In this document: piece after piece, positions 1-45,710 of the stretch
Layout: each line of letters starts with the position of its first letter
Position numbering within the stretch: position 1 is the stretch's first letter
Source of the DNA: a virus
Reading direction: 5' to 3' (one strand)
Virus record (IMG/VR): IMGVR_UViG_3300033388_001228
Location: 1-45,710 of that record
Length of the DNA: 45,710 nucleotides
Made by a program: the position numbers and the translations under genes
Notes under the pieces: model-generated
Seen by the model: the letters and a program-made list of their open reading frames with translations, nothing else
Databases searched by the model: none
Told to the model about the DNA's origin: nothing

Positions 1-155
1 CCGATGTCTGTTGACGTTTTCTCCATGCTGCGCTGCAGGCCGTCCATCGATTTGTTGATTGAAGCCATGAACGTGTCGTGGCGACGGTCGATCTCTGACT
101 GTCGCTGCTTCACCACCGCAACCTCAACTCTTAGATCTTCTAAATCACCCGGCAT
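1..155 (-). CDS. Coiled-coil protein, truncated at left window edge
   Basis: Open frame read from an ATG at 155 down to the window edge; about 51 residues are visible and the C-terminus is missing. A strong Shine-Dalgarno (GGAGGAAAC) lies 6-8 bases before the ATG. The visible part is charged and heptad-like, starting MPGDLEDLRVEVAVVKQ, which predicts a coiled coil. It overlaps the 3' end of the small terminase gene by 11 bases, so the two are translationally linked. The pattern resembles the N-terminal half of XhlA-type lysis accessory proteins, where a coiled coil precedes one membrane helix, but the membrane part would be outside the window. The lysis role is inference. Confidence 0.6.
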   Translation of the reverse strand, partial: MPGDLEDLRVEVAVVKQRQSEIDRRHDTFMASINKSMDGLQRSMEKTSTDI

Positions 156-612
156 TCTTGTTTCCTCCAACAAGGTCGAAGTTGAATTCTACCTCCATAC
201 TGCCCTGAGTCTCCACCTTATCGGTGAACATTTTCTTCGTCTTACCCAGCAGCTCAAGCGCCTTGGTGGCACCTCCGGCATTGAAGTCGCTGGCGTCGCC
301 CTCAATGATGTCACCGTCTTTGGTGACCTTCACGAATGGTGACAGCTCGGTACCCATACACATATCCTTAACCTTGATCAGATCACGCAGGATATCCTCC
401 TCCTGCAGGTCAACAGCTTCGGCTGCCTTCTTGCCCTTCTTTGCCAAATAATCCTGAGCCTCCTTCTGGCCCAGAATCTTACATGCGTTCACCCGGGCAG
501 CGTTCAAGCTTCTGCACGCCGGGTATGCCCTCATGTAGCTCTCACCAATCCGGTACTGCGGGTCGCTCCTGTAGTTATCGAGGAACGCAAAGCCCTGTTT
601 AGATACTGGCAC
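145..612 (-). CDS. terS: Terminase small subunit
   Basis: About 155 residues. The N-terminal half reads as the helix-turn-helix DNA-recognition domain of the Terminase_2 (small subunit) family: an aromatic-rich start, YMRAYPACRSLNAARV, then a helix with ACKILGQKEAQDYLAKK; a KALELLGKTKKMF helix follows and the C-terminus is variable. In this family the protein binds the packaging site and hands DNA to the large subunit. I chose the GTG at 612 because it shares bases with the upstream stop (TAGTG) and has GGGA about nine bases before it; another GTG at 639 adds nine residues. TerL is not in the window and probably lies beyond the left edge. Confidence 0.75.
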   Translation of the reverse strand: MPVSKQGFAFLDNYRSDPQYRIGESYMRAYPACRSLNAARVNACKILGQKEAQDYLAKKGKKAAEAVDLQEEDILRDLIKVKDMCMGTELSPFVKVTKDGDIIEGDASDFNAGGATKALELLGKTKKMFTDKVETQGSMEVEFNFDLVGGNKNAG

Positions 613-890
613 TATTGCATTCCCGGTGGCTCTGGCCACGCTTCGGTCGGCATTACATCAATCATATTTACTATCACTTTGTCGCCCTTCTTAAATAATG
701 TCTTCTGCAGTATTGCAAGCGGATCATAGTTCCGTGGTGCTGGGAAGTTATAAGGATCCTGCGGTTGTACTGTAAGTATCGGACGCTTAGCTGATGAGTT
801 TATGGCGAAGTGTATGGCAGCCTTCAGGATAGCGTCATCGACGTCATCACCTTCAACCTCTACGTTCAATCGAACTCTAAATTTAGCCAT
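612..890 (-). CDS. Conserved-looking small phage protein, unknown function
   Basis: 92 residues with an ATG at 890. It starts MAKFRVRLNVEVEGDDVDDA, a beta strand followed by a helix (AILKAAIHFAINSSAKRP), then a proline-rich middle and a basic patch KKGDKVIVNMIDV. The fold looks like a small alpha/beta domain. The stop overlaps the GTG start of the small terminase, and the 5' end abuts the 890-1144 gene, so it belongs to the same tightly packed operon. No signal peptide or membrane segment. I do not recognise a family. Confidence 0.6.
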   Translation of the reverse strand: MAKFRVRLNVEVEGDDVDDAILKAAIHFAINSSAKRPILTVQPQDPYNFPAPRNYDPLAILQKTLFKKGDKVIVNMIDVMPTEAWPEPPGMQ

Positions 891-1144
891 TACGCGAACT
901 CCGATACCGGCCAGTCGTTAATGACATGACTCAGTTCTGGGCATTGTTTGGATTTAAGTAAGGCACGAATCTTATCCTCTTCAGCACCATCAACCATAGG
1001 CGTCAGCGAGACGAAGCCCTGACCTCGGGGGATCAGACTAGCATCTCTGAAGTTATAGATCCGACTGACCATGCGAGGGTTCACGCCCTGCTCATTGATC
1101 CAGTTGCGGAAGTGTTCATCGGTGCGTGCGATTACGTTAATCAT
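890..1144 (-). CDS. Hypothetical protein
   Basis: 84 residues, ATG at 1144. The sequence begins MINVIARTDEHFRNWINEQG and includes a short hydrophobic beta region (GQGFVSLTPMVDG), then a helical segment (EEDKIRALLKSK). No catalytic motif or metal-binding pattern is visible. It overlaps the 1137-1358 gene by 8 bases and meets the next gene at its stop, so it is expressed with the terminase operon. Function unknown. Confidence 0.6.
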   Translation of the reverse strand: MINVIARTDEHFRNWINEQGVNPRMVSRIYNFRDASLIPRGQGFVSLTPMVDGAEEDKIRALLKSKQCPELSHVINDWPVSEFA

Positions 1145-1358
1145 CAGTCACTCCCGGCTTAGGGTAGAAGGCTGACGGTGGGATAGGTGCAAGCTCATCG
1201 ATCCACGCCTTGGTGAACTTCAACCCGGACGGATTGATGACTGCCTTGGCGTTGTCGATCATGCTCGCAGCAATGATCTTGCCGGCAATGGATTTACCCT
1301 GACGCTGCAGTAGCTCGCGCTTTAATCTGAATGCTTCCATCTCTACGATGTTGCTCAT
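1137..1358 (-). CDS. Hypothetical protein
   Basis: 73 residues, ATG at 1358 overlapping the upstream stop (ATGA arrangement). Mostly helical: a basic N-terminal helix (EAFRLKRELLQRQGKSIAG) and a second helix (KIIAASMIDNAKAVI), followed by a proline-rich C-terminus. Small helical basic proteins next to terS sometimes bind DNA, but nothing here proves it. Its 3' end overlaps the next gene by 8 bases, confirming translational coupling in this minus-strand operon. Confidence 0.55.
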   Translation of the reverse strand: MSNIVEMEAFRLKRELLQRQGKSIAGKIIAASMIDNAKAVINPSGLKFTKAWIDELAPIPPSAFYPKPGVTDD

Positions 1359-1618
1359 GATGATGTAACTTCAAGCTCAGCCCTAATATCTTCTGGCTTG
1401 ATCTTGATGAACTGGCGTGACTCGATGAATGCAGCCATATCACGATCAAGCTCTTTGCTGGCAAGGCCACCAACAACGATGTATTTCGTGCCACGCTCAA
1501 TCCCTCTGAGCTTTTCCATATGGTAGCCAAAGATAAGCTGATGCCATGGAATACACAGCTCGTTAGCCAGTGACAGAACGTGCCGGTAAGAATCTGTTAT
1601 TACAATCACATATTTCAT
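1355..1618 (-). CDS. Small alpha/beta protein, unknown function
   Basis: 87 residues from the ATG at 1618. This start is chosen because the conserved leader ACTACCACCGAGGAAG lies just upstream (1638 to 1623) and supplies the Shine-Dalgarno; the open frame continues further upstream but without a ribosome site. The protein alternates strands and helices: MKYVIVITDSYRHVLSLANE, then a TKYIVVGG strand-turn. It looks like a small Rossmann-like fold without a recognisable P-loop. It shares the start-associated element with the plus-strand cassettes although it is on the other strand. Confidence 0.6.
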   Translation of the reverse strand: MKYVIVITDSYRHVLSLANELCIPWHQLIFGYHMEKLRGIERGTKYIVVGGLASKELDRDMAAFIESRQFIKIKPEDIRAELEVTSS

Positions 1619-1621
1619 AAA

Positions 1622-1641
1622 TCTTCCTCGGTGGTAGTGGT
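1622..1641 (-). promoter_or_regulatory. Start-associated leader element (copy on minus strand)
   Basis: On the minus strand this reads AACCACTACCACCGAGGAAG, ending six bases before the ATG at 1618. It is the same ACTACCACC-GAGGA element found before the cassette genes at 3505, 4223 and 5044. It provides the ribosome binding site. No flanking hairpin is obvious here. Confidence 0.6.
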
Positions 1642-1886
1642 TAATCGTAGTTTTCCTGATCGTTACTCTGTGACCCGGGGCCATACTGAGGCGCCTTCTG
1701 TTGTCGTGAAGGAGTAAGCGCACGACCCTCTCGGCGGGCCAACGTCTGCTTAATCTTCTTAGCGACGCTACCAGCAGATGCTAATACGCCAGCGCCCGGG
1801 GTTTTGCCCATGGGTATCGGCCCTTCTGACTTGCGACGAGCCTTAGCTTCTGTCTTCGTCTCGCCATAAATATTCTTTGCCGCCAT
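1641..1886 (-). CDS. Basic small protein, unknown function
   Basis: 81 residues from the second of two in-frame ATGs (1886); the first at 1892 touches the Shine-Dalgarno GAGGGA, whereas 1886 has the normal seven-base gap. The protein is rich in Lys, Arg, Gly and Ala (MAAKNIYGETKTEAKARRKS) with a central helix AKKIKQTLARREGRAL and a Gln/Ser-rich tail, so it is probably disordered and nucleic-acid binding. A candidate sigma70 promoter lies directly upstream at 1925-1953, suggesting that the left-most minus genes have their own transcription start. Confidence 0.55.
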   Translation of the reverse strand: MAAKNIYGETKTEAKARRKSEGPIPMGKTPGAGVLASAGSVAKKIKQTLARREGRALTPSRQQKAPQYGPGSQSNDQENYD

Positions 1887-1924
1887 AGTCATTCCCTCAA
1901 GTGGTTGGGATCTCCTCTGCTCTG

Positions 1925-1953
1925 AGTGTAGCTGATTCCCGCAGATTGCTCAA
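1925..1953 (-). promoter_or_regulatory. Candidate sigma70 promoter for the terS-side genes
   Basis: On the minus strand TTGAGC (1953-1948), a 17-base spacer, then TACACT (1930-1925). Each hexamer matches consensus at four of six positions. It lies in the small gap upstream of the gene starting at 1886 and would drive the genes leading to the small terminase. Moderate support only. Confidence 0.35.
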
Positions 1954-1957
1954 AAGC

Positions 1958-2149
1958 CTAGAACTTGCGGGTGTTGTATACCCGTCTCATCTTGTTGATG
2001 AATCTAGCCAGCTGGTTGGCGTCGGCTTCCGTCAGCCATTTATCAGTATCAAACATTACCCTGATTGGCTCGTTCTCATCATCGACATCAAGCTCGATGG
2101 TTACTTCTGTGTTTGAGTCTTTCAGGTAGATGACGTCGGTTATGTTCAT
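1958..2149 (-). CDS. Hypothetical acidic small protein
   Basis: 63 residues, ATG at 2149, overlapping the upstream gene by four bases (ATGA). The N-terminal half is strand-rich and acidic (MNITDVIYLKDSNTEVTIEL), followed by a helix containing TEADANQLARFINKMRRVY. Size and layout resemble many small phage proteins that pair a beta sheet with one helix. No conserved catalytic or metal-binding residues are visible. Function unknown. Confidence 0.55.
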   Translation of the reverse strand: MNITDVIYLKDSNTEVTIELDVDDENEPIRVMFDTDKWLTEADANQLARFINKMRRVYNTRKF

Positions 2150-2553
2150 GACTTGCGCTCCTTGTTGTATCCACGAATCAGGCGCTCGATCAGGCTGGTC
2201 TGCTCATCATTCATGATGACGTAAACTGGGTAACGACGATGACTGTCAGCCAAAAGCTCTCGCTTATACACCTCGTGCATGACGACGGCTTCTGCTGCTA
2301 ACGCCTCTCCACCAAGATAGCTCGACGGAGCATCTTCTCTGACGGCCATCGAGATCACATCCATCCCCGCATCAACGTCCTGCCGGGTGCCGTCATAACT
2401 TCCGCCGATAAATAAAGTTTTCGTGTAGCTCTTTATGTATTGCTCAAACATGATAAGCAGACCGCTACAGTCCAGATCCTTACAGAAGTCTTGGTGCTTG
2501 TCGGGGTTTTCTTCTCCGCAAACTCTGCAGACCATGCCGTCATAATTTTGCAT
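2146..2553 (-). CDS. Protein with N-terminal Cys cluster, unknown function
   Basis: 135 residues, ATG at 2553. The first 30 residues contain CRVCGEENPDKHQDFC and a following LDC, a pattern consistent with a small zinc-binding knuckle (CxxC, then Cys/His). The rest is helical: EQYIKSYTKTLFIGG, then EALAAEAVVMHEVYKRELLA. The gene shares one base with the upstream 2553-2927 gene and overlaps the downstream gene by four bases. Zinc binding is inferred from spacing alone; function unknown. Confidence 0.6.
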   Translation of the reverse strand: MQNYDGMVCRVCGEENPDKHQDFCKDLDCSGLLIMFEQYIKSYTKTLFIGGSYDGTRQDVDAGMDVISMAVREDAPSSYLGGEALAAEAVVMHEVYKRELLADSHRRYPVYVIMNDEQTSLIERLIRGYNKERKS

Positions 2554-2927
2554 TAGGCTTTCTTCTCCTTGCTATGCTCTGCAGCGTAGTCCTTCACCAG
2601 CTCACGCATGTCATCACGAGGACTCATACAGTAGCCCAGCTCATTCAGTGAAAAGTACAGATCACCACAGCTCTCACACATCCAGTCTGACGCTATCGGG
2701 ATCTCGCCGTCTTCACCGTAAATCCTTTCCTCGATGTCGCCATCAGGAATGCGTGCGCGCCCATGTTCAATACACAGCGAGCCGAGATCAATCAGCTCTT
2801 TGCATGAGCAGCATCGCTGTCTTCGCTTAGTTTCTAATGGCTTGAAGTCATCACTCACATGCCCAGACCACATCCAGTCACCCGGGTCAGGGTACCAGTC
2901 ACTATCACACTCACACATCAGGCCCAT
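2553..2927 (-). CDS. Cys-rich zinc-binding phage protein
   Basis: 124 residues, ATG at 2927 with a clear GAGGAGATC ribosome site. Cysteines occur as C-x-C near the N-terminus, RCCSCKELI in the middle and CESCGDLYFSLNELGYC towards the C-terminus, implying two treble-clef-like zinc sites. This arrangement (an acidic N-terminus, then CCxC, Gly-rich strands and a CxxC) is typical of a small phage family without known biochemical role. It forms an overlapping pair with the 2146-2553 gene. Confidence 0.65.
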   Translation of the reverse strand: MGLMCECDSDWYPDPGDWMWSGHVSDDFKPLETKRRQRCCSCKELIDLGSLCIEHGRARIPDGDIEERIYGEDGEIPIASDWMCESCGDLYFSLNELGYCMSPRDDMRELVKDYAAEHSKEKKA

Positions 2928-2948
2928 ATTGATCTCCTCATTTCGGCG

Positions 2949-3191
2949 CTATAACTTAATCGCCTTCATCTCTTTCACATGGCTCAAGCAATTCTTGCAG
3001 GTTATTCCGCCACGATTAACTTCCTTAAATCTGTAGACCGCGTCTGGATTACGCGCCCCTTCATCAACAAATTCACCAGTACACAATAGACATAAATCTC
3101 CCGAAGCATGTGTTATCACGTGCCAACACTGCTCATCAGGAGGGACATCAAAGCCGTCTTCGTTTACCAGTTGTTTTGTTAGTGTTGTCAT
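2949..3191 (-). CDS. Cys-rich small protein, first gene of leftward operon
   Basis: 80 residues, ATG at 3191. Contains a CLLC pair and a CKNC pair separated by about 33 residues, so a zinc ribbon is likely. It is the first gene after the leftward promoter at 3288-3316. The transcript begins about 90 bases upstream and has an 8-bp inverted repeat closing a folded leader, followed by a CCACCAACAACGAGAG ribosome site that is a loose variant of the start-associated element. Function unknown. Confidence 0.6.
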   Translation of the reverse strand: MTTLTKQLVNEDGFDVPPDEQCWHVITHASGDLCLLCTGEFVDEGARNPDAVYRFKEVNRGGITCKNCLSHVKEMKAIKL

Positions 3192-3214
3192 TAAGTCTCT
3201 CGTTGTTGGTGGAA

Positions 3215-3278
3215 GCTGGCTGGTTTCCAGTTCTTTCTGGCAAAGCCCTTGGCCTAAGTTTTTTCTCCATCAGCCAGC
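3215..3278 (-). ncRNA. Structured leader closed by 8-bp inverted repeat
   Basis: On the minus transcript GCTGGCTG (3278-3271) pairs perfectly with CAGCCAGC (3222-3215). Inside lies another hairpin, CCAG-AAAGAA-CTGG, and a partial GGC/GCC stem. The fold ends just before the CCACC-containing ribosome site of the gene starting at 3191. A core-like CTGATGG is present at the 5' side, but it lacks the partner bases of a hammerhead. Probably a cis-acting leader; function unknown. Confidence 0.4.
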
Positions 3279-3287
3279 CCCTATTAC

Positions 3288-3316
3288 AGTATATGGCAGT
3301 CTTTCTGGTAACTCAA
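3288..3316 (-). promoter_or_regulatory. Leftward sigma70 promoter
   Basis: On the minus strand TTGAGT (3316-3311), a 17-base spacer and TATACT (3293-3288). Its -35 hexamer overlaps the left arm of the inverted repeat at 3313-3326. It drives the leftward genes from 3191 down. It is arranged back to back with the rightward promoter at 3323-3351. Confidence 0.65.
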
Positions 3317-3326
3317 CAGTTGTTGA
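3313..3326. promoter_or_regulatory. Operator-like inverted repeat between divergent promoters
   Basis: TCAACA-GT-TGTTGA: perfect 6-bp arms around two bases. It covers the -35 hexamers of both divergent promoters, so one bound dimer could silence both. The same arms occur at 11203 and 13451, also at promoters. The likely ligand is the Cro/YdaS-like protein at 13177-13419 (inference). Confidence 0.55.
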
Positions 3327-3351
3327 CATAATAGTTAATCGTTGCTATATT
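3323..3351 (+). promoter_or_regulatory. Rightward sigma70 promoter
   Basis: TTGACA (3323-3328), 17-base spacer, TATATT (3346-3351): a near-consensus sigma70 promoter. Predicted start is near 3358, giving a leader of about 145 bases before the first cassette gene at 3505. That leader contains the hammerhead ribozyme. Confidence 0.75.
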
Positions 3352-3435
3352 CAGTGTGTATTAGAAATAAGCTGCACGGCACAGGATAATGTCGGGTTGA
3401 GGAGAAGCCGGACAGTAGACCGGAAACGAATCAAC

Positions 3436-3487
3436 AAGTCTGCAACATAGCAGTTGCACTGATGAGGCCTGACGCTGGCCGAAACTA
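3436..3487 (+). ncRNA. Type III hammerhead ribozyme candidate
   Basis: All conserved hammerhead parts are present in order. Stem III 5' strand AGT (3437-3439), cleavage triplet GTC (3438-3440), stem I TGCAAC-ATAGCA-GTTGCA (3441-3458), core CTGATGA (3459-3465), stem II GGCC-TGACGCT-GGCC (3466-3480), core GAAA (3481-3484), stem III 3' strand ACT (3484-3486). Cleavage is predicted between 3440 and 3441. Position 10.1-11.1 is G-C as expected. Stem III is only three pairs, so activity might need flanking tertiary contacts or dimers. The ribozyme lies in the 5' leader of the cassette operon; cleavage would leave a 5' hairpin 64 bases before the first ATG. Confidence 0.75.
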
Positions 3488-3504
3488 CCACCGAGGATCT
3501 AACC
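3473..3504 (+). promoter_or_regulatory. Start-associated leader element, copy 1 (fused to hammerhead)
   Basis: CGCTGG at 3473, then ACTACCACC at 3484-3492 followed by GAGGA and an ATG at 3505. The first bases double as the 3' side of hammerhead stem II and its GAAA core, so this copy is built into the ribozyme. The start lies 21 bases after the first A of ACTACC. Confidence 0.65.
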
Positions 3505-3675
3505 ATGAAGCAGCATAACAACCTGAGTCTGTCTGACGTCCTGATCGCTATTGCGCTGGCGCCAGTATCCAATAAGCACAACCCTTCGGCAGCGGCTCTG
3601 TCCGTCACTCCCAAGGGTCAGCACTTAGTTAACCACTACATTGGCGGCTACCACTTCTTCACGGTCGCCAGTTAG
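3505..3675 (+). CDS. Small cassette protein, unknown function
   Basis: 56 residues, ATG at 3505 preceded by ACCGAGGATCTAACC. Translation begins MKQHNNLSLSDVLIAIALAP and continues into a His/Asn-rich C-terminus with two closely spaced aromatic patches (IGGYHFFTVAS). It is the first gene behind the hammerhead-containing leader, so its ribosome site is brought near a new 5' end if the ribozyme cuts. Too short for a family assignment; the strong ribosome site and position make it likely real. Confidence 0.55.
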   Translation: MKQHNNLSLSDVLIAIALAPVSNKHNPSAAALSVTPKGQHLVNHYIGGYHFFTVAS

Positions 3676-3718
3676 CATCACTTAGTTAGTGACCACTAAC
3701 CAATATAAGGAAACGATT

Positions 3719-3955
3719 ATGAGAAACGCGATACACATACAGGCCATAGAGGCCAACGATTCTTACTCTGGCAAACCTGAAGCGGTCTTGAGGATCTACC
3801 ACGCTCATCACCATAACGCAGTAGAGGTTCACCACTCATTCAGTAACGCGGCCATTGGCTGCATCTCTGGGTGGGTTGAGGAGGGTTACGTTGTCCTCTC
3901 TGATGAAGAGAACGTAAAGGAAGATCTTAGCCGCAGGATCGTAGCTGCAGCTTAG
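3719..3955 (+). CDS. Small His-rich protein, unknown function
   Basis: 78 residues from the ATG at 3719, chosen over an upstream in-frame ATG at 3689 because AAGGAAACG sits just before it. Sequence begins MRNAIHIQAIEANDSYSGKP and contains a His-rich stretch, YHAHHHNAVEVHH, that could bind metal. The C-terminal half is acidic and helical. It follows the 3505 gene by 43 bases in the same direction. Unknown function. Confidence 0.55.
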   Translation: MRNAIHIQAIEANDSYSGKPEAVLRIYHAHHHNAVEVHHSFSNAAIGCISGWVEEGYVVLSDEENVKEDLSRRIVAAA

Positions 3956-3960
3956 TGGCT

Positions 3961-4024
3961 CAAGTGAAGTGTCTGGCTCCCCGGGCGCTTTGCTGGACTT
4001 ACTACCACCGGCAGGAGAAACATC
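3961..4024 (+). promoter_or_regulatory. Structured start-associated leader, copy 2
   Basis: CAAGTG (3961-3966) abuts a 10-bp hairpin (AAGTGTCTGG, loop CTCC, CCGGGCGCTT; 3967-3990), then TGCTGGACTT, ACTACCACC (4001-4009) and GCAGGAGAAAC before the ATG at 4025. Arm sequences differ from the other copies while pairing is kept, so RNA structure appears selected. Confidence 0.65.
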
Positions 4025-4159
4025 ATGAAAGAAACAATCGATCTTACACCTACCAAAGAAGGCTACATTCACATGCTGACTGTGATCATTGAAAGCAGCA
4101 CCAAGCCCAGTGATATTAAGTGGGCCAAGAATGAGCTGTTCAAGTTAGCACGCGGTTGA
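4025..4159 (+). CDS. Small helical phage protein
   Basis: 44 residues, ATG at 4025 behind the structured leader with GCAGGAGAAAC. Sequence begins MKETIDLTPTKEGYIHMLTV and ends KWAKNELFKLARG. This layout, a tyrosine helix followed by IIESSTKPSDIKWAKNEL, matches a widespread small phage family that lies in early cassettes and has no known biochemical role. The stop at 4157-4159 is followed directly by the next structured leader. Confidence 0.65.
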   Translation: MKETIDLTPTKEGYIHMLTVIIESSTKPSDIKWAKNELFKLARG

Positions 4160-4160
4160 T

Positions 4161-4222
4161 CAAGTCGAGGCTATCCATCTGGGTGGCCTCTGCTGGATTT
4201 ACTACCACTGAGGAGATCTGCC
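4161..4222 (+). promoter_or_regulatory. Structured start-associated leader, copy 3
   Basis: CAAGTC (4161-4166) abuts a 10-bp hairpin (GAGGCTATCC, loop ATCT, GGGTGGCCTC; 4167-4190), then TGCTGGATTT, ACTACCACT (4201-4209) and GAGGAGATC before the ATG at 4223. CAAGTC directly before the hairpin is the same hexamer that carries the hammerhead cleavage triplet in copy 1. Confidence 0.65.
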
Positions 4223-4414
4223 ATGCCTGCATTATGTGACAAGTGCCGAAACGAGGATCTGTCTGTTTGGGATACCCATCGGGTGGCTGAACTTACGACA
4301 GACTTTTTCGGCAAACCAATAAAGATAGTCAAGTATCTCTGCAATGAGTGTCTTGGCCATGGTGAAAACATTCACACGAACAACTACCACAAGGAGAAAC
4401 ATCATGCCGCATGA
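4223..4414 (+). CDS. Zinc-ribbon-like small protein
   Basis: 63 residues. Two CxxC knuckles, CDKC at residues 5-8 and CNEC near residue 40, are separated by about 31 residues, as in a zinc ribbon. The C-terminus is His/Asn/Lys-rich. Expressed from leader copy 3. Its 3' coding end contains another ACTACCAC copy (4383-4390) which serves as leader for the overlapping next gene at 4404. Probably a nucleic-acid or protein-binding zinc domain; exact role unknown. Confidence 0.6.
   Translation: MPALCDKCRNEDLSVWDTHRVAELTTDFFGKPIKIVKYLCNECLGHGENIHTNNYHKEKHHAA
4383..4403 (+). promoter_or_regulatory. Start-associated leader element, coding-embedded copy
   Basis: ACTACCAC at 4383-4390 then AAGGAGAAACATC and ATG 4404. 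The element lies inside the end of the previous gene, yet keeps the 21-base distance to the start seen in copies 1 and 4. Confidence 0.55.
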
Positions 4415-4607
4415 ATTTGATGACTACACAGCTGTCGGGATCTGCGAAGGGTTCGTTGAGTCTGATAGCGAAGAGCAGGTTATCGCTGCTTGGCAATACC
4501 TGATCGACAAGGGTTTGTGCTGGCAGCTTCAGGGCTGGTTCGGCAGAGCAGCTGAGTCGCTCATCGAGCAGGGCGTCTGTCACCACAAAGAGGAGAAGGT
4601 GTCGTGA
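4404..4607 (+). CDS. Conserved small phage protein (WQLQGWFGR type)
   Basis: 67 residues from the ATG at 4404, chosen because AAGGAGAAACATC precedes it; it overlaps the previous gene by 11 bases. The core, AAWQYLIDKGLCWQLQGWFG, followed by RAAESLIEQGVC, is a well conserved small helical family in phages of Gram-negative bacteria, with no known function. The stop overlaps the GTG start of the next gene (GTGA). Confidence 0.7.
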   Translation: MPHEFDDYTAVGICEGFVESDSEEQVIAAWQYLIDKGLCWQLQGWFGRAAESLIEQGVCHHKEEKVS

Positions 4608-4774
4608 GCGTGATCATCAACCAGCCTGAACTCAAAGAGGACTGGCAAACCAGAGTGCGCGGCAAACTCAAGGATGAGTACGATATCTACGTGAGCCTTT
4701 GTGATGATGGCGATGGCCACGATATCGATACCGGGCTACCACTTAAAACTTTCGACGAATGGCTTAATAGCTGA
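4604..4774 (+). CDS. Small acidic protein with GTG start
   Basis: 56 residues starting with GTG at 4604 that overlaps the upstream TGA; the ribosome site is the AGGAGAAG in the end of the previous gene. It reads (M)SVIINQPELKEDWQTRV, then a strongly acidic middle (SLCDDGDGHDIDTG) and a C-terminal LKTFDEWLNS motif. Such FDEWL endings recur in small phage proteins placed beside the preceding family. Translational coupling supports it as a real gene. Confidence 0.55.
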   Translation: MSVIINQPELKEDWQTRVRGKLKDEYDIYVSLCDDGDGHDIDTGLPLKTFDEWLNS

Positions 4775-4783
4775 GGAGAATGT

Positions 4784-4981
4784 ATGGCAGTAAAAATTAT
4801 CAAGATCCTTTCCTGCAGTGGGTGTCCACATAAACAAGAGATTGGACACCTCTGCCTGAAGGGGCCGAACGTATACGAGGTTGATCACTACTTCTGTGGT
4901 CTTACCGTCGAGTCTTTCGAGCTAACGAACATTCGGGTCTTGCCTGACTGGTGTCCTCTCGAAGACTACAACTCAAAGTAA
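4784..4981 (+). CDS. Cys-containing small phage protein
   Basis: 65 residues, ATG at 4784 preceded by GAGGAGAATGT. Residues 11-14 are CSGC followed by PH, then single cysteines at LCLKG and YFCGL and a final PDWCPLEDY. Four to five cysteines with a terminal WCPL motif match a common small phage zinc-type protein of unknown role. Expressed within the rightward cassette row; the next leader with a hairpin begins directly after its stop. Confidence 0.6.
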   Translation: MAVKIIKILSCSGCPHKQEIGHLCLKGPNVYEVDHYFCGLTVESFELTNIRVLPDWCPLEDYNSK

Positions 4982-4983
4982 AT

Positions 4984-5043
4984 CAAATCGTGGCTCTTCA
5001 AGGAGGGGCCACCGTTGGATTAACTACCACCGAGGAGGATGTT
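4984..5043 (+). promoter_or_regulatory. Structured start-associated leader, copy 4
   Basis: CAAATC (4984-4989) abuts a 9-bp hairpin (GTGGCTCTT, loop CAAGG, AGGGGCCAC; 4990-5012), then CGTTGGATTA, ACTACCACC from 5023 and GAGGAGGAT before ATG 5044. Same order and spacing as copies 2 and 3, with different arm sequences. Confidence 0.65.
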
Positions 5044-5313
5044 ATGTCCTACCCATATCGATGCAGCAAACCCGGCTGCCGTAAGCGTATCGCTCTCAAG
5101 CAAAAAATTGAGCAGTACGTTGACGGCAAAAATTGTCCGGCGTGTGGGAAAGACTCCCTGAAGCTGGACACCAACAAACGTCGTGAGGGCCGTCGCATGA
5201 GATGTTCGTGTGACGGTTATCACTTCCCGCACCGCAAAGGATCTTTGTGGTGCATCCATTCAACCATAGTGCCAACCGATGACGATCATCGGAACCGCGA
5301 CGTAAGGAGGTAA
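5044..5313 (+). CDS. Zinc-finger phage protein
   Basis: 89 residues from the ATG at 5044, selected because the ACCGAGGAGGAT ribosome site immediately precedes it. Contains CSKPGC near the N-terminus, CPACGKDSL near residue 38 and a C-x-C (RCSCDGYHFPHRKGS) near residue 55 with a final WC. The C-x-CDGYxFPHRKGS ending is characteristic of a phage zinc-ribbon family placed among early genes. Zinc would fold the domain; DNA or protein binding is likely but not shown. Confidence 0.65.
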   Translation: MSYPYRCSKPGCRKRIALKQKIEQYVDGKNCPACGKDSLKLDTNKRREGRRMRCSCDGYHFPHRKGSLWCIHSTIVPTDDDHRNRDVRR

Positions 5314-5315
5314 CC

Positions 5316-5504
5316 ATGTCGTTAGTCAGACCAACTGAGTATGAGTACCAAGTTTTGATGGAGGCCGGCGAGTACGAAGAGGCGGCCACCAAGGCTTACT
5401 TGCTACATGAACGGCTCGCAAAGGAAGCTGATAAGTGGCTCAACCATGCGGCCGATGCACAGCTTAAAATCACCCTCAAGGGGTGCGATGTTAAAGAAGA
5501 TTAA
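5316..5504 (+). CDS. Small helical acidic protein
   Basis: 62 residues, ATG at 5316 with a strong AAGGAGGTAACC ribosome site two codons after the previous stop. Nearly all helix: EYEYQVLMEAGEYEEAATKA followed by LLHERLAKEADKW. The acidic, coiled-coil-like helices suggest a small binding partner protein. No catalytic motif. Unknown function. Confidence 0.6.
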   Translation: MSLVRPTEYEYQVLMEAGEYEEAATKAYLLHERLAKEADKWLNHAADAQLKITLKGCDVKED

Positions 5505-5572
5505 ATTGTTAAAGAGCCTATAAATTATAGCTCAAACAGTAACTTAACTCTACCAACGTAAGGAGAATCATC
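5505..5572 (+). promoter_or_regulatory. Leader with hairpin and CTACCAAC variant of the start-associated element
   Basis: Between stop 5504 and ATG 5573: an AT-rich hairpin GAGC-C-TATA/TATA-GCTC (about 5514-5533), then CTCTACCAACG and TAAGGAGAATC. CTACCAAC starts 23 bases before the ATG, matching the spacing of the ACTACCACC copies with one changed base. TATAAAT could also serve as a -10, but no good -35 is seen. Confidence 0.4.
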
Positions 5573-6352
5573 ATGGATTTAATGCTACATTGTGGAGGCG
5601 CTGAAGTGCCTCGCCAAAAACTCAACATCGTTGAAACACCACAACCAACGCAGACTTGGACGCCGATTCCACACTGGCAGCTGGTCGATGAGGTTGAGCG
5701 GTCGCTTGTCAACACTGGCTTCAATATTGTCAACCAATCGCATGCCTTATCTCGTAAGGATGCCCGGTACTTCGGGTTGTTTGAGATCACCAACGGCAAC
5801 AACAACGACGATTACAACACCGTCGTGGGCCTGCGTAACTCTCACGACAAGTCGTTCCCGGCTGGGCTGGTCATCGGCTCTGGCGTGTTCGTGTGTGACA
5901 ACTTGGCGTTCTCTGGCGAGATCAAGTTCGGTCGTCGGCACACAGCCAACATCGTGCGTGACTTGACTGGACTGGTCGATGCTGCGGTGGGTCGGATCAA
6001 TGCCCTGCGAATATCTCAGGACGCTCGGATCGATGCGTACAAGCAGGCTGAGCTTTCACAGACTCAGGCAGATCACTTGCTGATCGAGTTGCTGCGCGCA
6101 CGTGTGGTGACGTCTACCAAGATCCCGAAGATCCTGAAGGAGTACGAGGATCCACGGCACTTTGAGTTCCGCGAAGATGGTGAAACAGTGTGGCGTTTCT
6201 TCAACGCTGTTACTGAGAACCTGAAGGGCGGGCTTGCTGACTTACCTCGTGTTGGTCAGGCGCTCCATGGGATCATGGATGGTGCTGCAGGGTTGGTTAT
6301 CGAAGTGATGCTTCGTTTGGTATCGGGGGATTTTTCCTTACTACCACCGTAA
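5573..6352 (+). CDS. DUF932-family protein
   Basis: 259 residues. Clear family features: the start MDLMLHCGGAEVPRQ, then WTPIPHWQLVDEVE, a central RKDARYFGLFEI, the highly conserved VVGLRNSHDKSFPAGLVIGS and VFVCDNLAFSGE, then an RHT motif and a helical C-terminal half. DUF932/DUF945 proteins occur on plasmids and phages; their biochemical role is not established. The last codons (SLLPP, then stop) are encoded by an ACTACCACCGTAAG string identical to the start-associated leader, so the 3' end looks made by recombination with a leader. Confidence 0.8.
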   Translation: MDLMLHCGGAEVPRQKLNIVETPQPTQTWTPIPHWQLVDEVERSLVNTGFNIVNQSHALSRKDARYFGLFEITNGNNNDDYNTVVGLRNSHDKSFPAGLVIGSGVFVCDNLAFSGEIKFGRRHTANIVRDLTGLVDAAVGRINALRISQDARIDAYKQAELSQTQADHLLIELLRARVVTSTKIPKILKEYEDPRHFEFREDGETVWRFFNAVTENLKGGLADLPRVGQALHGIMDGAAGLVIEVMLRLVSGDFSLLPP

Positions 6353-6355
6353 GTC

Positions 6356-6550
6356 TTAAATCAATCCTTCCTTCTTCGCAAACCATTCCGTTACTGGTAC
6401 CACGTTACTCTCACGATCAAACTCATTCATGTCGATCTGTGATTTTGGAATCCACACTGGATCCTTCTCACCGAAGTCGAACAGTATCGCGTCAGCGTTG
6501 TCGCCATGATACTCGATGTGATCGAACGCCAGCTCTACATGCTCACTCAT
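6356..6550 (-). CDS. Small phage protein with WIPKSQI motif
   Basis: 64 residues from the ATG at 6550, which overlaps the end of the previous gene; an AAGGGG ribosome site lies upstream. The sequence is strand-rich and contains AILFDFGEKDPVWIPKSQI followed by VTEWFAKKEGLI. A tryptophan plus PKSQ(I/V) and a terminal (P)EWxAxKxGL is a recurrent phage protein signature of unknown role. Last gene of the leftward helicase operon, ending four bases from the convergent DUF932 gene. Confidence 0.65.
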   Translation of the reverse strand: MSEHVELAFDHIEYHGDNADAILFDFGEKDPVWIPKSQIDMNEFDRESNVVPVTEWFAKKEGLI

Positions 6551-6821
6551 CGCCAACCCCTTTGCTTCTAGCATAATCATTAACCAACTGTTCAACATGA
6601 GGATGCTTCATAAACTTAAGAACCACTCGCTGTAATTCTATATCGCACTCAATGCATAACGGCCTGTAGTTATTTCCATCCGAACATATTTGCCATTGAA
6701 ATTCTGCTTGGCTGCCGCATCTTATGCATGGCAGTCTGAGTATTCCTATCTCGGTGTACGGAACCTTTCTGCGTACCTGCCACATAAAAACTCTTCTATA
6801 CCTTGGTGACTTTTTCATCAT
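6543..6821 (-). CDS. Zinc-ribbon phage protein (CIRCG/CIECD)
   Basis: 92 residues; ATG at 6821 overlapping the previous stop (ATGATGA), with a second ATG at 6818. Two knuckles, PCIRCGSQAEFQWQICSDG and RPLCIECDIELQRVVLKF, are typical of a phage family with a single zinc ribbon followed by a helix (KHPHVEQLVNDYA). The family sits with replication and recombination genes but has no assigned biochemical role. Basic N-terminus, RRVFMWQVRRKV, could contact nucleic acid. Confidence 0.7.
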   Translation of the reverse strand: MMKKSPRYRRVFMWQVRRKVPYTEIGILRLPCIRCGSQAEFQWQICSDGNNYRPLCIECDIELQRVVLKFMKHPHVEQLVNDYARSKGVGDE

Positions 6822-7111
6822 GATGGCTCAATGTTTAATTTAATATCTGGAGAGTCAGCCATAGGCGAGTAGCCTTCCTCGAACGCTTCGGCTGGCGAGA
6901 ATGATTCGTAGCCGTCTTTGTACTTCACATAGTAGCCGCCAGCCCTTGGTTGATGCCTGTCTATATAAACGCCAGAAACATTGATCACTACATCTTCTCC
7001 ATTCACATCAAGCGTAAGCTCTGCGTTTGCATCGCTGTCATACACATTGACGTCTGTTATTTTGGCGCCCTCAACAACCTTGTTGCATTTATATTTTGGT
7101 AAGTCACTCAT
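6818..7111 (-). CDS. Conserved phage protein with SPAEAFEEGY motif
   Basis: 97 residues from the ATG at 7111; an in-frame GTG one codon earlier is possible. Begins MSDLPKYKCNKVVEGAKITD, a pattern of a Cys/Lys strand followed by a beta-sheet, and ends with HQPRAGGYYVKYKDGYESFS then PAEAFEEGY. This C-terminal signature is a very common small beta-rich phage protein of unknown function. Its 5' end shares one base with the stop of the resolvase gene. Confidence 0.75.
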   Translation of the reverse strand: MSDLPKYKCNKVVEGAKITDVNVYDSDANAELTLDVNGEDVVINVSGVYIDRHQPRAGGYYVKYKDGYESFSPAEAFEEGYSPMADSPDIKLNIEPS

Positions 7112-7503
7112 CACTCATCCTCCATAGGAATTATTCTCACTACTGTTTTTTCTTTACCCTTCTCACACCGCACATCCATGACAGTCGGCATCGTTATGAT
7201 GCACTCGGTAGAGTCGTCTTCAATGAGGCCAACTCCTGACTGGTGTGTCGCAGTTAACGCATCAATCAATCCTTTCATACCTCCGAACAAACCGTCCCAG
7301 TCACGACGTCTCTGGCCCCATGAGTGACGCTCGATTATTAGAACGCATCTCTTTACTGGCTCTGTTGATCTTGGCCCTACGGCCTCTCTGACCATCCAAG
7401 CCAGCTCCACGGTATGGCCTCTTTGTTTTCGCCAGTGCCACCTGACGTACTCATTTAGCATCGGCGTCCGAACTGGGATCTCAAAGATAATTTCTTTCGA
7501 CAT
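7111..7503 (-). CDS. rusA: RusA-like Holliday junction resolvase
   Basis: 130 residues, close to RusA length. RusA resolves four-way DNA junctions by paired cuts and needs conserved acidic residues. Here the signature RRRDWDGLFGGMKGLIDAL carries the two aspartates, and GVGLIEDDSTECI carries the downstream acidic cluster; strand-rich N-terminus (EIIFEIPVRTPMLNEYVRWH) fits the family. Lies with a helicase and a nuclease-like gene, so it probably trims recombination intermediates before packaging. RusA identity is from motifs only. Confidence 0.8.
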   Translation of the reverse strand: MSKEIIFEIPVRTPMLNEYVRWHWRKQRGHTVELAWMVREAVGPRSTEPVKRCVLIIERHSWGQRRRDWDGLFGGMKGLIDALTATHQSGVGLIEDDSTECIITMPTVMDVRCEKGKEKTVVRIIPMEDE

Positions 7504-7726
7504 ATTCCTTCAGCTCCTTAACCGTTTTAGCGTGCTTAACAACATTGCTGTCTCGCTTATCCTTAAAAAGATCGTACCCGCTTTTCATTCTTTCTTTGTT
7601 GTAGATGTTCCTCCGTAGATCGGTCGGCCTAATGAAAACAAAGAACCCCTCAACACCATCATCCCCACGAGTCCTGACGTAGCCCTCGTGGGTCAGCATG
7701 TTCCTACTGTATTCCCACTCGATCAT
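7481..7726 (-). CDS. Hypothetical protein
   Basis: 81 residues, ATG at 7726. Charged, with a strand-rich N-terminus (MIEWEYSRNMLTHEGYVRTR), a short hydrophobic strand (GFFVFIRPTD) and a basic helical C-terminus (VKHAKTVKELKEYVERN). It overlaps the resolvase gene by 23 bases and the upstream gene by four bases. No metal-binding or catalytic motif. Unknown function, possibly a small partner of the resolvase cluster. Confidence 0.55.
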   Translation of the reverse strand: MIEWEYSRNMLTHEGYVRTRGDDGVEGFFVFIRPTDLRRNIYNKERMKSGYDLFKDKRDSNVVKHAKTVKELKEYVERNYL

Positions 7727-8238
7727 CGTTCTTGCTTTAACGCCCGCTCAACAACGCACTTCGGACACTGACAATCACCTTTGTCTCCGCGCAACCCATT
7801 AAGCATCTCGATAAGATCGTCGATCATGTTGGTACCTTGCGGATCAAGGACAAAAAACATGCCATCCTCGTTCTCACCAAAGGCTCCCATCGATGACATC
7901 GTCATCACCTTACCTTCTCTCGGATCGCCGAAGAAGAACTTAAGCTCACTTTCGTCGGTGACATTATGCTCGCTATTTGATTTTACCTTTTCGACCAGCT
8001 TAATCATCTCGCCGATCGTCATCTTTTCCAGTACTACACGATCTGCATTTTCTTTGTTGTCTGACACATCACTCTCCTTTCTCAGTTGTTTTAATAATCT
8101 ATACGCATCACCAGTCTTCATTGAGGTTAAGTCTCGCGGTATGAACGTGCCTTGACATTTCGGGCATGCCCTCGTGTCGCCAAGCTGCTCACATAAAGCG
8201 TTCATAACAATATCCACTACTTCGTCTGGAACTTCCAT
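7723..8238 (-). CDS. Hypothetical protein with two CxxC knuckles
   Basis: 171 residues, ATG at 8238. Cysteines occur as CPKC near residue 25 (RACPKCQGTF) and as CQCPKC near the C-terminus; the middle is helical with acidic linkers. The two knuckles are far apart, about 130 residues, so they could come together in one zinc site or form two. Four-base overlap with the next gene. Function unknown. Confidence 0.55.
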   Translation of the reverse strand: MEVPDEVVDIVMNALCEQLGDTRACPKCQGTFIPRDLTSMKTGDAYRLLKQLRKESDVSDNKENADRVVLEKMTIGEMIKLVEKVKSNSEHNVTDESELKFFFGDPREGKVMTMSSMGAFGENEDGMFFVLDPQGTNMIDDLIEMLNGLRGDKGDCQCPKCVVERALKQER

Positions 8239-8603
8239 TATCTCATATCCATAAAGCTAAGGTCGATATCTGAGAACGCACCGAACTTCTCTTCGACGTA
8301 CTCAGCTATCTCTTTTTTTATAGTTGACTTGCGCTTCTTTTTATCCGAATAAATATTATACGTTAGCGACGTTCCCCATATGGTGTCCTTGACGCTGTGA
8401 CCTATTGTTGGGCTGTTAAGAGAAGTCTGATAACGGCTTTTTCTTTTCTCTATGGTTGTGAATGCTTCATTGTTTAACACAAGTCTTGAGTCATTCTCAG
8501 CAAGCACCTCAACCTTACCCCAGTGATATTTATTCCCGATCTCTTTGTTAATCATGCCCGGGCTAATTACTATCTCAACCCTGTGGTGGTGTAGTGTTTT
8601 CAT
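8238..8603 (-). CDS. Hypothetical protein
   Basis: 121 residues, ATG at 8603. N-terminal half is strand-rich (HHRVEIVISPGMINKEIG and GKVEVLAENDSRLVLN), then a basic patch (YSDKKKRKSTIKKEIAEYV) and an acidic C-terminus. The start overlaps the stop of the upstream gene (ATGA). No recognised family. The basic lysine run could bind nucleic acid. Confidence 0.5.
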   Translation of the reverse strand: MKTLHHHRVEIVISPGMINKEIGNKYHWGKVEVLAENDSRLVLNNEAFTTIEKRKSRYQTSLNSPTIGHSVKDTIWGTSLTYNIYSDKKKRKSTIKKEIAEYVEEKFGAFSDIDLSFMDMR

Positions 8604-8968
8604 CCTGTCTTCCTCAGTAATTGAAATCTTTCCTTCGGCAGGAACGCGCCGTCCGGGGAAACCATATCCTTGTACGCATGCATTAGGTTATCAATCTTCA
8701 CGAACATCTTTTTATCTCTGTACTCGACAGCAATAATAAACGACGCATGGAAGAACTCGTTGAGGAATTTTATTTTTCTCATATCCTGAATGTCGATACG
8801 CATATCGGGCAACGTATTCCAATCCTCGTCAACCTTGTAGTCAACTATGAAGGCTCTGGTCTTGCCATCTTTCAGGTACATGTGAATCCTGTCTTCCATT
8901 CCCTTGGCTTCTGGGAATGGAATAATAGTTCCGCCCCACTGCTCTTCAATTGTTTTTAATATACTCAT
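8600..8968 (-). CDS. Hypothetical protein, possible nuclease-fold relative
   Basis: 122 residues, ATG at 8968. Contains TRAFIVDYKVDEDW and, further on, FIIAVEYRDKKMFVKID, an alternation of strands with acidic and lysine residues that is reminiscent of PD-(D/E)XK folds, but the active-site triad is not convincing. It is directly followed on the transcript by small genes and preceded by a better nuclease candidate. Overlap with both neighbours is four bases, so this is a coupled set. Function uncertain. Confidence 0.5.
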   Translation of the reverse strand: MSILKTIEEQWGGTIIPFPEAKGMEDRIHMYLKDGKTRAFIVDYKVDEDWNTLPDMRIDIQDMRKIKFLNEFFHASFIIAVEYRDKKMFVKIDNLMHAYKDMVSPDGAFLPKERFQLLRKTG

Positions 8969-9456
8969 AGCTTCTCCAACTTTATAAACTTAACTGTATC
9001 TGTGTTCGCAAAGTAGAATGATTGAAGCTCTTCTGTTTGCTTGTTCATCTTGGCAGCCTTCACCCACCTCTTCTCGTCGCCATCGTTAACAATAAGCATA
9101 GCCATGCAGCTCATGTTGTCGCCAAGCACAACGTAGGCGTTAGGCTTTCTTTCTTTTCCATCGAAGGTCGATACCGAGTCAACAATAAAGTGTTGCTTGA
9201 ACGGCCAGCTGCTCCTTCCAAAAAACTTCTGAGTTATGCGCTTCACCTCGATGGTCTGGCTCCCCATCCCCTCCTTGTAGACGTACATGTCTCCACTGTC
9301 AGAATGCTCTCTCCAGTCAGCCCTCTTCTCTGCCTTTGTCATTGGCGGAAGTAATACCTTGTAACCACGAGAACAAAACCAGAACGCCACAACCGCGACA
9401 GCTATCTTGCTTTTATCGAGACGTTCGAGGAACGCCTTGTGAGTGCCTTCGTTCAC
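8965..9456 (-). CDS. PD-(D/E)XK nuclease-like protein
   Basis: 163 residues. Starts with GTG at 9456, overlapping the helicase stop (GTGA), with AAGG six bases upstream. Residues around 45-75 read SDSGDMYVY then QTIEVKRIT: an aspartate, a short loop, then a strand with E-x-K, the usual PD-(D/E)XK active-site layout. Before it is a helix with WFCSRGYKVLLPP, as in Holliday-resolvase-type folds. A Mg-dependent nuclease acting with the adjacent SF2 helicase is plausible. The call is motif-based and not certain. Confidence 0.55.
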   Translation of the reverse strand: MNEGTHKAFLERLDKSKIAVAVVAFWFCSRGYKVLLPPMTKAEKRADWREHSDSGDMYVYKEGMGSQTIEVKRITQKFFGRSSWPFKQHFIVDSVSTFDGKERKPNAYVVLGDNMSCMAMLIVNDGDEKRWVKAAKMNKQTEELQSFYFANTDTVKFIKLEKL

Positions 9457-10967
9457 GACGCCTTACGCCTGAAGCTTGCCTTGATGTTCAGGTGTTTAAT
9501 GTAACCGTCGAACGCTACGTTAGGCGGAGCTAGTGTGCGACTGAAATCGCCACCCGGCTTCTCCTTGAACTTGTCTTTGTATTTGTAGTAGGCCCAGCCA
9601 GAGTGATGGCCCTTGTCTTTAGCGTGCTGCAGGAACATCGAATACCAGTGCTGCTTGTCATCGGCGCTGTACTTTTCTTTTTTCTTTTTCTTTTCTTTCG
9701 GGAGTTCAATCAACTCACCACGCGCAGTCTCTACATCCCGAGTGTCTTCGCCCAGCGGCGTGCCACACTTCGGACAGATATGCTGCTTCTTGAATATGTT
9801 GCCGCATGCGGAGCATACGAATTCCTTCTCCTCCCCAACCTTCGCGTCATCTTTGAGGGCCGCGTCTCTCTCCTGAATAGTTCTGTTATCCAGCGACCAA
9901 TCATGCTCCTCGTCAACTTGCCCATGTCGTAATACGTTCCCTGTGTGATCCATTATTAAACAGTCACCACCGTCCCACTTCGGGCGGAGTCCACGACCAG
10001 CCATCTGTAAATATTTAACTAACGACTTGGTTGGTGCCGCCATAAGAATGCACGATACGTTCGGCATGTCTGTGCCTTCCGTAAACACCTGACAGTTCGA
10101 CAGGATCTTAAACTTGCCTGCCTCGTACTGCTCGATGATAAGGTCGCGCTCTTTCATTGGCGTCTTACCATCGATGTGTGCTGCCGGTATTCCTACAGCA
10201 TTAAACTTCGCTGCGATCGCACGAGAGTGCGCCACGTTAACTGCGAACGCAATGGTCTGCCTGCCTTCCGCATACTTAATCCAGTGATCAACGACGTTAC
10301 CAACCAGCTTAGCGTCGTTCATAATCACTGCAAGCTGGTCTTCAACATAATCACCGCGTCGCACCGTCACGCCTTTCAAGTCAGGCACGTTCGGCACCAT
10401 GTAAGAAGCCTCAGCAAGATACCCATTATCCATCAGGAACCTGACCGTAGGGCCAAGCACCAGATCATCAAAGTATTTGCCGAGGCCTTTTCCATCTCCT
10501 CTCGCAGGGGTGGCCGTGACACCGATGATTATTGCATCGGCGTAATGATCAAAAATTCTTTCGTAAGTTTTACTGCCAACGTGATGTGCTTCATCAATGA
10601 TAACGATGTCGGCTTCCGGCATATCTATCTGGGTTTTTTCTCCCATGGCCCGGGCGCGCAGTGTATCGATGCTGGCCAGCTGGATCTCTGCAAAAATGCT
10701 GGCCGATGACCCTGACATGATGATGCCGTATGGCACCTCTTCAATCTCCATGTGTCCCGCCGCCTGCTTCACCAGCTCACGACGGTGAACGAGGAATAGC
10801 ACCCTCTTCTCTTTTTTGTGGGCGCCCTTAATTATTCTGGAAAAGTAAACAGACTTGCCGCTACCGGTGGGTGATTGAATAAGGACTCTTCTGCTGCCGC
10901 ACCTGATCGATGTGATGGTGGCCTCATGAAGATCGTCCTGATACTGCCTGTGTTCGCGCTCCATCAT
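9453..10967 (-). CDS. SF2 DEAD/DEAH-type helicase with zinc finger
   Basis: 504 residues. SF2 motifs in order: Q-like region RQYQDDLHEATI, Walker A SPTGSGKS (motif I), DEAH box IIDEAHHVG (II), GVTATPARGDG (III), NCQVFTEGTDMP (V) and QMAGRGLRP (VI). A C-terminal CSACGNIFKKQHICPKCG forms a zinc ribbon, then a lysine run and a short WY-rich domain. It would couple ATP hydrolysis to remodelling of branched or duplex DNA during replication/recombination. I chose the ATG at 10967 because it overlaps the previous stop (ATGA); a GTG at 11012 adds 15 residues. Confidence 0.85.
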   Translation of the reverse strand: MMEREHRQYQDDLHEATITSIRCGSRRVLIQSPTGSGKSVYFSRIIKGAHKKEKRVLFLVHRRELVKQAAGHMEIEEVPYGIIMSGSSASIFAEIQLASIDTLRARAMGEKTQIDMPEADIVIIDEAHHVGSKTYERIFDHYADAIIIGVTATPARGDGKGLGKYFDDLVLGPTVRFLMDNGYLAEASYMVPNVPDLKGVTVRRGDYVEDQLAVIMNDAKLVGNVVDHWIKYAEGRQTIAFAVNVAHSRAIAAKFNAVGIPAAHIDGKTPMKERDLIIEQYEAGKFKILSNCQVFTEGTDMPNVSCILMAAPTKSLVKYLQMAGRGLRPKWDGGDCLIMDHTGNVLRHGQVDEEHDWSLDNRTIQERDAALKDDAKVGEEKEFVCSACGNIFKKQHICPKCGTPLGEDTRDVETARGELIELPKEKKKKKEKYSADDKQHWYSMFLQHAKDKGHHSGWAYYKYKDKFKEKPGGDFSRTLAPPNVAFDGYIKHLNIKASFRRKAS

Positions 10968-11182
10968 TTTTGCTTTTCGTATGTCGCGCACTTCTTTCCA
11001 TCGTGCGCGCACATCCAGCGTAGCTCAGAGGACTTGTCCAGAGATATCCAGTTTGGCCGATAAGAATCCGGCAGCGATGGCATTGGACAACTACATTTGG
11101 CCGGGCGATCCCCTCGAATGCGGCCAGCTTTATCTTTGGCGTGATTCTGATCCCAGTACTTACAAGTTTTACAGCTTTGCAT
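10964..11182 (-). CDS. Cys-rich zinc-binding protein, first gene of helicase operon
   Basis: 72 residues starting MQSCKTCKYWDQ; cysteines at CKTCKYW, KCSCPMP, WMC and KKCATYE give about seven Cys, enough for one or two zinc ions. Such Cys-rich openings with a final CATYE are common among small phage proteins. I preferred the ATG at 11182 over the overlapping ATG at 11187 (different frame) because this frame has the zinc pattern and GGAG lies at the right distance. Preceded by promoter and operator at 11203-11238 and by a CTCTACCACCGGAG leader. Confidence 0.65.
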   Translation of the reverse strand: MQSCKTCKYWDQNHAKDKAGRIRGDRPAKCSCPMPSLPDSYRPNWISLDKSSELRWMCAHDGKKCATYEKQK

Positions 11183-11189
11183 TTCATTC

Positions 11190-11202
11190 TCCGGTGGTAG
11201 AG
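11190..11202 (-). promoter_or_regulatory. Start-associated leader element at helicase operon
   Basis: Minus strand CTCTACCACCGGAG, beginning at the predicted transcript start (about 11202) and ending eight bases before ATG 11182. Because the promoter lies directly upstream, the element here is essentially the whole 5' leader, which shows it does not depend on a preceding hairpin. Confidence 0.5.
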
Positions 11203-11216
11203 TCAACAATTGTAGA
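11203..11216. promoter_or_regulatory. Operator-like inverted repeat at helicase promoter
   Basis: TCAACA-AT-TGTAGA: arms match the 3313 site with one change (TGTAGA for TGTTGA). It covers the -10 element and the start point of the leftward promoter at 11209-11238, the usual position of a repressor site. Confidence 0.45.
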
Positions 11217-11238
11217 GCAGCTCCCAGCAGGATGTCAA
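11209..11238 (-). promoter_or_regulatory. Leftward sigma70 promoter for helicase operon
   Basis: Minus strand TTGACA (11238-11233), 18-base spacer, TACAAT (11214-11209). The -35 is perfect and the -10 has one mismatch. Predicted start near 11202. Drives the operon 11182 down to 6356. Confidence 0.7.
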
Positions 11239-11473
11239 CCGGCCCTAATTAGCCCCTACTTGGTGACTACTTAGGCCATATTTATCCCCTTTCTTCCTGT
11301 GATAACCACGGAATACTTGGCTCCCTCGTCGGATCACCCGACAGTAACTTCACATGCTCACCGGACAGGGGTCGTCCTTTTCTTGAGTGAGATCCAGAAT
11401 CATTTAGAGTCCGACACAGACATAACCCGCATAGATTCGCTCTATCGTAAGTGTATCCGCCAGCGGAAAGGGT

Positions 11474-11501
11474 TTGAGCTTCGGAGGGATTGCGTTACAA
11501 T
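11474..11501 (+). promoter_or_regulatory. Candidate promoter for small RNA
   Basis: TTGAGC (11474-11479), 16-base spacer, TACAAT (11496-11501). The start would be near 11508, about 115 bases before the end of an intrinsic terminator. No ORF with a ribosome site begins in between. Confidence 0.5.
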
Positions 11502-11507
11502 GAGGTC

Positions 11508-11622
11508 TGACGCGATCGGTTCCACTTTAACCTTTCGAGTTCAGAGAGGCGACACACCTCGACTGAACAGGCAACAAGAATAGACCCGCTTGGCTTCCCC
11601 AGTCAAGTGGGTTTCTCTTTTT
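11508..11622 (+). ncRNA. Candidate phage small RNA
   Basis: About 115 bases from the promoter at 11474-11501 to the terminator at 11584-11622. It contains an internal hairpin with GTTCA (11539-11543) and GAGG (11546-11549) pairing with CCTC (11557-11560) and TGAAC (11564-11568) around a CGACACA loop. The 3' end is a 9-bp terminator stem with a T-rich tail. It lies in the control region between the leftward helicase operon and the rightward 11779 operon. No coding capacity with a ribosome site is visible, so a regulatory RNA is the best reading. Confidence 0.5.
11584..11622 (+). terminator. Intrinsic terminator
   Basis: ACCCGCTTG (11584-11592) pairs with CAAGTGGGT (11604-11612) over nine pairs (one G-T), followed by TTCTCTTTTT. 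Strong Rho-independent signal on the plus strand. A second palindrome, TTTTTCTG-GCC-CAGAAAAA, directly follows without its own T tail. Confidence 0.8.
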
Positions 11623-11744
11623 CTGGCCCAGAAAAAATTCACTGTGGCTGCATGTCAAGTCTTTTATTCTCTACACCAACACTGGGCTGCGGAGCGTTTT
11701 ACACTACTATACAAGCATATTCTGCGTTTCGAGAAAACTCATTT
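11623..11744. other. Non-coding gap after terminator
   Basis: Apart from the TTTTTCTG palindrome at its left end and the extended -10 promoter just beyond its right end, I see no gene, repeat or convincing structure here. The stretch 11239-11473 to the left of the small RNA also has no supported gene; an open frame there lacks a ribosome site. Confidence 0.5.
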
Positions 11745-11752
11745 GGTATAAT
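11745..11752 (+). promoter_or_regulatory. Extended -10 promoter
   Basis: TGGTATAAT: perfect TATAAT at 11747-11752 with the TG extension. No convincing -35, as is usual for this class. Start would be near 11759, giving a short leader that is almost entirely the CACCACCGAGGAG element before ATG 11779. Confidence 0.6.
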
Positions 11753-11757
11753 ATAAC

Positions 11758-11778
11758 TTCACCACCGAGGAGAATATT
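11758..11778 (+). promoter_or_regulatory. Start-associated leader element at 11779 operon
   Basis: CTTCACCACCGAGGAGAATA precedes ATG 11779. ACTACCACC appears as TTCACCACC, the GAGGAG part is intact. As at 11190-11202, the element directly follows a promoter. Confidence 0.5.
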
Positions 11779-12024
11779 ATGCAAGTAGTGAGATACAAAA
11801 CGGAGCAGGGTGTTTTTACCGGCATCCATATTGGCGACGGTAGGAAGTTCTTCCAGCTGATACTAATGGACGCTTCTGGCATCCGGGTTATCAAGGAGCC
11901 GCTCAACAATAAGCGATTCCTGAGAGAGATCCAGTACAGCGCAGCCAAGGCCCGGAAGTTATTCAGGGCAGCCGGTCGCAGGTTCGGCATCAGCAAAGCC
12001 GCACGCAAGGCGATCAGAGGATGA
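11779..12024 (+). CDS. Basic small protein, unknown function
   Basis: 81 residues with an excellent ribosome site (GAGGAGAATATT). Strand-rich N-terminal half (MQVVRYKTEQGVFTGIHIGD, then KFFQLILMDASGIRVI) and a very basic helical C-terminus (AKARKLFRAAGRRFGISKAA). The basic tail suggests nucleic-acid binding. Its stop overlaps the start of the cysteine peptidase-like gene (ATGA), so the two are translationally coupled and may work together. Confidence 0.6.
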   Translation: MQVVRYKTEQGVFTGIHIGDGRKFFQLILMDASGIRVIKEPLNNKRFLREIQYSAAKARKLFRAAGRRFGISKAARKAIRG

Positions 12025-12455
12025 GCCGCGCACTGAAGCCGGCAGTCCGGGCTGATGGGAAGTCGATATACTGTGGGCCTGCTGCCTTGATGGCTGTGAC
12101 AGGGAAGGCATACGAGGATGTGCGCGCATGCATCAACCGGTACCGAAACCGAAAACCAAACGCCGCCGTCATCGGTATGTGGACACATGAGATAGCGTGG
12201 TGCTTGGATCGCTGGGGTGTCGATTGCAAACGACACCATCTCGCGGTACCAAAGAAACGCCGACCAACACTGGGTCAGTTCCTTAAGAATCGATCAACTG
12301 AGCTGGTTGATAAGACAATTATCATCACGACATCCGACCACTTTGTCACAGTGAAGGGCCATATGCTGGTGGACAACCACACTCACGTACCAGTGTATGT
12401 CTGGAGTGGCCCTCACCTTAAAACCCGGGTGAAAAAGTATATCGTTATAGATTAA
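12021..12455 (+). CDS. Papain-like / C39-like cysteine peptidase homologue
   Basis: 144 residues. The signature YCGPAALMAVTGKAYEDV near residue 18 places a cysteine at the start of a helix after a Y-x-G/P turn, as in papain-like and C39-type folds. A second block, TTSDHFVTVKGHMLVDN around residues 105-120, supplies a histidine and an Asp/Asn pair in a two-strand hairpin, matching the expected His-Asp/Asn half of the triad. Substrate unknown; it could process a phage or host protein. No signal peptide, so it acts in the cytoplasm or after packaging. Confidence 0.6.
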   Translation: MSRALKPAVRADGKSIYCGPAALMAVTGKAYEDVRACINRYRNRKPNAAVIGMWTHEIAWCLDRWGVDCKRHHLAVPKKRRPTLGQFLKNRSTELVDKTIIITTSDHFVTVKGHMLVDNHTHVPVYVWSGPHLKTRVKKYIVID

Positions 12456-12463
12456 TACGGGAG

Positions 12464-12495
12464 CTTTGGCGGCCCGCAACTGGCGACCGCCAAGG
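12464..12495. terminator. Hairpin between convergent genes
   Basis: CTTTGGCGG (12464-12472) pairs with CCGCCAAGG (12487-12495) over nine pairs with one T-G, loop of 14 bases. No T tract on either side, so termination efficiency is doubtful, but its position between two converging genes suits a bidirectional transcription barrier. Confidence 0.4.
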
Positions 12496-12515
12496 CAAAC
12501 GATATTAAGAATAGC

Positions 12516-12677
12516 TTAATCATTATCGGTAGCTGATAGCGATACGATCACACCAACAACAAACATCGCAGCCCAAACACCGGCATGCATGAACGCCGCG
12601 ATAACCATCAACCCAAGACCAGCGCCCATGACTGCGTTCTTCGTGTTATCCATAATCCACTTTTTTATTTTATCCAT
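12516..12677 (-). CDS. Small single-helix membrane protein
   Basis: 53 residues from the ATG at 12677, chosen over a frame that runs back into the tRNA because GGAGGG lies nine bases upstream. MDKIKKWIMDNTKNAVMGAG is a basic amphipathic start followed by one or two hydrophobic segments (LGLMVIAAFMHAG and AAMFVVGVIVSLS) and a short acidic tail. Could be a holin-like or membrane regulator; no experiment or homology supports either. Lies directly after the tRNA on the same strand. Confidence 0.55.
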   Translation of the reverse strand: MDKIKKWIMDNTKNAVMGAGLGLMVIAAFMHAGVWAAMFVVGVIVSLSATDND

Positions 12678-12703
12678 AATACCCTCCGTTATTAAAATTA
12701 AAC

Positions 12704-12780
12704 TGGAGCAACAGGCGGGAGTCGAACCCGCAAACATCTGAGTGAAAGTCAGATGGCTTTACCAATTTGCCTACTGCTGC
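12704..12780 (-). tRNA. tRNA-Glu (anticodon UUC)
   Basis: Minus strand cloverleaf of 77 bases with encoded CCA: acceptor GCAGCAG/CTGTTGC (one G-T), D arm GGC-AAATTGGTAAA-GCC, anticodon arm TCTGA-CTTTCAC-TCAGA (anticodon TTC, the same loop as bacterial tRNA-Glu), variable TGTTT, T arm GCGGG-TTCGACT-CCCGC. The discriminator base is T, unusual for Glu where G is common. Sits between the repressor operon genes and the small membrane protein. Confidence 0.9.
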
Positions 12781-12793
12781 ACAACTGGTGGCC

Positions 12794-12883
12794 GGGGATC
12801 TCTTGCTGGTGCTACGCGAAGGCTGCCTTCACACGCCACATGTCTTGGGCAGTGATCTACACCTTTGCCAGCTGAGCTTTCCC
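12794..12883 (-). ncRNA. Structured intergenic RNA next to tRNA
   Basis: On the minus transcript nested complementary blocks occur in register: GGGA/TCCC at the ends, GCTGG/CCAGC, GGTG/CACC and CTGCC/GGCAG. They form one long irregular hairpin with internal loops. A D-arm-like AGCTCAGCTGG is present, but no T arm or acceptor can be built, so it is not a normal tRNA. Possibly a degenerate tRNA or a processing signal for the adjoining tRNA. Confidence 0.35.
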
Positions 12884-12919
12884 TGTTACGTGATCGGGTT
12901 AGGATCCGTGACCATAAAA

Positions 12920-13186
12920 TTATTCAACTCCTTTTGGTAACGCATCACACCAGCCGCGAGTTGTTTTTTTATATTTTCCAATTAATTTCATCTGCCTGCC
13001 TTCAGACATCTGGATTCCTTTCTCATGCCAGCCGTCTGGAGTTTGATCGCTGGTTTCAATAAGGCTAGTTGCCAGCCTCATCTCTGGCTCCCAGCCCATG
13101 CACTCATCAGCAAGACAGCGTATTGGTATCTCTGCACCGCCGATAGATCTCCAGCACGTTTTATTTTTTGCGTGATCTATCTCCAT
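12920..13186 (-). CDS. Cys-containing phage protein
   Basis: 88 residues, ATG at 13186, overlapping the regulator gene by ten bases. Cysteines sit at KTCWRSIG, PIRCLADECMGWEPE and RGWCDAL. The C-x4-C-M-x-W pattern followed by a late GWC is a known small phage family in which Cys residues probably bind zinc; the role is not known. Co-expressed with the Cro-like protein, so it may modulate regulation. Confidence 0.6.
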   Translation of the reverse strand: MEIDHAKNKTCWRSIGGAEIPIRCLADECMGWEPEMRLATSLIETSDQTPDGWHEKGIQMSEGRQMKLIGKYKKTTRGWCDALPKGVE

Positions 13187-13419
13187 GGCACATCCTGCCT
13201 CATTTCTTCCCGGGCCACACCTGTAATTTTTTCGATCGCTTTCAGGTAAGCCAATGGGATGCCTCGCTTATCACGATTCAACCAAGCCCATACATGCCCG
13301 GTCTTTAGTTTGCTCTTTTCAGTTGACAATGTTCTAGCAGCCTCAGCCGGGCCACCCATCTTGCCGATAGCTACAGCCGCCATGCGCCTGTTGTTCTCCA
13401 GCTTCTCTTCGATAGACAT
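13177..13419 (-). CDS. Cro/YdaS-like transcription regulator
   Basis: 80 residues. The helix-turn-helix region reads GKMGGPAEAARTLSTEKSKL followed by KTGHVWAWLNRDKRG, then LAYLKAIEKITGVAREEMRQ; the ending (AIEKITGV-x-x-E-x-x-D) is the hallmark of YdaS/Cro-like regulators of phages. It is divergently placed from recT with the TCAACA-type inverted repeat in between, the usual arrangement for a repressor that controls both itself and an early operon. Ribosome site AGAGGA precedes ATG 13419. The family usually binds DNA as a dimer. Target sites are inferred. Confidence 0.75.
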   Translation of the reverse strand: MSIEEKLENNRRMAAVAIGKMGGPAEAARTLSTEKSKLKTGHVWAWLNRDKRGIPLAYLKAIEKITGVAREEMRQDVPWR

Positions 13420-13450
13420 TCACGCTAATCCTCTTAATTTACGGCACCTT

Positions 13451-13464
13451 ACAACAGTTGTTGA
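13451..13464. promoter_or_regulatory. Operator-like inverted repeat at recT promoter
   Basis: ACAACA-GT-TGTTGA. Five base pairs of each arm (CAACA/TGTTG) match the 3313 site exactly and the centre is also GT. Covers the -35 of the recT promoter. Confidence 0.5.
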
Positions 13465-13489
13465 CTCTCTACAAATTGAAGACTATCAT
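13461..13489 (+). promoter_or_regulatory. Sigma70 promoter of recombination operon
   Basis: TTGACT (13461-13466), 17-base spacer, TATCAT (13484-13489). Start near 13496. Leader of about 35 bases with AAAAGGATACTGT as ribosome site for recT. Confidence 0.7.
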
Positions 13490-13531
13490 TGGACTTAAGA
13501 CATACTTAAAGCACACCAAAAGGATACTGTA

Positions 13532-14503
13532 ATGACACAAGCCATAATGAAAAGCATCCGCCAGTCCATTGGCACTGGCAAGCAACGGTTCGAGGCGATC
13601 GTTATCAAGGATCAAAGCAACCTTAACTGGGCCGCCGAAACTTTGTTCGCCATGCAGGTCATCGAGAAGAGTAAGTACCTGCAGCAATGCTCACTACCGT
13701 CAATCAAAAATGCCGTGATCAACATCGCATCGATCGGCCTTACCCTGAACCCAGCCGAGAAGCTGGCCTACCTAATCCCTCGCAAGCGCAGCTACAAAGA
13801 CGGCAACCAGTGGGTCGAGGTCTGGGAGGCCTGTCTTGATATCTCATACCGTGGCCTGATTAAGATCGCCACCGACTCAGGCTCAATTCGCTGGGCCAAG
13901 GCTATGCTGGTTCATGAGGGTGAGGAATTTATCTGGAATGGCGTCGATGAGAAGCCGACCCACAACATCGCCAACCCATTCGGCAGGGACGAAGACGATG
14001 AGGCAAAGCTGATTGGCGGGTACTCTCTGGCAAAAACTTCCGACGGCGATTACCTGTGCGAGATGATGTCAGAAAAAGACATCATTAAGATCCGCGATAG
14101 CTCCGACGCCTACAAGTTCGGCAAGGAAGGTAAGCGAGGCCCATGGGAAAGCAACTTCGGCCAGATGGTTAAGAAGACCCTGCTGCGTCGTGGCTCTGTA
14201 TCGTGGCCCATCTCAGAACGCTTCACGCATGCCGAGGGGCTGCTTAACGTGCATCAGGGTCAGACGTTCGACGATACCAACATCGAGCCTGACGCAGCTC
14301 AGGAGATCCTCCTGAATGACACACTGGTGGGTGAGCTTGAGAAGCTAATCGAGGATGCCGGCATGAAGGTGGCCCGGATCCTTAAGGCATTCAAGATCGA
14401 TGCTCTGAAGGATCTACCTATGTCAAAATTCGATGACTGTAAATCTCGTATCGCAGCATTCAAGGCAGCCAAGCAGGAGAAGAAAACTGATGCAACAGGG
14501 TAG
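13532..14503 (+). CDS. recT: RecT-family single-strand annealing protein
   Basis: 323 residues, typical for RecT. Conserved elements include a TLFAMQVI start region, CSLPSIKNAVINIASIGLTL followed by NPAEKLAYLIPR, then the EACLDISYRGLIKIA block, and a final MVKKTLLRRGSVSWP. RecT binds single strands and anneals homologous DNA at ends produced by the partner exonuclease. First gene of the rightward recombination operon, overlapping the YqaJ exonuclease gene by 14 bases. An acidic C-terminal tail completes the protein. High-confidence family call. Confidence 0.95.
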   Translation: MTQAIMKSIRQSIGTGKQRFEAIVIKDQSNLNWAAETLFAMQVIEKSKYLQQCSLPSIKNAVINIASIGLTLNPAEKLAYLIPRKRSYKDGNQWVEVWEACLDISYRGLIKIATDSGSIRWAKAMLVHEGEEFIWNGVDEKPTHNIANPFGRDEDDEAKLIGGYSLAKTSDGDYLCEMMSEKDIIKIRDSSDAYKFGKEGKRGPWESNFGQMVKKTLLRRGSVSWPISERFTHAEGLLNVHQGQTFDDTNIEPDAAQEILLNDTLVGELEKLIEDAGMKVARILKAFKIDALKDLPMSKFDDCKSRIAAFKAAKQEKKTDATG

Positions 14504-15131
14504 TGATGAATGGCAATTAGCCCACGCCGGCATCCTGTCTGGTCGCCACATGGATACCATCATGAAGGGCGGTATGCGGGCATGGTGTACGCTTCTCGAC
14601 CGGAAGAAGGCTGAGATCGAGGATCCAACCATCCTGTTGAATGATGAAATTAATGCGGCGGCCATCAATCATGGCAATAAATATGAGGACGAGGCCATCG
14701 ATCACTACGAGCTGATCTATGACGTTGATGTCGAGCGGCCCAGCCTGATGATGCACCCGGAGGTTAAGTTCCTTGGATGCAGCCCGGACTTCTGGTTACC
14801 GAAACCAAAGATCGTTGGTGAGGTGAAGTGTCCACACAATCCAGCGAACCACATGCTCAACGTGGTGCATGGTGCCGGCGTCATGACGTACCGACCACAG
14901 ATTATGCTGGAAGTTGAATGCACCAAAGCAGAAGAGGCCCACTTCGTGAGCTACGATCCACGGAACCCTGACCCAGCCATGCAGTTCATTAGAATTTGTG
15001 TCGAGCGTGACGATGATTACATCGACCACATGTTAACCAGATGCCATGAGTTTTGGCATTACCTTACCACCGATACCAGACCGCAGGCACCAAGCTATTC
15101 CTGCAATGACGGTATACCAGATATTTTTTAA
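14490..15131 (+). CDS. YqaJ-type (lambda-exonuclease fold) exonuclease
   Basis: 213 residues from the ATG at 14490, with AGGAGAAG upstream; the frame continues further back but without a ribosome site. The nuclease core appears in order: QQGSDEWQLAHAGILSGRH, then a helix with NHGNKYEDEAI, then the active site strand LGCSPDFWLP followed by IVGEVKCP, giving the D, E-x-K triad. The YqaJ/lambda exo family resects duplex ends 5' to 3' and feeds RecT. Overlap with recT implies coupled translation and a working pair. Confidence 0.9.
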   Translation: MQQGSDEWQLAHAGILSGRHMDTIMKGGMRAWCTLLDRKKAEIEDPTILLNDEINAAAINHGNKYEDEAIDHYELIYDVDVERPSLMMHPEVKFLGCSPDFWLPKPKIVGEVKCPHNPANHMLNVVHGAGVMTYRPQIMLEVECTKAEEAHFVSYDPRNPDPAMQFIRICVERDDDYIDHMLTRCHEFWHYLTTDTRPQAPSYSCNDGIPDIF

Positions 15132-15144
15132 CTAGGAGATCACA

Positions 15145-15846
15145 ATGTTAAACACGCCAGAAATACAAACCGAGGAAACTCTCGCAGCAAAAGTCAACCC
15201 TATCAGCAACGCAATAAAACAGCTGGCAGCACAGGTTACTCGTGCCGAGATTGTTGATGAGGATACTAACGCCATGGGCGGCGATCTGTATAAAATTATT
15301 ACTAACCAAATTAACAAGAGCGAGGACGCTCGAAAGTTTCTGGTTCAGCCGCTTAACGATCATGTTAAAACGATCAACGCAGAATTTAAGCCAAACAAAG
15401 AGAGCCTTGAATTATTGAAGAAGACTCTCAAAGATAAGCTCGATGCCTACGCACAAAAGAAACAGGCAGAGGTTGATCGTGTTGCCAAGGAAGAACGTGA
15501 GGCTGCTGAAGCTGCCGCTCTGGAGCGCGCTACTGAGGCTGAGGCTGATGGCAATAAAGAGCTGGCCAATGACATCGTTGAGCAGGCCGCCGAACTTCCT
15601 GATAGTAAATCAAAGGGAGAAATATCCCGAGGTGACTACGGTAGCTCAACATCAACTCGTACTGACTGGAAGGGTGAGTGCGTAAGCGTTAAAGAATTGT
15701 GCGCGGCTATTGGTCGTGGAGATCTTCCTGAAGATTTCATCACAGTAAATCAGGCGAGGCTCAATAAGTTTGCCCTCGATAAAAAGATTGAGAAAACAAA
15801 CTTTGGTATCAAGCTTTACAAAAAGATATCTGCTTCAATTCGTTAA
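15145..15846 (+). CDS. Coiled-coil recombination-operon protein
   Basis: 233 residues. A long charged helix spans roughly residues 55-155 (KKTLKDKLDAYAQKKQAEVD, then KEEREAAEAAALERATEAEA), a coiled coil. The C-terminal domain has GDYGSSTSTRTDWKGECVSV and ends ALDKKIEKTNFGIKLYKK. This layout, with GDYGS-x-RT-x-W, is commonly found beside recT/exonuclease genes in phages and in the lambda-type siphoviruses; function unknown, perhaps an accessory to annealing or a host-nuclease blocker. Strong ribosome site AGGAG at 15135. Confidence 0.7.
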   Translation: MLNTPEIQTEETLAAKVNPISNAIKQLAAQVTRAEIVDEDTNAMGGDLYKIITNQINKSEDARKFLVQPLNDHVKTINAEFKPNKESLELLKKTLKDKLDAYAQKKQAEVDRVAKEEREAAEAAALERATEAEADGNKELANDIVEQAAELPDSKSKGEISRGDYGSSTSTRTDWKGECVSVKELCAAIGRGDLPEDFITVNQARLNKFALDKKIEKTNFGIKLYKKISASIR

Positions 15847-15864
15847 CACAAAGGAAATACAGAC

Positions 15865-16320
15865 ATGGCTAGATCATTAAATAAAGTCCAACTGATCGGG
15901 AATCTTGGACAAGACCCAGAAGTAAAGTTCATGCCTAATGGTAACGCAGTAGTGAATATGAGTATCGCCTGTAGTGAATCGTGGAAGGATAAAAACACAG
16001 GCGAGATGGTTGAAAAAACTGAGTGGATCCGCTTGGCTGCCTTCGGAAAAATCGCAGAGATCTGCGGTGAGTACCTGCATAAAGGCTCGAAGATTTATGT
16101 TGAAGGTAAGTACACCACAGACAAGTATGAGAAGGATGGCAAGGATGTCTACGCAACCAAGGTCATCTTTAATCAGATGATGATGCTTGATGGCAAGCCT
16201 GAAGGTGGTAGCGCGAGATCTACTGGTGCAACCAACAGTCAGTCGAGCAGCAATCAAGGTCAAGCGTCTGGCGCACCGGCTGGTGGGTTCGATGACTTCG
16301 ACGACGACATTCCATTCTAG
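15865..16320 (+). CDS. ssb: Single-stranded DNA-binding protein
   Basis: 151 residues with the standard SSB layout: OB-fold start [19 protein letters not shown], then [15 protein letters not shown] and [39 protein letters not shown], a Gly/Ser/Gln-rich linker and a terminal DDDIPF acidic tip for partner docking. It coats single strands made during replication and by the exonuclease, and its tip recruits host or phage repair proteins. Preceded by an AAGGAAATA ribosome site. The first 110 residues carry all conserved DNA-contact aromatics. Confidence 0.95.
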
Positions 16321-16325
16321 CGAAT

Positions 16326-16389
16326 TTGTGGCGGCACCTACTCCTATAGGTAAAAGCTGTTTAACGCTGTGTTGCAGCTGCCGCCACAA
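16326..16389 (+). ncRNA. Three-way-junction RNA after ssb
   Basis: A perfect 10-bp stem TTGTGGCGGC (16326-16335) / GCCGCCACAA (16380-16389) closes a junction with two further hairpins: ACCTA-CTCCTA-TAGGT (16336-16351) and AGCTG (16355-16359) / CAGCT (16375-16379), with AAA joining them. The second arm extends by an inner AAC/GTT. It fills the gap between ssb and the next small gene. Only CCTTTT follows, so it may be a weak terminator, but the junction is more elaborate than needed. Confidence 0.55.
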
Positions 16390-16408
16390 CCTTTTAACTG
16401 GAGATGAC

Positions 16409-16555
16409 ATGAAAAAATATTACATCATCGTTGCCGGCTTAACTTGGATCCTATGGGAATACATGGGGCCAGTAGGGGTGGTGTTGTCATCGCCTTATAT
16501 CGGAATGGTTATCGCATACAAACTTACGAGAGATGAGAAAAGTGAATACTACTAA
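16409..16555 (+). CDS. Small membrane protein
   Basis: 48 residues, ATG at 16409 preceded by ACTGGAGATGAC (GGAG). MKKYYIIVAGLTWILWEYMG is a membrane-directed helix, followed by GPVGVVLSSPYIGMVIAYKL, a second hydrophobic helix, and a charged tail. Two hydrophobic segments of about 15-18 residues each suggest a small hairpin membrane protein. Overlaps the start of the DUF968-like gene by 23 bases. Function unknown. Confidence 0.55.
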   Translation: MKKYYIIVAGLTWILWEYMGPVGVVLSSPYIGMVIAYKLTRDEKSEYY

Positions 16556-17342
16556 TCCATTAGATAAGCCCGGCACTCAGTTTGATTTTGCCGGCATGAA
16601 TCCTAACCCATCGTTCGCCAACCCGAAGGATGGCCCGGTGTACCGCATCTCCTTCGAGGTCAATGAAGAGCTGTGGAAACTGTTCGTTGATGCCAACACA
16701 AAAGGTATGGTGGTTGCTGCCAGAATGTTTGTCAGTGAAGATGGTGAGCAGGCAGAAGAGAAGCCGGTCAAGCCAGCCAAGCCAGAGAAGGGGCCATACG
16801 GTCAGCTCGCACAAAGCCTTTACCACACAGGATTTTTCATGAACCCGAAGGTGCTTGAGGCTTTGGGTACCGACGCACAATATCAGGCCTTTGTTCGTTT
16901 CCAGCCATGCATTATAACCGGTGGCTTTGATTGGGATGGAGGTAAAGGTGAAGAGCGTTGCGACTACTGCCATGTTCGTAGATCTGGCGACGCAGGCACA
17001 TCACTAAAACCTAAATACTCTGGCGTGCCAATGGTTCACGCAATGCATTCTCTGCAGCATGAACATGGTGAGTCCATGGCTTACCGTGAATACATGCGAA
17101 GGAAAAATAAGATCGGCCCGGAGGATACAGTTGAGGTTCAGGAAGCTAAAGACTGGTTCGAGAAAAAGTCTGCTAACATGCTATACGTCTGGGCCAGAGG
17201 TCAGCTGCTAAAACATTTTGAGATAGACTCACTAACCAAGGTTCACCCCGAACTGATAATGAAATGGGCAACACACAAAGGCATCGAGAAGTATTTACCA
17301 AAAGCATACAAGGAGTACAAAGATGAAGCAGACAATTATTAA
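16533..17342 (+). CDS. DUF968-like protein with HNH-type zinc site
   Basis: 269 residues. N-terminal domain is strand-rich and contains a Pro/Lys linker; the C-terminal domain starts with ERCDYCHVRRSGDAG, SGVPMVHAMHSLQHEHGES and continues with WFEKKSANMLYVWARGQLLK and IEKYLPKAYKEY. The C-x-x-C-x-V-R-R then G-V-P-x-x-H pattern and helical tail correspond to the DUF968 recombination-associated phage family, a relative of HNH nucleases. Exact activity is not established. Preceded by GAGAG overlapping the small membrane gene; a GTG at 16542 is an alternative start. Confidence 0.6.
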   Translation: MRKVNTTNPLDKPGTQFDFAGMNPNPSFANPKDGPVYRISFEVNEELWKLFVDANTKGMVVAARMFVSEDGEQAEEKPVKPAKPEKGPYGQLAQSLYHTGFFMNPKVLEALGTDAQYQAFVRFQPCIITGGFDWDGGKGEERCDYCHVRRSGDAGTSLKPKYSGVPMVHAMHSLQHEHGESMAYREYMRRKNKIGPEDTVEVQEAKDWFEKKSANMLYVWARGQLLKHFEIDSLTKVHPELIMKWATHKGIEKYLPKAYKEYKDEADNY

Positions 17343-17799
17343 TATAATTCATAACACATTGGGCGCACTTGTTTTTATAACCGCTTTCTTTTTTGCTTGC
17401 GACGCAGTTGCCACTGAGTATGACGTCGATAAGATTGGGCCTTACGGAATGACCCAGATCGACAGAGTGTACGACGGCGACACGTTCTACGGGTGGGCGC
17501 AGACATTCATCTACCAGACCACGTACATGAAGATCCGCATCAGGAGTATCGACACCCCTGAGATCCGTGGATCTGGCGAGTGCGAGAAAAAGATGGCCTA
17601 CGCTGCACGCGATTACCTTATGAGCTTACTGGCTAACGCGAAGTCTGTTACTCTCGACGACTTAGGGTATGACAACTTCGGGAGGGTTCTCGCATCCGTT
17701 CACGCAGACAACGTAAATGTAGCCGCGAAAATGATAAGCTCAGGCCACGGACGCCCGTATATAAAGGGAGCTTCCGGTGGGTGGTGTTTACGTGGTTGA
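17323..17799 (+). CDS. Exported thermonuclease (SNase-like)
   Basis: 158 residues. The first 30 form a signal peptide (basic start, hydrophobic core LGALVFITAFFFACDAVA, likely cut after AVA). The mature part is an OB-fold SNase domain: RVYDGDTFYG, IRIRSIDTPEIRG, AYAARDYLMSLLANA, GRVLASVHADNVNVAAKMIS. Staphylococcal-nuclease-type enzymes cut DNA and RNA with calcium. An exported nuclease in the recombination operon may act in the periplasm or outside the cell. Overlaps the DUF968-like gene by 20 bases. Confidence 0.85.
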   Translation: MKQTIINIIHNTLGALVFITAFFFACDAVATEYDVDKIGPYGMTQIDRVYDGDTFYGWAQTFIYQTTYMKIRIRSIDTPEIRGSGECEKKMAYAARDYLMSLLANAKSVTLDDLGYDNFGRVLASVHADNVNVAAKMISSGHGRPYIKGASGGWCLRG

Positions 17800-17885
17800 C
17801 TGAAATAACGATCAGGGCCGTGTTTTGGCTGGCCCTGATCATCGTTATCTCTGACTTCTTTGGTTACCAATTCACCGTAGGTTAG
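17784..17885 (+). CDS. Possible small membrane peptide over the terminator
   Basis: 33 residues from a GTG at 17784 (or 17781), overlapping the end of the thermonuclease. The sequence contains TEITIRAVFWLALIIVISDF, a plausible single membrane helix, then FGYQFTVG. AAGGGAG lies upstream at a wide spacing. The coding part contains the convergent-gene hairpin, so the hydrophobic sequence may be a by-product of that structure. Low confidence. Confidence 0.3.
   Translation: MFTWLTEITIRAVFWLALIIVISDFFGYQFTVG
17805..17848. terminator. Hairpin between convergent operons
   Basis: ATAACGAT-CAGGGCC pairs with GGCCCTG-(ATC)-ATCGTTAT: 15 pairs with a three-base bulge. It separates the rightward recombination operon from the leftward virion operon. 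The stem is strong; T tracts on both sides are weak. Confidence 0.55.
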
Positions 17886-20800
17886 GGTGAACCTTCGACC
17901 TCTTCGCATAGTCCTGAATCTGTTTCATCTTCCACTTAATTTGATCCCTGAAATTTTTACTCAGAGAGCGGCGGTTTTCTGAACTCAGATTAGGATCCTT
18001 TAGCTCAAACTTCATCCGACTCTTTATGTCCTGCAGGTCACGCTTCATGAACTTTATATTCACTGCGCGACTACGCTCTGGCTGGATCGGATAAATATTC
18101 ACACCAACAACACGAGCCATTGACTGGGCCAGCGTTGGTTGTGGATTACCCCATCGGTCTTTGTAACCTGAGCCTGCTTGGATGATCTTAGCCAGAGGCC
18201 CACCTGACGTTGTCCATGGTGGCGCCATCAGTGTGTACGTGTAGTTCAATCGACTCAGCATCTGCTGGTATGGAAGGTCGCCGTCACGAACAATCTCTTT
18301 CCGAGTAAACGGATCGACGTTGGTGGACACTGCAGAAATTAAGTTTGCAAGCGGGCTGCCGAACACGCCGGCACCTTGCAGAATATTGCGAGCCTCAACA
18401 GGTTCGCCAGTAACCATGCCCTTACCAACCTCACCGATGTCCTGAGCAATATCAGTCCACGCAGTCCACGGAAAGAAGTAACCCATGTTGGTTGCCATCC
18501 ATCTGCCTTGCTCATCTTTCATTGGCATGATCACGGCATGGCCGCGCTCAATTAACCAGCTTGGCATAGCTTCCTTAAGCGCCTCGATATCATCTTCACC
18601 AACATCATTCATCGACGCGGCAATCAGGCCCATTCCTTTCAGCATCAGGTAGTAAGGCACGAACCTCCACGGCGCAGTCGCAGCAACTTCCAGAAGACGG
18701 GGTAGCACCTTCATGTAGAACGTAAGGAACGGGATCCCGACTGGCGCGTTGCGAGCGGTGCGAATTGTTTTGTTAACAGCTGAGTAATCAAACAGCCATC
18801 GGTTCGCTTCCTGTGCTGCCAGTGCTGGAGTGTTGCCGTTGGTTTCAACTTCGTGAATTATTTTTGCAACCTTACTTAACACTTCAGCGTGCTGATAAAT
18901 CTCACCAGCCTTTTCGATTATCATGCTGGCAACATTAAGCAGGCTCGGGATACTCATCTTGCCTTTGTTGCGAGCCTGAAAGTCTACGAACTCACGCTCG
19001 ATTGCGGCCAGCTCGTTGGCAGAGAATGTTCCGGCAGTTATGCCGTACTCCTGAGCGATCTTATAATACTGTCCGTCCTTTCGTATCTCGCCAAGCGCAC
19101 GAATAAGTAACGGGATCATTTTGTGGATCGGGACTCCGCTTAAGTTAAGCAGAACCCAGTTCGACACAAGGTTACGCACTTGTGATGGCGGGTTAAGAGA
19201 CACCTTCATGACCTTCCACATCTGTGTGATCTTTGTGCCGGTACCGCCATGACTAAACATGCTCATCCACGCATCGGGGTTGTCCTGAAGACCAGCGCCT
19301 GATCCTGCGATGTCATCATAGATTGCGCGCTTCACAATTAATCCGCGTAAAATTCCGTACTGAGGTGTGTCAGGAATTTGAGCGTACTCATCAGCATCGA
19401 ACTGTTCGTCCTGTTGTACGTCGGCAGCCAGCTTCTCGTACTGAGAAGCAAGGCTATCCATCTTACTTTTCTGTGGGCTATCCGATAACTGTGAGGACAT
19501 AGCGCGCAGTCGCTTCGCTTCGTTCTGCAGCCAGAAAGGCGTCACCTCACGCATCACATCAGTCCCGGGGATCTGGATCTGCACGAGTTGGTCTTGAAGA
19601 ACCCAGTTAGGATTCTGTAAAATTTGATCGAAGAATTCCATGATTGCAAGATCACGAGACGGGATTCCTATAGCGCGTGACAACAGGAAGGCTGGATCTT
19701 TGATCTCACCAAGCACAACCTCACGGTATTCTTTTGTTAGATTTTCACTGCGCTTCTTCGCGTAACCCTGCTTCGATAGTTTCTTGCCAGTACCCAGAGT
19801 TTTAATTGCCTTGTCGCCCATCAGGTAAGCAAGGTAAACACGTGGCAAGTAACGGCTCTCGTAATTCTGGAACGATGAAGACGGAATGATGCCGCGCTCA
19901 ACCATCATCTGGCCCATGGAATTAATAATGTTCTTTGCCTTGATAGCGTTCATGCGAACTTCTTTGTCTTCGATGATGCTGGGCTTAACGTCTCTGTCAG
20001 TAAGGTACTCGAACACATTGAGTGATTCTGTTTCACTCAGCTTATTAAATGTTTCGTACAGCAGTCTGGCGGAGTCTTGACCTTGCTGGATGAGCGCCTG
20101 CAGTTTACCGCGTGACTCACGATACGATTCGAGATCAATCAGATCACCGAACCCATCGATTTTATTATCGAGCTGATGAATCCAGTTCATGACGCGATCT
20201 TTGTACGTCTTCTTGTTCTCGTCGGTTATGTCCGACTCCATCTGGTCGCTGGCTTCAGGAGAATTTTCTGTATTGCGGTTTGCGCCACGAGAAAATAATG
20301 GCTGACCATCGAGTGCGGCCTCACGCATTTTGTCAGTGACATCAACAGAGTGAACTCGTGTTTCGGATGCACGATACTCCGCAAACAGCTCATCTCTTTT
20401 TTCTTGTGTAATTCCTCTCCAGTAATCCTGCTGCTCATCTTTTGGCATACCGAGCGCGTCCATCACTCGTTCGCCAGAGATTAAATCTTTAGTATAAAAA
20501 GCAAACTCGGTCGTACCGGTTTTTGCTCCCCACTTTTTAACGTACTTGTTAACAGTCTTCGGTAGGATCTGGTCATAGAAACCTTTCATACCTTGACCGC
20601 CAATCTTTAGATCTTGGCCTGCATAAACTCCGTTAGGTTCTTTTTGTTTTTGTATTTTTTCAGCAAGCTCTTTCCCAACAACAGCATCAAGCTTATCTTT
20701 ATGATGCAGCCCAAAATCAATAGAGTCGCCTCTGGTATCAATCCCCATTATCTGGAATGAGTCAGGCTCTTTTCTGAAAGCTGAAACCTTCTCTAGCTGT

Positions 20801-23800
20801 TTGCTTAAATCATAACGCTCAGCCTGCTGCTCACCAGTAGTCCACGCAATTTTATCGAAACCGTTCTCTGCTGCGTAACGAATCATTCGTTTCATTGCAA
20901 GCAGTGGCCATGACGTCTTAAATGGTGCGTCAGGTACAGTCTTTGGTTCAATCTTCTTTATCGCAACGGTTGGGCCATCCCATCCTGACGCCATCATTTC
21001 TTTCTGGTATTTTTTAGCATCCCCCACATTAGGGAAGAAGTGATGTTCGTCGGAGCTTGGGTTATATACTCTCCATACAATACCGCCTTCAGTACCGTAC
21101 CCTTTTTTGCGGCCAGCCTGATGCCAGTCGCTCTGCACTTCTTCGAGAAATAAAACCTTGCTGCCGTCTACGTCAGTACGTTCGTTCATGCGAACGTGGG
21201 CAATGATGTTTGTCTCCTTAAAGTGAGAGCCTTTATATGTTCCAACTGTTTCATCAGGACGATCACCGGTAACATCAGAGATCATGTCACCAAGAATAGT
21301 TTCGTCTTTGGCCCCGGTCTTCCTGACCGGAATCCTTAATAAAACCTCACGATAATTTTTACCGCCGGCCAGCTGGTAATCGTGGTATTTTGTATCGCTT
21401 AATTCCTGAACGCCATACTCTTCTTCGAGATCAGTCCACGCTTCCTCTTCAGTCTCAAACAAGTTGTGCCGTCTAGCTCCGGCCATCTCTCCAGTAATAA
21501 CGTAGCCGTCTTCAGCGTTGCTGTACTCAACATCAAACATCTCGCGCAGCTTGGTAGCATTATCAACCTGCTCCTTGACCACCTCCTGCACTTCAATTTT
21601 ATTTGCCTTCACATAGTCGAGTACATCGGCCTTGGAAATTTTCGCATCCTGCTCAGCAAGCCAGTCCAGAACTCCAGACCACTCGACCTCTTCAGATTTG
21701 ATCACCCCCTTTTTTACGAACGCATTGATGGTGGCAGCGTACTGTTGACCGGTACCCTTGCCGGGTAATTTGTCGGTCAGCACTGACTCCATGTGTGAGT
21801 AAAATGGTTTCTGAAATCTTGAGAGCAACGGATGGATCGCCTTGGCAACCTGCCAGCTGGCACTGCCGTCGATCATGGTGCCACGCATGCGGCCCAGTGC
21901 GCCGAGGACTTCGTCATCGGTAACCTTGAGTCCACTGAAAACTTTACGCATCCACTGGCGGATCCATGAGATCAGCTGGCGAACGTAGGAATTTGCCGGG
22001 CTGGTTTCAGCCTTCATGGCCAGCCACTCTTCTGCAGCAACCAACCGATCTGCTGGGTTATTCAGATCCAGCTCATATTCGAGCGCGACCTTGCTCATCT
22101 CCTCACGGTTGGACTTGAACACACCCCGGAGGAACGGAACGATGTCATTACCCATGGTGCCGCGAAGCCCGGCGTGACCCAGTACCTCATGGAAGATTAC
22201 CTTGGTTGCGTGATCGGCGCTGGATATGCCGTCGGCTACGAGGTAGACGGTACCGGTAATTGGATCGTACAGGCCATCGACATCGTCCTGAGCATTTGAT
22301 TTTTCTACAAAATCTTTCAATGCGGTCGGCAGATGCAGGTAGTCCTCGACCACCACTATCTGTGGAGCATTCCTCCAAGCGTTGGTGAGCTGCGACACGT
22401 GGGCGTTGAGATCCTGTACGGTGGTTCGACCCTTGCCTCCCTTGCGGAGCATTGGTTTGCGCTGCTGTCTGACCATCTCTGATCTGAGTTCGTCCTGAGT
22501 GAACCGGTTGTACTCGGCCATGTTCAAGCCTTCGGTTGCCTCACGGCCCTGCTCTTTCGCCATGGATTTTTCAGTGCGCTCGAGCATGGTCATGATCGAC
22601 TTGATCGATGGAAGTGTTTCACGTGGAACAAATCCGTACTCGCCCGGGTCGCCAAAATCTCCGGTCAGCACACGGTGCAGGGCATCCCCGATGTTGGTGT
22701 TGTACTCACGACCGAAGTCGGCAGGATTAACCTTGATGCCCATATCTTCCATCAGCATGCGCTGGACACGGAAGGTAACGTCTTCCCACTCGATGGCACG
22801 CTGAGCCTCAAGCAAGGTCAGTGGCTCCAGTTCGACGGTTACCTGACGTTTGGATGGGTGGCCCCGGGTTGCGGCCCATGGTCGACCCATGCGTCCCTCA
22901 CGACGGCTTTCCCCGTAGCGGTCTTGCATGATGTCTGCAGTGATAGCGTGGCCCAGCTCGTGGATGGTGCGCCACTGGCGAGTGTATTCCTCATCCTTGA
23001 ATGATCCGTGAGCCACGCGAGGCTCATAGATCCAGATCACCCCGGTGCCGTAATGCTCTTTCTTGAGCTTCGGTACCGTGAACGTCACCCCGGCGGCAGG
23101 ATCCTCGTGGAACGAGAACACCTTAACCCCATAGCCATACGTGGAAAGGGTTGCACTTGTTTTGCTGGGGTCAGAGATTAACTCATCGAGGTCGTAAATT
23201 TTGAGATCTTCGGTGGTGTCTCGCTCTTCATTGAGGGTACCGAAGCGACCGTAAATCTCCTGCTGCGCTGCAGCTGGATCGGTCAGTCGAGATAGGGGTA
23301 CTGGTGAGGAAGTCTGCCTTTCTGGCGCGGTGTTCCATCCGTATTTGCCTGCGAATTTTTCGTTAATTCGCCCGACTGCTTGCCGCCTACCACGAACCCA
23401 GTCGAGTAGATCGGATCGTCCGGCTTCGCGGATCTGATCTTGATACTCCTCACCCGCTTTTTGTTTGTTCCAGTCGTTTGCATAATATTCACCTTCTGCC
23501 TTAAAGTCAGCGACGTCAATGATATCAAACCCAGCGAACGTGTCAACAATTGTTGAGATGTTTGCTCGATACTTGGCGTCGGTTAATAGTAGCGGCTTGC
23601 CGTCCACATTCCTGAAGTTAATAAATCTCAGGTTGCCGTTGATCATGCTGAACTCAGCGCCCGGCATGACGCTGCTCACATGATCATAGAACTCCTTAGC
23701 CATCTCTGCCGTGAAGGGCGTCTCAGCTGTGATCTCATAGCCAACCGCAGCCTTCTTACCTGTCAGGGTAGGGTCAGCCCGGTGCCACGGTACGGCGTCC

Positions 23801-26800
23801 TGCGTCATGATGATGCCGATCATGTTGGAGTACAGGTCTACGATCTCGCGCTCATATACCCCGGCCTCCTTATCGGCCACCACCTTGGTGATAAAGTTCG
23901 GGCTGATCGATAGTTCGAAGCTGCCCATGCCGTGATCGGTGCGAGAGAGAACAGCGCCAAGCTTCTTCAGGATGACGTCGTTGCCTTCCGCGTCGGTAAG
24001 GATGTCGTAGATGGCTTCGTTATATTCAGCCTTCTGCTCGTCGGTTGCGGAGTGAATCCCCGGGAGGATCCCAGACCCAACTGAAGGCAAGGCCTCCCAT
24101 GTGACCACCTCGGTGGCCCGGTTCAGGTAGTGGGCAAAGTCCACAGCCGCCGGTATCTTGAATTCCTTACCTGCGGCCTCAGCCTTTTCCAGTCCGGCGA
24201 TGTTGCGCGCATAAAACCACAGGGCAGCCTGAGCCTCACGAGGCTTCAGGGTTGTGCCATGCTTTTTGTTGTAGGCGTCGGTGATATCGACGTTCAGGTC
24301 ATGAGCAAAGTCATACTGAGCCTTGCCTGCAGATACCCCATCACCCTTCTCAGCGTACCCAAACAGGCGCAGCATCCAGCGATCCTGAGTGGCCGCCTCC
24401 TCGAACAGGTTGGTACCGAACGTGGAATCGTGCAGGTTCCGGTAGAAGTTCATCAGCTTATCTTCAACGCCCGGAATTTTGGTGGTGAAGTCTTTGGCTG
24501 CCAGCAAGGCCTTGATGTATTTTTTGGTACGATTAGGGAACCGGCCAGCTCGTGGCTCCATGTTTCCCCGGGCAATCTCGTACAGCGACTTGATCGCGGC
24601 GGTGGTGTTACCACCCAGTGAGTTGGCCTGAGAGTAGAACGCGAACAGGCGCACGATATTCTCAGCAACCTTCGGGTCATTGTTGGCCGCAGCCATGATC
24701 GCCTTGCCAGAATTGTCGTACCACTCGAACGTGTCAGGGGCTTGGGCCATATCGCTTTCCATGGCGGTCACCATCTTTTTCACCAGAGCGGTTCGCTTCT
24801 GTGGTGACTTCACGCCCGGAGGTGCGCCGGCAAGATCTCCTGCAGCGTTAAGGTACCGGGCCGTACCCTTCAGTTCGCGGCGAGGTGCGCGCACTGGTTT
24901 CTTTTTCTTGGCCTTCTTCGACATCTTAGGCTCAGCGACGGCAGCCTCTTCAGGCATAGCCATCGCCGTCTTTGGTGTCAGCTTAGTAACGTCCGCCTGC
25001 TGGGCCTGCTTGGTGGTATCCTCTTTCAGCCACGCCTTGAACTCAGGCATGGTCATCTCTACGATGGACTCGAACCCTGCCCAGTCCTTCGCATAGTTGC
25101 CTAGATACTCAGCCTTAGCGGCCTCGGAAGTCTTCGGCCCGATGACAACCTTGTGTTCATCGAACTGTCCGGTGTACGGGTTGTTCTGATTGACGACGAA
25201 TACGGTGTCGGCTGCCTCTGCCCCGTCGGCCAAAAAGACATCAACATGATCCCCGTCTGCGCCCTCTGACTTCTTGATGTAGCCGTAGTGGCTCTCCATT
25301 TTCTGCGACCATTCCTGCCCACCCTCATCCTTACCTGAACGAACAGACCCTTTCGGGTTCTCGATCGCTACCGGTAGACCTTGGACGGATACATGGCCCT
25401 TCTTATAATTCCCAGATTCCTTTTGAGCTTCAGTAGGTTGGGTGTCCACCTCAGCCGCCGCCTGATCAATACCACTCGCTGCCTCCCTTAACGCTTTCTG
25501 CATCTGCGTTTCAGTTTTCCGGGTGATCGCCTCAGTCTTTTTCGTTTCAACTTCCGATGCCATAGCGACGGTCTGTTTGACGTCGGCTACCTTCTTCGGT
25601 GGTGCCATGGCTGGCTTCTCGATGCCGACCTCGACTCGATCCTTCTGGATGGCATCAGCTGTACGGGTTTCATCCATCGCAGCAAAGCCCAGCTCCTGCT
25701 CAAGGCCTTTGATCATGCGCTCTTCTTCTTCATACTTAACGTGAGCGGCTGCGGCTTTCTCCATGAACTGGCTGGAGTCCTCCATCATCTCCTCTTCCCG
25801 GGCCTCAAGCTCGATCTCTGAGGCGCCACCTTCTTTGGCCTCACGATACTCGTCAGCCTTCGCGTCCAGCTCATCACGGCGCTTCTTAAGGTCTTCGTCT
25901 TTCTCGATGTCTGCCTTAACCTTCTCGACAGACTGGCCCCTGACGCCTGCCAGCGTCGCGCTCAGTACCTCGCCCGGGGCTTGCACGAACTCGCCAGCAA
26001 CCTCAGCCATGACCTCACCAGCTCTGATCTCTCCTTCAGTGACCCATTGGGCTGATGCCTCACCCAAACCTCCGAGAGCGCCCTGTACGGGCATCTGTGC
26101 TGTGACATTGAACATCTCCTTAGCCATGGCACTCTTGATGGCCGCTGGCGCCATGGTCTTCGAGGCAAGGCCACCTGATACAGCATCGAGGAACCCGATG
26201 ATTAATGCGCGGGTATTAGCATCTCGCTTCATCTCGTCGAAAAATTCTGGCTCACTGATCGCCTTGAGCATCGCCTGCTCGTTGTTGATATCGACACCCT
26301 GACCATGGAGCTTACTGATCATGGCCTCATTCAGGGATGCGGCACGCTCAACGGTAAAGGAGCCAGACCCCATGCCTGCAGCAAAACCGACTGGCCCCAT
26401 CACCAGACCGCCAGCGACGCCCTTGATTATTGGGATCGTCATCATGGGAAAGCTCCGCACTCCAACCTCAGCGATGAACGAGACAGGGGCAATCTTCGCT
26501 ATGTCCCACGCCTCATCGAACGTGTTCGCCTGCATGACGGCCTCGGACACAGGCGCACGCGGGACGGCGGCGCCCTCCTTCTCGTGACGTCGCTTCGATT
26601 GGAGTAATTCTTTGCGGGTGCTTTCTATGAACTTGCGTTTTTTGGGGATCGCTGCCTTGGACTCCTCCATCCACTGCTCGAACCGATCAGGGTTTTCTAC
26701 CTGCATTTGCCGGGCAAAGGAATCTTCTGGGAACGGGGTTCCGGCCTCGAAGTCCTTGAACATCTTCTCTTTTTCTGCGAGCTGAGAAAGCTCGTCGGTA

Positions 26801-27096
26801 TCCTCGACGACCGCGGCACCACCGGCTGACGCCATCACATCATGGACACCACCCTTAAGGCGCATGCCAAGGCGCTGAAAGAACCCGGTATCTTCTTCGT
26901 ATTTTTTCTGGCGGTGGGTTACGTCTACGTTCTTTGTCTTCTCATCGAACGCTTCACGCACCATGGCAACATCGTCTTCAGGAGACAATGCTGGTGCGAT
27001 ATTTTTCTCGAAGTAGGCGTCGCGTATTGGCTCACGCTCGCTTTCTGGAATCGCCTGAAAGGACTCAGACGCTACGATCTCTTCCCAGCTAGACAT
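17872..27096 (-). CDS. Giant internal virion / polyvalent protein (3074 residues)
   Basis: Last gene of the virion operon. Approximate layout: soluble start WEEIVASESFQAIPESERE; hydrophobic Gly/Ala region about 205-270; coiled coil about 395-480; inorganic-pyrophosphatase-like domain about 567-690 (GHVSVQGLPVAIENPKGSVR, then HYGYIKKSEGADGDHVDVF and FDEHKVV); metallopeptidase signature RTIHELGHAITADI near 1379; second FHEVLGHAGLRG near 1637; polyvalent-protein-associated block EVQSDWHQAGRKKGY near 1987; C-terminal half helical with hydrophobic stretches near 2815. Such polyvalent proteins are known to combine enzymes that enter the cell with the DNA. Position after two internal proteins suggests ejection. 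Confidence 0.8.
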   Translation of the reverse strand: MSSWEEIVASESFQAIPESEREPIRDAYFEKNIAPALSPEDDVAMVREAFDEKTKNVDVTHRQKKYEEDTGFFQRLGMRLKGGVHDVMASAGGAAVVEDTDELSQLAEKEKMFKDFEAGTPFPEDSFARQMQVENPDRFEQWMEESKAAIPKKRKFIESTRKELLQSKRRHEKEGAAVPRAPVSEAVMQANTFDEAWDIAKIAPVSFIAEVGVRSFPMMTIPIIKGVAGGLVMGPVGFAAGMGSGSFTVERAASLNEAMISKLHGQGVDINNEQAMLKAISEPEFFDEMKRDANTRALIIGFLDAVSGGLASKTMAPAAIKSAMAKEMFNVTAQMPVQGALGGLGEASAQWVTEGEIRAGEVMAEVAGEFVQAPGEVLSATLAGVRGQSVEKVKADIEKDEDLKKRRDELDAKADEYREAKEGGASEIELEAREEEMMEDSSQFMEKAAAAHVKYEEEERMIKGLEQELGFAAMDETRTADAIQKDRVEVGIEKPAMAPPKKVADVKQTVAMASEVETKKTEAITRKTETQMQKALREAASGIDQAAAEVDTQPTEAQKESGNYKKGHVSVQGLPVAIENPKGSVRSGKDEGGQEWSQKMESHYGYIKKSEGADGDHVDVFLADGAEAADTVFVVNQNNPYTGQFDEHKVVIGPKTSEAAKAEYLGNYAKDWAGFESIVEMTMPEFKAWLKEDTTKQAQQADVTKLTPKTAMAMPEEAAVAEPKMSKKAKKKKPVRAPRRELKGTARYLNAAGDLAGAPPGVKSPQKRTALVKKMVTAMESDMAQAPDTFEWYDNSGKAIMAAANNDPKVAENIVRLFAFYSQANSLGGNTTAAIKSLYEIARGNMEPRAGRFPNRTKKYIKALLAAKDFTTKIPGVEDKLMNFYRNLHDSTFGTNLFEEAATQDRWMLRLFGYAEKGDGVSAGKAQYDFAHDLNVDITDAYNKKHGTTLKPREAQAALWFYARNIAGLEKAEAAGKEFKIPAAVDFAHYLNRATEVVTWEALPSVGSGILPGIHSATDEQKAEYNEAIYDILTDAEGNDVILKKLGAVLSRTDHGMGSFELSISPNFITKVVADKEAGVYEREIVDLYSNMIGIIMTQDAVPWHRADPTLTGKKAAVGYEITAETPFTAEMAKEFYDHVSSVMPGAEFSMINGNLRFINFRNVDGKPLLLTDAKYRANISTIVDTFAGFDIIDVADFKAEGEYYANDWNKQKAGEEYQDQIREAGRSDLLDWVRGRRQAVGRINEKFAGKYGWNTAPERQTSSPVPLSRLTDPAAAQQEIYGRFGTLNEERDTTEDLKIYDLDELISDPSKTSATLSTYGYGVKVFSFHEDPAAGVTFTVPKLKKEHYGTGVIWIYEPRVAHGSFKDEEYTRQWRTIHELGHAITADIMQDRYGESRREGRMGRPWAATRGHPSKRQVTVELEPLTLLEAQRAIEWEDVTFRVQRMLMEDMGIKVNPADFGREYNTNIGDALHRVLTGDFGDPGEYGFVPRETLPSIKSIMTMLERTEKSMAKEQGREATEGLNMAEYNRFTQDELRSEMVRQQRKPMLRKGGKGRTTVQDLNAHVSQLTNAWRNAPQIVVVEDYLHLPTALKDFVEKSNAQDDVDGLYDPITGTVYLVADGISSADHATKVIFHEVLGHAGLRGTMGNDIVPFLRGVFKSNREEMSKVALEYELDLNNPADRLVAAEEWLAMKAETSPANSYVRQLISWIRQWMRKVFSGLKVTDDEVLGALGRMRGTMIDGSASWQVAKAIHPLLSRFQKPFYSHMESVLTDKLPGKGTGQQYAATINAFVKKGVIKSEEVEWSGVLDWLAEQDAKISKADVLDYVKANKIEVQEVVKEQVDNATKLREMFDVEYSNAEDGYVITGEMAGARRHNLFETEEEAWTDLEEEYGVQELSDTKYHDYQLAGGKNYREVLLRIPVRKTGAKDETILGDMISDVTGDRPDETVGTYKGSHFKETNIIAHVRMNERTDVDGSKVLFLEEVQSDWHQAGRKKGYGTEGGIVWRVYNPSSDEHHFFPNVGDAKKYQKEMMASGWDGPTVAIKKIEPKTVPDAPFKTSWPLLAMKRMIRYAAENGFDKIAWTTGEQQAERYDLSKQLEKVSAFRKEPDSFQIMGIDTRGDSIDFGLHHKDKLDAVVGKELAEKIQKQKEPNGVYAGQDLKIGGQGMKGFYDQILPKTVNKYVKKWGAKTGTTEFAFYTKDLISGERVMDALGMPKDEQQDYWRGITQEKRDELFAEYRASETRVHSVDVTDKMREAALDGQPLFSRGANRNTENSPEASDQMESDITDENKKTYKDRVMNWIHQLDNKIDGFGDLIDLESYRESRGKLQALIQQGQDSARLLYETFNKLSETESLNVFEYLTDRDVKPSIIEDKEVRMNAIKAKNIINSMGQMMVERGIIPSSSFQNYESRYLPRVYLAYLMGDKAIKTLGTGKKLSKQGYAKKRSENLTKEYREVVLGEIKDPAFLLSRAIGIPSRDLAIMEFFDQILQNPNWVLQDQLVQIQIPGTDVMREVTPFWLQNEAKRLRAMSSQLSDSPQKSKMDSLASQYEKLAADVQQDEQFDADEYAQIPDTPQYGILRGLIVKRAIYDDIAGSGAGLQDNPDAWMSMFSHGGTGTKITQMWKVMKVSLNPPSQVRNLVSNWVLLNLSGVPIHKMIPLLIRALGEIRKDGQYYKIAQEYGITAGTFSANELAAIEREFVDFQARNKGKMSIPSLLNVASMIIEKAGEIYQHAEVLSKVAKIIHEVETNGNTPALAAQEANRWLFDYSAVNKTIRTARNAPVGIPFLTFYMKVLPRLLEVAATAPWRFVPYYLMLKGMGLIAASMNDVGEDDIEALKEAMPSWLIERGHAVIMPMKDEQGRWMATNMGYFFPWTAWTDIAQDIGEVGKGMVTGEPVEARNILQGAGVFGSPLANLISAVSTNVDPFTRKEIVRDGDLPYQQMLSRLNYTYTLMAPPWTTSGGPLAKIIQAGSGYKDRWGNPQPTLAQSMARVVGVNIYPIQPERSRAVNIKFMKRDLQDIKSRMKFELKDPNLSSENRRSLSKNFRDQIKWKMKQIQDYAKRSKVHPNLR

Positions 27097-27116
27097 TATG
27101 GGCTGCCCTTATTTGA

Positions 27117-28010
27117 TTAATTGTCGTGCGTTTCTGGATCGCTGAAGTCTGCCATAGCTTGACCTTCCGTTGCGGACTTTTCTTTGGCTATTAATTCATT
27201 CTTTTTTCTAGCCATCTCCTGCAGCTCGGCAACCTCAGCATTGACTGGAGGTGTTGTTGCGCCCGGCTCAGCCATCGCGCCCTGCTGTTCACCGAACTTA
27301 CCAATGAAGTCCATGGCCTCCTTGACCTCAGTATTGAGATCCTCGGTAGACACAGACCGACCTTCGTCAGAGGCACGCTTCAGGATCTGGCCCCGCAGCT
27401 GGATGGCCATACCTTCACGGCTCTTCTTGCTTCCGGTTAGGCGAGTGAATAATTCTTGCTTGGTGATCGGCTTGCCATCGCGGCCCTGCATGGAACCCAT
27501 GAAATACTCGACGTTCTTTATCAGGTTTGTGGAGCCGGCCTTGCCTTTCGACTTGGCAGCCTGAAGTTCCAGATCCCGCTTATGTTTTTCGCCGGGCATC
27601 TCGGAATCGCCCGGACGCAACCCAGCCATCATCATGGCGTACTTCATTTCAGTGACAACCTGCTCGCCAGACTCTTCGTCATTCCACGTGAAGAAGGTGT
27701 TCCCCTCCTCATCCTGTTCAGCGCGAGCCGAACCTTTTTCCATCTTGCGTTTGCCGCTCTTGCCATAGGCCGACTCAGCTGCGCCGAAGTCACCAACCAT
27801 CATGTGCTGCAGGGCTTCCTTGAAGTTTTCCCGGCGCATGGTTTCCTTCATCTGATCCATCTTCATCCGACGGGCATCAGAGGTTTCAGTGCGCTCAGTC
27901 GATACAGCTTGAGCCTCAACGGCTGCAGCCTCTCGACCTCGACCGGCCTCCTCTTCTTTGAGGTAGCCCTGAGTAAATGGAACCATTGCTTCTGCTAGTC
28001 CTGCTGGCAT
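27117..28010 (-). CDS. Internal virion protein (coiled-coil)
   Basis: 297 residues. Starts MPAGLAEAMVPFTQGYLKEE, then a long charged helix rich in Glu, Arg and Met (ARRMKMDQMKETMRRENFKE) and further amphipathic helices. Almost no strand is predicted and there are no cysteines, so it resembles helical internal or ejection proteins of podoviruses. It lies between the 241-residue protein and the giant polyvalent protein with short gaps, as in sets of three internal virion proteins. Function by context only. Confidence 0.6.
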   Translation of the reverse strand: MPAGLAEAMVPFTQGYLKEEEAGRGREAAAVEAQAVSTERTETSDARRMKMDQMKETMRRENFKEALQHMMVGDFGAAESAYGKSGKRKMEKGSARAEQDEEGNTFFTWNDEESGEQVVTEMKYAMMMAGLRPGDSEMPGEKHKRDLELQAAKSKGKAGSTNLIKNVEYFMGSMQGRDGKPITKQELFTRLTGSKKSREGMAIQLRGQILKRASDEGRSVSTEDLNTEVKEAMDFIGKFGEQQGAMAEPGATTPPVNAEVAELQEMARKKNELIAKEKSATEGQAMADFSDPETHDN

Positions 28011-28019
28011 AATCGTCTC

Positions 28020-28745
28020 CTAGTAATCTACGTCGGCGTCGCCGTACCCGGCATCCATCCCAAAGCTGCCGCCCGGGGCAACATACCCACCACCACTATA
28101 ATCTCCGCCCACACCAGTATCTGGTGTTGCGTTATAGGCGTCTACCCCTCTGGCAACCAGCTGTCCTGCCATGCCATAGCTTGCTGACGCCCCCTGTCTG
28201 GATCGGCTTGCGTCGGCACTGTATGCGTCGGCCCCACTCTGGAGCGCGCCCATCACTGCGCCAGCCTGACCCGGGATCTCCTTGCCTGTGCTAATAGCGG
28301 CAAGCCTGCGGGCAAAGTTCTTGTCATCGTCAGCCTCAGATTTTCTGCGTGCGCCTGTGCGACCACTAACCTCAGCCAAGGCTTTCTCACGACCAATCTC
28401 ATCCTGACGCTCATCAAAGCGCGACTGCGAAGGATCAATACCGTATCGACCCATCTCGCGGGATGTCTGGCCCCGGCGCTTGTCGAAGGCCATGGCGACG
28501 TCGGCAGTTGATTCGCCCATGTACGTCTGGAGTTTTTCGCCGGGAACGTATGACTCAATCTCAGAGATCATGTCAGCCTCCATGCCGCCGTACATCTCTT
28601 TGTAATCGGCGTACTGGCCTTTGGCAAAATCCAGACTCTCCCTCTGGAGAGCGCGACCTTTCTTCGCTTCACTGGCCGCCCGGTTGCCCTGCATCACTCC
28701 GCCGGCAAGGGCCATCGCGCCACCCACTGCTGCTGCGTATGGCAT
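28020..28745 (-). CDS. Internal virion protein (ejection-type)
   Basis: 241 residues. MPYAAAVGGAMALAGGVMQG is a small-residue N-terminal helix as found in podovirus internal proteins; then MGRYGIDPSQSRFDERQDE, followed by KALAEVSGRTGARRK and NFARRLAAISTGK. The signature R(Y/M)GIDPSQ plus repeated basic helices is typical of phage DNA-transfer proteins. The C-terminus is Gly/Tyr-rich and disordered. First of a three-gene internal set leading to the giant protein. Role inferred from pattern and position. Confidence 0.65.
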   Translation of the reverse strand: MPYAAAVGGAMALAGGVMQGNRAASEAKKGRALQRESLDFAKGQYADYKEMYGGMEADMISEIESYVPGEKLQTYMGESTADVAMAFDKRRGQTSREMGRYGIDPSQSRFDERQDEIGREKALAEVSGRTGARRKSEADDDKNFARRLAAISTGKEIPGQAGAVMGALQSGADAYSADASRSRQGASASYGMAGQLVARGVDAYNATPDTGVGGDYSGGGYVAPGGSFGMDAGYGDADVDY

Positions 28746-28747
28746 AA

Positions 28748-29311
28748 TCAGTTACTCCTGTGTTTGATGCATATGATCATAGCGATCCTGTCAATATCTG
28801 AGTTGTTCTCAACCCAGTGCAAGTTCGAGTTGTCGAACCAGAAAACCTCACCCTCTTCAGGTGCGATCACGCCATCATTAAAAGCAAAAATGGCGCCTTC
28901 AGCGTTCTGTATCGGCACGTAATATTTATCGTAGAACTCAGCATGCCAGCCCGAGTCTCTGTGTGGCTGAATCTTTCCGCCCGGTGGTAGTTTGGTTATA
29001 AGTATACCTCCTAATCTCTCGCCATCAACCGCATCGATCACATCAAACAAAGGCTTTTGTATCTCTGGTAATTTGTAGTACGCCGGGTACCAGATAGACT
29101 CATGCTCATCAACAATTGTAGAGAAGTCTCCAGACTCAACGAACGGCTTTACGTCATTGAAGCGGATCCAGATATCTTTCATCTCAGTATGAGGGGATCC
29201 TTCCACTCCACGGTACGGGTACTCACCAAACAGATGATCGTTTTTATGGAGCGCACTTTTCAATGCGTCCACGTTAACCTTTAGATCAAGCTGTTTGTGC
29301 GTGACAGGCAT
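28748..29311 (-). CDS. 2-oxoglutarate/Fe(II) oxygenase, Asp/Asn hydroxylase-like
   Basis: 187 residues. The C-terminal half carries the double-stranded beta-helix signature: LPPGGKIQPHRDSGWHAEFY (HxD iron pair), YYVPIQNAEGAIFAFNDG, GEVFWFDNSNLHWVENNSD (second His) and DRIAMIICIK (arginine that binds 2-oxoglutarate). This matches the aspartyl/asparaginyl beta-hydroxylase fold. It would hydroxylate an amino-acid side chain or another small target using oxygen and 2-oxoglutarate. Lies between a sulfotransferase-like gene and internal virion proteins. Its substrate is unknown, perhaps a virion or host-surface protein. Confidence 0.75.
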   Translation of the reverse strand: MPVTHKQLDLKVNVDALKSALHKNDHLFGEYPYRGVEGSPHTEMKDIWIRFNDVKPFVESGDFSTIVDEHESIWYPAYYKLPEIQKPLFDVIDAVDGERLGGILITKLPPGGKIQPHRDSGWHAEFYDKYYVPIQNAEGAIFAFNDGVIAPEEGEVFWFDNSNLHWVENNSDIDRIAMIICIKHRSN

Positions 29312-29757
29312 TTGCGTACTTCCTCTATCATGTAATCGTTGTTCAGTATCTGGTCTTTCATTTTCATATAGCGGGCAACAGGGAACTCTGCATTAATGCA
29401 GTAGCGCCAGATCTCCTCGATGCGTTCATCGATGTCATTAAAATCGACATGCAGCGCGCCATGCTCGTTCTTTAATCCTTGCTGCGCCTCATCAAGAAAA
29501 GTAAGATCAACGTCTCCAAAAATTCCATGCAGTGACTCCACTACTTCTTTTATGTCTCGATGTATTACCACCTTGCGATGGTTCTCAACAAAATTCCTTA
29601 CCTGCAAATAACATGTCGTGCTGTCGCCAGAATAATCTGACTCCATGAACTCCGAGTAGTCAGGATAATAAAACAACCCGTCGTGCATGCAGCCTAAGAA
29701 TTTCGACAACCAATACGTTCTGCTTCTTGGCAACGCCAACACAAAAAACTTACTCAC
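29281..29757 (-). CDS. Sulfotransferase-like protein
   Basis: 158 residues, GTG start at 29757 overlapping the previous stop (GTGA). FFVLALPRSRTYWLSKFLG is a strand-loop-helix P-loop as in PAPS-dependent sulfotransferases (5' phosphosulfate loop), and KVVIHRDIKEVVESLHG matches the 3' phosphate-binding Arg/Asp block. Short compared with cellular sulfotransferases (250 or more), so it may lack the substrate lid. Overlaps the oxygenase gene by 31 bases, implying a linked pathway. The transferred group and target are unknown; a nucleotide kinase fold is the alternative. Confidence 0.55.
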   Translation of the reverse strand: MSKFFVLALPRSRTYWLSKFLGCMHDGLFYYPDYSEFMESDYSGDSTTCYLQVRNFVENHRKVVIHRDIKEVVESLHGIFGDVDLTFLDEAQQGLKNEHGALHVDFNDIDERIEEIWRYCINAEFPVARYMKMKDQILNNDYMIEEVRKCLSRTNSLI

Positions 29758-29969
29758 TTCGGTACCTGATCCTCTGTAATTAATCCGAGGTCAATCAGAT
29801 CCTGAAATGTCGGCACCGCAGTAACCTTTCTTTCTCCGGGCTTTACTCTCTCGCCGTTCATAACTTCGAGCCTCTCCTTGATTGTCTGGAGCCATTTTTT
29901 TTCTGGGTGATCTATCGGAACGTCCGGTATCGCCGGCAACTTCCTTGCCAAGAATTTAAGAGGCGGCAT
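29754..29969 (-). CDS. Small virion-operon protein
   Basis: 71 residues from the ATG at 29969, which lies inside the end of the nozzle gene with AAGG just upstream. Sequence: MPPLKFLARKLPAIPDVPID, then ERLEVMNGERVKPGERKV, ending FQDLIDLGLITEDQVPK. The FQDLIDLGLI ending recurs in small phage structural-region proteins that may be assembly or nozzle partners. The gene overlaps both neighbours. Function unknown. Confidence 0.55.
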   Translation of the reverse strand: MPPLKFLARKLPAIPDVPIDHPEKKWLQTIKERLEVMNGERVKPGERKVTAVPTFQDLIDLGLITEDQVPK

Positions 29970-31767
29970 AAGCCTTAAGCTCCCGTATCGATGTTGCCAA
30001 CACGACATCCCTCACAGGGTACTGTCCTGATATTTCAATCTCGTACTGGTTATATCTTTCAACTATTGGAACCCGGAACGGAGACACGCTACTCACCACC
30101 TGTTCAACCAACAGCTCACCGTCACCAAAAATCTTCAGCACGTATGATGACACCGTTGGCACAATAGGTAGCAGCCATAGACAGTCACCATTAATCGGGT
30201 ACTCGTTGATCACGTTCCCGTTGATCGAACTACATAGATCTCCAGACGCAATGAGTGCCGCGTTCAGAATCGTTAGTGCGTCACGCTCAGCCTGTATCTC
30301 GTCGGTTTCTTCCTGTGTTATCTCAGCATCGTAGTCAGCGTTAAGTTTGCATGACGTCATCGCAATAAGCTGTGGCATCAGGAACGACTTCGATCTCCAT
30401 GTATAATTTAGACGGCTTCCGCCAGCATTGAATTCTTTTATGCTGGTTGTTAGCGCCGTCTCGTCATAGATGGCCATGTAAAGTTTGTCGCCCTCATCGT
30501 CAGACCATACCGCGTCAGCATCAATATCAAGAAAGACCGGGCCTGACTCTGGGTCAATAAGAAGGCCTTGCTTAAGCGCAGTAAAAAAGATGACATAGTT
30601 TTCATCAACACGTTCGGCGTGGCTGGCTGTGGGTGTAAGTGCCTGCCACTCTTCACGAGTGTAGTGATCTTTTGTTACCAGCTCTGTTCCGTTATCACCA
30701 ACATAAAAGACGCCGTCAGGACAAGCATAAGCAACGCCTCTATTGAGATTAACTATGCTCCGCTTGGAGACGCACGCCTGCCTGACCGGAAGCTTGGCCA
30801 TCGACATAGACTCTGGTGTGATTCCAGTAATTGTGTATGGGTTTGATTTGGTGGTGACAACTAGCGTGCTACCAAAAGATCCGAGGCCCACGACATCTAC
30901 GGGAACGGTAAAGGAATACTTATCTGGGTATGCGTAAGGAATATATGGCTCGCTGAAATAAACTTTGTTGTCAACGAACCCTGCGAAGATTCCGTTGGCC
31001 ATCTCAGTCAGGCCGATCAATCCTGCTGGTGGAAAATCCCAATCTTCAGTTACGAGTGACTCACCAAGAGCTTCCGTTAGAATTGAATCGTTGTACTGTG
31101 GTGAACTTACGTTAATGGTCACCTCAGCAACAAATAAATACTCAGCACCCACTGTGCCTGACGCTATACGATAGATGCGCCACTTATTTATTGGAACGTA
31201 ATCGCCGGCTGGGGCAGCATCAAGAGTTGTGAGATTAATGCTCTCCACATCAAAGTCGCACGCAACAATATTTGATACCGGGCTTGGTGCGCTCTCTTCA
31301 CCCCAGTCATTAACGAACGTATAAACGTATGCGGTATCGACAGGGGTTACCGGCGCTCCAGAAACAAGCGTTGCGGTCGGCGCGCCTGTAGGTGCAGGCA
31401 CCCCAAGAATGTAAGAGTTCTCTGGATAAATATTATCGCCACCCTCATCAACCAAGGCGTTATTGGTCACGCGAGGAACGTCTGTGCCTGTATAGTAATG
31501 TCGATCAGTTGCATCATCAGCAAGCTGACTCTTAACGATGTCTACATCCTGAGTGAACTGAAGCCACTCGCCGCCCGGCATTTGGTAGATGGTTTTTATT
31601 TCACCGGCAAGCGCAAGGTCAGCCTCGTCACGATTACTTCTCCATGAGCGAAGTGCGCCGCCATCAAGCCTGCAGTTTTTTGCGACCTGCGATTGGTGTG
31701 ATTTTAGAAAGACAGGATCCAGCTTCGGAGCTATCCCTGAAAATCCATGTAGTCTTACAATTGACAT
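29956..31767 (-). CDS. Tail nozzle / packaged-DNA stabilisation protein (P22 gp10-like)
   Basis: 603 residues. The N-terminus, GFSGIAPKLDPVFLKSHQSQ followed by VAKNCRLDGGALRSWR, is the usual start of podovirus tail-tube B / gp10-like nozzle proteins. Then repeated beta-strand blocks such as AYVYTFVNDWGEESAPSPVS and WRIYRIASG. These proteins form the hexameric ring beneath the portal that closes and opens the tail channel. Follows the adhesin gene by nine bases, in the expected late order. The assignment rests on layout and motifs. Confidence 0.7.
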   Translation of the reverse strand: MSIVRLHGFSGIAPKLDPVFLKSHQSQVAKNCRLDGGALRSWRSNRDEADLALAGEIKTIYQMPGGEWLQFTQDVDIVKSQLADDATDRHYYTGTDVPRVTNNALVDEGGDNIYPENSYILGVPAPTGAPTATLVSGAPVTPVDTAYVYTFVNDWGEESAPSPVSNIVACDFDVESINLTTLDAAPAGDYVPINKWRIYRIASGTVGAEYLFVAEVTINVSSPQYNDSILTEALGESLVTEDWDFPPAGLIGLTEMANGIFAGFVDNKVYFSEPYIPYAYPDKYSFTVPVDVVGLGSFGSTLVVTTKSNPYTITGITPESMSMAKLPVRQACVSKRSIVNLNRGVAYACPDGVFYVGDNGTELVTKDHYTREEWQALTPTASHAERVDENYVIFFTALKQGLLIDPESGPVFLDIDADAVWSDDEGDKLYMAIYDETALTTSIKEFNAGGSRLNYTWRSKSFLMPQLIAMTSCKLNADYDAEITQEETDEIQAERDALTILNAALIASGDLCSSINGNVINEYPINGDCLWLLPIVPTVSSYVLKIFGDGELLVEQVVSSVSPFRVPIVERYNQYEIEISGQYPVRDVVLATSIRELKAYAAS

Positions 31768-31776
31768 CGATTACCT

Positions 31777-33111
31777 TTACCAGAAAATATAACAAACACC
31801 ATCGCCGCCAGCGCCACCGATTCTTCTGGCTCCAGTAAAACTGTTTGCACCACCACCCCCACCGCCACCGTTCACGCCATCTTCTGCATCAGTACTGACG
31901 GTTCCTCGCCCTCCTGATCCTCCAACACCAAACACCCCGCACGACTGACCGAAGTTACCGAGATCATAACCGTACCCATTGAATACTGCGCCAGCGTCGG
32001 GCCAATAAGAGTCAGGGCCTTGAATTCCTCCTGTGGCAATAACCGGGGCATTCTTCGCCCATATTCCAGCGCCAGAAAACACGTTGTATGCCGAGCTGTT
32101 TTCATCATCAAGCTCGTAGGTGTCAGGAGTAAGAACTGTGACCTTGAAATATCTGTCATTTATTTCTGTCATACCACCAACCCCGCTAACATAAATTATG
32201 TCGCCTGTTGTTAGGTCGTGCGCTATGTCAGAAATGACGCAAGGGTTCGCATTACTCGCTGCATCAACTGTACCTGCTGTTGCGCCAGAGCTATCCATAA
32301 ACGTCGAGTCAGCGCCATCTGCTGACGCTAATCCACCAGCGCCAAGCGTGATTGGAATAATTGCGCCGGGGACAACATTCATTACGAACGTCTGAATATT
32401 TCCGCTATCACCGCCCATAGATTTAGTGCTTTCATCGCTTCCTGTGTTGCCATTTCCGCCTCCACCACCACCACCAGCGATAGCCACTGTTATTTCTGTT
32501 ACTCCGCCCGGGACTGTGAACGGGTGCGAGCCGGCCCCAGTGTAAAGCTGCTGCACCGAATCAACTGTCGCTAATGCGCCAGCGTCAGAGATGGTTGCCA
32601 TCAGCTGTGTGCCTGTGTGGTTACCTCGTGCGCGATGGTATGCGCTGTTGTTGCCTTCCAACAACAAAGCGTTCGCCACGGTGGCTTGTAGGATTGCTGA
32701 GCCGTCGAGGGCGAGCAATGCCCCGGGTGTTGCTGATGCCGCAGCTTCAAGCCCATCAACCTGATCGGCGTTCGTGTTCAGAATAACGATACCGTCGCCC
32801 TGAAGGATCTGCTCAAGGATGGCCTGCGTTACACGAATATCGATCGAGTCACCAGCCAGCCATGATAAGGCTGTCGTACTCTCTTCACCACGAGAAACGG
32901 TAAGCTCATCAGCGTTCGGCTGTGCCGAGCAGTAAACTATTTCTTTATCGCCTGCGGCGTTGGTTAACGTCGCAGCAAATCTTTGTCCTGCTGCCGGGCT
33001 TGGGAATAATGTTCCCTCGCCCGTTGCAAGGAAGATGGCCGTGTCGGTATCGTTGATACCAGCCAGCAGTGTTGAGACTGCATTGTTTCTAAATAGAAAT
33101 GTGTCGGCCAC
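31777..33111 (-). CDS. Glycine-rich tail adhesin with inserted FCCH-like domain
   Basis: 444 residues, GTG start at 33111 with GAGGA eight bases upstream. N-terminal region is a strand-rich fibre (residues 1-190); then a glycine-rich lattice with GGVTEITVAIAGGGGGGGNG and repeated GGxGG motifs, ending GGDGVCYIFW. About residue 285 to 350 is an insertion, CVISDIAHDLTTGDIIYVSG plus GVGGMTEINDRYFKV, that matches the E1-FCCH-like repeat found in phage tail proteins. Glycine lattices of this type form receptor-binding tips. Likely adsorption protein. Confidence 0.65.
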   Translation of the reverse strand: MADTFLFRNNAVSTLLAGINDTDTAIFLATGEGTLFPSPAAGQRFAATLTNAAGDKEIVYCSAQPNADELTVSRGEESTTALSWLAGDSIDIRVTQAILEQILQGDGIVILNTNADQVDGLEAAASATPGALLALDGSAILQATVANALLLEGNNSAYHRARGNHTGTQLMATISDAGALATVDSVQQLYTGAGSHPFTVPGGVTEITVAIAGGGGGGGNGNTGSDESTKSMGGDSGNIQTFVMNVVPGAIIPITLGAGGLASADGADSTFMDSSGATAGTVDAASNANPCVISDIAHDLTTGDIIYVSGVGGMTEINDRYFKVTVLTPDTYELDDENSSAYNVFSGAGIWAKNAPVIATGGIQGPDSYWPDAGAVFNGYGYDLGNFGQSCGVFGVGGSGGRGTVSTDAEDGVNGGGGGGGANSFTGARRIGGAGGDGVCYIFW

Positions 33112-33138
33112 CTTCTTATCCTCGCGTCAGGTTACTGG

Positions 33139-33510
33139 TTACTTGCTATCGCCAGAGGTCTTCTCGACCACTTTTGGTTTTGGCGGATCGATCAAGTCGT
33201 ATGCTGCCTTGATGGCTGCCGGGCCATACAGTGGAAGCATAAGCTCTTTGATCATTGCTGCATCATCAGAAATAATATCAATGTTACCGTCGGCAGATTC
33301 TTTTTCGGTAGCGTTATAAATTTCCTGAGACAAGATCGCGCGATGAATTTTTTTCTCAGCAGAGAGATCTTTATCTTTCTCCTGCATAGCGTTCAACGCA
33401 ACCATAGCCATATGACCAAGCATCATGTCGGCCCCACCCTCTTTTTCGCCGGGCTTCAACATTGGCTTGCCGTCATATCCGTTAATGAACTTCTTAAAAT
33501 TAATCTTCAT
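33139..33510 (-). CDS. Small virion-operon protein, chaperone-like
   Basis: 123 residues, ATG at 33510. MKINFKKFINGYDGKPMLKP then a helix MLGHMAMVALNAMQEKDKDL, EKKIHRAILSQEIYNATEKE and a proline/lysine tail. A helical acidic protein of this size between fibre genes commonly acts in fibre assembly, but no family is recognised. Ribosome site GGAGAAGGTA lies upstream. Confidence 0.5.
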   Translation of the reverse strand: MKINFKKFINGYDGKPMLKPGEKEGGADMMLGHMAMVALNAMQEKDKDLSAEKKIHRAILSQEIYNATEKESADGNIDIISDDAAMIKELMLPLYGPAAIKAAYDLIDPPKPKVVEKTSGDSK

Positions 33511-33543
33511 TACCTTCTCCTCTACTCTCTCGTTTATAAATTA

Positions 33544-33888
33544 TTAAACAGCTGCGTCAAAGTCAGCCAAAGTTTTCAGCTCCGTGTTTAGCAGGGCTTC
33601 CATAGCCATAGGCTCATTCACCTGATAGCTGCGTGTATCGAACGGACTATCACCAGAATCCAGAGCAGCCTGTGACTCAAAGAAATCCACCAGAACAGTG
33701 ATGGTAGCTGGACTTTCTGGAACAGCAGGAACTGCTGGTACTGCCGGGGTTTCGCCGACTGCAGGGATCTCAGGGATCTCAGCAATAGCTGCAGCAAAGT
33801 CGTGGTTAAACTGAATCCGTTGGATTCGTGATACTGGGTCAGTCGATACGACGCCAGTTGATCGTGCTTTATTTACGTTCATTGACAT
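33544..33888 (-). CDS. Small fibre-associated protein with PAVP repeats
   Basis: 114 residues. Begins MSMNVNKARSTGVVSTDPVS, followed by a linker of PAVGETPAVPAVPAVPESP and a strand-rich C-terminus (ITVLVDFFESQAALDSGDSP). The proline-rich repeat is a rigid spacer between two small domains, as seen in fibre connectors. It lies directly after the large fibre gene (11-base gap), so it is likely a minor tail or assembly protein. Function unknown. Confidence 0.5.
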   Translation of the reverse strand: MSMNVNKARSTGVVSTDPVSRIQRIQFNHDFAAAIAEIPEIPAVGETPAVPAVPAVPESPATITVLVDFFESQAALDSGDSPFDTRSYQVNEPMAMEALLNTELKTLADFDAAV

Positions 33889-33899
33889 AATTGTTCTCC

Positions 33900-36800
33900 T
33901 TAAGCTAATGCAACGCTGATCCAGCTGCCGTCATAGACATATAGATTGTTGTTGGTTGTGTCGAAAATAAGGGCCACCCGGCCAGTCTTTGTAGTCGGCG
34001 TTCCTGTCGGAACTCCAGCACAAGTTGGAATATACAGGAATCCATCGGTCGCTGTCGTGGCCAACGCAGCACTACCTATAGACACGTTGGCATTGTTATC
34101 TATCTGGAGAGCTTCCTTCCATGTGATCGCGGTATCGATGGTGCCAGAGGCCGCCACCTTAAAGTCAATAATGCCTGCCGCCATATCAATAATGCTTGCA
34201 GCCGCCGTTGCGGCATAGGTATCGACACCGCTGCCGTTGCGATACATGCTCTGACACAGCTCAAGGCCAGTAGACAGTGCCGCAATAGCAGACTCACCAC
34301 CAAGCTGGATGACCGTTCTTGATCCATGCCATGCAGGATTGAATGACGTATCAAACTTAAAGACACCACCAGTCTCCATCTCAAGCAGCGTAACCCACGT
34401 TATGGCGGTATCCACCGTTCCAGCCTGAGCATACTCAAAGGCTATAGATGGCGTAGTTCCGTCTCCAAAAGTTAATCTGGCTGGCCATGCTGTGCCGCTA
34501 GAATATTTCCATGACCCATCATCATAGGCAAACCTTGCTATTGATGAGTCTGATGACGCCATTGCAAAGTTATCACCGACCTGTAGTGATGCGGCGGTGT
34601 ATCCAAGCAGGCTGGTTGTGCCAACGCCGACCTCTGTTCCGGCTGCTTTCAACCTTACGGTGGATCCGTCAACAAGCTCGAAATCACCACTGGCGGCATT
34701 CTTCAAGTACCAGCTGGCTACAGAGTTTCCTAGCCTGACATCAACTGCATTAGCGGCATTGTCAAGAATATAAAGCCGGTTGCCATAAATAGTAAGGTCG
34801 GTGTCGTAATATGTGGTGTTACCCATTGTCCAATCATGGGTATCTCTGCCAAACGACATAGCCTCAACGAAAGTAACGGCGTTCCCTATCGTTCCACTTG
34901 CTGCGTACTGAGAGTAAAACATCTTGGCTGAGGCGTGAGGAGTCCATTTAGCTGCGTAGCCAGTCTTTTGATATTTGTACCCGCTAGAATAATAATAATT
35001 GTTGCCAACATAGCCGCCATTCGAGGCGTTGAAATTACCCTCAAGAACAAGGCCTGCGCCAACGTAGAATCCAAAGATAGTACTGGCACTAGCCCACGCT
35101 GGAGGCTCTGCAAACAAACTAACAGAGCCAGCGCCATCAAGCACTATTCCTTCTTTGTTGGCTTCACCTAATTTTAAGTAGTTATTCTCATAGTACATTC
35201 CAGAGTTAGTACTGGATGTGAACGAGTACGCTGGTGCAGCTTGCGTACCACTGGCAGCCTTAGAAACTTGCAGCAAGAGAAGGTCTTTATGAACCTGAGT
35301 ATCACCATCAGCCTGCAGTGTTAATGCTGAAGTCCAGCTTATAGAAGTATCAATAGTGCCGCTGGAGGCTGTCTTGAAGTAATGGCCACCGAGCTGCTGC
35401 TCATATTTGCTGGCCACTTTGGTTGATTTATATTTCCAGTTTGATACATCACGATAAGAGTTATCGGTCATGCCGATAATTTCAAGACCGGCAGAACTAT
35501 CGTAATAAAAGGCGCCTTCGTCGCCAATCTCTATAGCAACAAAGTCAGTCTCCCACGCTTCATGATCGCTGGTTCCAACACCAATATTGCCAGTGGTGTA
35601 GTTGATGTTACTACCACTGGTTGTCCATGGGCTAGATGCTAACCCGGTACCACCAATCTGGAAGTCAGTACCTGCATCATCTGTAAACCAAAGAGTATTT
35701 GCTACATCGTTCTTAACCCAGATCTGGCCATAACCCGCAGCATCAGTCTCAGCAGCTGCAACTTCTGCGATCTTGATTCCACCAGCTGAGCCGATTCTCA
35801 TGCGCTCAACACCGCCCGTTATTAGGGAAATATTATTTGAGGCGAATCTGCCGATACCGGTGTCAGCATCAGTTCTGCTAGGAAGAAATACAGGATTAGT
35901 GCCACTAGAATCCTCATTTTTTAATTGAGGAGCATTAGAAGCAATTCCTAATATTCCTGCAGCCATTATTCTCCACTGACTAGCTCCTGCAATACTTATA
36001 TGTAATTCATCATCGTTCTTCTCAGAGAAGCCTGTATCACCATCACCAAATGCAAGCGTTGGAGTAGCCACCTCATTAACCTGCGGGATTATTGTATGCC
36101 CACCGTTGTCGATGGTTAGGGCGGTTTTCCATGAGATGGCGGCGTCGGCAGTACCTGATGCAGCTACATAAAAATAATGGAATCCTCCAGATTGCCGGTA
36201 CGAAGTGGCTTGATCGGTGTCTTGATACCTCCACCCTGTGCTAGAGTCGTAGGCGTTCTGCGATAGATGAATAACTCCATTTATTCCGGGGCTGGTAGTG
36301 GCAGAAATAGACCCGTTACTTCCAAGCTCAAGCACAGAAAGGGTAGCGTCCCAGCTCTCTAATCCATTGCTAGACCCTATCCCAACATTCTGGGCAGCAT
36401 CAATCCTGATGGCCTCAGTGGCGAATGTGGCTACAACTAATACGTCATCACTTAGTTCATAAAACCCGGTATCTCCATCACCGAAAGATAAAGTAGGGGT
36501 TGCGGAATCATTCTCTAAAGGCAAATGCAATTTGCTAGTTGGGACTGTGATTCCAATGCCAACATTACCAGTGCTGTAATAAATATCAGAGCCGGTAGTA
36601 ACCCATGGGCTACCGCCAGCTACTCCTCCGCCAGCAACCTCGAAGTCAACGCCGGCATCGTCGGTGAACATTAGAGTATTGGCTGTGTCGCTCCTTACCC
36701 ATACCTGACCGTAGGAGGCGGTGTTTGTAATTGCTGCAACGGACTCTTTTATCCTAAATATTCCCAGAGGAAGCGAAACTTCTCCAGAAGGATCGAATGA

Positions 36801-39023
36801 CATTTGTGCGTTAAACGATGGGTTCCTTATTGAAAAAACACCACCGGGCTGATTCCATAGAATCCACTGGCCAGACGTATTAAGAAACTCAATACCACAA
36901 TAATTATTTCCACTCGATTCAACCCTAATGTGAGCATCAGCAGCTGAAGTTCTCTTGATTAATAATTCGGCGCTATTGTTCGGGGTGAACCCGCCGATAC
37001 AGGCGTTGCCAGAAGAATTGACCTCGAACAGCGTTGTCCATGTTATTGCGGCGTCTGCTGAACCTACGGCAGCTCCAAAAAACTCAAACCCTCCGTTGGC
37101 AAGCTGTAACAGCGTGGCATCATCAGCGCCATAATATTTATAAGACGAATCAAAATAAGCGTTGGCCGATATATTTACGTCAGCAGATGTTTTACTTGAA
37201 TATATTGCTCCCCAGTCACCAAGAGATAACACAGCAAAAGAAGCTGACCATGCTTGAAGGTCGTCGCTATCTATTCCTACGGTTCCATCATAATTAATGC
37301 CGTTGGTAATCGTTGCCCACTGACTTGCTGTTGGTATTGTTCCGTCAGCGTTAACAATGGTTGCTGCAGTGCCGCTTGTTCCTCGATACTTTAATGCCCC
37401 GGTATCGACATACATTGCTCCACCACCAACAGGATTTGCTGCCGGGAAAGTAGTGGCATTTCCGATGTGCATTACACCAACTGACGAGGTAGCTCTATTG
37501 ATTATAGCGCCACCAAGATAAGTGTTGTAAAACCCATCAATACGAATACGTTCTACGCCGCCAGCAATTAGAGAGAGCTGGTCTGCGCCAGCCCAGCCGA
37601 TGCCGGTATTGTTGTCGTTATTATTTACAGCGAATGAAGGAACCGTTGATGAAACCGTAGAGTTTCTTATTCCCCCTCGGTCACCAGCAACACCACTAAT
37701 AACCCAACCATTACCAAAATATGTATTGGCCGCCCCTGAGATTGCGATAGCTACCTGATTGGCGGCAATTTCATAAAAACCAGAGTCACCATCACCGAAA
37801 GCAATTGTTGGGGTAACGGGATCACCAACAGATGGGAATATGGTGTGGCCACCGTTGTCAATGGTGAGGGCTGTTGTCCATGATATGGCGGTGTCAGCTG
37901 TGCCGGATGGGGCAACAGAAAATATATGAGTACCGCTTAGTTGACGATATTCAGAAGCAGAATCGGTTGTTAAATATTTGTAACCAGTATCATAATAAAC
38001 ATTCTCGGTAACATGGGTTTGCCCATCAGACCAAGCCCAGAATGCTGCAGTTGGTGATAACTGTATTGAAGTAACATTAGCGTGCCAAGCCTCTGGCACA
38101 ACCCCAACACCAACATTCTGGTTGGCATCAATCCTGATGGCTTCTACGCCGCCTGTGATCAGGGAGAGGTTGTCTGCAGAGGCTGCACCGACACCTGTAT
38201 CAGAGTCTTGGGTCTGAAAAACAAAAGGAACTGTTGCAGAAGATCCTGTTCGCCCTAGTGATCCTCCCGTAGAAGCTGTCGCCCCCATTCTGCTTGTATC
38301 AAAGCTATACTGCTCTGCCCCTGAAATTCCAACACCTAGCACTGTAAGTGATCTTGCAAACAGACCTATGGTGCCATCACCAAAGGCGAAGTTTGGTGTT
38401 GCTCCGTCGTTGACCTGTGGGAGAATGACATGGCCGCCGTTGTCGATGGTAAGCGCATCAATCCATGAGATTGCTGCGTCTGCAACGCCAGCTGCAGCAA
38501 CACTGAACGTATGAACTCCACTGTTCTGAATGTAGCGAGTAGCTTCATCATTAAGGATGTAGCGATAAGTGCCATCCCAGTAGACATTCTGGGACATTAT
38601 TAGAAAGTTATTTCCAGCTTCTGTTTTGGTATTCCATAGCGCAGCAGTGCCACCAACCTCAATAACAGAAAATGATGAATCCCATGTATGGAAAGTGGCA
38701 TCACCAATACTGACGTTACCCAGTACAGTCAGCTCGTTGACATCAAGATCACCAGTGCTACCCATCACCGCTCTACCGAAAGAAGTTAATGCGGTAACGT
38801 CGTAAGTGTTCAGGCCCGTCGCATAATGCATTTCGTTTGCATTGATCGTGACGCCTTCCATTCCCTGAAGGACAGCGTCGAGCGAGACAGCTGCATCGAT
38901 GTCAGAGGCCGCATTGTTTAACTGGTTAATTATTTCAGCGAAGTTGTCACGAACGCTTTCGGTAGTCGGGTTGCCGAATACCGGTTTGCTTGCGTCAATG
39001 CCAGAGGTATCAATCGTACTCAT
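33900..39023 (-). CDS. Giant repetitive tail fibre (about 1707 residues)
   Basis: N-terminus MSTIDTSGIDASKPVFGNPT then TESVRDNFAEI, a common fibre anchoring start. The shaft consists of eight or nine modules of about 150-200 residues, each with an aromatic block (YKYLTTDSASEYRQL), a G-T-A/I-D-TAISW block, ALTIDNGGH, then TPTLAFGDGDTGFYE and a GGVERIRIDA block. C-terminus ends TNNNLYVYDGSWISVALA. No S74 chaperone or lysin domain is visible. Forms a trimer that contacts the host surface. I chose the ATG at 39023; an earlier ATG at 39047 adds eight residues. Confidence 0.75.
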   Translation of the reverse strand: MSTIDTSGIDASKPVFGNPTTESVRDNFAEIINQLNNAASDIDAAVSLDAVLQGMEGVTINANEMHYATGLNTYDVTALTSFGRAVMGSTGDLDVNELTVLGNVSIGDATFHTWDSSFSVIEVGGTAALWNTKTEAGNNFLIMSQNVYWDGTYRYILNDEATRYIQNSGVHTFSVAAAGVADAAISWIDALTIDNGGHVILPQVNDGATPNFAFGDGTIGLFARSLTVLGVGISGAEQYSFDTSRMGATASTGGSLGRTGSSATVPFVFQTQDSDTGVGAASADNLSLITGGVEAIRIDANQNVGVGVVPEAWHANVTSIQLSPTAAFWAWSDGQTHVTENVYYDTGYKYLTTDSASEYRQLSGTHIFSVAPSGTADTAISWTTALTIDNGGHTIFPSVGDPVTPTIAFGDGDSGFYEIAANQVAIAISGAANTYFGNGWVISGVAGDRGGIRNSTVSSTVPSFAVNNNDNNTGIGWAGADQLSLIAGGVERIRIDGFYNTYLGGAIINRATSSVGVMHIGNATTFPAANPVGGGAMYVDTGALKYRGTSGTAATIVNADGTIPTASQWATITNGINYDGTVGIDSDDLQAWSASFAVLSLGDWGAIYSSKTSADVNISANAYFDSSYKYYGADDATLLQLANGGFEFFGAAVGSADAAITWTTLFEVNSSGNACIGGFTPNNSAELLIKRTSAADAHIRVESSGNNYCGIEFLNTSGQWILWNQPGGVFSIRNPSFNAQMSFDPSGEVSLPLGIFRIKESVAAITNTASYGQVWVRSDTANTLMFTDDAGVDFEVAGGGVAGGSPWVTTGSDIYYSTGNVGIGITVPTSKLHLPLENDSATPTLSFGDGDTGFYELSDDVLVVATFATEAIRIDAAQNVGIGSSNGLESWDATLSVLELGSNGSISATTSPGINGVIHLSQNAYDSSTGWRYQDTDQATSYRQSGGFHYFYVAASGTADAAISWKTALTIDNGGHTIIPQVNEVATPTLAFGDGDTGFSEKNDDELHISIAGASQWRIMAAGILGIASNAPQLKNEDSSGTNPVFLPSRTDADTGIGRFASNNISLITGGVERMRIGSAGGIKIAEVAAAETDAAGYGQIWVKNDVANTLWFTDDAGTDFQIGGTGLASSPWTTSGSNINYTTGNIGVGTSDHEAWETDFVAIEIGDEGAFYYDSSAGLEIIGMTDNSYRDVSNWKYKSTKVASKYEQQLGGHYFKTASSGTIDTSISWTSALTLQADGDTQVHKDLLLLQVSKAASGTQAAPAYSFTSSTNSGMYYENNYLKLGEANKEGIVLDGAGSVSLFAEPPAWASASTIFGFYVGAGLVLEGNFNASNGGYVGNNYYYSSGYKYQKTGYAAKWTPHASAKMFYSQYAASGTIGNAVTFVEAMSFGRDTHDWTMGNTTYYDTDLTIYGNRLYILDNAANAVDVRLGNSVASWYLKNAASGDFELVDGSTVRLKAAGTEVGVGTTSLLGYTAASLQVGDNFAMASSDSSIARFAYDDGSWKYSSGTAWPARLTFGDGTTPSIAFEYAQAGTVDTAITWVTLLEMETGGVFKFDTSFNPAWHGSRTVIQLGGESAIAALSTGLELCQSMYRNGSGVDTYAATAAASIIDMAAGIIDFKVAASGTIDTAITWKEALQIDNNANVSIGSAALATTATDGFLYIPTCAGVPTGTPTTKTGRVALIFDTTNNNLYVYDGSWISVALA
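34060..38650 (-). repeat. Repeated modules in the tail fibre gene
   Basis: DNA-level and protein-level repeats within 33900-39023. The clearest copies of the ALTIDNGGH block are near 36100-36160, 37850-37920 and 38430-38500 (plus-strand coordinates); the weaker variants are near 34090-34140, 34390-34430, 35320-35380 and 37040-37080. They arose by internal duplication and may vary in number between relatives. Confidence 0.55.
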
Positions 39024-39246
39024 CGTAGCTGCGTACATCAACGGCATCCCACTCGCTTAACCCACCATCCCAGACGCTGTAAGTAATTACATATCTGGAC
39101 TCACCTACTATTGCTACTATTTCATCACTCTCAATAATTGCTCGTATGCGCGGGAAGACATGTGCAACTATCTTCATCGCATCCTGAACAGGCTCTACTA
39201 CCGCGTTCAGCTTTACATAATCAATCGCAGCTCTTATGTGTGACAT
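39010..39246 (-). CDS. Small late-operon protein
   Basis: 78 residues, ATG at 39246. MSHIRAAIDYVKLNAVVEPV followed by DAMKIVAHVFPRIRAIIESD, an alpha-helical protein with alternating hydrophobic residues, ending with an acidic Asp/Glu/Tyr tail. Lies between the BppU-like and fibre genes and overlaps the fibre start by 14 bases. Resembles small tail-completion proteins by size and place only. Function unknown. Confidence 0.5.
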   Translation of the reverse strand: MSHIRAAIDYVKLNAVVEPVQDAMKIVAHVFPRIRAIIESDEIVAIVGESRYVITYSVWDGGLSEWDAVDVRSYDEYD

Positions 39247-39596
39247 TAGAAGTCTGCGCGAATATTAAAATTAACTTCATCGTAAACGGTTTGTATTGTT
39301 CCATTGAAGTCGATGTAGATCTCGCCTTCATATAATCCTGATACCAGTCCTGCAAGAGCGGTTGGACTCCACACCATGATGACCTTGCCGTCAGCCCCGT
39401 CAGTCTCATTAACGCACACCATGGTGTCGATAATTACTGCGGTACCTTTCTTGCGGAACTTCATGTACACGATGTCGTTCGCGTCGGACACATCTATCGG
39501 ATCCCACGTATCTGAATCATCAGACTCGCCCGTCTTTGCGTTCTTCAGGGTGATCGCCATTGCTGGCAAGCCATCGTTCGCTACAAGATTAATCAT
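39246..39596 (-). CDS. BppU N-terminal-like structural protein
   Basis: 116 residues. Layout is an immunoglobulin-like beta sandwich: MAITLKNAKTGESDDSDTWD, YMKFRKKGTAVIIDTMVCV, GADGKVIMVWSP, GLYEGEIYIDFNGTIQTVYD and a closing VNFNIRADF. The GxYEGEIxIDFNGxIQTVYD block is conserved in phage BppU-N-terminal-type proteins that form fibre or collar attachment sites. Four-base overlap with the upstream adaptor gene. Likely minor tail or collar protein. Confidence 0.6.
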   Translation of the reverse strand: MINLVANDGLPAMAITLKNAKTGESDDSDTWDPIDVSDANDIVYMKFRKKGTAVIIDTMVCVNETDGADGKVIMVWSPTALAGLVSGLYEGEIYIDFNGTIQTVYDEVNFNIRADF

Positions 39597-40252
39597 GCTA
39601 GTGGCCTCATGGCTACGTGTTTAGGCCCACGTGTGTGGCTGCGGGTTGCGGCATTTCGGATGTCTTGAATGCCTTTATTAAAATCCATCAGCTCATCGGC
39701 TGCAGCTTTAGGGTCATACCACGACCGGCCCTTCATGTTTAATAGTTTTGCCTTTGCGCCACACGCGATCGTTTCCAGATACTGATCGAAGAACCACTTC
39801 GGAGCCTCGAATGAAGCCTGAGTCGGCTTCACAAATATTCCCAGATAACAAGCGAACTGCTGGTTAGGGATTATCGCCAGTCGGATCGTGATCGGTGATG
39901 CCATGTAAACAAATTTCGGTGTGCCTTCGAGTGCGCGCCATCCCTTATTGGATGATGCGTCAAGCTCGTCCTCTGACACGACGTCGAGATCGAACCGTTC
40001 ATTACTTGCTTCCAACACAAGGTAACCCCAGCTGACCTGACACAGCTGCTCATAGTCATCCATCAGGATCTCGTAGGTTGGTGTGCCGTCGGAGGTGTAA
40101 AATGTTGGTAGCTCTTTGCGCCATATCGATGTTGACTGGCAGATCTCAATGATCGCATCACGGATCTTGTCTTCAGCGACAATGGGCGGGCAGCCGGAAA
40201 CTTCAGGCAGCACCTTGAACAAGTAAGAATCGTACCCGACCATGTGTGTCAT
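39593..40252 (-). CDS. Head-tail adaptor-like protein
   Basis: 219 residues, ATG at 40252. Strand- and helix-mixed sequence: KIRDAIIEICQSTSIWRKEL is the RDAxIExCxxTxIW helix common in adaptor proteins that sit under the portal. Then YEQLCQVSWGYLVLEASNER and a C-terminal IRNAATRSHTRG. Directly follows the DUF6682-like gene, with which it overlaps by four bases, as in podovirus adaptor pairs. Role inferred from the pattern. Confidence 0.6.
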   Translation of the reverse strand: MTHMVGYDSYLFKVLPEVSGCPPIVAEDKIRDAIIEICQSTSIWRKELPTFYTSDGTPTYEILMDDYEQLCQVSWGYLVLEASNERFDLDVVSEDELDASSNKGWRALEGTPKFVYMASPITIRLAIIPNQQFACYLGIFVKPTQASFEAPKWFFDQYLETIACGAKAKLLNMKGRSWYDPKAAADELMDFNKGIQDIRNAATRSHTRGPKHVAMRPLA

Positions 40253-40920
40253 TTAGGTGCATCCCTTTTTATCTCTGCGCTCGGGGTGTAGGCCTTGATG
40301 GTTTTAGTATCAACGCCAAGCAATCCTGAGAACGCCTTGAAGTGGAACTGGGCCAGTGATCGACTCTCCATGGAGTCAGTCTCTTTGGAGTACGCCATGT
40401 GCAACATCCAGTGACGGATCATGATCTCGAACACAGGATCAAGCGCAATGGCGTCGTTATCTACGTCGGTTACTATCTCAGGACTCTGTGCGATCTTAGC
40501 CTCGACAAGAACCGCAATCGTCGCATGAACGGGCGGGTAAACATAGAAAGCCTTCGGGGTCTTCTCGTCATAGACGAAGTTGCGAACGACGGTCTTGCCC
40601 GTCTCACTATGCCACTTGGGTCGGTAAGTATTGAGTGTAGGCTCATCGATGGCCCATATTGGTTTGCCGGGCGTGTTGCCGTCGACTCCCATGTTGCGAA
40701 CGATATCAAGCAGTCTGCGGTGTGCTGGCAGTAGAGCCTGCTTGGTACCGGGAATTAGTGTTAGGTTTATAATATCTGAAGATGCGTCAGGGCGAAGCTC
40801 TGAGATCAGCAGCTGTGCAGAGTTCAGGTAGTCAGTTAAATTCCCCTTGCTCCATATGCGGAACAAGGGGTCTGTTAACTCCTGAGCAATATCATCAACA
40901 ATGGTTATTGCTTGCGTCAT
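40249..40920 (-). CDS. DUF6682-like head-tail adaptor
   Basis: 223 residues. ITIVDDIAQELTDPLFRIWS then LNSAQLLISELRPDASSDI and NLTLIPGTKQALLPAHRRLL followed by VRNMGVDG; further on KAFYVYPPVHATIAVLVEA. The xxxLNDAQ..P.A...LxPGTxQxLP...LLxVxRN and FYVYPPV patterns characterise DUF6682-type adaptor proteins of podoviruses. Such proteins join portal and tail ring. Expressed ahead of the second adaptor. Its C-terminus ends in a proline and lysine segment. Confidence 0.65.
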   Translation of the reverse strand: MTQAITIVDDIAQELTDPLFRIWSKGNLTDYLNSAQLLISELRPDASSDIINLTLIPGTKQALLPAHRRLLDIVRNMGVDGNTPGKPIWAIDEPTLNTYRPKWHSETGKTVVRNFVYDEKTPKAFYVYPPVHATIAVLVEAKIAQSPEIVTDVDNDAIALDPVFEIMIRHWMLHMAYSKETDSMESRSLAQFHFKAFSGLLGVDTKTIKAYTPSAEIKRDAPK

Positions 40921-40926
40921 AAAGAA

Positions 40927-41691
40927 TTACTCTTTGTTGTCAGGATTACTATCCGATCCATCACCTTTCGAGCTGTCTTCGTCATCAGTATCGCTGTCTT
41001 CATCAGAATCGTTGCCACTATCATCAGTGTCATTATCTTTATTCTGATTGTCTTCTTGATCATTTTTCTGTTTCTCACGAATGTTGTTCAAGAAGTCTTC
41101 GTCAGCGTCCTGCAACATGGCCATACTCTTCTGGACTGAATCCAGATCGCCCTCGACGTCGAGAACAATTCCGAACTCTTCCAAGGCCTGAAAAGCAATT
41201 TTGTCTTTCTCAAAAACCTCATCAACCCCAATGCTTTTACCTTCAGTAAGAGCCTTGTAATCAGATCTCATTTCAACAAGACCCTGATCCATTGATATCT
41301 CAACATCAAAATCTTCGATACCTTTGTCCTTAATCGCCTGCTTGTTCGCCTTACTTAAAACAAACTTGGTAGCAGCCTTACTGGTAGCGACGCCGGGCTT
41401 GTAGTCATACAAAAATTCCATATCACCGCGATCAATAAGCTCGGCAGTTGCAACAAACACACGACCGTTCTGTGCGCGCACATGTGAAGGCGGGCCTCGC
41501 TCAGCCAGCAGATCCAGATTGCTGTTACTGTTCTTTATTTCTTCTTCATCGCCATCAAAGATTGGTGACATATCGTCACGATCAATCAGCTGCGGTGTTG
41601 CAATAAAAATACGTCCAGCCTTGTTTCGCACATGAGTAGGTGTGTTTCCCTTCTCGTCAGCGACAGGCTTGTCATCTCCACGTAACGTCAT
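40927..41691 (-). CDS. Late structural protein with internal duplication and acidic tail
   Basis: 254 residues. Two repeats near the N-terminus: THVRNKAGRIFIATPQLIDR and SHVRAQNGRVFVATAELIDR, each followed by DM. A middle helical region then a C-terminal run of Asp/Asn/Ser/Glu residues (residues about 205-254) that is strongly acidic. Lies between the coat protein and the adaptors; such acidic-tailed proteins may be head proteins, but no family is recognised. Preceded by AGAAGGGAC as ribosome site. Confidence 0.5.
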   Translation of the reverse strand: MTLRGDDKPVADEKGNTPTHVRNKAGRIFIATPQLIDRDDMSPIFDGDEEEIKNSNSNLDLLAERGPPSHVRAQNGRVFVATAELIDRGDMEFLYDYKPGVATSKAATKFVLSKANKQAIKDKGIEDFDVEISMDQGLVEMRSDYKALTEGKSIGVDEVFEKDKIAFQALEEFGIVLDVEGDLDSVQKSMAMLQDADEDFLNNIREKQKNDQEDNQNKDNDTDDSGNDSDEDSDTDDEDSSKGDGSDSNPDNKE

Positions 41692-41707
41692 GTCCCTTCT
41701 CCTCTCT

Positions 41708-41742
41708 AAATTAAAAGACTACCGAGGATCTCTCCCCGGTAG
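41708..41742 (-). terminator. Intrinsic terminator after the coat gene
   Basis: Minus strand CTACCGGGG-AGAGAT-CCTCGGTAG: nine pairs (one G-T), then TCTTTTAATTT. Strong Rho-independent signal. Because the late operon continues, this terminator probably lowers read-through from the coat gene and sets higher coat than tail expression. Confidence 0.75.
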
Positions 41743-41753
41743 CTCTATACTAC

Positions 41754-42689
41754 TTAGCCTTTCTTAGCATACAGGTGGCAAAGGTAGTTACCTTCGATCA
41801 CCTTGTAGCCGTACACATTCAGACCGCGGATCAACTGACCGAAGCTGGATGGGTTAGGCAGAGTTTCCATCTTGGTCATTTGAGCAGCAAAAGTTAAGCC
41901 TGCCTTGTGACCAGAGATGATGTTGTAGACGGTGTCAGGGCCGTCTGTGGTTGTGGCGATGTTGTTGCTCATGTAAAGCATGAAGCGATCAATCATCCCG
42001 ATACGACCATTACGCATAATGGAGGTGCCATCACCGGAAAGACTTGCGTCTTTCAGGTCGGACTTTTTGATCATGCCGCATGCCCATGCAGGCAACACCA
42101 ACCAACGACCGGTTTCAGGAATGTTCTGCTCATCCATAACCGTACCCAGATCAACAATGTAATCAAGGATATTGGCTTTAGTCAGCGCAACAGGTGCGCC
42201 GGTATCGCCAAGGTTGAAGGAAGCGGACTTGCGTCCAGCAGTCAGGCCTGAGTTCTGAGCATCTACGTCAACATAAATGTTGGCAAGTAAATCAGTGTCG
42301 ATAGCGATCTTCATCTGTTCGCCACCGTCACCAGCCCAATCATCCATGATGTCGATGTCAGCTTGGTACTCATCAACGTCATCCACGGCGAAGGCAAAAT
42401 ACTTACCCTTGTCGATAGCCAGCTCTACAGCAGGGCTTGTTGGATTTTCGTAGTTGAGGTTCTGGCCAACCTTGTAATCACGGATGGTCAGTGTTGGGGT
42501 AGTACGGATATTAACCGTGTCGCCCATTGCTTTGATTTCGCCTTCGTAGTCTGTAGAAGCGATTTCGCCAAAGACGGTCGCATCGTAAAACTTCTCGACG
42601 AGTTTGCCCGACCAGATTGCCGGGATGAATTTACCGGAGCTTGTTGAACTTAAGTCAACGTATCCAGAGTCGCGTGGTAAACCAGCCAT
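41754..42689 (-). CDS. Major capsid protein (HK97-type fold)
   Basis: 311 residues. Conserved features of the P22/N4gp56-type coat: SGKFIPAIWSGKLVEKFYDA, TVFGEIASTDYEGEI, MGDTVNIRTTPTLTIRDYKV, then AIDKGKYFAFAVDDVDEYQA, and a late RWLVLPAWACGMIKKSDLKD. The long middle domain (about 90-230) and a closing GYKVIEGNYLCHLYA match the beta-barrel and A-domain of coat proteins. This is the main shell subunit. Its gene follows the scaffold gene and is followed by a terminator. Confidence 0.85.
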   Translation of the reverse strand: MAGLPRDSGYVDLSSTSSGKFIPAIWSGKLVEKFYDATVFGEIASTDYEGEIKAMGDTVNIRTTPTLTIRDYKVGQNLNYENPTSPAVELAIDKGKYFAFAVDDVDEYQADIDIMDDWAGDGGEQMKIAIDTDLLANIYVDVDAQNSGLTAGRKSASFNLGDTGAPVALTKANILDYIVDLGTVMDEQNIPETGRWLVLPAWACGMIKKSDLKDASLSGDGTSIMRNGRIGMIDRFMLYMSNNIATTTDGPDTVYNIISGHKAGLTFAAQMTKMETLPNPSSFGQLIRGLNVYGYKVIEGNYLCHLYAKKG

Positions 42690-42728
42690 GTTATATCACT
42701 CCATAACATGACACCTATTGCCTAAGTC

Positions 42729-43799
42729 TTAGAGTTCGTCCTTACTAAACCGGGCTGCCTTTGCGGCTGCCTTGCTTGTAATGACGCGGCCCTGCTGACC
42801 TGCGGCGAAGATGTCGTTTTCAATTACCCTCGCCTCATCTTCTTTGCCTCTGTATTTACCTTGCGCTTTGTCTTTGTAAAATTGCGTGACTTCTTCGCTG
42901 GTGTAATACCTTTCTTCCTTATTAGGAATAAAGCCGCCACCTGAATTCTTTGGTGTGATCAGATCTTCTGGCACATCAAACTCAGGCTTAAGCTCAGGCT
43001 CATCAGAATGAGACGAACTTGTCGGCGCAACACCTAGAAAGTCAGTAAAGATCTGGATCACTTTGGATGTCTGCAACTTACCCCGGGCCTCAGTCAAAAA
43101 CTCTGACTTCGTCTTATCGGTGTAAGCAACTTTCTCATCCAAAAATGCATGGAAGGCTGGGTTCGTATTAATCGCTCTCCAGTCCGGCACCGCTTTTGTT
43201 ACATCATCAAAGAACTTCTGTTCATTGCTGACGACGGTATCTTCCTCAATCCGTTTCTGTCCTGACGAAAGCTCAGCAATAGTATTCTGGAGTTCCAGCA
43301 TGTCTTTAGCCATCTGAGTTCTGGAGCCTTCCGCGATACGTTTCATCATCCCAATCTGGCCGGGGCCATACTGTTCGATTTCTTCGTCCGTAAACTCCAC
43401 ACTTTCAACTGGCACATCAACAACTGGATCTAATGGTTTACCGATAGCTTCCTTCAGTTCATCGATCTGCCCCTGAAGGCTCTCGATGCTCGTGTAGGCT
43501 GTTCCCAGTTCACCACGCAGCTTAGGCACATCACGATCATAGGCGGTCTGTAACCCCTTAAATCGTGCTTCCCAATCGACGTCTGTCTTGGCGGGTTCCG
43601 CACCCGGCCCAGAGGACTTCGGTTGGTCTAAATTCTTTTCAAGGTCAGCCGATGCCTCGACCTCACCTTTGGGTACCTCTTTCAACTGTGCCTTGTCATC
43701 TTCGCCGGGAGCAGGTTGCCCTGTGTCTTCAGCTTGTTGACGTATTAATTCATCTGCTGCCATTCCTGCTTGCTTTGCTTTCTTATTGGCGCTGCCCAT
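42729..43799 (-). CDS. Scaffolding protein
   Basis: 356 residues. Acidic, helix-rich and low in aromatic residues: WEARFKGLQTAYDRDVPKLR, then TSIESLQGQIDELKEAIGKP and a long coiled coil with MAKDMLELQNTIAELSSGQK. The C-terminus is basic (SKAAAKAARFSKDEL), as expected for scaffolds that bind coat through a basic tail. Lies just upstream of the coat gene. Scaffolds fill the procapsid and leave or are cleaved at maturation. Role from position and composition. Confidence 0.75.
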   Translation of the reverse strand: MGSANKKAKQAGMAADELIRQQAEDTGQPAPGEDDKAQLKEVPKGEVEASADLEKNLDQPKSSGPGAEPAKTDVDWEARFKGLQTAYDRDVPKLRGELGTAYTSIESLQGQIDELKEAIGKPLDPVVDVPVESVEFTDEEIEQYGPGQIGMMKRIAEGSRTQMAKDMLELQNTIAELSSGQKRIEEDTVVSNEQKFFDDVTKAVPDWRAINTNPAFHAFLDEKVAYTDKTKSEFLTEARGKLQTSKVIQIFTDFLGVAPTSSSHSDEPELKPEFDVPEDLITPKNSGGGFIPNKEERYYTSEEVTQFYKDKAQGKYRGKEDEARVIENDIFAAGQQGRVITSKAAAKAARFSKDEL

Positions 43800-43857
43800 A
43801 TCTCTCTTCTCTCCTGCGAGCCATTGCGCGTGTACGGGATGTAGCGCGCTTCCGGTG

Positions 43858-43871
43858 TCACAAATTGTTGA
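43858..43871. promoter_or_regulatory. Operator-like repeat and possible late promoter
   Basis: TCACAAATTGTTGA resembles the TCAACA/TGTTGA operators in one arm. Upstream on the minus strand TTGATG, 17 bases, TTTAGT could be a promoter (about 43902-43874) with the repeat directly following its -10. It would drive scaffold and coat. Weak individual matches. Confidence 0.3.
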
Positions 43872-43901
43872 CTAAAGCCCGAAGGTGTTCGGTCATCAAA
43901 G

Positions 43902-44114
43902 TTACATTGATTCTAGTGCATTCCTTGCGTTATTGGCAAGGCCTACTATTTCTTCCAATTCCTGAGCCGCACCTTGCGCTCGGTAGATCAGATTGCCCTC
44001 CATGTTTCGGCAATCGGCATCCTTGACGCCAAGGCACTCTTCCAAAAATTTCTTGATCACCTGACCCTCTGGGGTGGTGAACGCCTGCATAACTCGTTTG
44101 TCTGCACGTACCAT
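43902..44114 (-). CDS. Small late protein upstream of scaffold
   Basis: 70 residues, ATG at 44114 immediately after the previous stop with GGAGGTTTAG as ribosome site. Sequence MVRADKRVMQAFTTPEGQVI then a helix, KKFLEECLGVKDADCRNMEG, and RAQGAAQELEEIVGLANNA. Small helical proteins with a (Q)GAAQ-x-L-x-x-I motif lie next to scaffold genes in several podoviruses. Function unknown. Confidence 0.55.
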   Translation of the reverse strand: MVRADKRVMQAFTTPEGQVIKKFLEECLGVKDADCRNMEGNLIYRAQGAAQELEEIVGLANNARNALESM

Positions 44115-44306
44115 CTAAACCTCCGCTAATATGATGATCAGCGCAAGCTCATCATCCTCTCTCACCAGTGACACCTTGAATTCCTGTGCTGCCACGATCT
44201 CTTTTTTGGCCCGAATCTTCAGGGCTTTGATCGCCTGTAGCTTCGTTACGCCAAGCTCTTTCTTAACCGCCTCTATTTTCGACGCCAGCTCCGACGGAGG
44301 AAGCAT
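44115..44306 (-). CDS. Small late protein, possible frameshift partner
   Basis: 63 residues from ATG 44306 with AGG eight bases upstream. MLPPSELASKIEAVKKELGV then a basic helix TKLQAIKALKIRAKKEIVAA and a hydrophobic C-terminus, ELALIIILAEV. The same frame is open upstream to about 44348 and codes IRAVPTPKQALE, which looks like real protein. It overlaps the preceding gene by 34 bases, in the -1 frame relative to that gene. It may be an independent gene or the C-terminal part of a frameshift product. Confidence 0.5.
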   Translation of the reverse strand: MLPPSELASKIEAVKKELGVTKLQAIKALKIRAKKEIVAAQEFKVSLVREDDELALIIILAEV

Positions 44307-44611
44307 CTCCAGCGCCTGCTTAGGCGTCGGAACAGCCCTGATACCAGATAAGGCTCACCCTCGACCACAATCTCTGTGGCTTTACTCAGGATCTCCTCTA
44401 CTTCCTCTGGCTTAATATCCGCCAACCTTAGCGTCGGCTCGCCTACCTTCGACCGGATAAAGATCCGCCGGGGCATTACCTCAAACTGTTTCTTCGTACC
44501 ACCCAGCCCGGGCTTATCCTCGTCAGGAGGAACAACGATGTACGCTTTGTATGGCCCAAGCCCTGCGGTGCATAGCAGGTTGACCGGGCCAAGCCCTCTC
44601 GTGGCCAACAT
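44273..44611 (-). CDS. Small late protein with unusual arginine-rich end
   Basis: 112 residues, ATG at 44611 overlapping the upstream stop (TAATG). Starts MLATRGLGPVNLLCTAGLGP then AYIVVPPDEDKPGLG, and a helix KPEEVEEILSKATEIVVEGE. The last 23 residues are Arg/Trp-rich (GLFRRLSRRWRCFLRRSWRR), unlike the rest, and fall where the next gene is in another frame, so the natural product may switch frame before this segment. Function unknown; place suggests head or tail completion. Confidence 0.5.
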   Translation of the reverse strand: MLATRGLGPVNLLCTAGLGPYKAYIVVPPDEDKPGLGGTKKQFEVMPRRIFIRSKVGEPTLRLADIKPEEVEEILSKATEIVVEGEPYLVSGLFRRLSRRWRCFLRRSWRRK

Positions 44612-45710
44612 TATTCTAGTGCTTCTCTGCTGTTCACGGCGTTGCCTGCGTATGGAGTGGTCTGGGCAATATTCTCCCAGATGTTTGCGGTGAACAATAC
44701 CGTCACCTTATCGTCATCAAATACGGTCATGATTCCGGTCACTGGATCTGTCTCGGTATAGTTTTTCAGGATCTTCCTCGAAAGGTTCAGCTGGCCGCCA
44801 GCCGTATTGACTGTCGTGTGTCCACGGACATCGTGCGCCCATGTCTCAGCATTTTCAGTCTCATCGATGATCACTGTGCCGGCTGATTGATCGTCAGGCG
44901 GTAGGCTGTAGTTGCCCCGCAGATGGATCGTGCCGCCGACGCAGGTCGCGTCCAGATGAAGTTGGCCGCCATACATTTCAATCGTATGGGTGCCGCCAGT
45001 CATCCCCTTGATGCCCAGTGACCTGTGCCAGTCGCTGACCTGTAGCACGTTCGACCCGGTGGTAATGTTGGCGTAGCCACCCCCAGATTTATTTGAGTAG
45101 CACTCTATGAGATGAGCGGCGCCATTAATTGTAATGTCACCAACAATAGCGCATTTTTCCACAAACCCAGCAAACTCAAAAGTTGGAAGTAGCACCCCCT
45201 GCTGGACGATAACTGATCCGGTGGACATCCCTTCCATCTGGCACTGGAAAAACTTTGCGCCCGTCAATATGCGGCTACTGGTATCTACGGTTGGCAGTCC
45301 AACACCAACCACCGTAAGGTTCTTGAGATCCCTGTCAAGAAGGATGTCGCTCAGCAGATGGATATGCCTGATGTTTTTTGCCTCAGCGTAGTCGATTGCC
45401 GTAGGCGTATCATTAAACGGGGTTTCCTGAGAGCCATCCCCTAGCGCCGCCAGAGAAGTATCAATCCACACGAACTGCTGGATATGAGACAGCTTCTCGT
45501 CCAGAGGGGCCACTGACTGAGTGATCGGCTGCAGGCCATTAATCAACACCCGATAGGTGCCTATTGTCGGAATGAGTATGGGGATGGCTGAGTCTTTGGG
45601 AACAAGCTGCCCGATAAAAGTATAGGTGCCATCATTTTCAGCAGGACGAATTCGCCAGCCTTCAACATTATTCATGAATGTATAGCACCCCTGATCAATG
45701 GAGCCAACAA
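44611..45710 (-). CDS. Right-handed beta-helix-like structural protein, 5' end missing
   Basis: At least 354 residues from ATG 45675, but the frame is open to the window edge and reads CYTFMNNVEGWRIRPAEND, so the protein probably starts upstream and lacks its 5' end here. GWRIRPAENDGTYTFIGQL with the following PTIGTYRVLI is a module that phage tail proteins use near their centre. The rest has short repeated strands (ITINGAAHLIECYSNKSG, VGDITINGA) of a beta-helix and ends in an acidic-loop TETDPVTGIMTVFDDDKVTV. Likely a spike or minor tail/portal-near protein. Confidence 0.55.
   Translation of the reverse strand, partial: VGSIDQGCYTFMNNVEGWRIRPAENDGTYTFIGQLVPKDSAIPILIPTIGTYRVLINGLQPITQSVAPLDEKLSHIQQFVWIDTSLAALGDGSQETPFNDTPTAIDYAEAKNIRHIHLLSDILLDRDLKNLTVVGVGLPTVDTSSRILTGAKFFQCQMEGMSTGSVIVQQGVLLPTFEFAGFVEKCAIVGDITINGAAHLIECYSNKSGGGYANITTGSNVLQVSDWHRSLGIKGMTGGTHTIEMYGGQLHLDATCVGGTIHLRGNYSLPPDDQSAGTVIIDETENAETWAHDVRGHTTVNTAGGQLNLSRKILKNYTETDPVTGIMTVFDDDKVTVLFTANIWENIAQTTPYAGNAVNSREALE

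Follow-up and report, generated by a model that had tools for sequence, protein, structure and literature searches.

A start-associated sequence element in the gene leaders of a phage lineage

Why should one short sequence recur just ahead of several genes, on both strands of a phage genome, and what might it do there? The stretch of DNA analysed here, referred to as the window, comprises 45,710 nucleotides (positions 1 to 45,710 of IMG/VR virus record IMGVR_UViG_3300033388_001228), and the original prediction placed a start-associated element about 18-24 bases before nine or more of its start codons. The observation is confirmed: all nine named start codons were found, at 1618(-), 3505, 4025, 4223, 4404, 5044, 5573, 11182(-) and 11779, and the first base of the element lies 20, 21, 24, 22, 21, 21, 24, 19 and 21 nt from them, respectively (the last value was read by inspection). 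The mismatches to ACTACCACC, in the same order, number 0, 0, 0, 1, 1, 0, 2, 1 and 3, so seven of the nine copies are strong and the two before 5573 and 11779 are weak. Word matching places exact copies at 1630-1638(-), 3484-3492(+), 4001-4009(+) and 5023-5031(+), before 1618(-), 3505, 4025 and 5044, and copies with one mismatch at 4201-4209(+), 4383-4391(+) and 11193-11201(-), before 4223, 4404 and 11182(-). The copy at 4383 does sit inside a coding end, as had been claimed, overlapping the 3' end of gene 4223-4414. Among the weak copies, TCTACCAAC at 5549-5557(+) precedes a DUF932 protein gene (5573-6352(+), some 50 nt shorter at its 3' end than in G001) whose orthologue in a relative, G028, has ACTACCATT; TTCACCACC at 11758-11766(+), found by inspection, belongs to a copy, TTCACCACCGAGGAGAA, that is recognisable chiefly through CCACCGAGGAG.

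Is this more than chance? At up to one mismatch, ACTACCACC has 18 sites in the window against a mean of 6.30 and a maximum of 12 in 100 shuffles. Seven of these sites begin in the zone 16-28 nt ahead of a called start (63 starts in all), where 0.16 would be expected; the p-value of 1.3e-10 is post hoc, because the word was picked from the same window. A de novo test is free of a preset word: 7 of 62 upstream windows share a 9-mer within one mismatch, a number reached in none of 200 random-window sets. Note that the genes were called with a home-made caller, not Prodigal, that the helicase start is uncertain, and that 5044 and 11182(-) were put into the gene set manually ahead of counting. The same word behaves alike in G028, with four of its eight sites in the 16-28 nt zone (0.13 expected, p=4.3e-6); run on G028 by itself, the de novo test does not convince (5 of 36 windows, which null sets reach in 10 of 200). 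The enrichment of the element at starts is absent in eight other contigs, more distant relatives among them. The strong copies precede 7 of the 43 genes left of 17850 and none of the 20 to the right, an early/late contrast that is not significant alone (Fisher p=0.087).

Judged from the sequence, the leaders end, on their 3' side, in the element: a 5' module comes first, followed by ACTACCAC, the SD and the ATG. Three kinds of 5' module occur, namely a promoter start, a hairpin that is repeated (three copies in the window and one in G028) and a hammerhead-like ribozyme. Copies behind hairpins had been claimed, and by folding the leaders of 4025 (3958-4000(+)), 4223 (4158-4200(+)) and 5044 (4981-5022(+)) indeed form hairpins upstream of the element. 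A single hairpin plan is common to these three leaders and to that of G028:1947; the folds beat shuffles in four out of four cases (z -2.8, -4.6, -3.8 and -6.1, respectively), and an AGU/GCU to AAU/GUU double change among them was read by eye. The claim that the element works behind three different promoters goes beyond what was observed, namely strong consensus promoters at 3323-3351(+), upstream of 3505, and 11238-11209(-), upstream of 11182(-), both sigma-70-like with 11 of 12 consensus positions. As observations beyond the original prediction, we record the hairpin common to the 4025, 4223 and 5044 leaders, a hammerhead-like leader at 3505, and a copy at 6340-6348 away from starts.

The hammerhead-like fold occupies 3437-3486(+), and the exact element copy of the 3505 leader follows directly on its 3' side. 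This segment has the conserved core CUGAUGA...GAAA, the GUC site and stems I, II and III, and resembles type III; its score against Rfam RF00008 is 27.6 bits, under the gathering score of 48.5 (E 0.0089 in a 5.1 kb search). Stem III is short, at 3 bp, and when the strand is folded by itself its minimum-energy structure lacks the full hammerhead. We regard the segment as a likely candidate for a self-cutting ribozyme. Type II hammerheads (RF02276) were found at the corresponding leader place in two more distant relatives, G006 and G008. In G006 three of five matches exceed the gathering score of 37 bits, in G007 one match does, and the single match in G008 (26.8 bits) lies below it.

How could such a leader act? 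The element region has a predicted unpaired probability of 0.71 in the seven strong genes and 0.50 in the 36 other early-half genes (p=0.006), a difference partly due to composition (A+C 0.75 versus 0.59). The predicted accessibility of the SD does not differ between element genes and other genes (0.51 versus 0.51), therefore the element does not unmask the SD. Pairing with 16S rRNA was considered and dropped: the E. coli 16S rRNA is complementary to the element over at most 7 nt (798-804), a match expected about 0.3 times by chance (an estimate).

The explanation that we favour, with moderate confidence, is a portable, selected translation-initiation leader that serves mostly small non-structural genes of this phage lineage and has the element as its constant 3' part. 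Its basis is what was observed here, namely position, repetition, persistence in G028, conservation above the flanks and predicted single-strandedness, and we infer that the element acts as RNA at translation initiation. Of the three functions in the original prediction, a translation-initiation role fits best. In such a leader a transcription start, a stable hairpin or a hammerhead-like ribozyme would come first, followed by the open C/A-rich stretch ACTACCAC, the SD, a short spacer and the start codon. The 5' modules may define or protect the mRNA 5' end. Next to the SD, the element would offer a sequence-specific landing site to the 30S subunit or to a factor from phage or host, and element genes would in this way be translated as a class. 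Leader and start together being self-contained, genes could be swapped behind them, and orphan leaders might stay behind where a gene was lost.

The relative G028, which is 75% identical, bears directly on this reading, as it carries the element at both orthologous and non-orthologous starts. The orthologues of 3505 and 5573 have it, that of 11779 has it weakly, and it also precedes two genes (481-1239(-) and 1669-1881) with no blastp match to any window gene. Across six paired places the core is identical at 48 of 54 positions, the flanks at 236 of 323 (one-sided p=0.007). The element is thus kept at orthologues and common to genes of different families within the phage group. It is missing from G028 6241-6522(-), a homologue of 5044 at 48% identity. 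Homologues without the element, which the original prediction had named as evidence against its idea, were found in part: distant relatives use other leaders at the DUF932 gene (G006, G008), the 11779 homologue (G006) and the 3505 homologue (G008), therefore the element is a lineage trait and not a requirement of those genes. Two lineages only carry it.

These comparisons also bear on the possibility that the copies are functionless repeats from recent leader duplication. Such an origin would agree with the hairpin plan common to three leaders and with AGGAGAAACATCATG, which follows the element at both 4025 and 4404, but what lies upstream of the individual copies is unrelated, copies occur on both strands, and even at the 75% identity of G028 the orthologous places retain the core; we consider it very unlikely.

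In G028 a 4025-type leader is directly joined to the 4404 orthologue, and the promoter and element of 11182 are directly joined to the helicase, so that the gene content right behind the element differs from the window in two cases (4025/4404 and 11182/helicase). This change gives circumstantial support to the proposal that the element is a joint for cassette exchange, and to the alternative in which it is nothing else: identical repeated gene starts would allow gain and loss by homologous exchange, with no role in expression. The presence of orphan leaders and the RecT-like and RecE-like proteins encoded by the phage agree with it; nothing observed connects such exchange with RecT itself. Nine bases are, however, short for homologous recombination, the helicase start of the window has no copy to recombine with, and neither the strict placement before the SD nor the conservation above the flanks would be needed. 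As the whole explanation we find a recombination joint improbable.

A further alternative starts from two orphan copies, both antisense at the ends of leftward genes. The one at 6340-6348(+) has no SD or gene; read on the minus strand, it lies antisense within the 3' end of a leftward gene whose end is at 6356, and it is kept in G028. A phage antisense RNA could be directed at the element: transcripts running leftward and ending in CGGUGGUAGU and a terminator hairpin would pair with ACUACCACCG beside the SD and block translation of the whole class, including the helicase operon. Consistent with this, the orphan ACTACCACCG at 6340 precedes, by about ten nt, a hairpin with the longer of its U runs facing leftward, and both hairpins beat shuffles by a wide margin (z -4.8 and -5.4). 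The second antisense copy has 14 nt with one mismatch and follows the stop of a late gene (L214 5059-5072), and the 14-mer at up to one mismatch occurs five times against none in 300 simulated sequences. When duplexes with the 3' end are computed, element genes come out high (all of the best five in the window), but complementarity produces this ranking by construction, and the best duplexes in G028 include non-element genes. Both copies are equally explicable as orphan leaders after gene loss, since G006 and G008 have a gene start after the terminator there, and a pattern scan called no leftward terminator at the 6340 place. We therefore hold an antisense target to be unlikely. In its fullest form, which we rate as quite unlikely, a common ten-base tag beside the RBS would mark early mRNAs behind self-cutting or hairpin leaders, and later RNAs from leftward gene ends, carrying the exact complement, would turn off the whole early class at once, their own operon included. 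Such a tag, if read by a factor or by an antisense RNA, would amount to a class-wide translational switch in a phage.

Returning to the portable leader, how far does it extend beyond this lineage? Megablast of window 1-12000 for a homologue in named phages gave no match, and capsid and helicase matches in named phages are all below 60% identity. The 11779 protein has no match in named phages and its family no relative in prokaryote genomes; the DUF932 protein has six distant matches. The 15-mer ACTACCACCGAGGAG occurs in 40 viral contigs, with several start copies only in L035, which is the same phage. The hairpin-element junction was found in 62 stretches, two of them from this phage itself and from G028; chance matches probably account for the remaining 60, including L260 and L295, which a loose SD rule had flagged. 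Among 13 more distant homologues of the 4404 protein the element is absent from the readable leaders, five having no in-frame start shown. Seven DUF932-bearing loci among the matches listed were inspected for start words of their own, and one, L132, is clear, with a hairpin and then TTCCTCTCAC at about seven starts; in the L132 stretch examined no antisense copy lies near a terminator, which again speaks against the antisense target. Several other start words at such loci among the matches listed are, in a coarse screen, extended SD or promoter words.

It is instructive to compare the element with known systems. To our knowledge, the start-associated sequences (SAS) of cluster K mycobacteriophages have been noted since 2011 and their function is not known. 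They are short asymmetric repeats in the RBS position, present at a dozen or so non-structural genes; their conservation reaches beyond the SD, an inverted-repeat part sometimes lies upstream, and their function is unproven (PMC12699233, PMC11373665). The analogy drawn in the original prediction holds for the anatomy, i.e. a short asymmetric repeat by the SD, the apparently non-structural region and sometimes a structured part upstream, but not for homology: the 13-bp cluster K consensus has no match in the window at up to two mismatches, and on its sequence the window element is an analogue, not a member. Firstly, the cluster K repeat includes the SD and comes within 3-7 nt of the start, whereas the window element lies upstream of the SD with its first base 19-24 nt from the start. 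Secondly, the extended repeats (ESAS) are said to hold SigA-like promoters and are thought not to be RNA hairpins, whereas the upstream part in the window resembles folded RNA or a ribozyme. Nor is this the first SAS-like claim in a Gram-negative phage, as Citrobacter phage Mordin precedes it with a 26-bp repeat at the starts of eight genes that its authors likened to SAS (PMC4611695). For the window phage itself, the Gram-negative host assumed in the original prediction found no support in any of the analyses. The sequence of the Mordin repeat is unrelated (no window match to the 26-bp consensus at up to three mismatches), and no structured leader is described for it (PMC4611695), in contrast to the hairpin and hammerhead-like leaders of the window. 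Early phage genes with a hammerhead fold in the leader offer a close parallel to 3505; an example is HHphage of haloviruses HF1/HF2, which lies 13 nt upstream of a helicase start (PMC3088659). Unlike HHphage as described there, G006 and G008 have several hammerheads per genome, and the type III-like copy in the window is fused to a start-associated element. The SAS question becomes testable by simple reporter and ribozyme assays in a second lineage, where the element does not include the SD, lies behind hairpins or hammerhead folds and has antisense orphan copies.

The element, the nine-letter word ACTACCACC lying just upstream of the SD, is really associated with gene starts. In the phage record of 45,710 bases it occurs at 18 sites with at most one mismatch, against a mean of 6.30 in shuffled sequences (0 of 100 reached 18), and seven of these sites begin 16-28 nt upstream of a called start, where 0.16 would be expected with 63 starts. 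A control word of equal composition, CCACCATCA, showed no enrichment at starts in the window. Since ACTACCACC had been chosen from the data, a de novo search was also run; a 9-mer within one mismatch was common to 7 of the 62 upstream windows, and none of 200 random-window sets reached 7. The original prediction had placed the element at nine starts, and this stands for 1618(-), 3505, 4025, 4223, 4404, 5044 and 11182(-), while the copies at 5573 (two mismatches) and 11779 (three, by inspection) are weak.

The element is lineage-specific. Two contigs, G001 and G002, are pieces of the same phage (at least 99% identity), G028 and G003 share about 75% identity with the window over matched stretches, and G005, G006 and G008 are more remote relatives. 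When the word chosen in the window was applied unchanged to G028, 4 of its 8 sites there fell in the start zone versus 0.13 expected (p=4.3e-6); a de novo search of G028 alone gave no significant start-associated word. No significant start enrichment was found in eight other contigs (G003, G005, G006, G008, G018, G007, G009 and G002), G003 having 1 of 15 sites in the start zone; at one mismatch, no site fell there in any of the remaining seven. In G028 the element heads the orthologues of 3505, 5573 and, weakly, 11779, as well as two genes without a match in the window. The 4404 orthologue carries it with the leader that belongs to 4025 in the window, and the helicase is headed by it directly, whereas in the window the helicase comes after an extra gene, 11182. 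The leader is thus kept while a different gene follows it. In G028 the homologue of 5044 lies on the opposite strand, without the element. Other leaders are present at the DUF932 gene (G006, G008) and at the homologues of 11779 (G006) and 3505 (G008). A further DUF932-bearing contig, L132, has its own start-associated word, a hairpin and then TTCCTCTCAC, at about seven starts (5918-10815).

The element is probably under selection. At six places paired between the window and G028, one of them an orphan site, 48 of 54 core positions are identical, versus 236 of 323 flanking ones (one-sided p=0.007). Structure prediction leaves the element's region more open than the corresponding region of 36 other early-half genes (unpaired probability 0.71 vs 0.50, p=0.006); predicted SD accessibility did not differ between element genes and other early-half genes. 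The leaders of 4025, 4223, 5044 and G028:1947 follow one hairpin plan (an outer helix, an A.G mismatch, a helix of three pairs and a long stem that varies; a single base and ACTACCAC follow), and all four fold better than shuffles. A double change from AGU/GCU to AAU/GUU in the three-pair helix, seen by eye in only these four sequences, supports a structured RNA.

The leading rival, which we do not prefer, is that the element would be the target of antisense RNA from leftward gene ends. An orphan copy at 6340, ACTACCACCG, has neither SD nor gene behind it and is retained in G028, adjoining a bidirectional terminator-like hairpin. On the minus strand CGGTGGTAGT lies between the last stop codon and this hairpin, whose longer U run faces leftward by reading; a simple pattern scan called no leftward terminator there. 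A second antisense copy, not due to chance by simulation, follows the stop of a late gene in the phage's left extension (L214 5059-5072). However, both copies could be leftovers of lost cassettes: at the first place a gene start comes after the terminator in G006 and G008, and at the second, terminator-like hairpins follow homologues of the late gene (by reading). Near the first copy, at window 6303, the DUF932 gene 3' end lacks about 50 nt present in G001 and the terminator hairpin is broken, which is either a real variant or an assembly error.

Some leaders contain hammerhead-like folds. Against the type III model, that of 3505 scores 27.6 bits (5.1 kb searched, E 0.0089), under the Rfam cut-off of 48.5. 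A strict search for core plus stems, covering 2.84 Mb with some contigs counted twice, found this layout only in the window's phage. For the orthologue of 3505 in G028, Rfam gave no hammerhead at gathering level, and reading its leader revealed none. Type II cores, up to six per phage, lie tens of bases before start codons in L222/L224 (G006, six cores), L225 (G008, three), L201 and L203 (one each); one belongs to the G006 homologue of 11779. Together with the window's single core, 11 of 12 are 29-60 nt upstream of a called start, and the twelfth is followed, some 23 nt further on, by an ATG that was not called as a start. An independent Rfam search gave five type II matches in G006 (three over the cut-off), one weak match in G008 and one in G007. 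Across this phage group, then, the same place in the leader can be taken by a candidate ribozyme, by a hairpin or by a promoter start alone.

L222 (G006) also has a GOLLD RNA match at 10538-11002 (112.7 bits, E 7.2e-29, under the Rfam cut-off of 150) that overlaps a tRNA. The window itself carries a tRNA gene at 12707-12780 (-), repeats of about 130 bases (72-75% identity) at 36037-38502 inside a 1715-aa gene, and a YdaS-like repressor gene at 13177-13419 (PHROG transcriptional repressor; Pfam E 4.6e-10), a gene that would be in keeping with a temperate lifestyle.

Judged from sequence, the element is most likely a portable translation-initiation leader. In the literature covered, which included few subscription journals, we recognised no account of this element or of hammerheads joined to start-associated repeats. 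The idea of start-associated repeats is already known (PMC3203893), and they have been published for a Gram-negative phage too (PMC4611695). The element may be likened to the SAS of cluster K mycobacteriophages in its mode of working, although it is not a member of the SAS family.

Follow-up and report, generated by a model that had tools for sequence, protein, structure and literature searches.

A type III hammerhead ribozyme motif in the 5' leader of a putative early operon of an uncultivated phage

The DNA analysed here, called the window, is a stretch of 45,710 nucleotides from an uncultivated virus record (IMG/VR, IMGVR_UViG_3300033388_001228), and it carries a complete type III hammerhead core at positions 3437-3486 of the + strand. 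The motif follows a promoter and precedes the first gene of an operon of small genes that runs rightward; it is on the sense strand of that operon and is almost certainly a genuine hammerhead. Judged from its sequence, it very probably cleaves the early mRNA that carries it, within the leader and shortly before the first gene. Taken as a whole, the observations are best explained by a type III hammerhead that is functional and is situated in the 5' leader of an early phage operon, a reading that we hold with moderate confidence. The motif, canonical type III by its sequence and placed in the leader of a phage operon, is of a known kind, and such a placement has already been reported once; the locus is of value as a simple test case, and so is the regular placement seen among phage hammerheads.

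As shown in Table 1, the anatomy can be read directly from the letters. The invariant hammerhead core (NUH triplet, CUGANGA and GAAA) is present as GUC (3438-3440), CUGAUGA and GAAA (3481-3484), and stems I, II and III of 6, 4 and 3 bp are arranged around it, of which stem III is open and weak. The final A of GAAA is also the first A of the 3' strand of stem III (3484-3486). An earlier note on this DNA had named a type III hammerhead in a phage mRNA leader and had listed a GTC triplet, a 6-bp stem I with a 6-base loop, CTGATGA, a 4-bp stem II with a 7-base loop, GAAA and a 3-bp stem III. All of these parts were found in that order with every base as listed, and the naming stands in view of the intact core, the match to the Rfam model RF00008, the covariation among phage relatives and the promoter conserved in a relative.

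Table 1. Features of the hammerhead locus in window coordinates.
Feature	Positions	Strand	Basis
Sigma-70-type promoter TTGACA-17-TATATT, TG preceding the second hexamer	3323-3351	+	11/12 consensus positions; hexamers and spacing conserved in L003
5' leader fragment, predicted to be released, ending at C17	3358-3440	+	Position relative to promoter and cleavage site
Segment missing from L003 (7 nt instead), holding leader and ribozyme up to A14	3364-3483	+	Comparison with L003
Type III hammerhead ribozyme, predicted cleavage between 3440 and 3441	3437-3486	+	Intact core, RF00008 match, covariation in relatives
Stem III 5' strand AGT	3437-3439	+	Direct reading
C17	3440	+	Direct reading
Stem I, TGCAAC with GTTGCA, 6 bp	3441-3446, 3453-3458	+	Direct reading
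Stem I and loop I AUAGCA, which would become the 5'-terminal hairpin of the cleaved mRNA	3441-3458	+	Direct reading; fold of 3441-3560
Loop I, 6 nt, ATAGCA	3447-3452	+	Direct reading
Loop I AGC, predicted partner of loop II GCU	3449-3451	+	Loop complementarity, kept in L096 and L537
Core CUGAUGA	3459-3465	+	Direct reading
Stem II (4 bp, GGCC 3466-3469 with GGCC 3477-3480) and loop II UGACGCU	3466-3480	+	Direct reading; identical in L096
Loop II, 7 nt, TGACGCT	3470-3476	+	Direct reading
Loop II GCU, predicted partner of loop I AGC	3474-3476	+	Loop complementarity
Core GAAA and stem III 3' strand ACU	3481-3486	+	Direct reading
Shared leader element ACTACCAC with ribosome-binding site GAGGA	3484-3497	+	Recurs before other operon genes and in L003
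First operon gene, 56 aa, no known family	3505-3675	+	Homologue in L003 starts at 1444

The near-consensus promoter that the note had placed upstream of the hammerhead is present, with all but one of the consensus positions matched, and points to a transcription start near 3358. The gene upstream of the hammerhead (2949-3191) lies on the opposite strand; therefore, the hammerhead sits in a true leader. The distance from the predicted cleavage site to the ATG at 3505 is 64 nt, as previously stated. The small unknown genes of the operon and the replication genes nearby suggest that it is expressed early, and its last gene encodes a 259-aa protein weakly similar to phrog_1221. The proteins encoded in the window include head, tail and internal virion proteins, a helicase, RecT, a RecE-like protein and SSB, and the major capsid protein is 49% identical to its counterpart in Rhizobium phage RHph_TM3_14A. 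Among annotated phage records, no DNA match was obtained for the operon, nor for the hammerhead regions of the uncultivated-virus loci L096 and L090.

The element ACTACCAC with a GAGGA-like ribosome-binding site occurs at 3484, 4001, 4201, 4383, 5023 and 6340 of the window (+ strand), just before several operon genes; one ACTACCAC copy is found at the 3' end of the last gene of the operon, and the element also occurs in L003 at 1424 and 1925. It is possibly a shared translation or regulatory leader. The repeats before the other genes were considered as degenerate hammerheads and rejected, the core being absent and the model giving no match.

In the Rfam comparison that the earlier note had proposed, RF00008 (Hammerhead_3) was the top match of the region with 27.6 bits (E = 0.0066 for a 3.8-kb piece, E = 0.08 for all of the window); however, the score lies below the gathering score of 48.5 bits, and a default scan at that score misses the hammerhead and reports only a tRNA. 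The gathering score is a database cut-off and not a biochemical feature, and 16 of 17 other phage type III copies scored with the same model also fall below it, the remaining one reaching 48.5. A descriptor scan of the whole window for all three hammerhead types returned this motif as its single match. In 1780 simulated windows with the dinucleotide make-up of the window, type III matches with stems of at least 4, 3 and 3 bp were found 10 times (0.006 per window), and none of the 1780 contained a type III match with a stem I of at least 6 bp and a stem II of at least 4 bp. Folding energy alone was uninformative (z = -0.61). The heptamer CTGATGA is over-represented in the window (21 against 9.5); as a sign of further hammerheads this excess was dismissed, since just one copy is accompanied by the remaining hammerhead parts.

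The search pattern for related elements combined a fixed core with free stems (AGTC..CTGATGAG..CGAAACT) and gave 49 distinct viral matches. Pairing in both stems was found in 19 of them, against an expectation of 0.19 (largest value 2) when halves were exchanged between matches of the unfiltered set, and in 13 of 77 matches from a bacterial and archaeal genome collection, against 0.14. An alignment of 15 type III sequences, in which stem III is fixed by the search pattern, contains 59 double-change cells compared to 14.5 after shuffling, and the covarying pairs comprise all of stem I and three of the four pairs of stem II. Standard pairs make up 99.5% of the pair cells, against 25-42% when the alignment is slid, a percentage that is inflated by choosing rows by stem length, whereas the exchange test on unfiltered matches is unaffected. 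When the pattern was changed to GGTC/CGAAACC, at least 120 matches were obtained, and 46 of those listed were valid type III elements having a different stem III pair. On this comparative evidence, the window hammerhead is part of a real phage family in which stems I and II have been rebuilt by compensatory changes.

L096 has stem II and both loops as in the window with a new stem I, and in L537 every stem differs, loop I being AUAGCA and loop II UAAUGCU; thus, both keep the loop I AUAGCA and the loop II GCU of the window together with other stems. A contact between AGC(A) of loop I and (U)GCU of loop II therefore seems to be conserved; in the window it would comprise only 3 bp (AGC/GCU), with the same complementarity in L096 and L537. 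Among the matches listed, 24 of 61 type III elements show loop-loop complementarity of at least 3, a significant excess over the 11.5 obtained after shuffling (largest value 21 in 2000). Comparison supports the hammerhead fold and favours the predicted loop contact. That the motif is a chance resemblance and no hammerhead is extremely improbable: it would fit the score below the RF00008 gathering score, but nothing equal arose in the simulated windows, and the loops are common to L096 and L537 although the stems differ.

The near-twin L002 represents almost the same phage (99% identical) with an identical motif. L003 is a sibling with 72-82% identity to the window in long matching pieces, which keeps the promoter hexamers and their spacing, the ACTACCACC-AGGA-ctaaccATG leader and a homologous first gene. 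It is without the ribozyme segment of about 113 nt, having 7 nt where the window has 120, and forms a natural minus control for the window hammerhead. As L003 does without the ribozyme, the ribozyme is dispensable there; two lineages, those of the window and L003, do not decide between gain and loss. The sole relative with the same operon that keeps this ribozyme is L002, and because it is 99% identical, conservation in the window lineage is unsupported. The 3' strand of stem III is the start of the shared ACTACCAC element, and the ribozyme is thus fused to the shared leader, which may be the cause of the short stem III.

A hammerhead that was gained by recombination, is now slow or inactive, and is tolerated with the old ribosome-binding leader intact behind it would be consistent with the nearest relative having no hammerhead, with the lack of a diverged lineage keeping it, and with a stem III of only 3 bp and a nested fold that is favoured over the hammerhead. 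However, all core bases, all pairs of stems I and II and the predicted loop contact are intact, the orientation and placement are those of hundreds of other phage hammerheads, and L089 likewise has a 3-bp stem III. We therefore regard such a remnant as quite unlikely.

For a functional hammerhead, the course of events may be proposed as follows. Host RNA polymerase would start near 3358, as the promoter sequence suggests; the nascent leader would fold with the assistance of the AGC/GCU contact between loops I and II, and the RNA would cut itself after C3440, both of which are consistent with the comparison of relatives. From hammerhead chemistry, the weak 3-bp stem III would then let the 83-nt leader leave, and the mRNA would begin with a 5'-OH and the 6-bp stem I hairpin, followed by stem II and the ribosome-binding site. 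About 83 nt would thus be taken off, leaving a 64-nt leader headed by the stem I hairpin. The product would have a uniform 5' end without the leader and would stand outside the 5'-monophosphate decay route (RppH, then RNase E), so the early mRNA could be longer-lived and evenly translated. This functional consequence, comprising the uniform 5'-OH end, the escape from 5'-monophosphate-dependent decay and the longer-lived early mRNA, seems to us about evenly poised between holding and failing. RNase E cuts 5'-hydroxylated RNA poorly, while direct-entry cleavage, which is indifferent to the 5' end, also exists, and E. coli apparently has no kinase for hammerhead-made 5'-OH ends (PMC4191395); these facts on decay in E. 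coli may fail to apply in the host of the window phage.

As a point against activity, the hammerhead fold scores 1.9 kcal/mol above the best nested fold, in which the GUC triplet is paired, with tertiary contacts uncounted; cleavage may therefore be slow or incomplete. In L089 and L090, a competing nested fold is preferred likewise, to a similar or lesser degree. An active ribozyme could also serve to unblock translation, by cutting away an 83-nt leader that hides the ribosome-binding site or retards its use, with mRNA decay not being the point; in a variant of this explanation, the weakness of stem III and the alternative pairing of GUC could make cleavage slow or conditional. The leader does pair with the early coding sequence in the full-length fold, the nested fold disrupts the core, stem III is short, and the positions of phage hammerheads are locked to ribosome-binding sites. 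However, the full-length fold does not exceed shuffles in stability (z = 0.12) and leaves most of the ribosome-binding site unpaired, and L003, which is without the leader, needs no removal, so that unblocking appears rather unlikely as the main role.

Alternatively, the main product of an active ribozyme could be the 5' fragment that is set free, about 83 nt long and ending in a 2',3'-cyclic phosphate, which would act as a small RNA. This fragment belongs to the segment missing from L003 and folds somewhat better than shuffles (-16.5 kcal/mol, z = -1.47), but this z value falls short of significance, L002 alone yielded a relative of the leader, and the upstream sequence of other phage hammerheads is unrelated; this role is very unlikely.

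The preferred reading, a leader cut that sets the mRNA 5' end, can be compared with the places of hammerheads in other phages. Types I and II were sought by rearranging the same core into its two remaining circular orders, which gave at least 120 matches each. Among the matches listed, 36% of type I, 56% of type II and 68% of type III hammerheads have, no more than 40 nt downstream, a start codon that is equipped with a ribosome-binding site and opens a reading frame of at least 60 aa. The corresponding shares are 0-3% for the antisense side and 5-7% for random positions, in counts for which the reading-frame rules are crude and the loci phylogenetically non-independent. The distance from hammerhead to start codon is about 20-30 nt on the sense strand for types I-III (medians 21-28). 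This regularity argues that phage hammerheads act on mRNA 5' ends and are not stray repeats. Promoter enrichment upstream of hammerheads generally gave no signal.

After cleavage by a type I hammerhead, a single strand of stem I forms the beginning of the mRNA, and no hairpin of the ribozyme is left on it. Because type I, with its hairpin-less product, occupies the same place, the cut and the 5'-OH are likelier to be the common purpose than a hairpin cap. The earlier suggestion of a hairpin-capped mRNA 5' end gives the right anatomy for type III; however, it is unlikely as a general purpose, since type I lies at a similar distance without the hairpin, and the cap thus characterizes type III and is probably not the purpose that the types have in common. 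Hammerheads of all three topologies might be a standard phage device that fixes the mRNA 5' end (5'-OH, fixed short distance before the start codon) and has been repeatedly recruited to the same spot, the selected trait being cut position and end chemistry and not sequence, topology or leftover hairpin; we put this forward tentatively, as possible but somewhat short of probable.

Two generalizations about type were rejected. Among the matches listed, an upstream same-strand gene adjoins 140 of 165 type I and II hammerheads and 5 of 18 type III hammerheads of the first set (p = 8e-7; clustered p = 1.5e-4), as if type III marked operon leaders and types I and II lay between genes. In the replicate set with the other stem III pair, the type III count was 29 of 46 among the matches listed (p = 0.003), a much weaker contrast, and no rule is claimed. 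Likewise, type III appeared to be the rarest in phages (24 against at least 120 for types I and II), but the GGTC variant also gave at least 120 matches.

Relatives sharing operon proteins with the window carry type I hammerheads in L030, L042, L066, L393 and L394, and type II hammerheads in L031 (four times), L079, L081 and L391. A swap of type at one boundary was considered for L391, L393 and L394 and discarded, as the operons are related but the downstream genes differ, leaving a common site unsupported. Hammerheads at several gene boundaries of one transcript are present in L089, L090 and L031, and not in the window, which has a single hammerhead. At their successive boundaries, L089 (3110-4312, +) and L090 (4345-6036, -) have type III first, at the operon head, and type II or type I at later ones, and L031 (4862-6840) has four type II hammerheads, one ahead of each of four consecutive genes, one of which is a homologue of the 259-aa operon protein of the window.

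The type III members of RF00008, from plant satellite RNAs, viroids and plant retrozymes, share with the window the GUC/CUGAUGA/GAAA core, three stems, an open stem III and closed loops I and II. In contrast, the window copy is single and lies in the mRNA leader of a DNA phage, not in a circular RNA; its stem III has just 3 bp, its loop-loop contact is predicted to be Watson-Crick AGC/GCU, and it scores below the gathering score. Theta ribozymes of gut phages are another self-cleaving class in phage genomes tied to RNA processing, with an HDV-like fold and a tie to tRNA-based recoding instead of mRNA leaders (PMC10879173).

Bacterial and phage hammerheads were described by Perreault et al. 2011 (PMC3088659), including HHphage of haloviruses HF1/HF2, PaP3, Bcep176, and prophage clusters, with hammerheads flanking prophage genes. 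The halovirus hammerhead precedes the initial gene of an operon by 13 nt, and a transcript 5' end was mapped within 3 nt of the cleavage site (PMC3088659). These cases resemble the window in the phage location, the place close upstream of a start codon and the loop I-loop II pseudoknots, which in the window are predicted, and HHphage also in its position ahead of an operon's first gene. In contrast, HHphage comes from an archaeal virus and is a structural variant, whereas the window hammerhead is canonical, the window operon has no second hammerhead, and a ribozyme-less sibling is known. The earlier note called the role in phage mRNA leaders largely unexplained, and a review calls the role of hammerheads in bacteria and phages an open question (PMC6155905); the prophage and halovirus cases show that the literature is not empty (PMC3088659).

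Likenesses are also found in the type III loci of uncultivated viruses (L096, L537, L085/L090/L101/L102, L089, L091 and L095), which have a 6-bp stem I, a 4-bp stem II and 13-22 nt from hammerhead end to start codon, as in the window. They differ in their unrelated downstream genes (ArdC-type anti-restriction protein, PAPS-reductase-like, GP88-like) and, in most, in a longer stem III. Since many phages place such motifs before genes at the same spot, the unexplained purpose becomes testable, and the window locus is a simple test case, in which a single ribozyme follows a single promoter, cleavage would not split off any upstream gene, and a sibling with the same promoter and ribosome-binding leader has no ribozyme. 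The window phage and L003 form a minimal natural pair for testing the idea that the cut sets the 5' end.

Some further observations concern the same sequences. The window contains an open reading frame of 3074 aa (17872-27096, -), of which the tested 999 aa match no PHROG family, and a tRNA-Glu (ttc) gene (12704-12780, -). In L096 (7842-8774), the type III hammerhead with the loops and stem II of the window lies 22 nt before an ArdC-like anti-restriction gene. In the Dojkabacteria MAG contigs L470 (2539-3130) and L460 (350-854), a type III hammerhead is found in intergenic repeats flanking a small gene, and the repeats in L470 are 75 bp long at 96% identity.

Follow-up and report, generated by a model that had tools for sequence, protein, structure and literature searches.

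Interrupted Hairpins between Early Phage Genes: a Covariation-Supported Family of Candidate RNase III-Type Processing Sites Found beside Hammerhead Ribozymes

INTRODUCTION

Three gaps between small early genes of a phage each hold a structured leader that shares letters with a nearby hammerhead ribozyme and lacks its catalytic core. Are these leaders relics of ribozymes or RNA elements of another kind, and what would they do to the message that carries them? The phage is represented by a 45,710-base IMG/VR record, the whole of which was analyzed and is called the window here. Its internal virion protein matches PHROG 511, its structural proteins are like those of Bcep22-like podophages, and the closest named relatives, PBC5, Atu_ph08, Itty13, and BcepIL02 among them, are ∼31 to 34% identical. 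Neither the early region nor the first 25 kb has a DNA match in the named phage collection. The window also has very long open reading frames (ORFs) of 3074 and 1715 codons, at 17872-27096 and 33900-39047 (-), and the 1715-codon ORF has no PHROG match at 1e-4.

The early operon consists of a sigma-70-like promoter and small genes extending up to 6352; the gene order and the promoter suggest that the region forms one polycistronic RNA starting from the promoter at 3323. Its relevant features are these:

3323..3351, + strand: sigma-70-like promoter of the early operon (TTGACA-17-TATATT), kept in the related record L069 at about 1376-1403
3437..3486, + strand: type III hammerhead preceding the first early gene (3505-3675), within its leader; matched by Rfam Hammerhead_3 at 27.6 bits (E = 0.08)
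3955..4002, + strand: hairpin spacer 1 (base to base), between the ORF ending at 3955 and ORF 4025-4159
4155..4202, + strand: hairpin spacer 2, between ORF 4025-4159 and ORF 4223-4414
4978..5024, + strand: hairpin spacer 3, between ORF 4784-4981 and ORF 5044-5313
4001..4009, + strand: ACTACCACC box adjoining the Shine-Dalgarno sequence, with equivalents at 3484-3492, 4201-4209, 4383-4391, and 5023-5031
4383..4403, + strand: hairpin-less leader of gene 4404-4607, with the ACTACCAC box only; the 82%-identical L069 gene has a hairpin

RESULTS

Each leader is a single interrupted hairpin

An earlier note on this DNA placed CAAGTG, CAAGTC, and CAAATC at 3961, 4161, and 4984, and these motifs are found there, each with a 10-bp hairpin closed by a 3- to 4-nt loop. 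The 3′ part is also as described, with (T/C)G(C/T)TGGA, a few bases, ACTACCAC(C/T), a Shine-Dalgarno (SD) sequence, and ATG, and with one correction, in that the copy at 4161 reads ACTACCACT. The tail motif GCTGGAYTTACTACCAC occurs three times in the window at up to three mismatches, versus 0.14 occurrences expected. That first reading missed that the conserved flanks pair together, enclosing an invariant A-G mismatch, and that the upstream stop codon sits at the helix base. When the leaders are folded separately, CAARTS pairs with YGYTGGA to form an outer helix, and each leader becomes one interrupted hairpin of ∼20 bp, composed of a lower helix, the invariant A·G mismatch, two or three pairs, a weak step, and an apical helix of ∼10 bp.

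Compared with 200 dinucleotide shuffles, the folds of spacers 1, 2, and 3 have z scores of -2.23 (6/200 shuffles as good), -5.19, and -3.75, and the three score 74.9, 81.4, and 79.0 bits under covariance model R1 (see below), respectively. The stop codon of the gene upstream is at the helix base of spacer 1 (TAG, 3953-3955), within the lower helix of spacer 2 (TGA, 4157-4159), and at 4979-4981 in spacer 3 (TAA), and the next ATG lies 22, 20, and 19 nt past the helix. A DNA-level palindrome is unlikely, because G-U pairs support the helix on one strand only and pairing fails on the opposite one; the reverse strand of spacer 3 scores 21.7 bits versus 79.0 on the forward strand. Stable stems after stop codons might also be transcription terminators or attenuators, but a T-run follows none of the three stems and a terminator scan lists none of them; terminators were ruled out on that scan, and we give next to no weight to this class of explanation. 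No promoters are listed closely 5′ of the three stems.

Compensatory changes support the fold in 11 members

The three window leaders and a leader in L069 have a common extended fold, (GU).N.GAUC.A.AGU.C.[10 bp].U.GCU.G.GAUU.N.(AC), in which one outer-helix pair covaries, being G-C in three leaders and A-U in spacer 3. Over the 20-pair structure of these four, 93.8% is paired and eight pairs carry two-sided changes; none of 500 shuffles scores as high on four of five measures, and 4/500 do so on the fifth. A larger alignment (A7) contains 11 distinct members: the three window leaders, the L069 leader, G007a and G007b, G009a and G009b, G101a and G101b, and G102, the names referring to further phage records. 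Identical leaders of L068, L051, G051, and the window were counted once, and a fourth G007 leader (L391:1225-1320, minus strand) was excluded from the counts.

All 11 members fold similarly (z scores of -2.23 to -6.80), with standard pairs in 91.9% of 197 cells, versus 35 to 42% in slid controls. Two-sided changes are present at 13 of the 18 consensus pairs, and none of 500 shuffles matches the alignment on any of five measures. The core of the interruption is far stricter than the arms: C-G followed by A-G is invariant (11/11), the next pair is A-U in 10 members and G-C in 1, and the pair after that is U-G, G-C, or A-U in 10/11. Loops vary in length and sequence. G101a is an otherwise continuous hairpin of >20 bp, interrupted by the A-G and a U-U. 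The proposal of the earlier note that the leaders are under selection for RNA structure is thus borne out by the folds, the compensatory changes among relatives, and the covariation over 11 members.

The element is present in several phages

Covariance model R1, built from the three window leaders and that of L069, gave high scores for those copies only when run against 69 sources, and retrieved G007a (E = 5.4e-7) from a sister phage picked via its capsid protein (32 records). G007b and G009a came from reading the early operons of G007 and G009, where they were first chosen by script and by eye among the candidates listed, and they are therefore scored only by models trained on them. Model R2, built from seven sequences, found G009b (E = 2.2e-4), which was absent from its training, and scored three more sequences outside its training, G101a (3.7e-9), G101b (2.9e-6), and G102 (4e-5); G101b was found by the model alone, and G101a and G102 by the last pattern scan together with R2. 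Under models not trained on them, members score 27.1 to 50.9 bits, and the best score in 50 unrelated control records is 19.7 bits. A covariance-model search of phage genomes, of the kind that the earlier note had recommended, has yielded further homologues, and models and patterns together place the element in five further phage records (L069, G007, G009, G101, and G102).

Nothing more rose above background with R2 over 100 relatives or R3 over 47 records. Relatives by capsid protein (MCP) were searched in part, with 32 (R1), 50 (R2), and 31 (R3) of the 80 listed, and R2 was also run over 45 of the 80 DUF932 relatives, plus 5 of a further 14. At E ≤ 0.02, R3 matched none of six named phages whose virion protein is related. 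A tail-pattern search gave 66 stretches, of which none but the window's near twin had a comparable hairpin leader, and the only member among the matches listed for a gapped pattern is in L156, the L069 record. The last pattern scan gave 25 stretches, 21 of them without a comparable hairpin and the other four being G007a, G009a, G101a, and G102; bacterial genomes gave one pattern match, a Prevotella stretch without such a leader. Since the window's capsid protein has no match in G101 or G102, the element does not seem to be confined to one phage lineage.

Relatives of a DUF932-like protein led to L068, a near twin of the window with identical leaders, and to L069. In L069, a hairpin leader with a compensatory change precedes a gene 82% identical to window gene 4404-4607, and the gene behind G007a has a 46% identical homologue in G009 without a hairpin. 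The first-gene leader of L069 has the same promoter followed directly by ACTACCACC, with no hammerhead, whereas the window has ∼114 nt of extra leader, hammerhead included, between promoter and box. These differences between L069 and the window indicate that hairpins and hammerheads come and go and that the box persists.

In Rfam 15, nothing matches the leaders, at thresholds of E ≤ 5 for the window and E ≤ 1 for the relatives scanned, which supports another suggestion of the earlier note, that of an unknown cis RNA class. No such element appears in the titles or abstract openings found among open-access papers.

Stop codon, hairpin, and start codon are held in register

The element is intercistronic in 10/11 members, lying between a stop codon and the following start. 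The upstream stop codon begins within -5 to +2 nt of the 5′ helix base (10/11), and in most cases the element itself supplies it, in or at the lower helix. The helix spans 44 to 50 nt (10/11), over which the 18 consensus pairs and the mismatches make up an interrupted double helix of ∼20 bp, and the next start codon, preceded by an SD, is 17 to 25 nt from the 3′ base on its downstream side (10/11). The exception, G102 (L442 4957-5024, minus strand), has no ORF directly upstream and an ATG 75 nt off. This leader variant has a separate stem-loop with a T-run between hairpin and start.

The box just downstream has a wider distribution. CTACCA is upstream of 9 of 105 candidate starts in the window, versus a 0.6% background, and it lies just 5′ of the SD in eight distinct leaders, with starts at 3505, 4025, 4223, 4404, 5044, and 5573 (+) and at 1618 and 11182 (-). 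Starts with neither hairpin nor ribozyme also have it, and ACTACCACC is a general SD-adjacent box of this phage.

Other gaps of these operons hold hammerheads

The window hammerhead scores below the gathering score of 48.5, and its core letters are intact. Its stem III is of 3 bp and uses ACT of the general ACTACCACC box. Immediately 5′ of it, the region 3350-3440 contains a CCGG..CCGG hairpin whose fold is not significant (z = -1.27). G007 has a type II hammerhead (L391:1281-1347, minus strand, 62.6 bits) in the same early operon as its hairpins, as does G009 (L400:18590-18646, 26.8 bits, under the gathering score of 37). The window operon has its hammerhead in the first leader, ahead of its first gene; the two sister phages have theirs in other gaps, between genes. 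A further type II hammerhead of G009, at L400 about 17773-17840, is recognized by sequence reading and is not called by Rfam. G006 has two type II hammerheads (L403 214-280 and 861-925, 60.1 and 33.1 bits) and no hairpin found in the R2 and R3 searches; no hammerhead was found at E ≤ 1 in the L069 record or in those parts of G101 and G102 that were scanned.

We note two further observations in these sister records. The excluded G007 leader (L391 1225-1320, minus strand) keeps TATGTGGATTAACCAAC after a type II hammerhead and has lost the fold (z = -0.59); it could be a decayed copy and might represent a hairpin spacer that a hammerhead has replaced or become fused with. Matches to GOLLD RNA are present in G004 (L402 4333-4820) and G006 (L403 10538-11002), at 131 and 113 bits, both under the gathering score of 150 and each with a tRNA inside.

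The proposal that the leaders are degenerate or stem-II-less hammerheads does not survive this comparison. The hammerhead frame is shared in part, in that CAAGTC, GCTGG, and ACTACCACC are common to the window leaders and the hammerhead leader at 3437-3486, but the box is general. The CUGAUGA and GAAA core is absent from all 11 aligned members. The suggested AGT-ACT stem III has no pair with a two-sided change and is broken in spacer 3 (one of four sequences), whereas the competing outer helix covaries. The sister-phage members read CAAUU/UGUGG, with nothing in common with the hammerhead frame, and the hammerhead leader scores 11 bits under the hairpin model, within noise. We find it scarcely credible that the leaders are hammerheads of either kind.

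Comparison with RNase III sites of T7

RNase III sites of phage T7 were used as a yardstick, and six stretches were folded. The stop-hairpin-start geometry agrees with that of two of the six. At R0.5, the gene 0.4 stop codon is at the helix base (offset 0), the span is 46 nt, and the start is 19 nt after; at R1, in the centroid fold, the offset is -5, the span is 45 nt, and the start is 23 nt after. R1.1 and R1.3 have a T7 promoter between stop and hairpin, R0.3 has no upstream gene, and the 0.6-0.7 gap has no hairpin. Like our elements, R0.5, R1, and R1.1 are flanked by a stop codon upstream and the next SD downstream, and the T7 sites have an apical helix of 9 to 10 bp with a short loop, an interruption, and a lower helix.

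The elements differ from the T7 sites in their invariant A-G and second weak step, and no sequence-structure match is detectable. In the whole T7 genome, R2 gives the R0.3 site (853-913) as its best match, at 15.3 bits (E = 0.083), and R1.1 as the seventh of 11, all within control noise (19.7 bits, 50 unrelated records); R3 finds nothing at E ≤ 0.02. RNase III is not known to require an invariant A-G pair. R1.1 and R0.5 are named as RNase III sites in PMC6993053. PMC6121014 describes R1.1 as an RNase III site located between genes 1.0 and 1.1; the RNA is 60 nt long, has a 4/5-nt internal loop, and is cut at a primary site both in vivo and in vitro. By contrast, the interruption here consists of two single mismatches, without an asymmetric internal loop of that kind. 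None of seven phage records gave an RNase III domain in a search that does recover one from eight of 14 controls, including E. coli, and a host enzyme must therefore be assumed.

DISCUSSION

On balance, and with some reserve, we favor the interpretation that the leaders are a new family, absent from Rfam, of candidate RNase III-type processing sites, which work beside hammerheads in cutting polycistronic early mRNA. The early region would be transcribed from the promoter at 3323 as one RNA, and between some of its genes this RNA would fold into the interrupted ∼20-bp hairpin with the upstream stop codon at its base, an arrangement on which sequence, fold, and covariation agree. Host RNase III would then cut near the mismatch zone, leaving the upstream message with a stem-loop that protects its 3′ end and a downstream message that begins shortly before the ACTACCAC-SD box. 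The hammerheads at other junctions of the same operons would presumably do the same job by self-cleavage. A single cleavage that leaves a folded 3′ end stabilizes the message, according to PMC6993053. Hammerheads in close series around prophage genes are described in PMC3088659, together with the suggestion that they process long phage transcripts into single-gene or operon-length messages. The hairpins resemble such phage-operon hammerheads (Rfam Hammerhead_II and Hammerhead_3) in occupying the same operons and the same type of gap and, likely, in the purpose of cutting polycistronic RNA (PMC3088659), and differ in having neither a catalytic core nor a three-way junction.

What counts against the RNase III reading, besides its cleavage step being inferred, is the strict A-G mark and the position of the stop codon, since a stop codon fixed to within a few nucleotides could equally point to translation. 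The hairpin might act without any cleavage, by folding the spacer away and so bringing the next SD to a ribosome that has stopped at the base, or through a phage or host protein that recognizes the A-G-marked helix and regulates the gene behind it. Such a role would suit the register of stop and start codons around the helix in 10/11 members, the enrichment of the SD-adjacent box at starts, and an invariant mismatch that, within a variable helix, resembles a recognition mark. However, the SD is outside the helix, recognition of the loop is not expected because its sequence and length vary, genes gain and lose the element, and two T7 RNase III sites share the geometry; we consider a translational role somewhat unlikely. 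There is a smaller chance that the leaders represent a new cis-RNA class of several phage lineages, a self-contained unit of stop codon, obligatory A-G hairpin, and SD box that is either read by a dedicated factor other than RNase III or self-cleaving, and is functionally interchangeable with hammerheads. A new class of self-cleaving ribozyme as such, interchangeable with hammerheads, appears very improbable: the leaders share the operons and gap type of hammerheads and have a conserved non-Watson-Crick core (C-G then A-G, 11/11), but they are single unbranched hairpins with very few invariant positions and without a match to Rfam ribozymes. RAGATH motifs are structured RNAs near genes associated with twister and hammerhead ribozymes, and our leaders were found through the same association logic; unlike those motifs, they are matched by no Rfam family.

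The unit could also be a cassette linker with no processing role, serving as a spacer or as a recombination joint at which small early genes are exchanged, comparable to the SAS/ESAS elements of cluster K mycobacteriophages. It usually carries its own stop codon and precedes different genes, and both the L069 gene and the gene behind G007a have homologues (82% and 46% identical, respectively) that lack it. In PMC3203893, the SAS is a 13-bp GGGATAGGAGCCC at the start codon that contains the SD. The likeness is that an imperfect inverted repeat precedes a conserved box adjoining the SD, ahead of many nonstructural genes of one phage group, some of which have the box only. Here too, an inverted repeat is 5′ of an SD-adjacent box in three leaders of the window and others have the box only. 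The SAS sequence as given there (PMC3203893) is absent from the start codons of our leaders, whose 3′ flanks read taccaccgaggagg and similar, and the ESAS arms keep a consensus sequence, whereas the arms here vary with pairing kept. A recombination joint needs conserved DNA, and G-U pairs that fail on the other strand (21.7 versus 79.0 bits for spacer 3) also speak for RNA, so that a mere linker seems improbable.

If the RNase III reading is correct, these phages would have two unrelated cutting devices within a single operon, self-cutting ribozymes and hairpins for a host enzyme, which would help to explain why hammerheads are scattered through phage operons. The arrangement would resemble the engineered expression cassette described in PMC6993053, with a ribozyme ahead of the gene and an RNase III site behind it. 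The element itself also offers Rfam a new candidate family with covariance support, and its members form a natural set of ∼50-nt intercistronic spacers.
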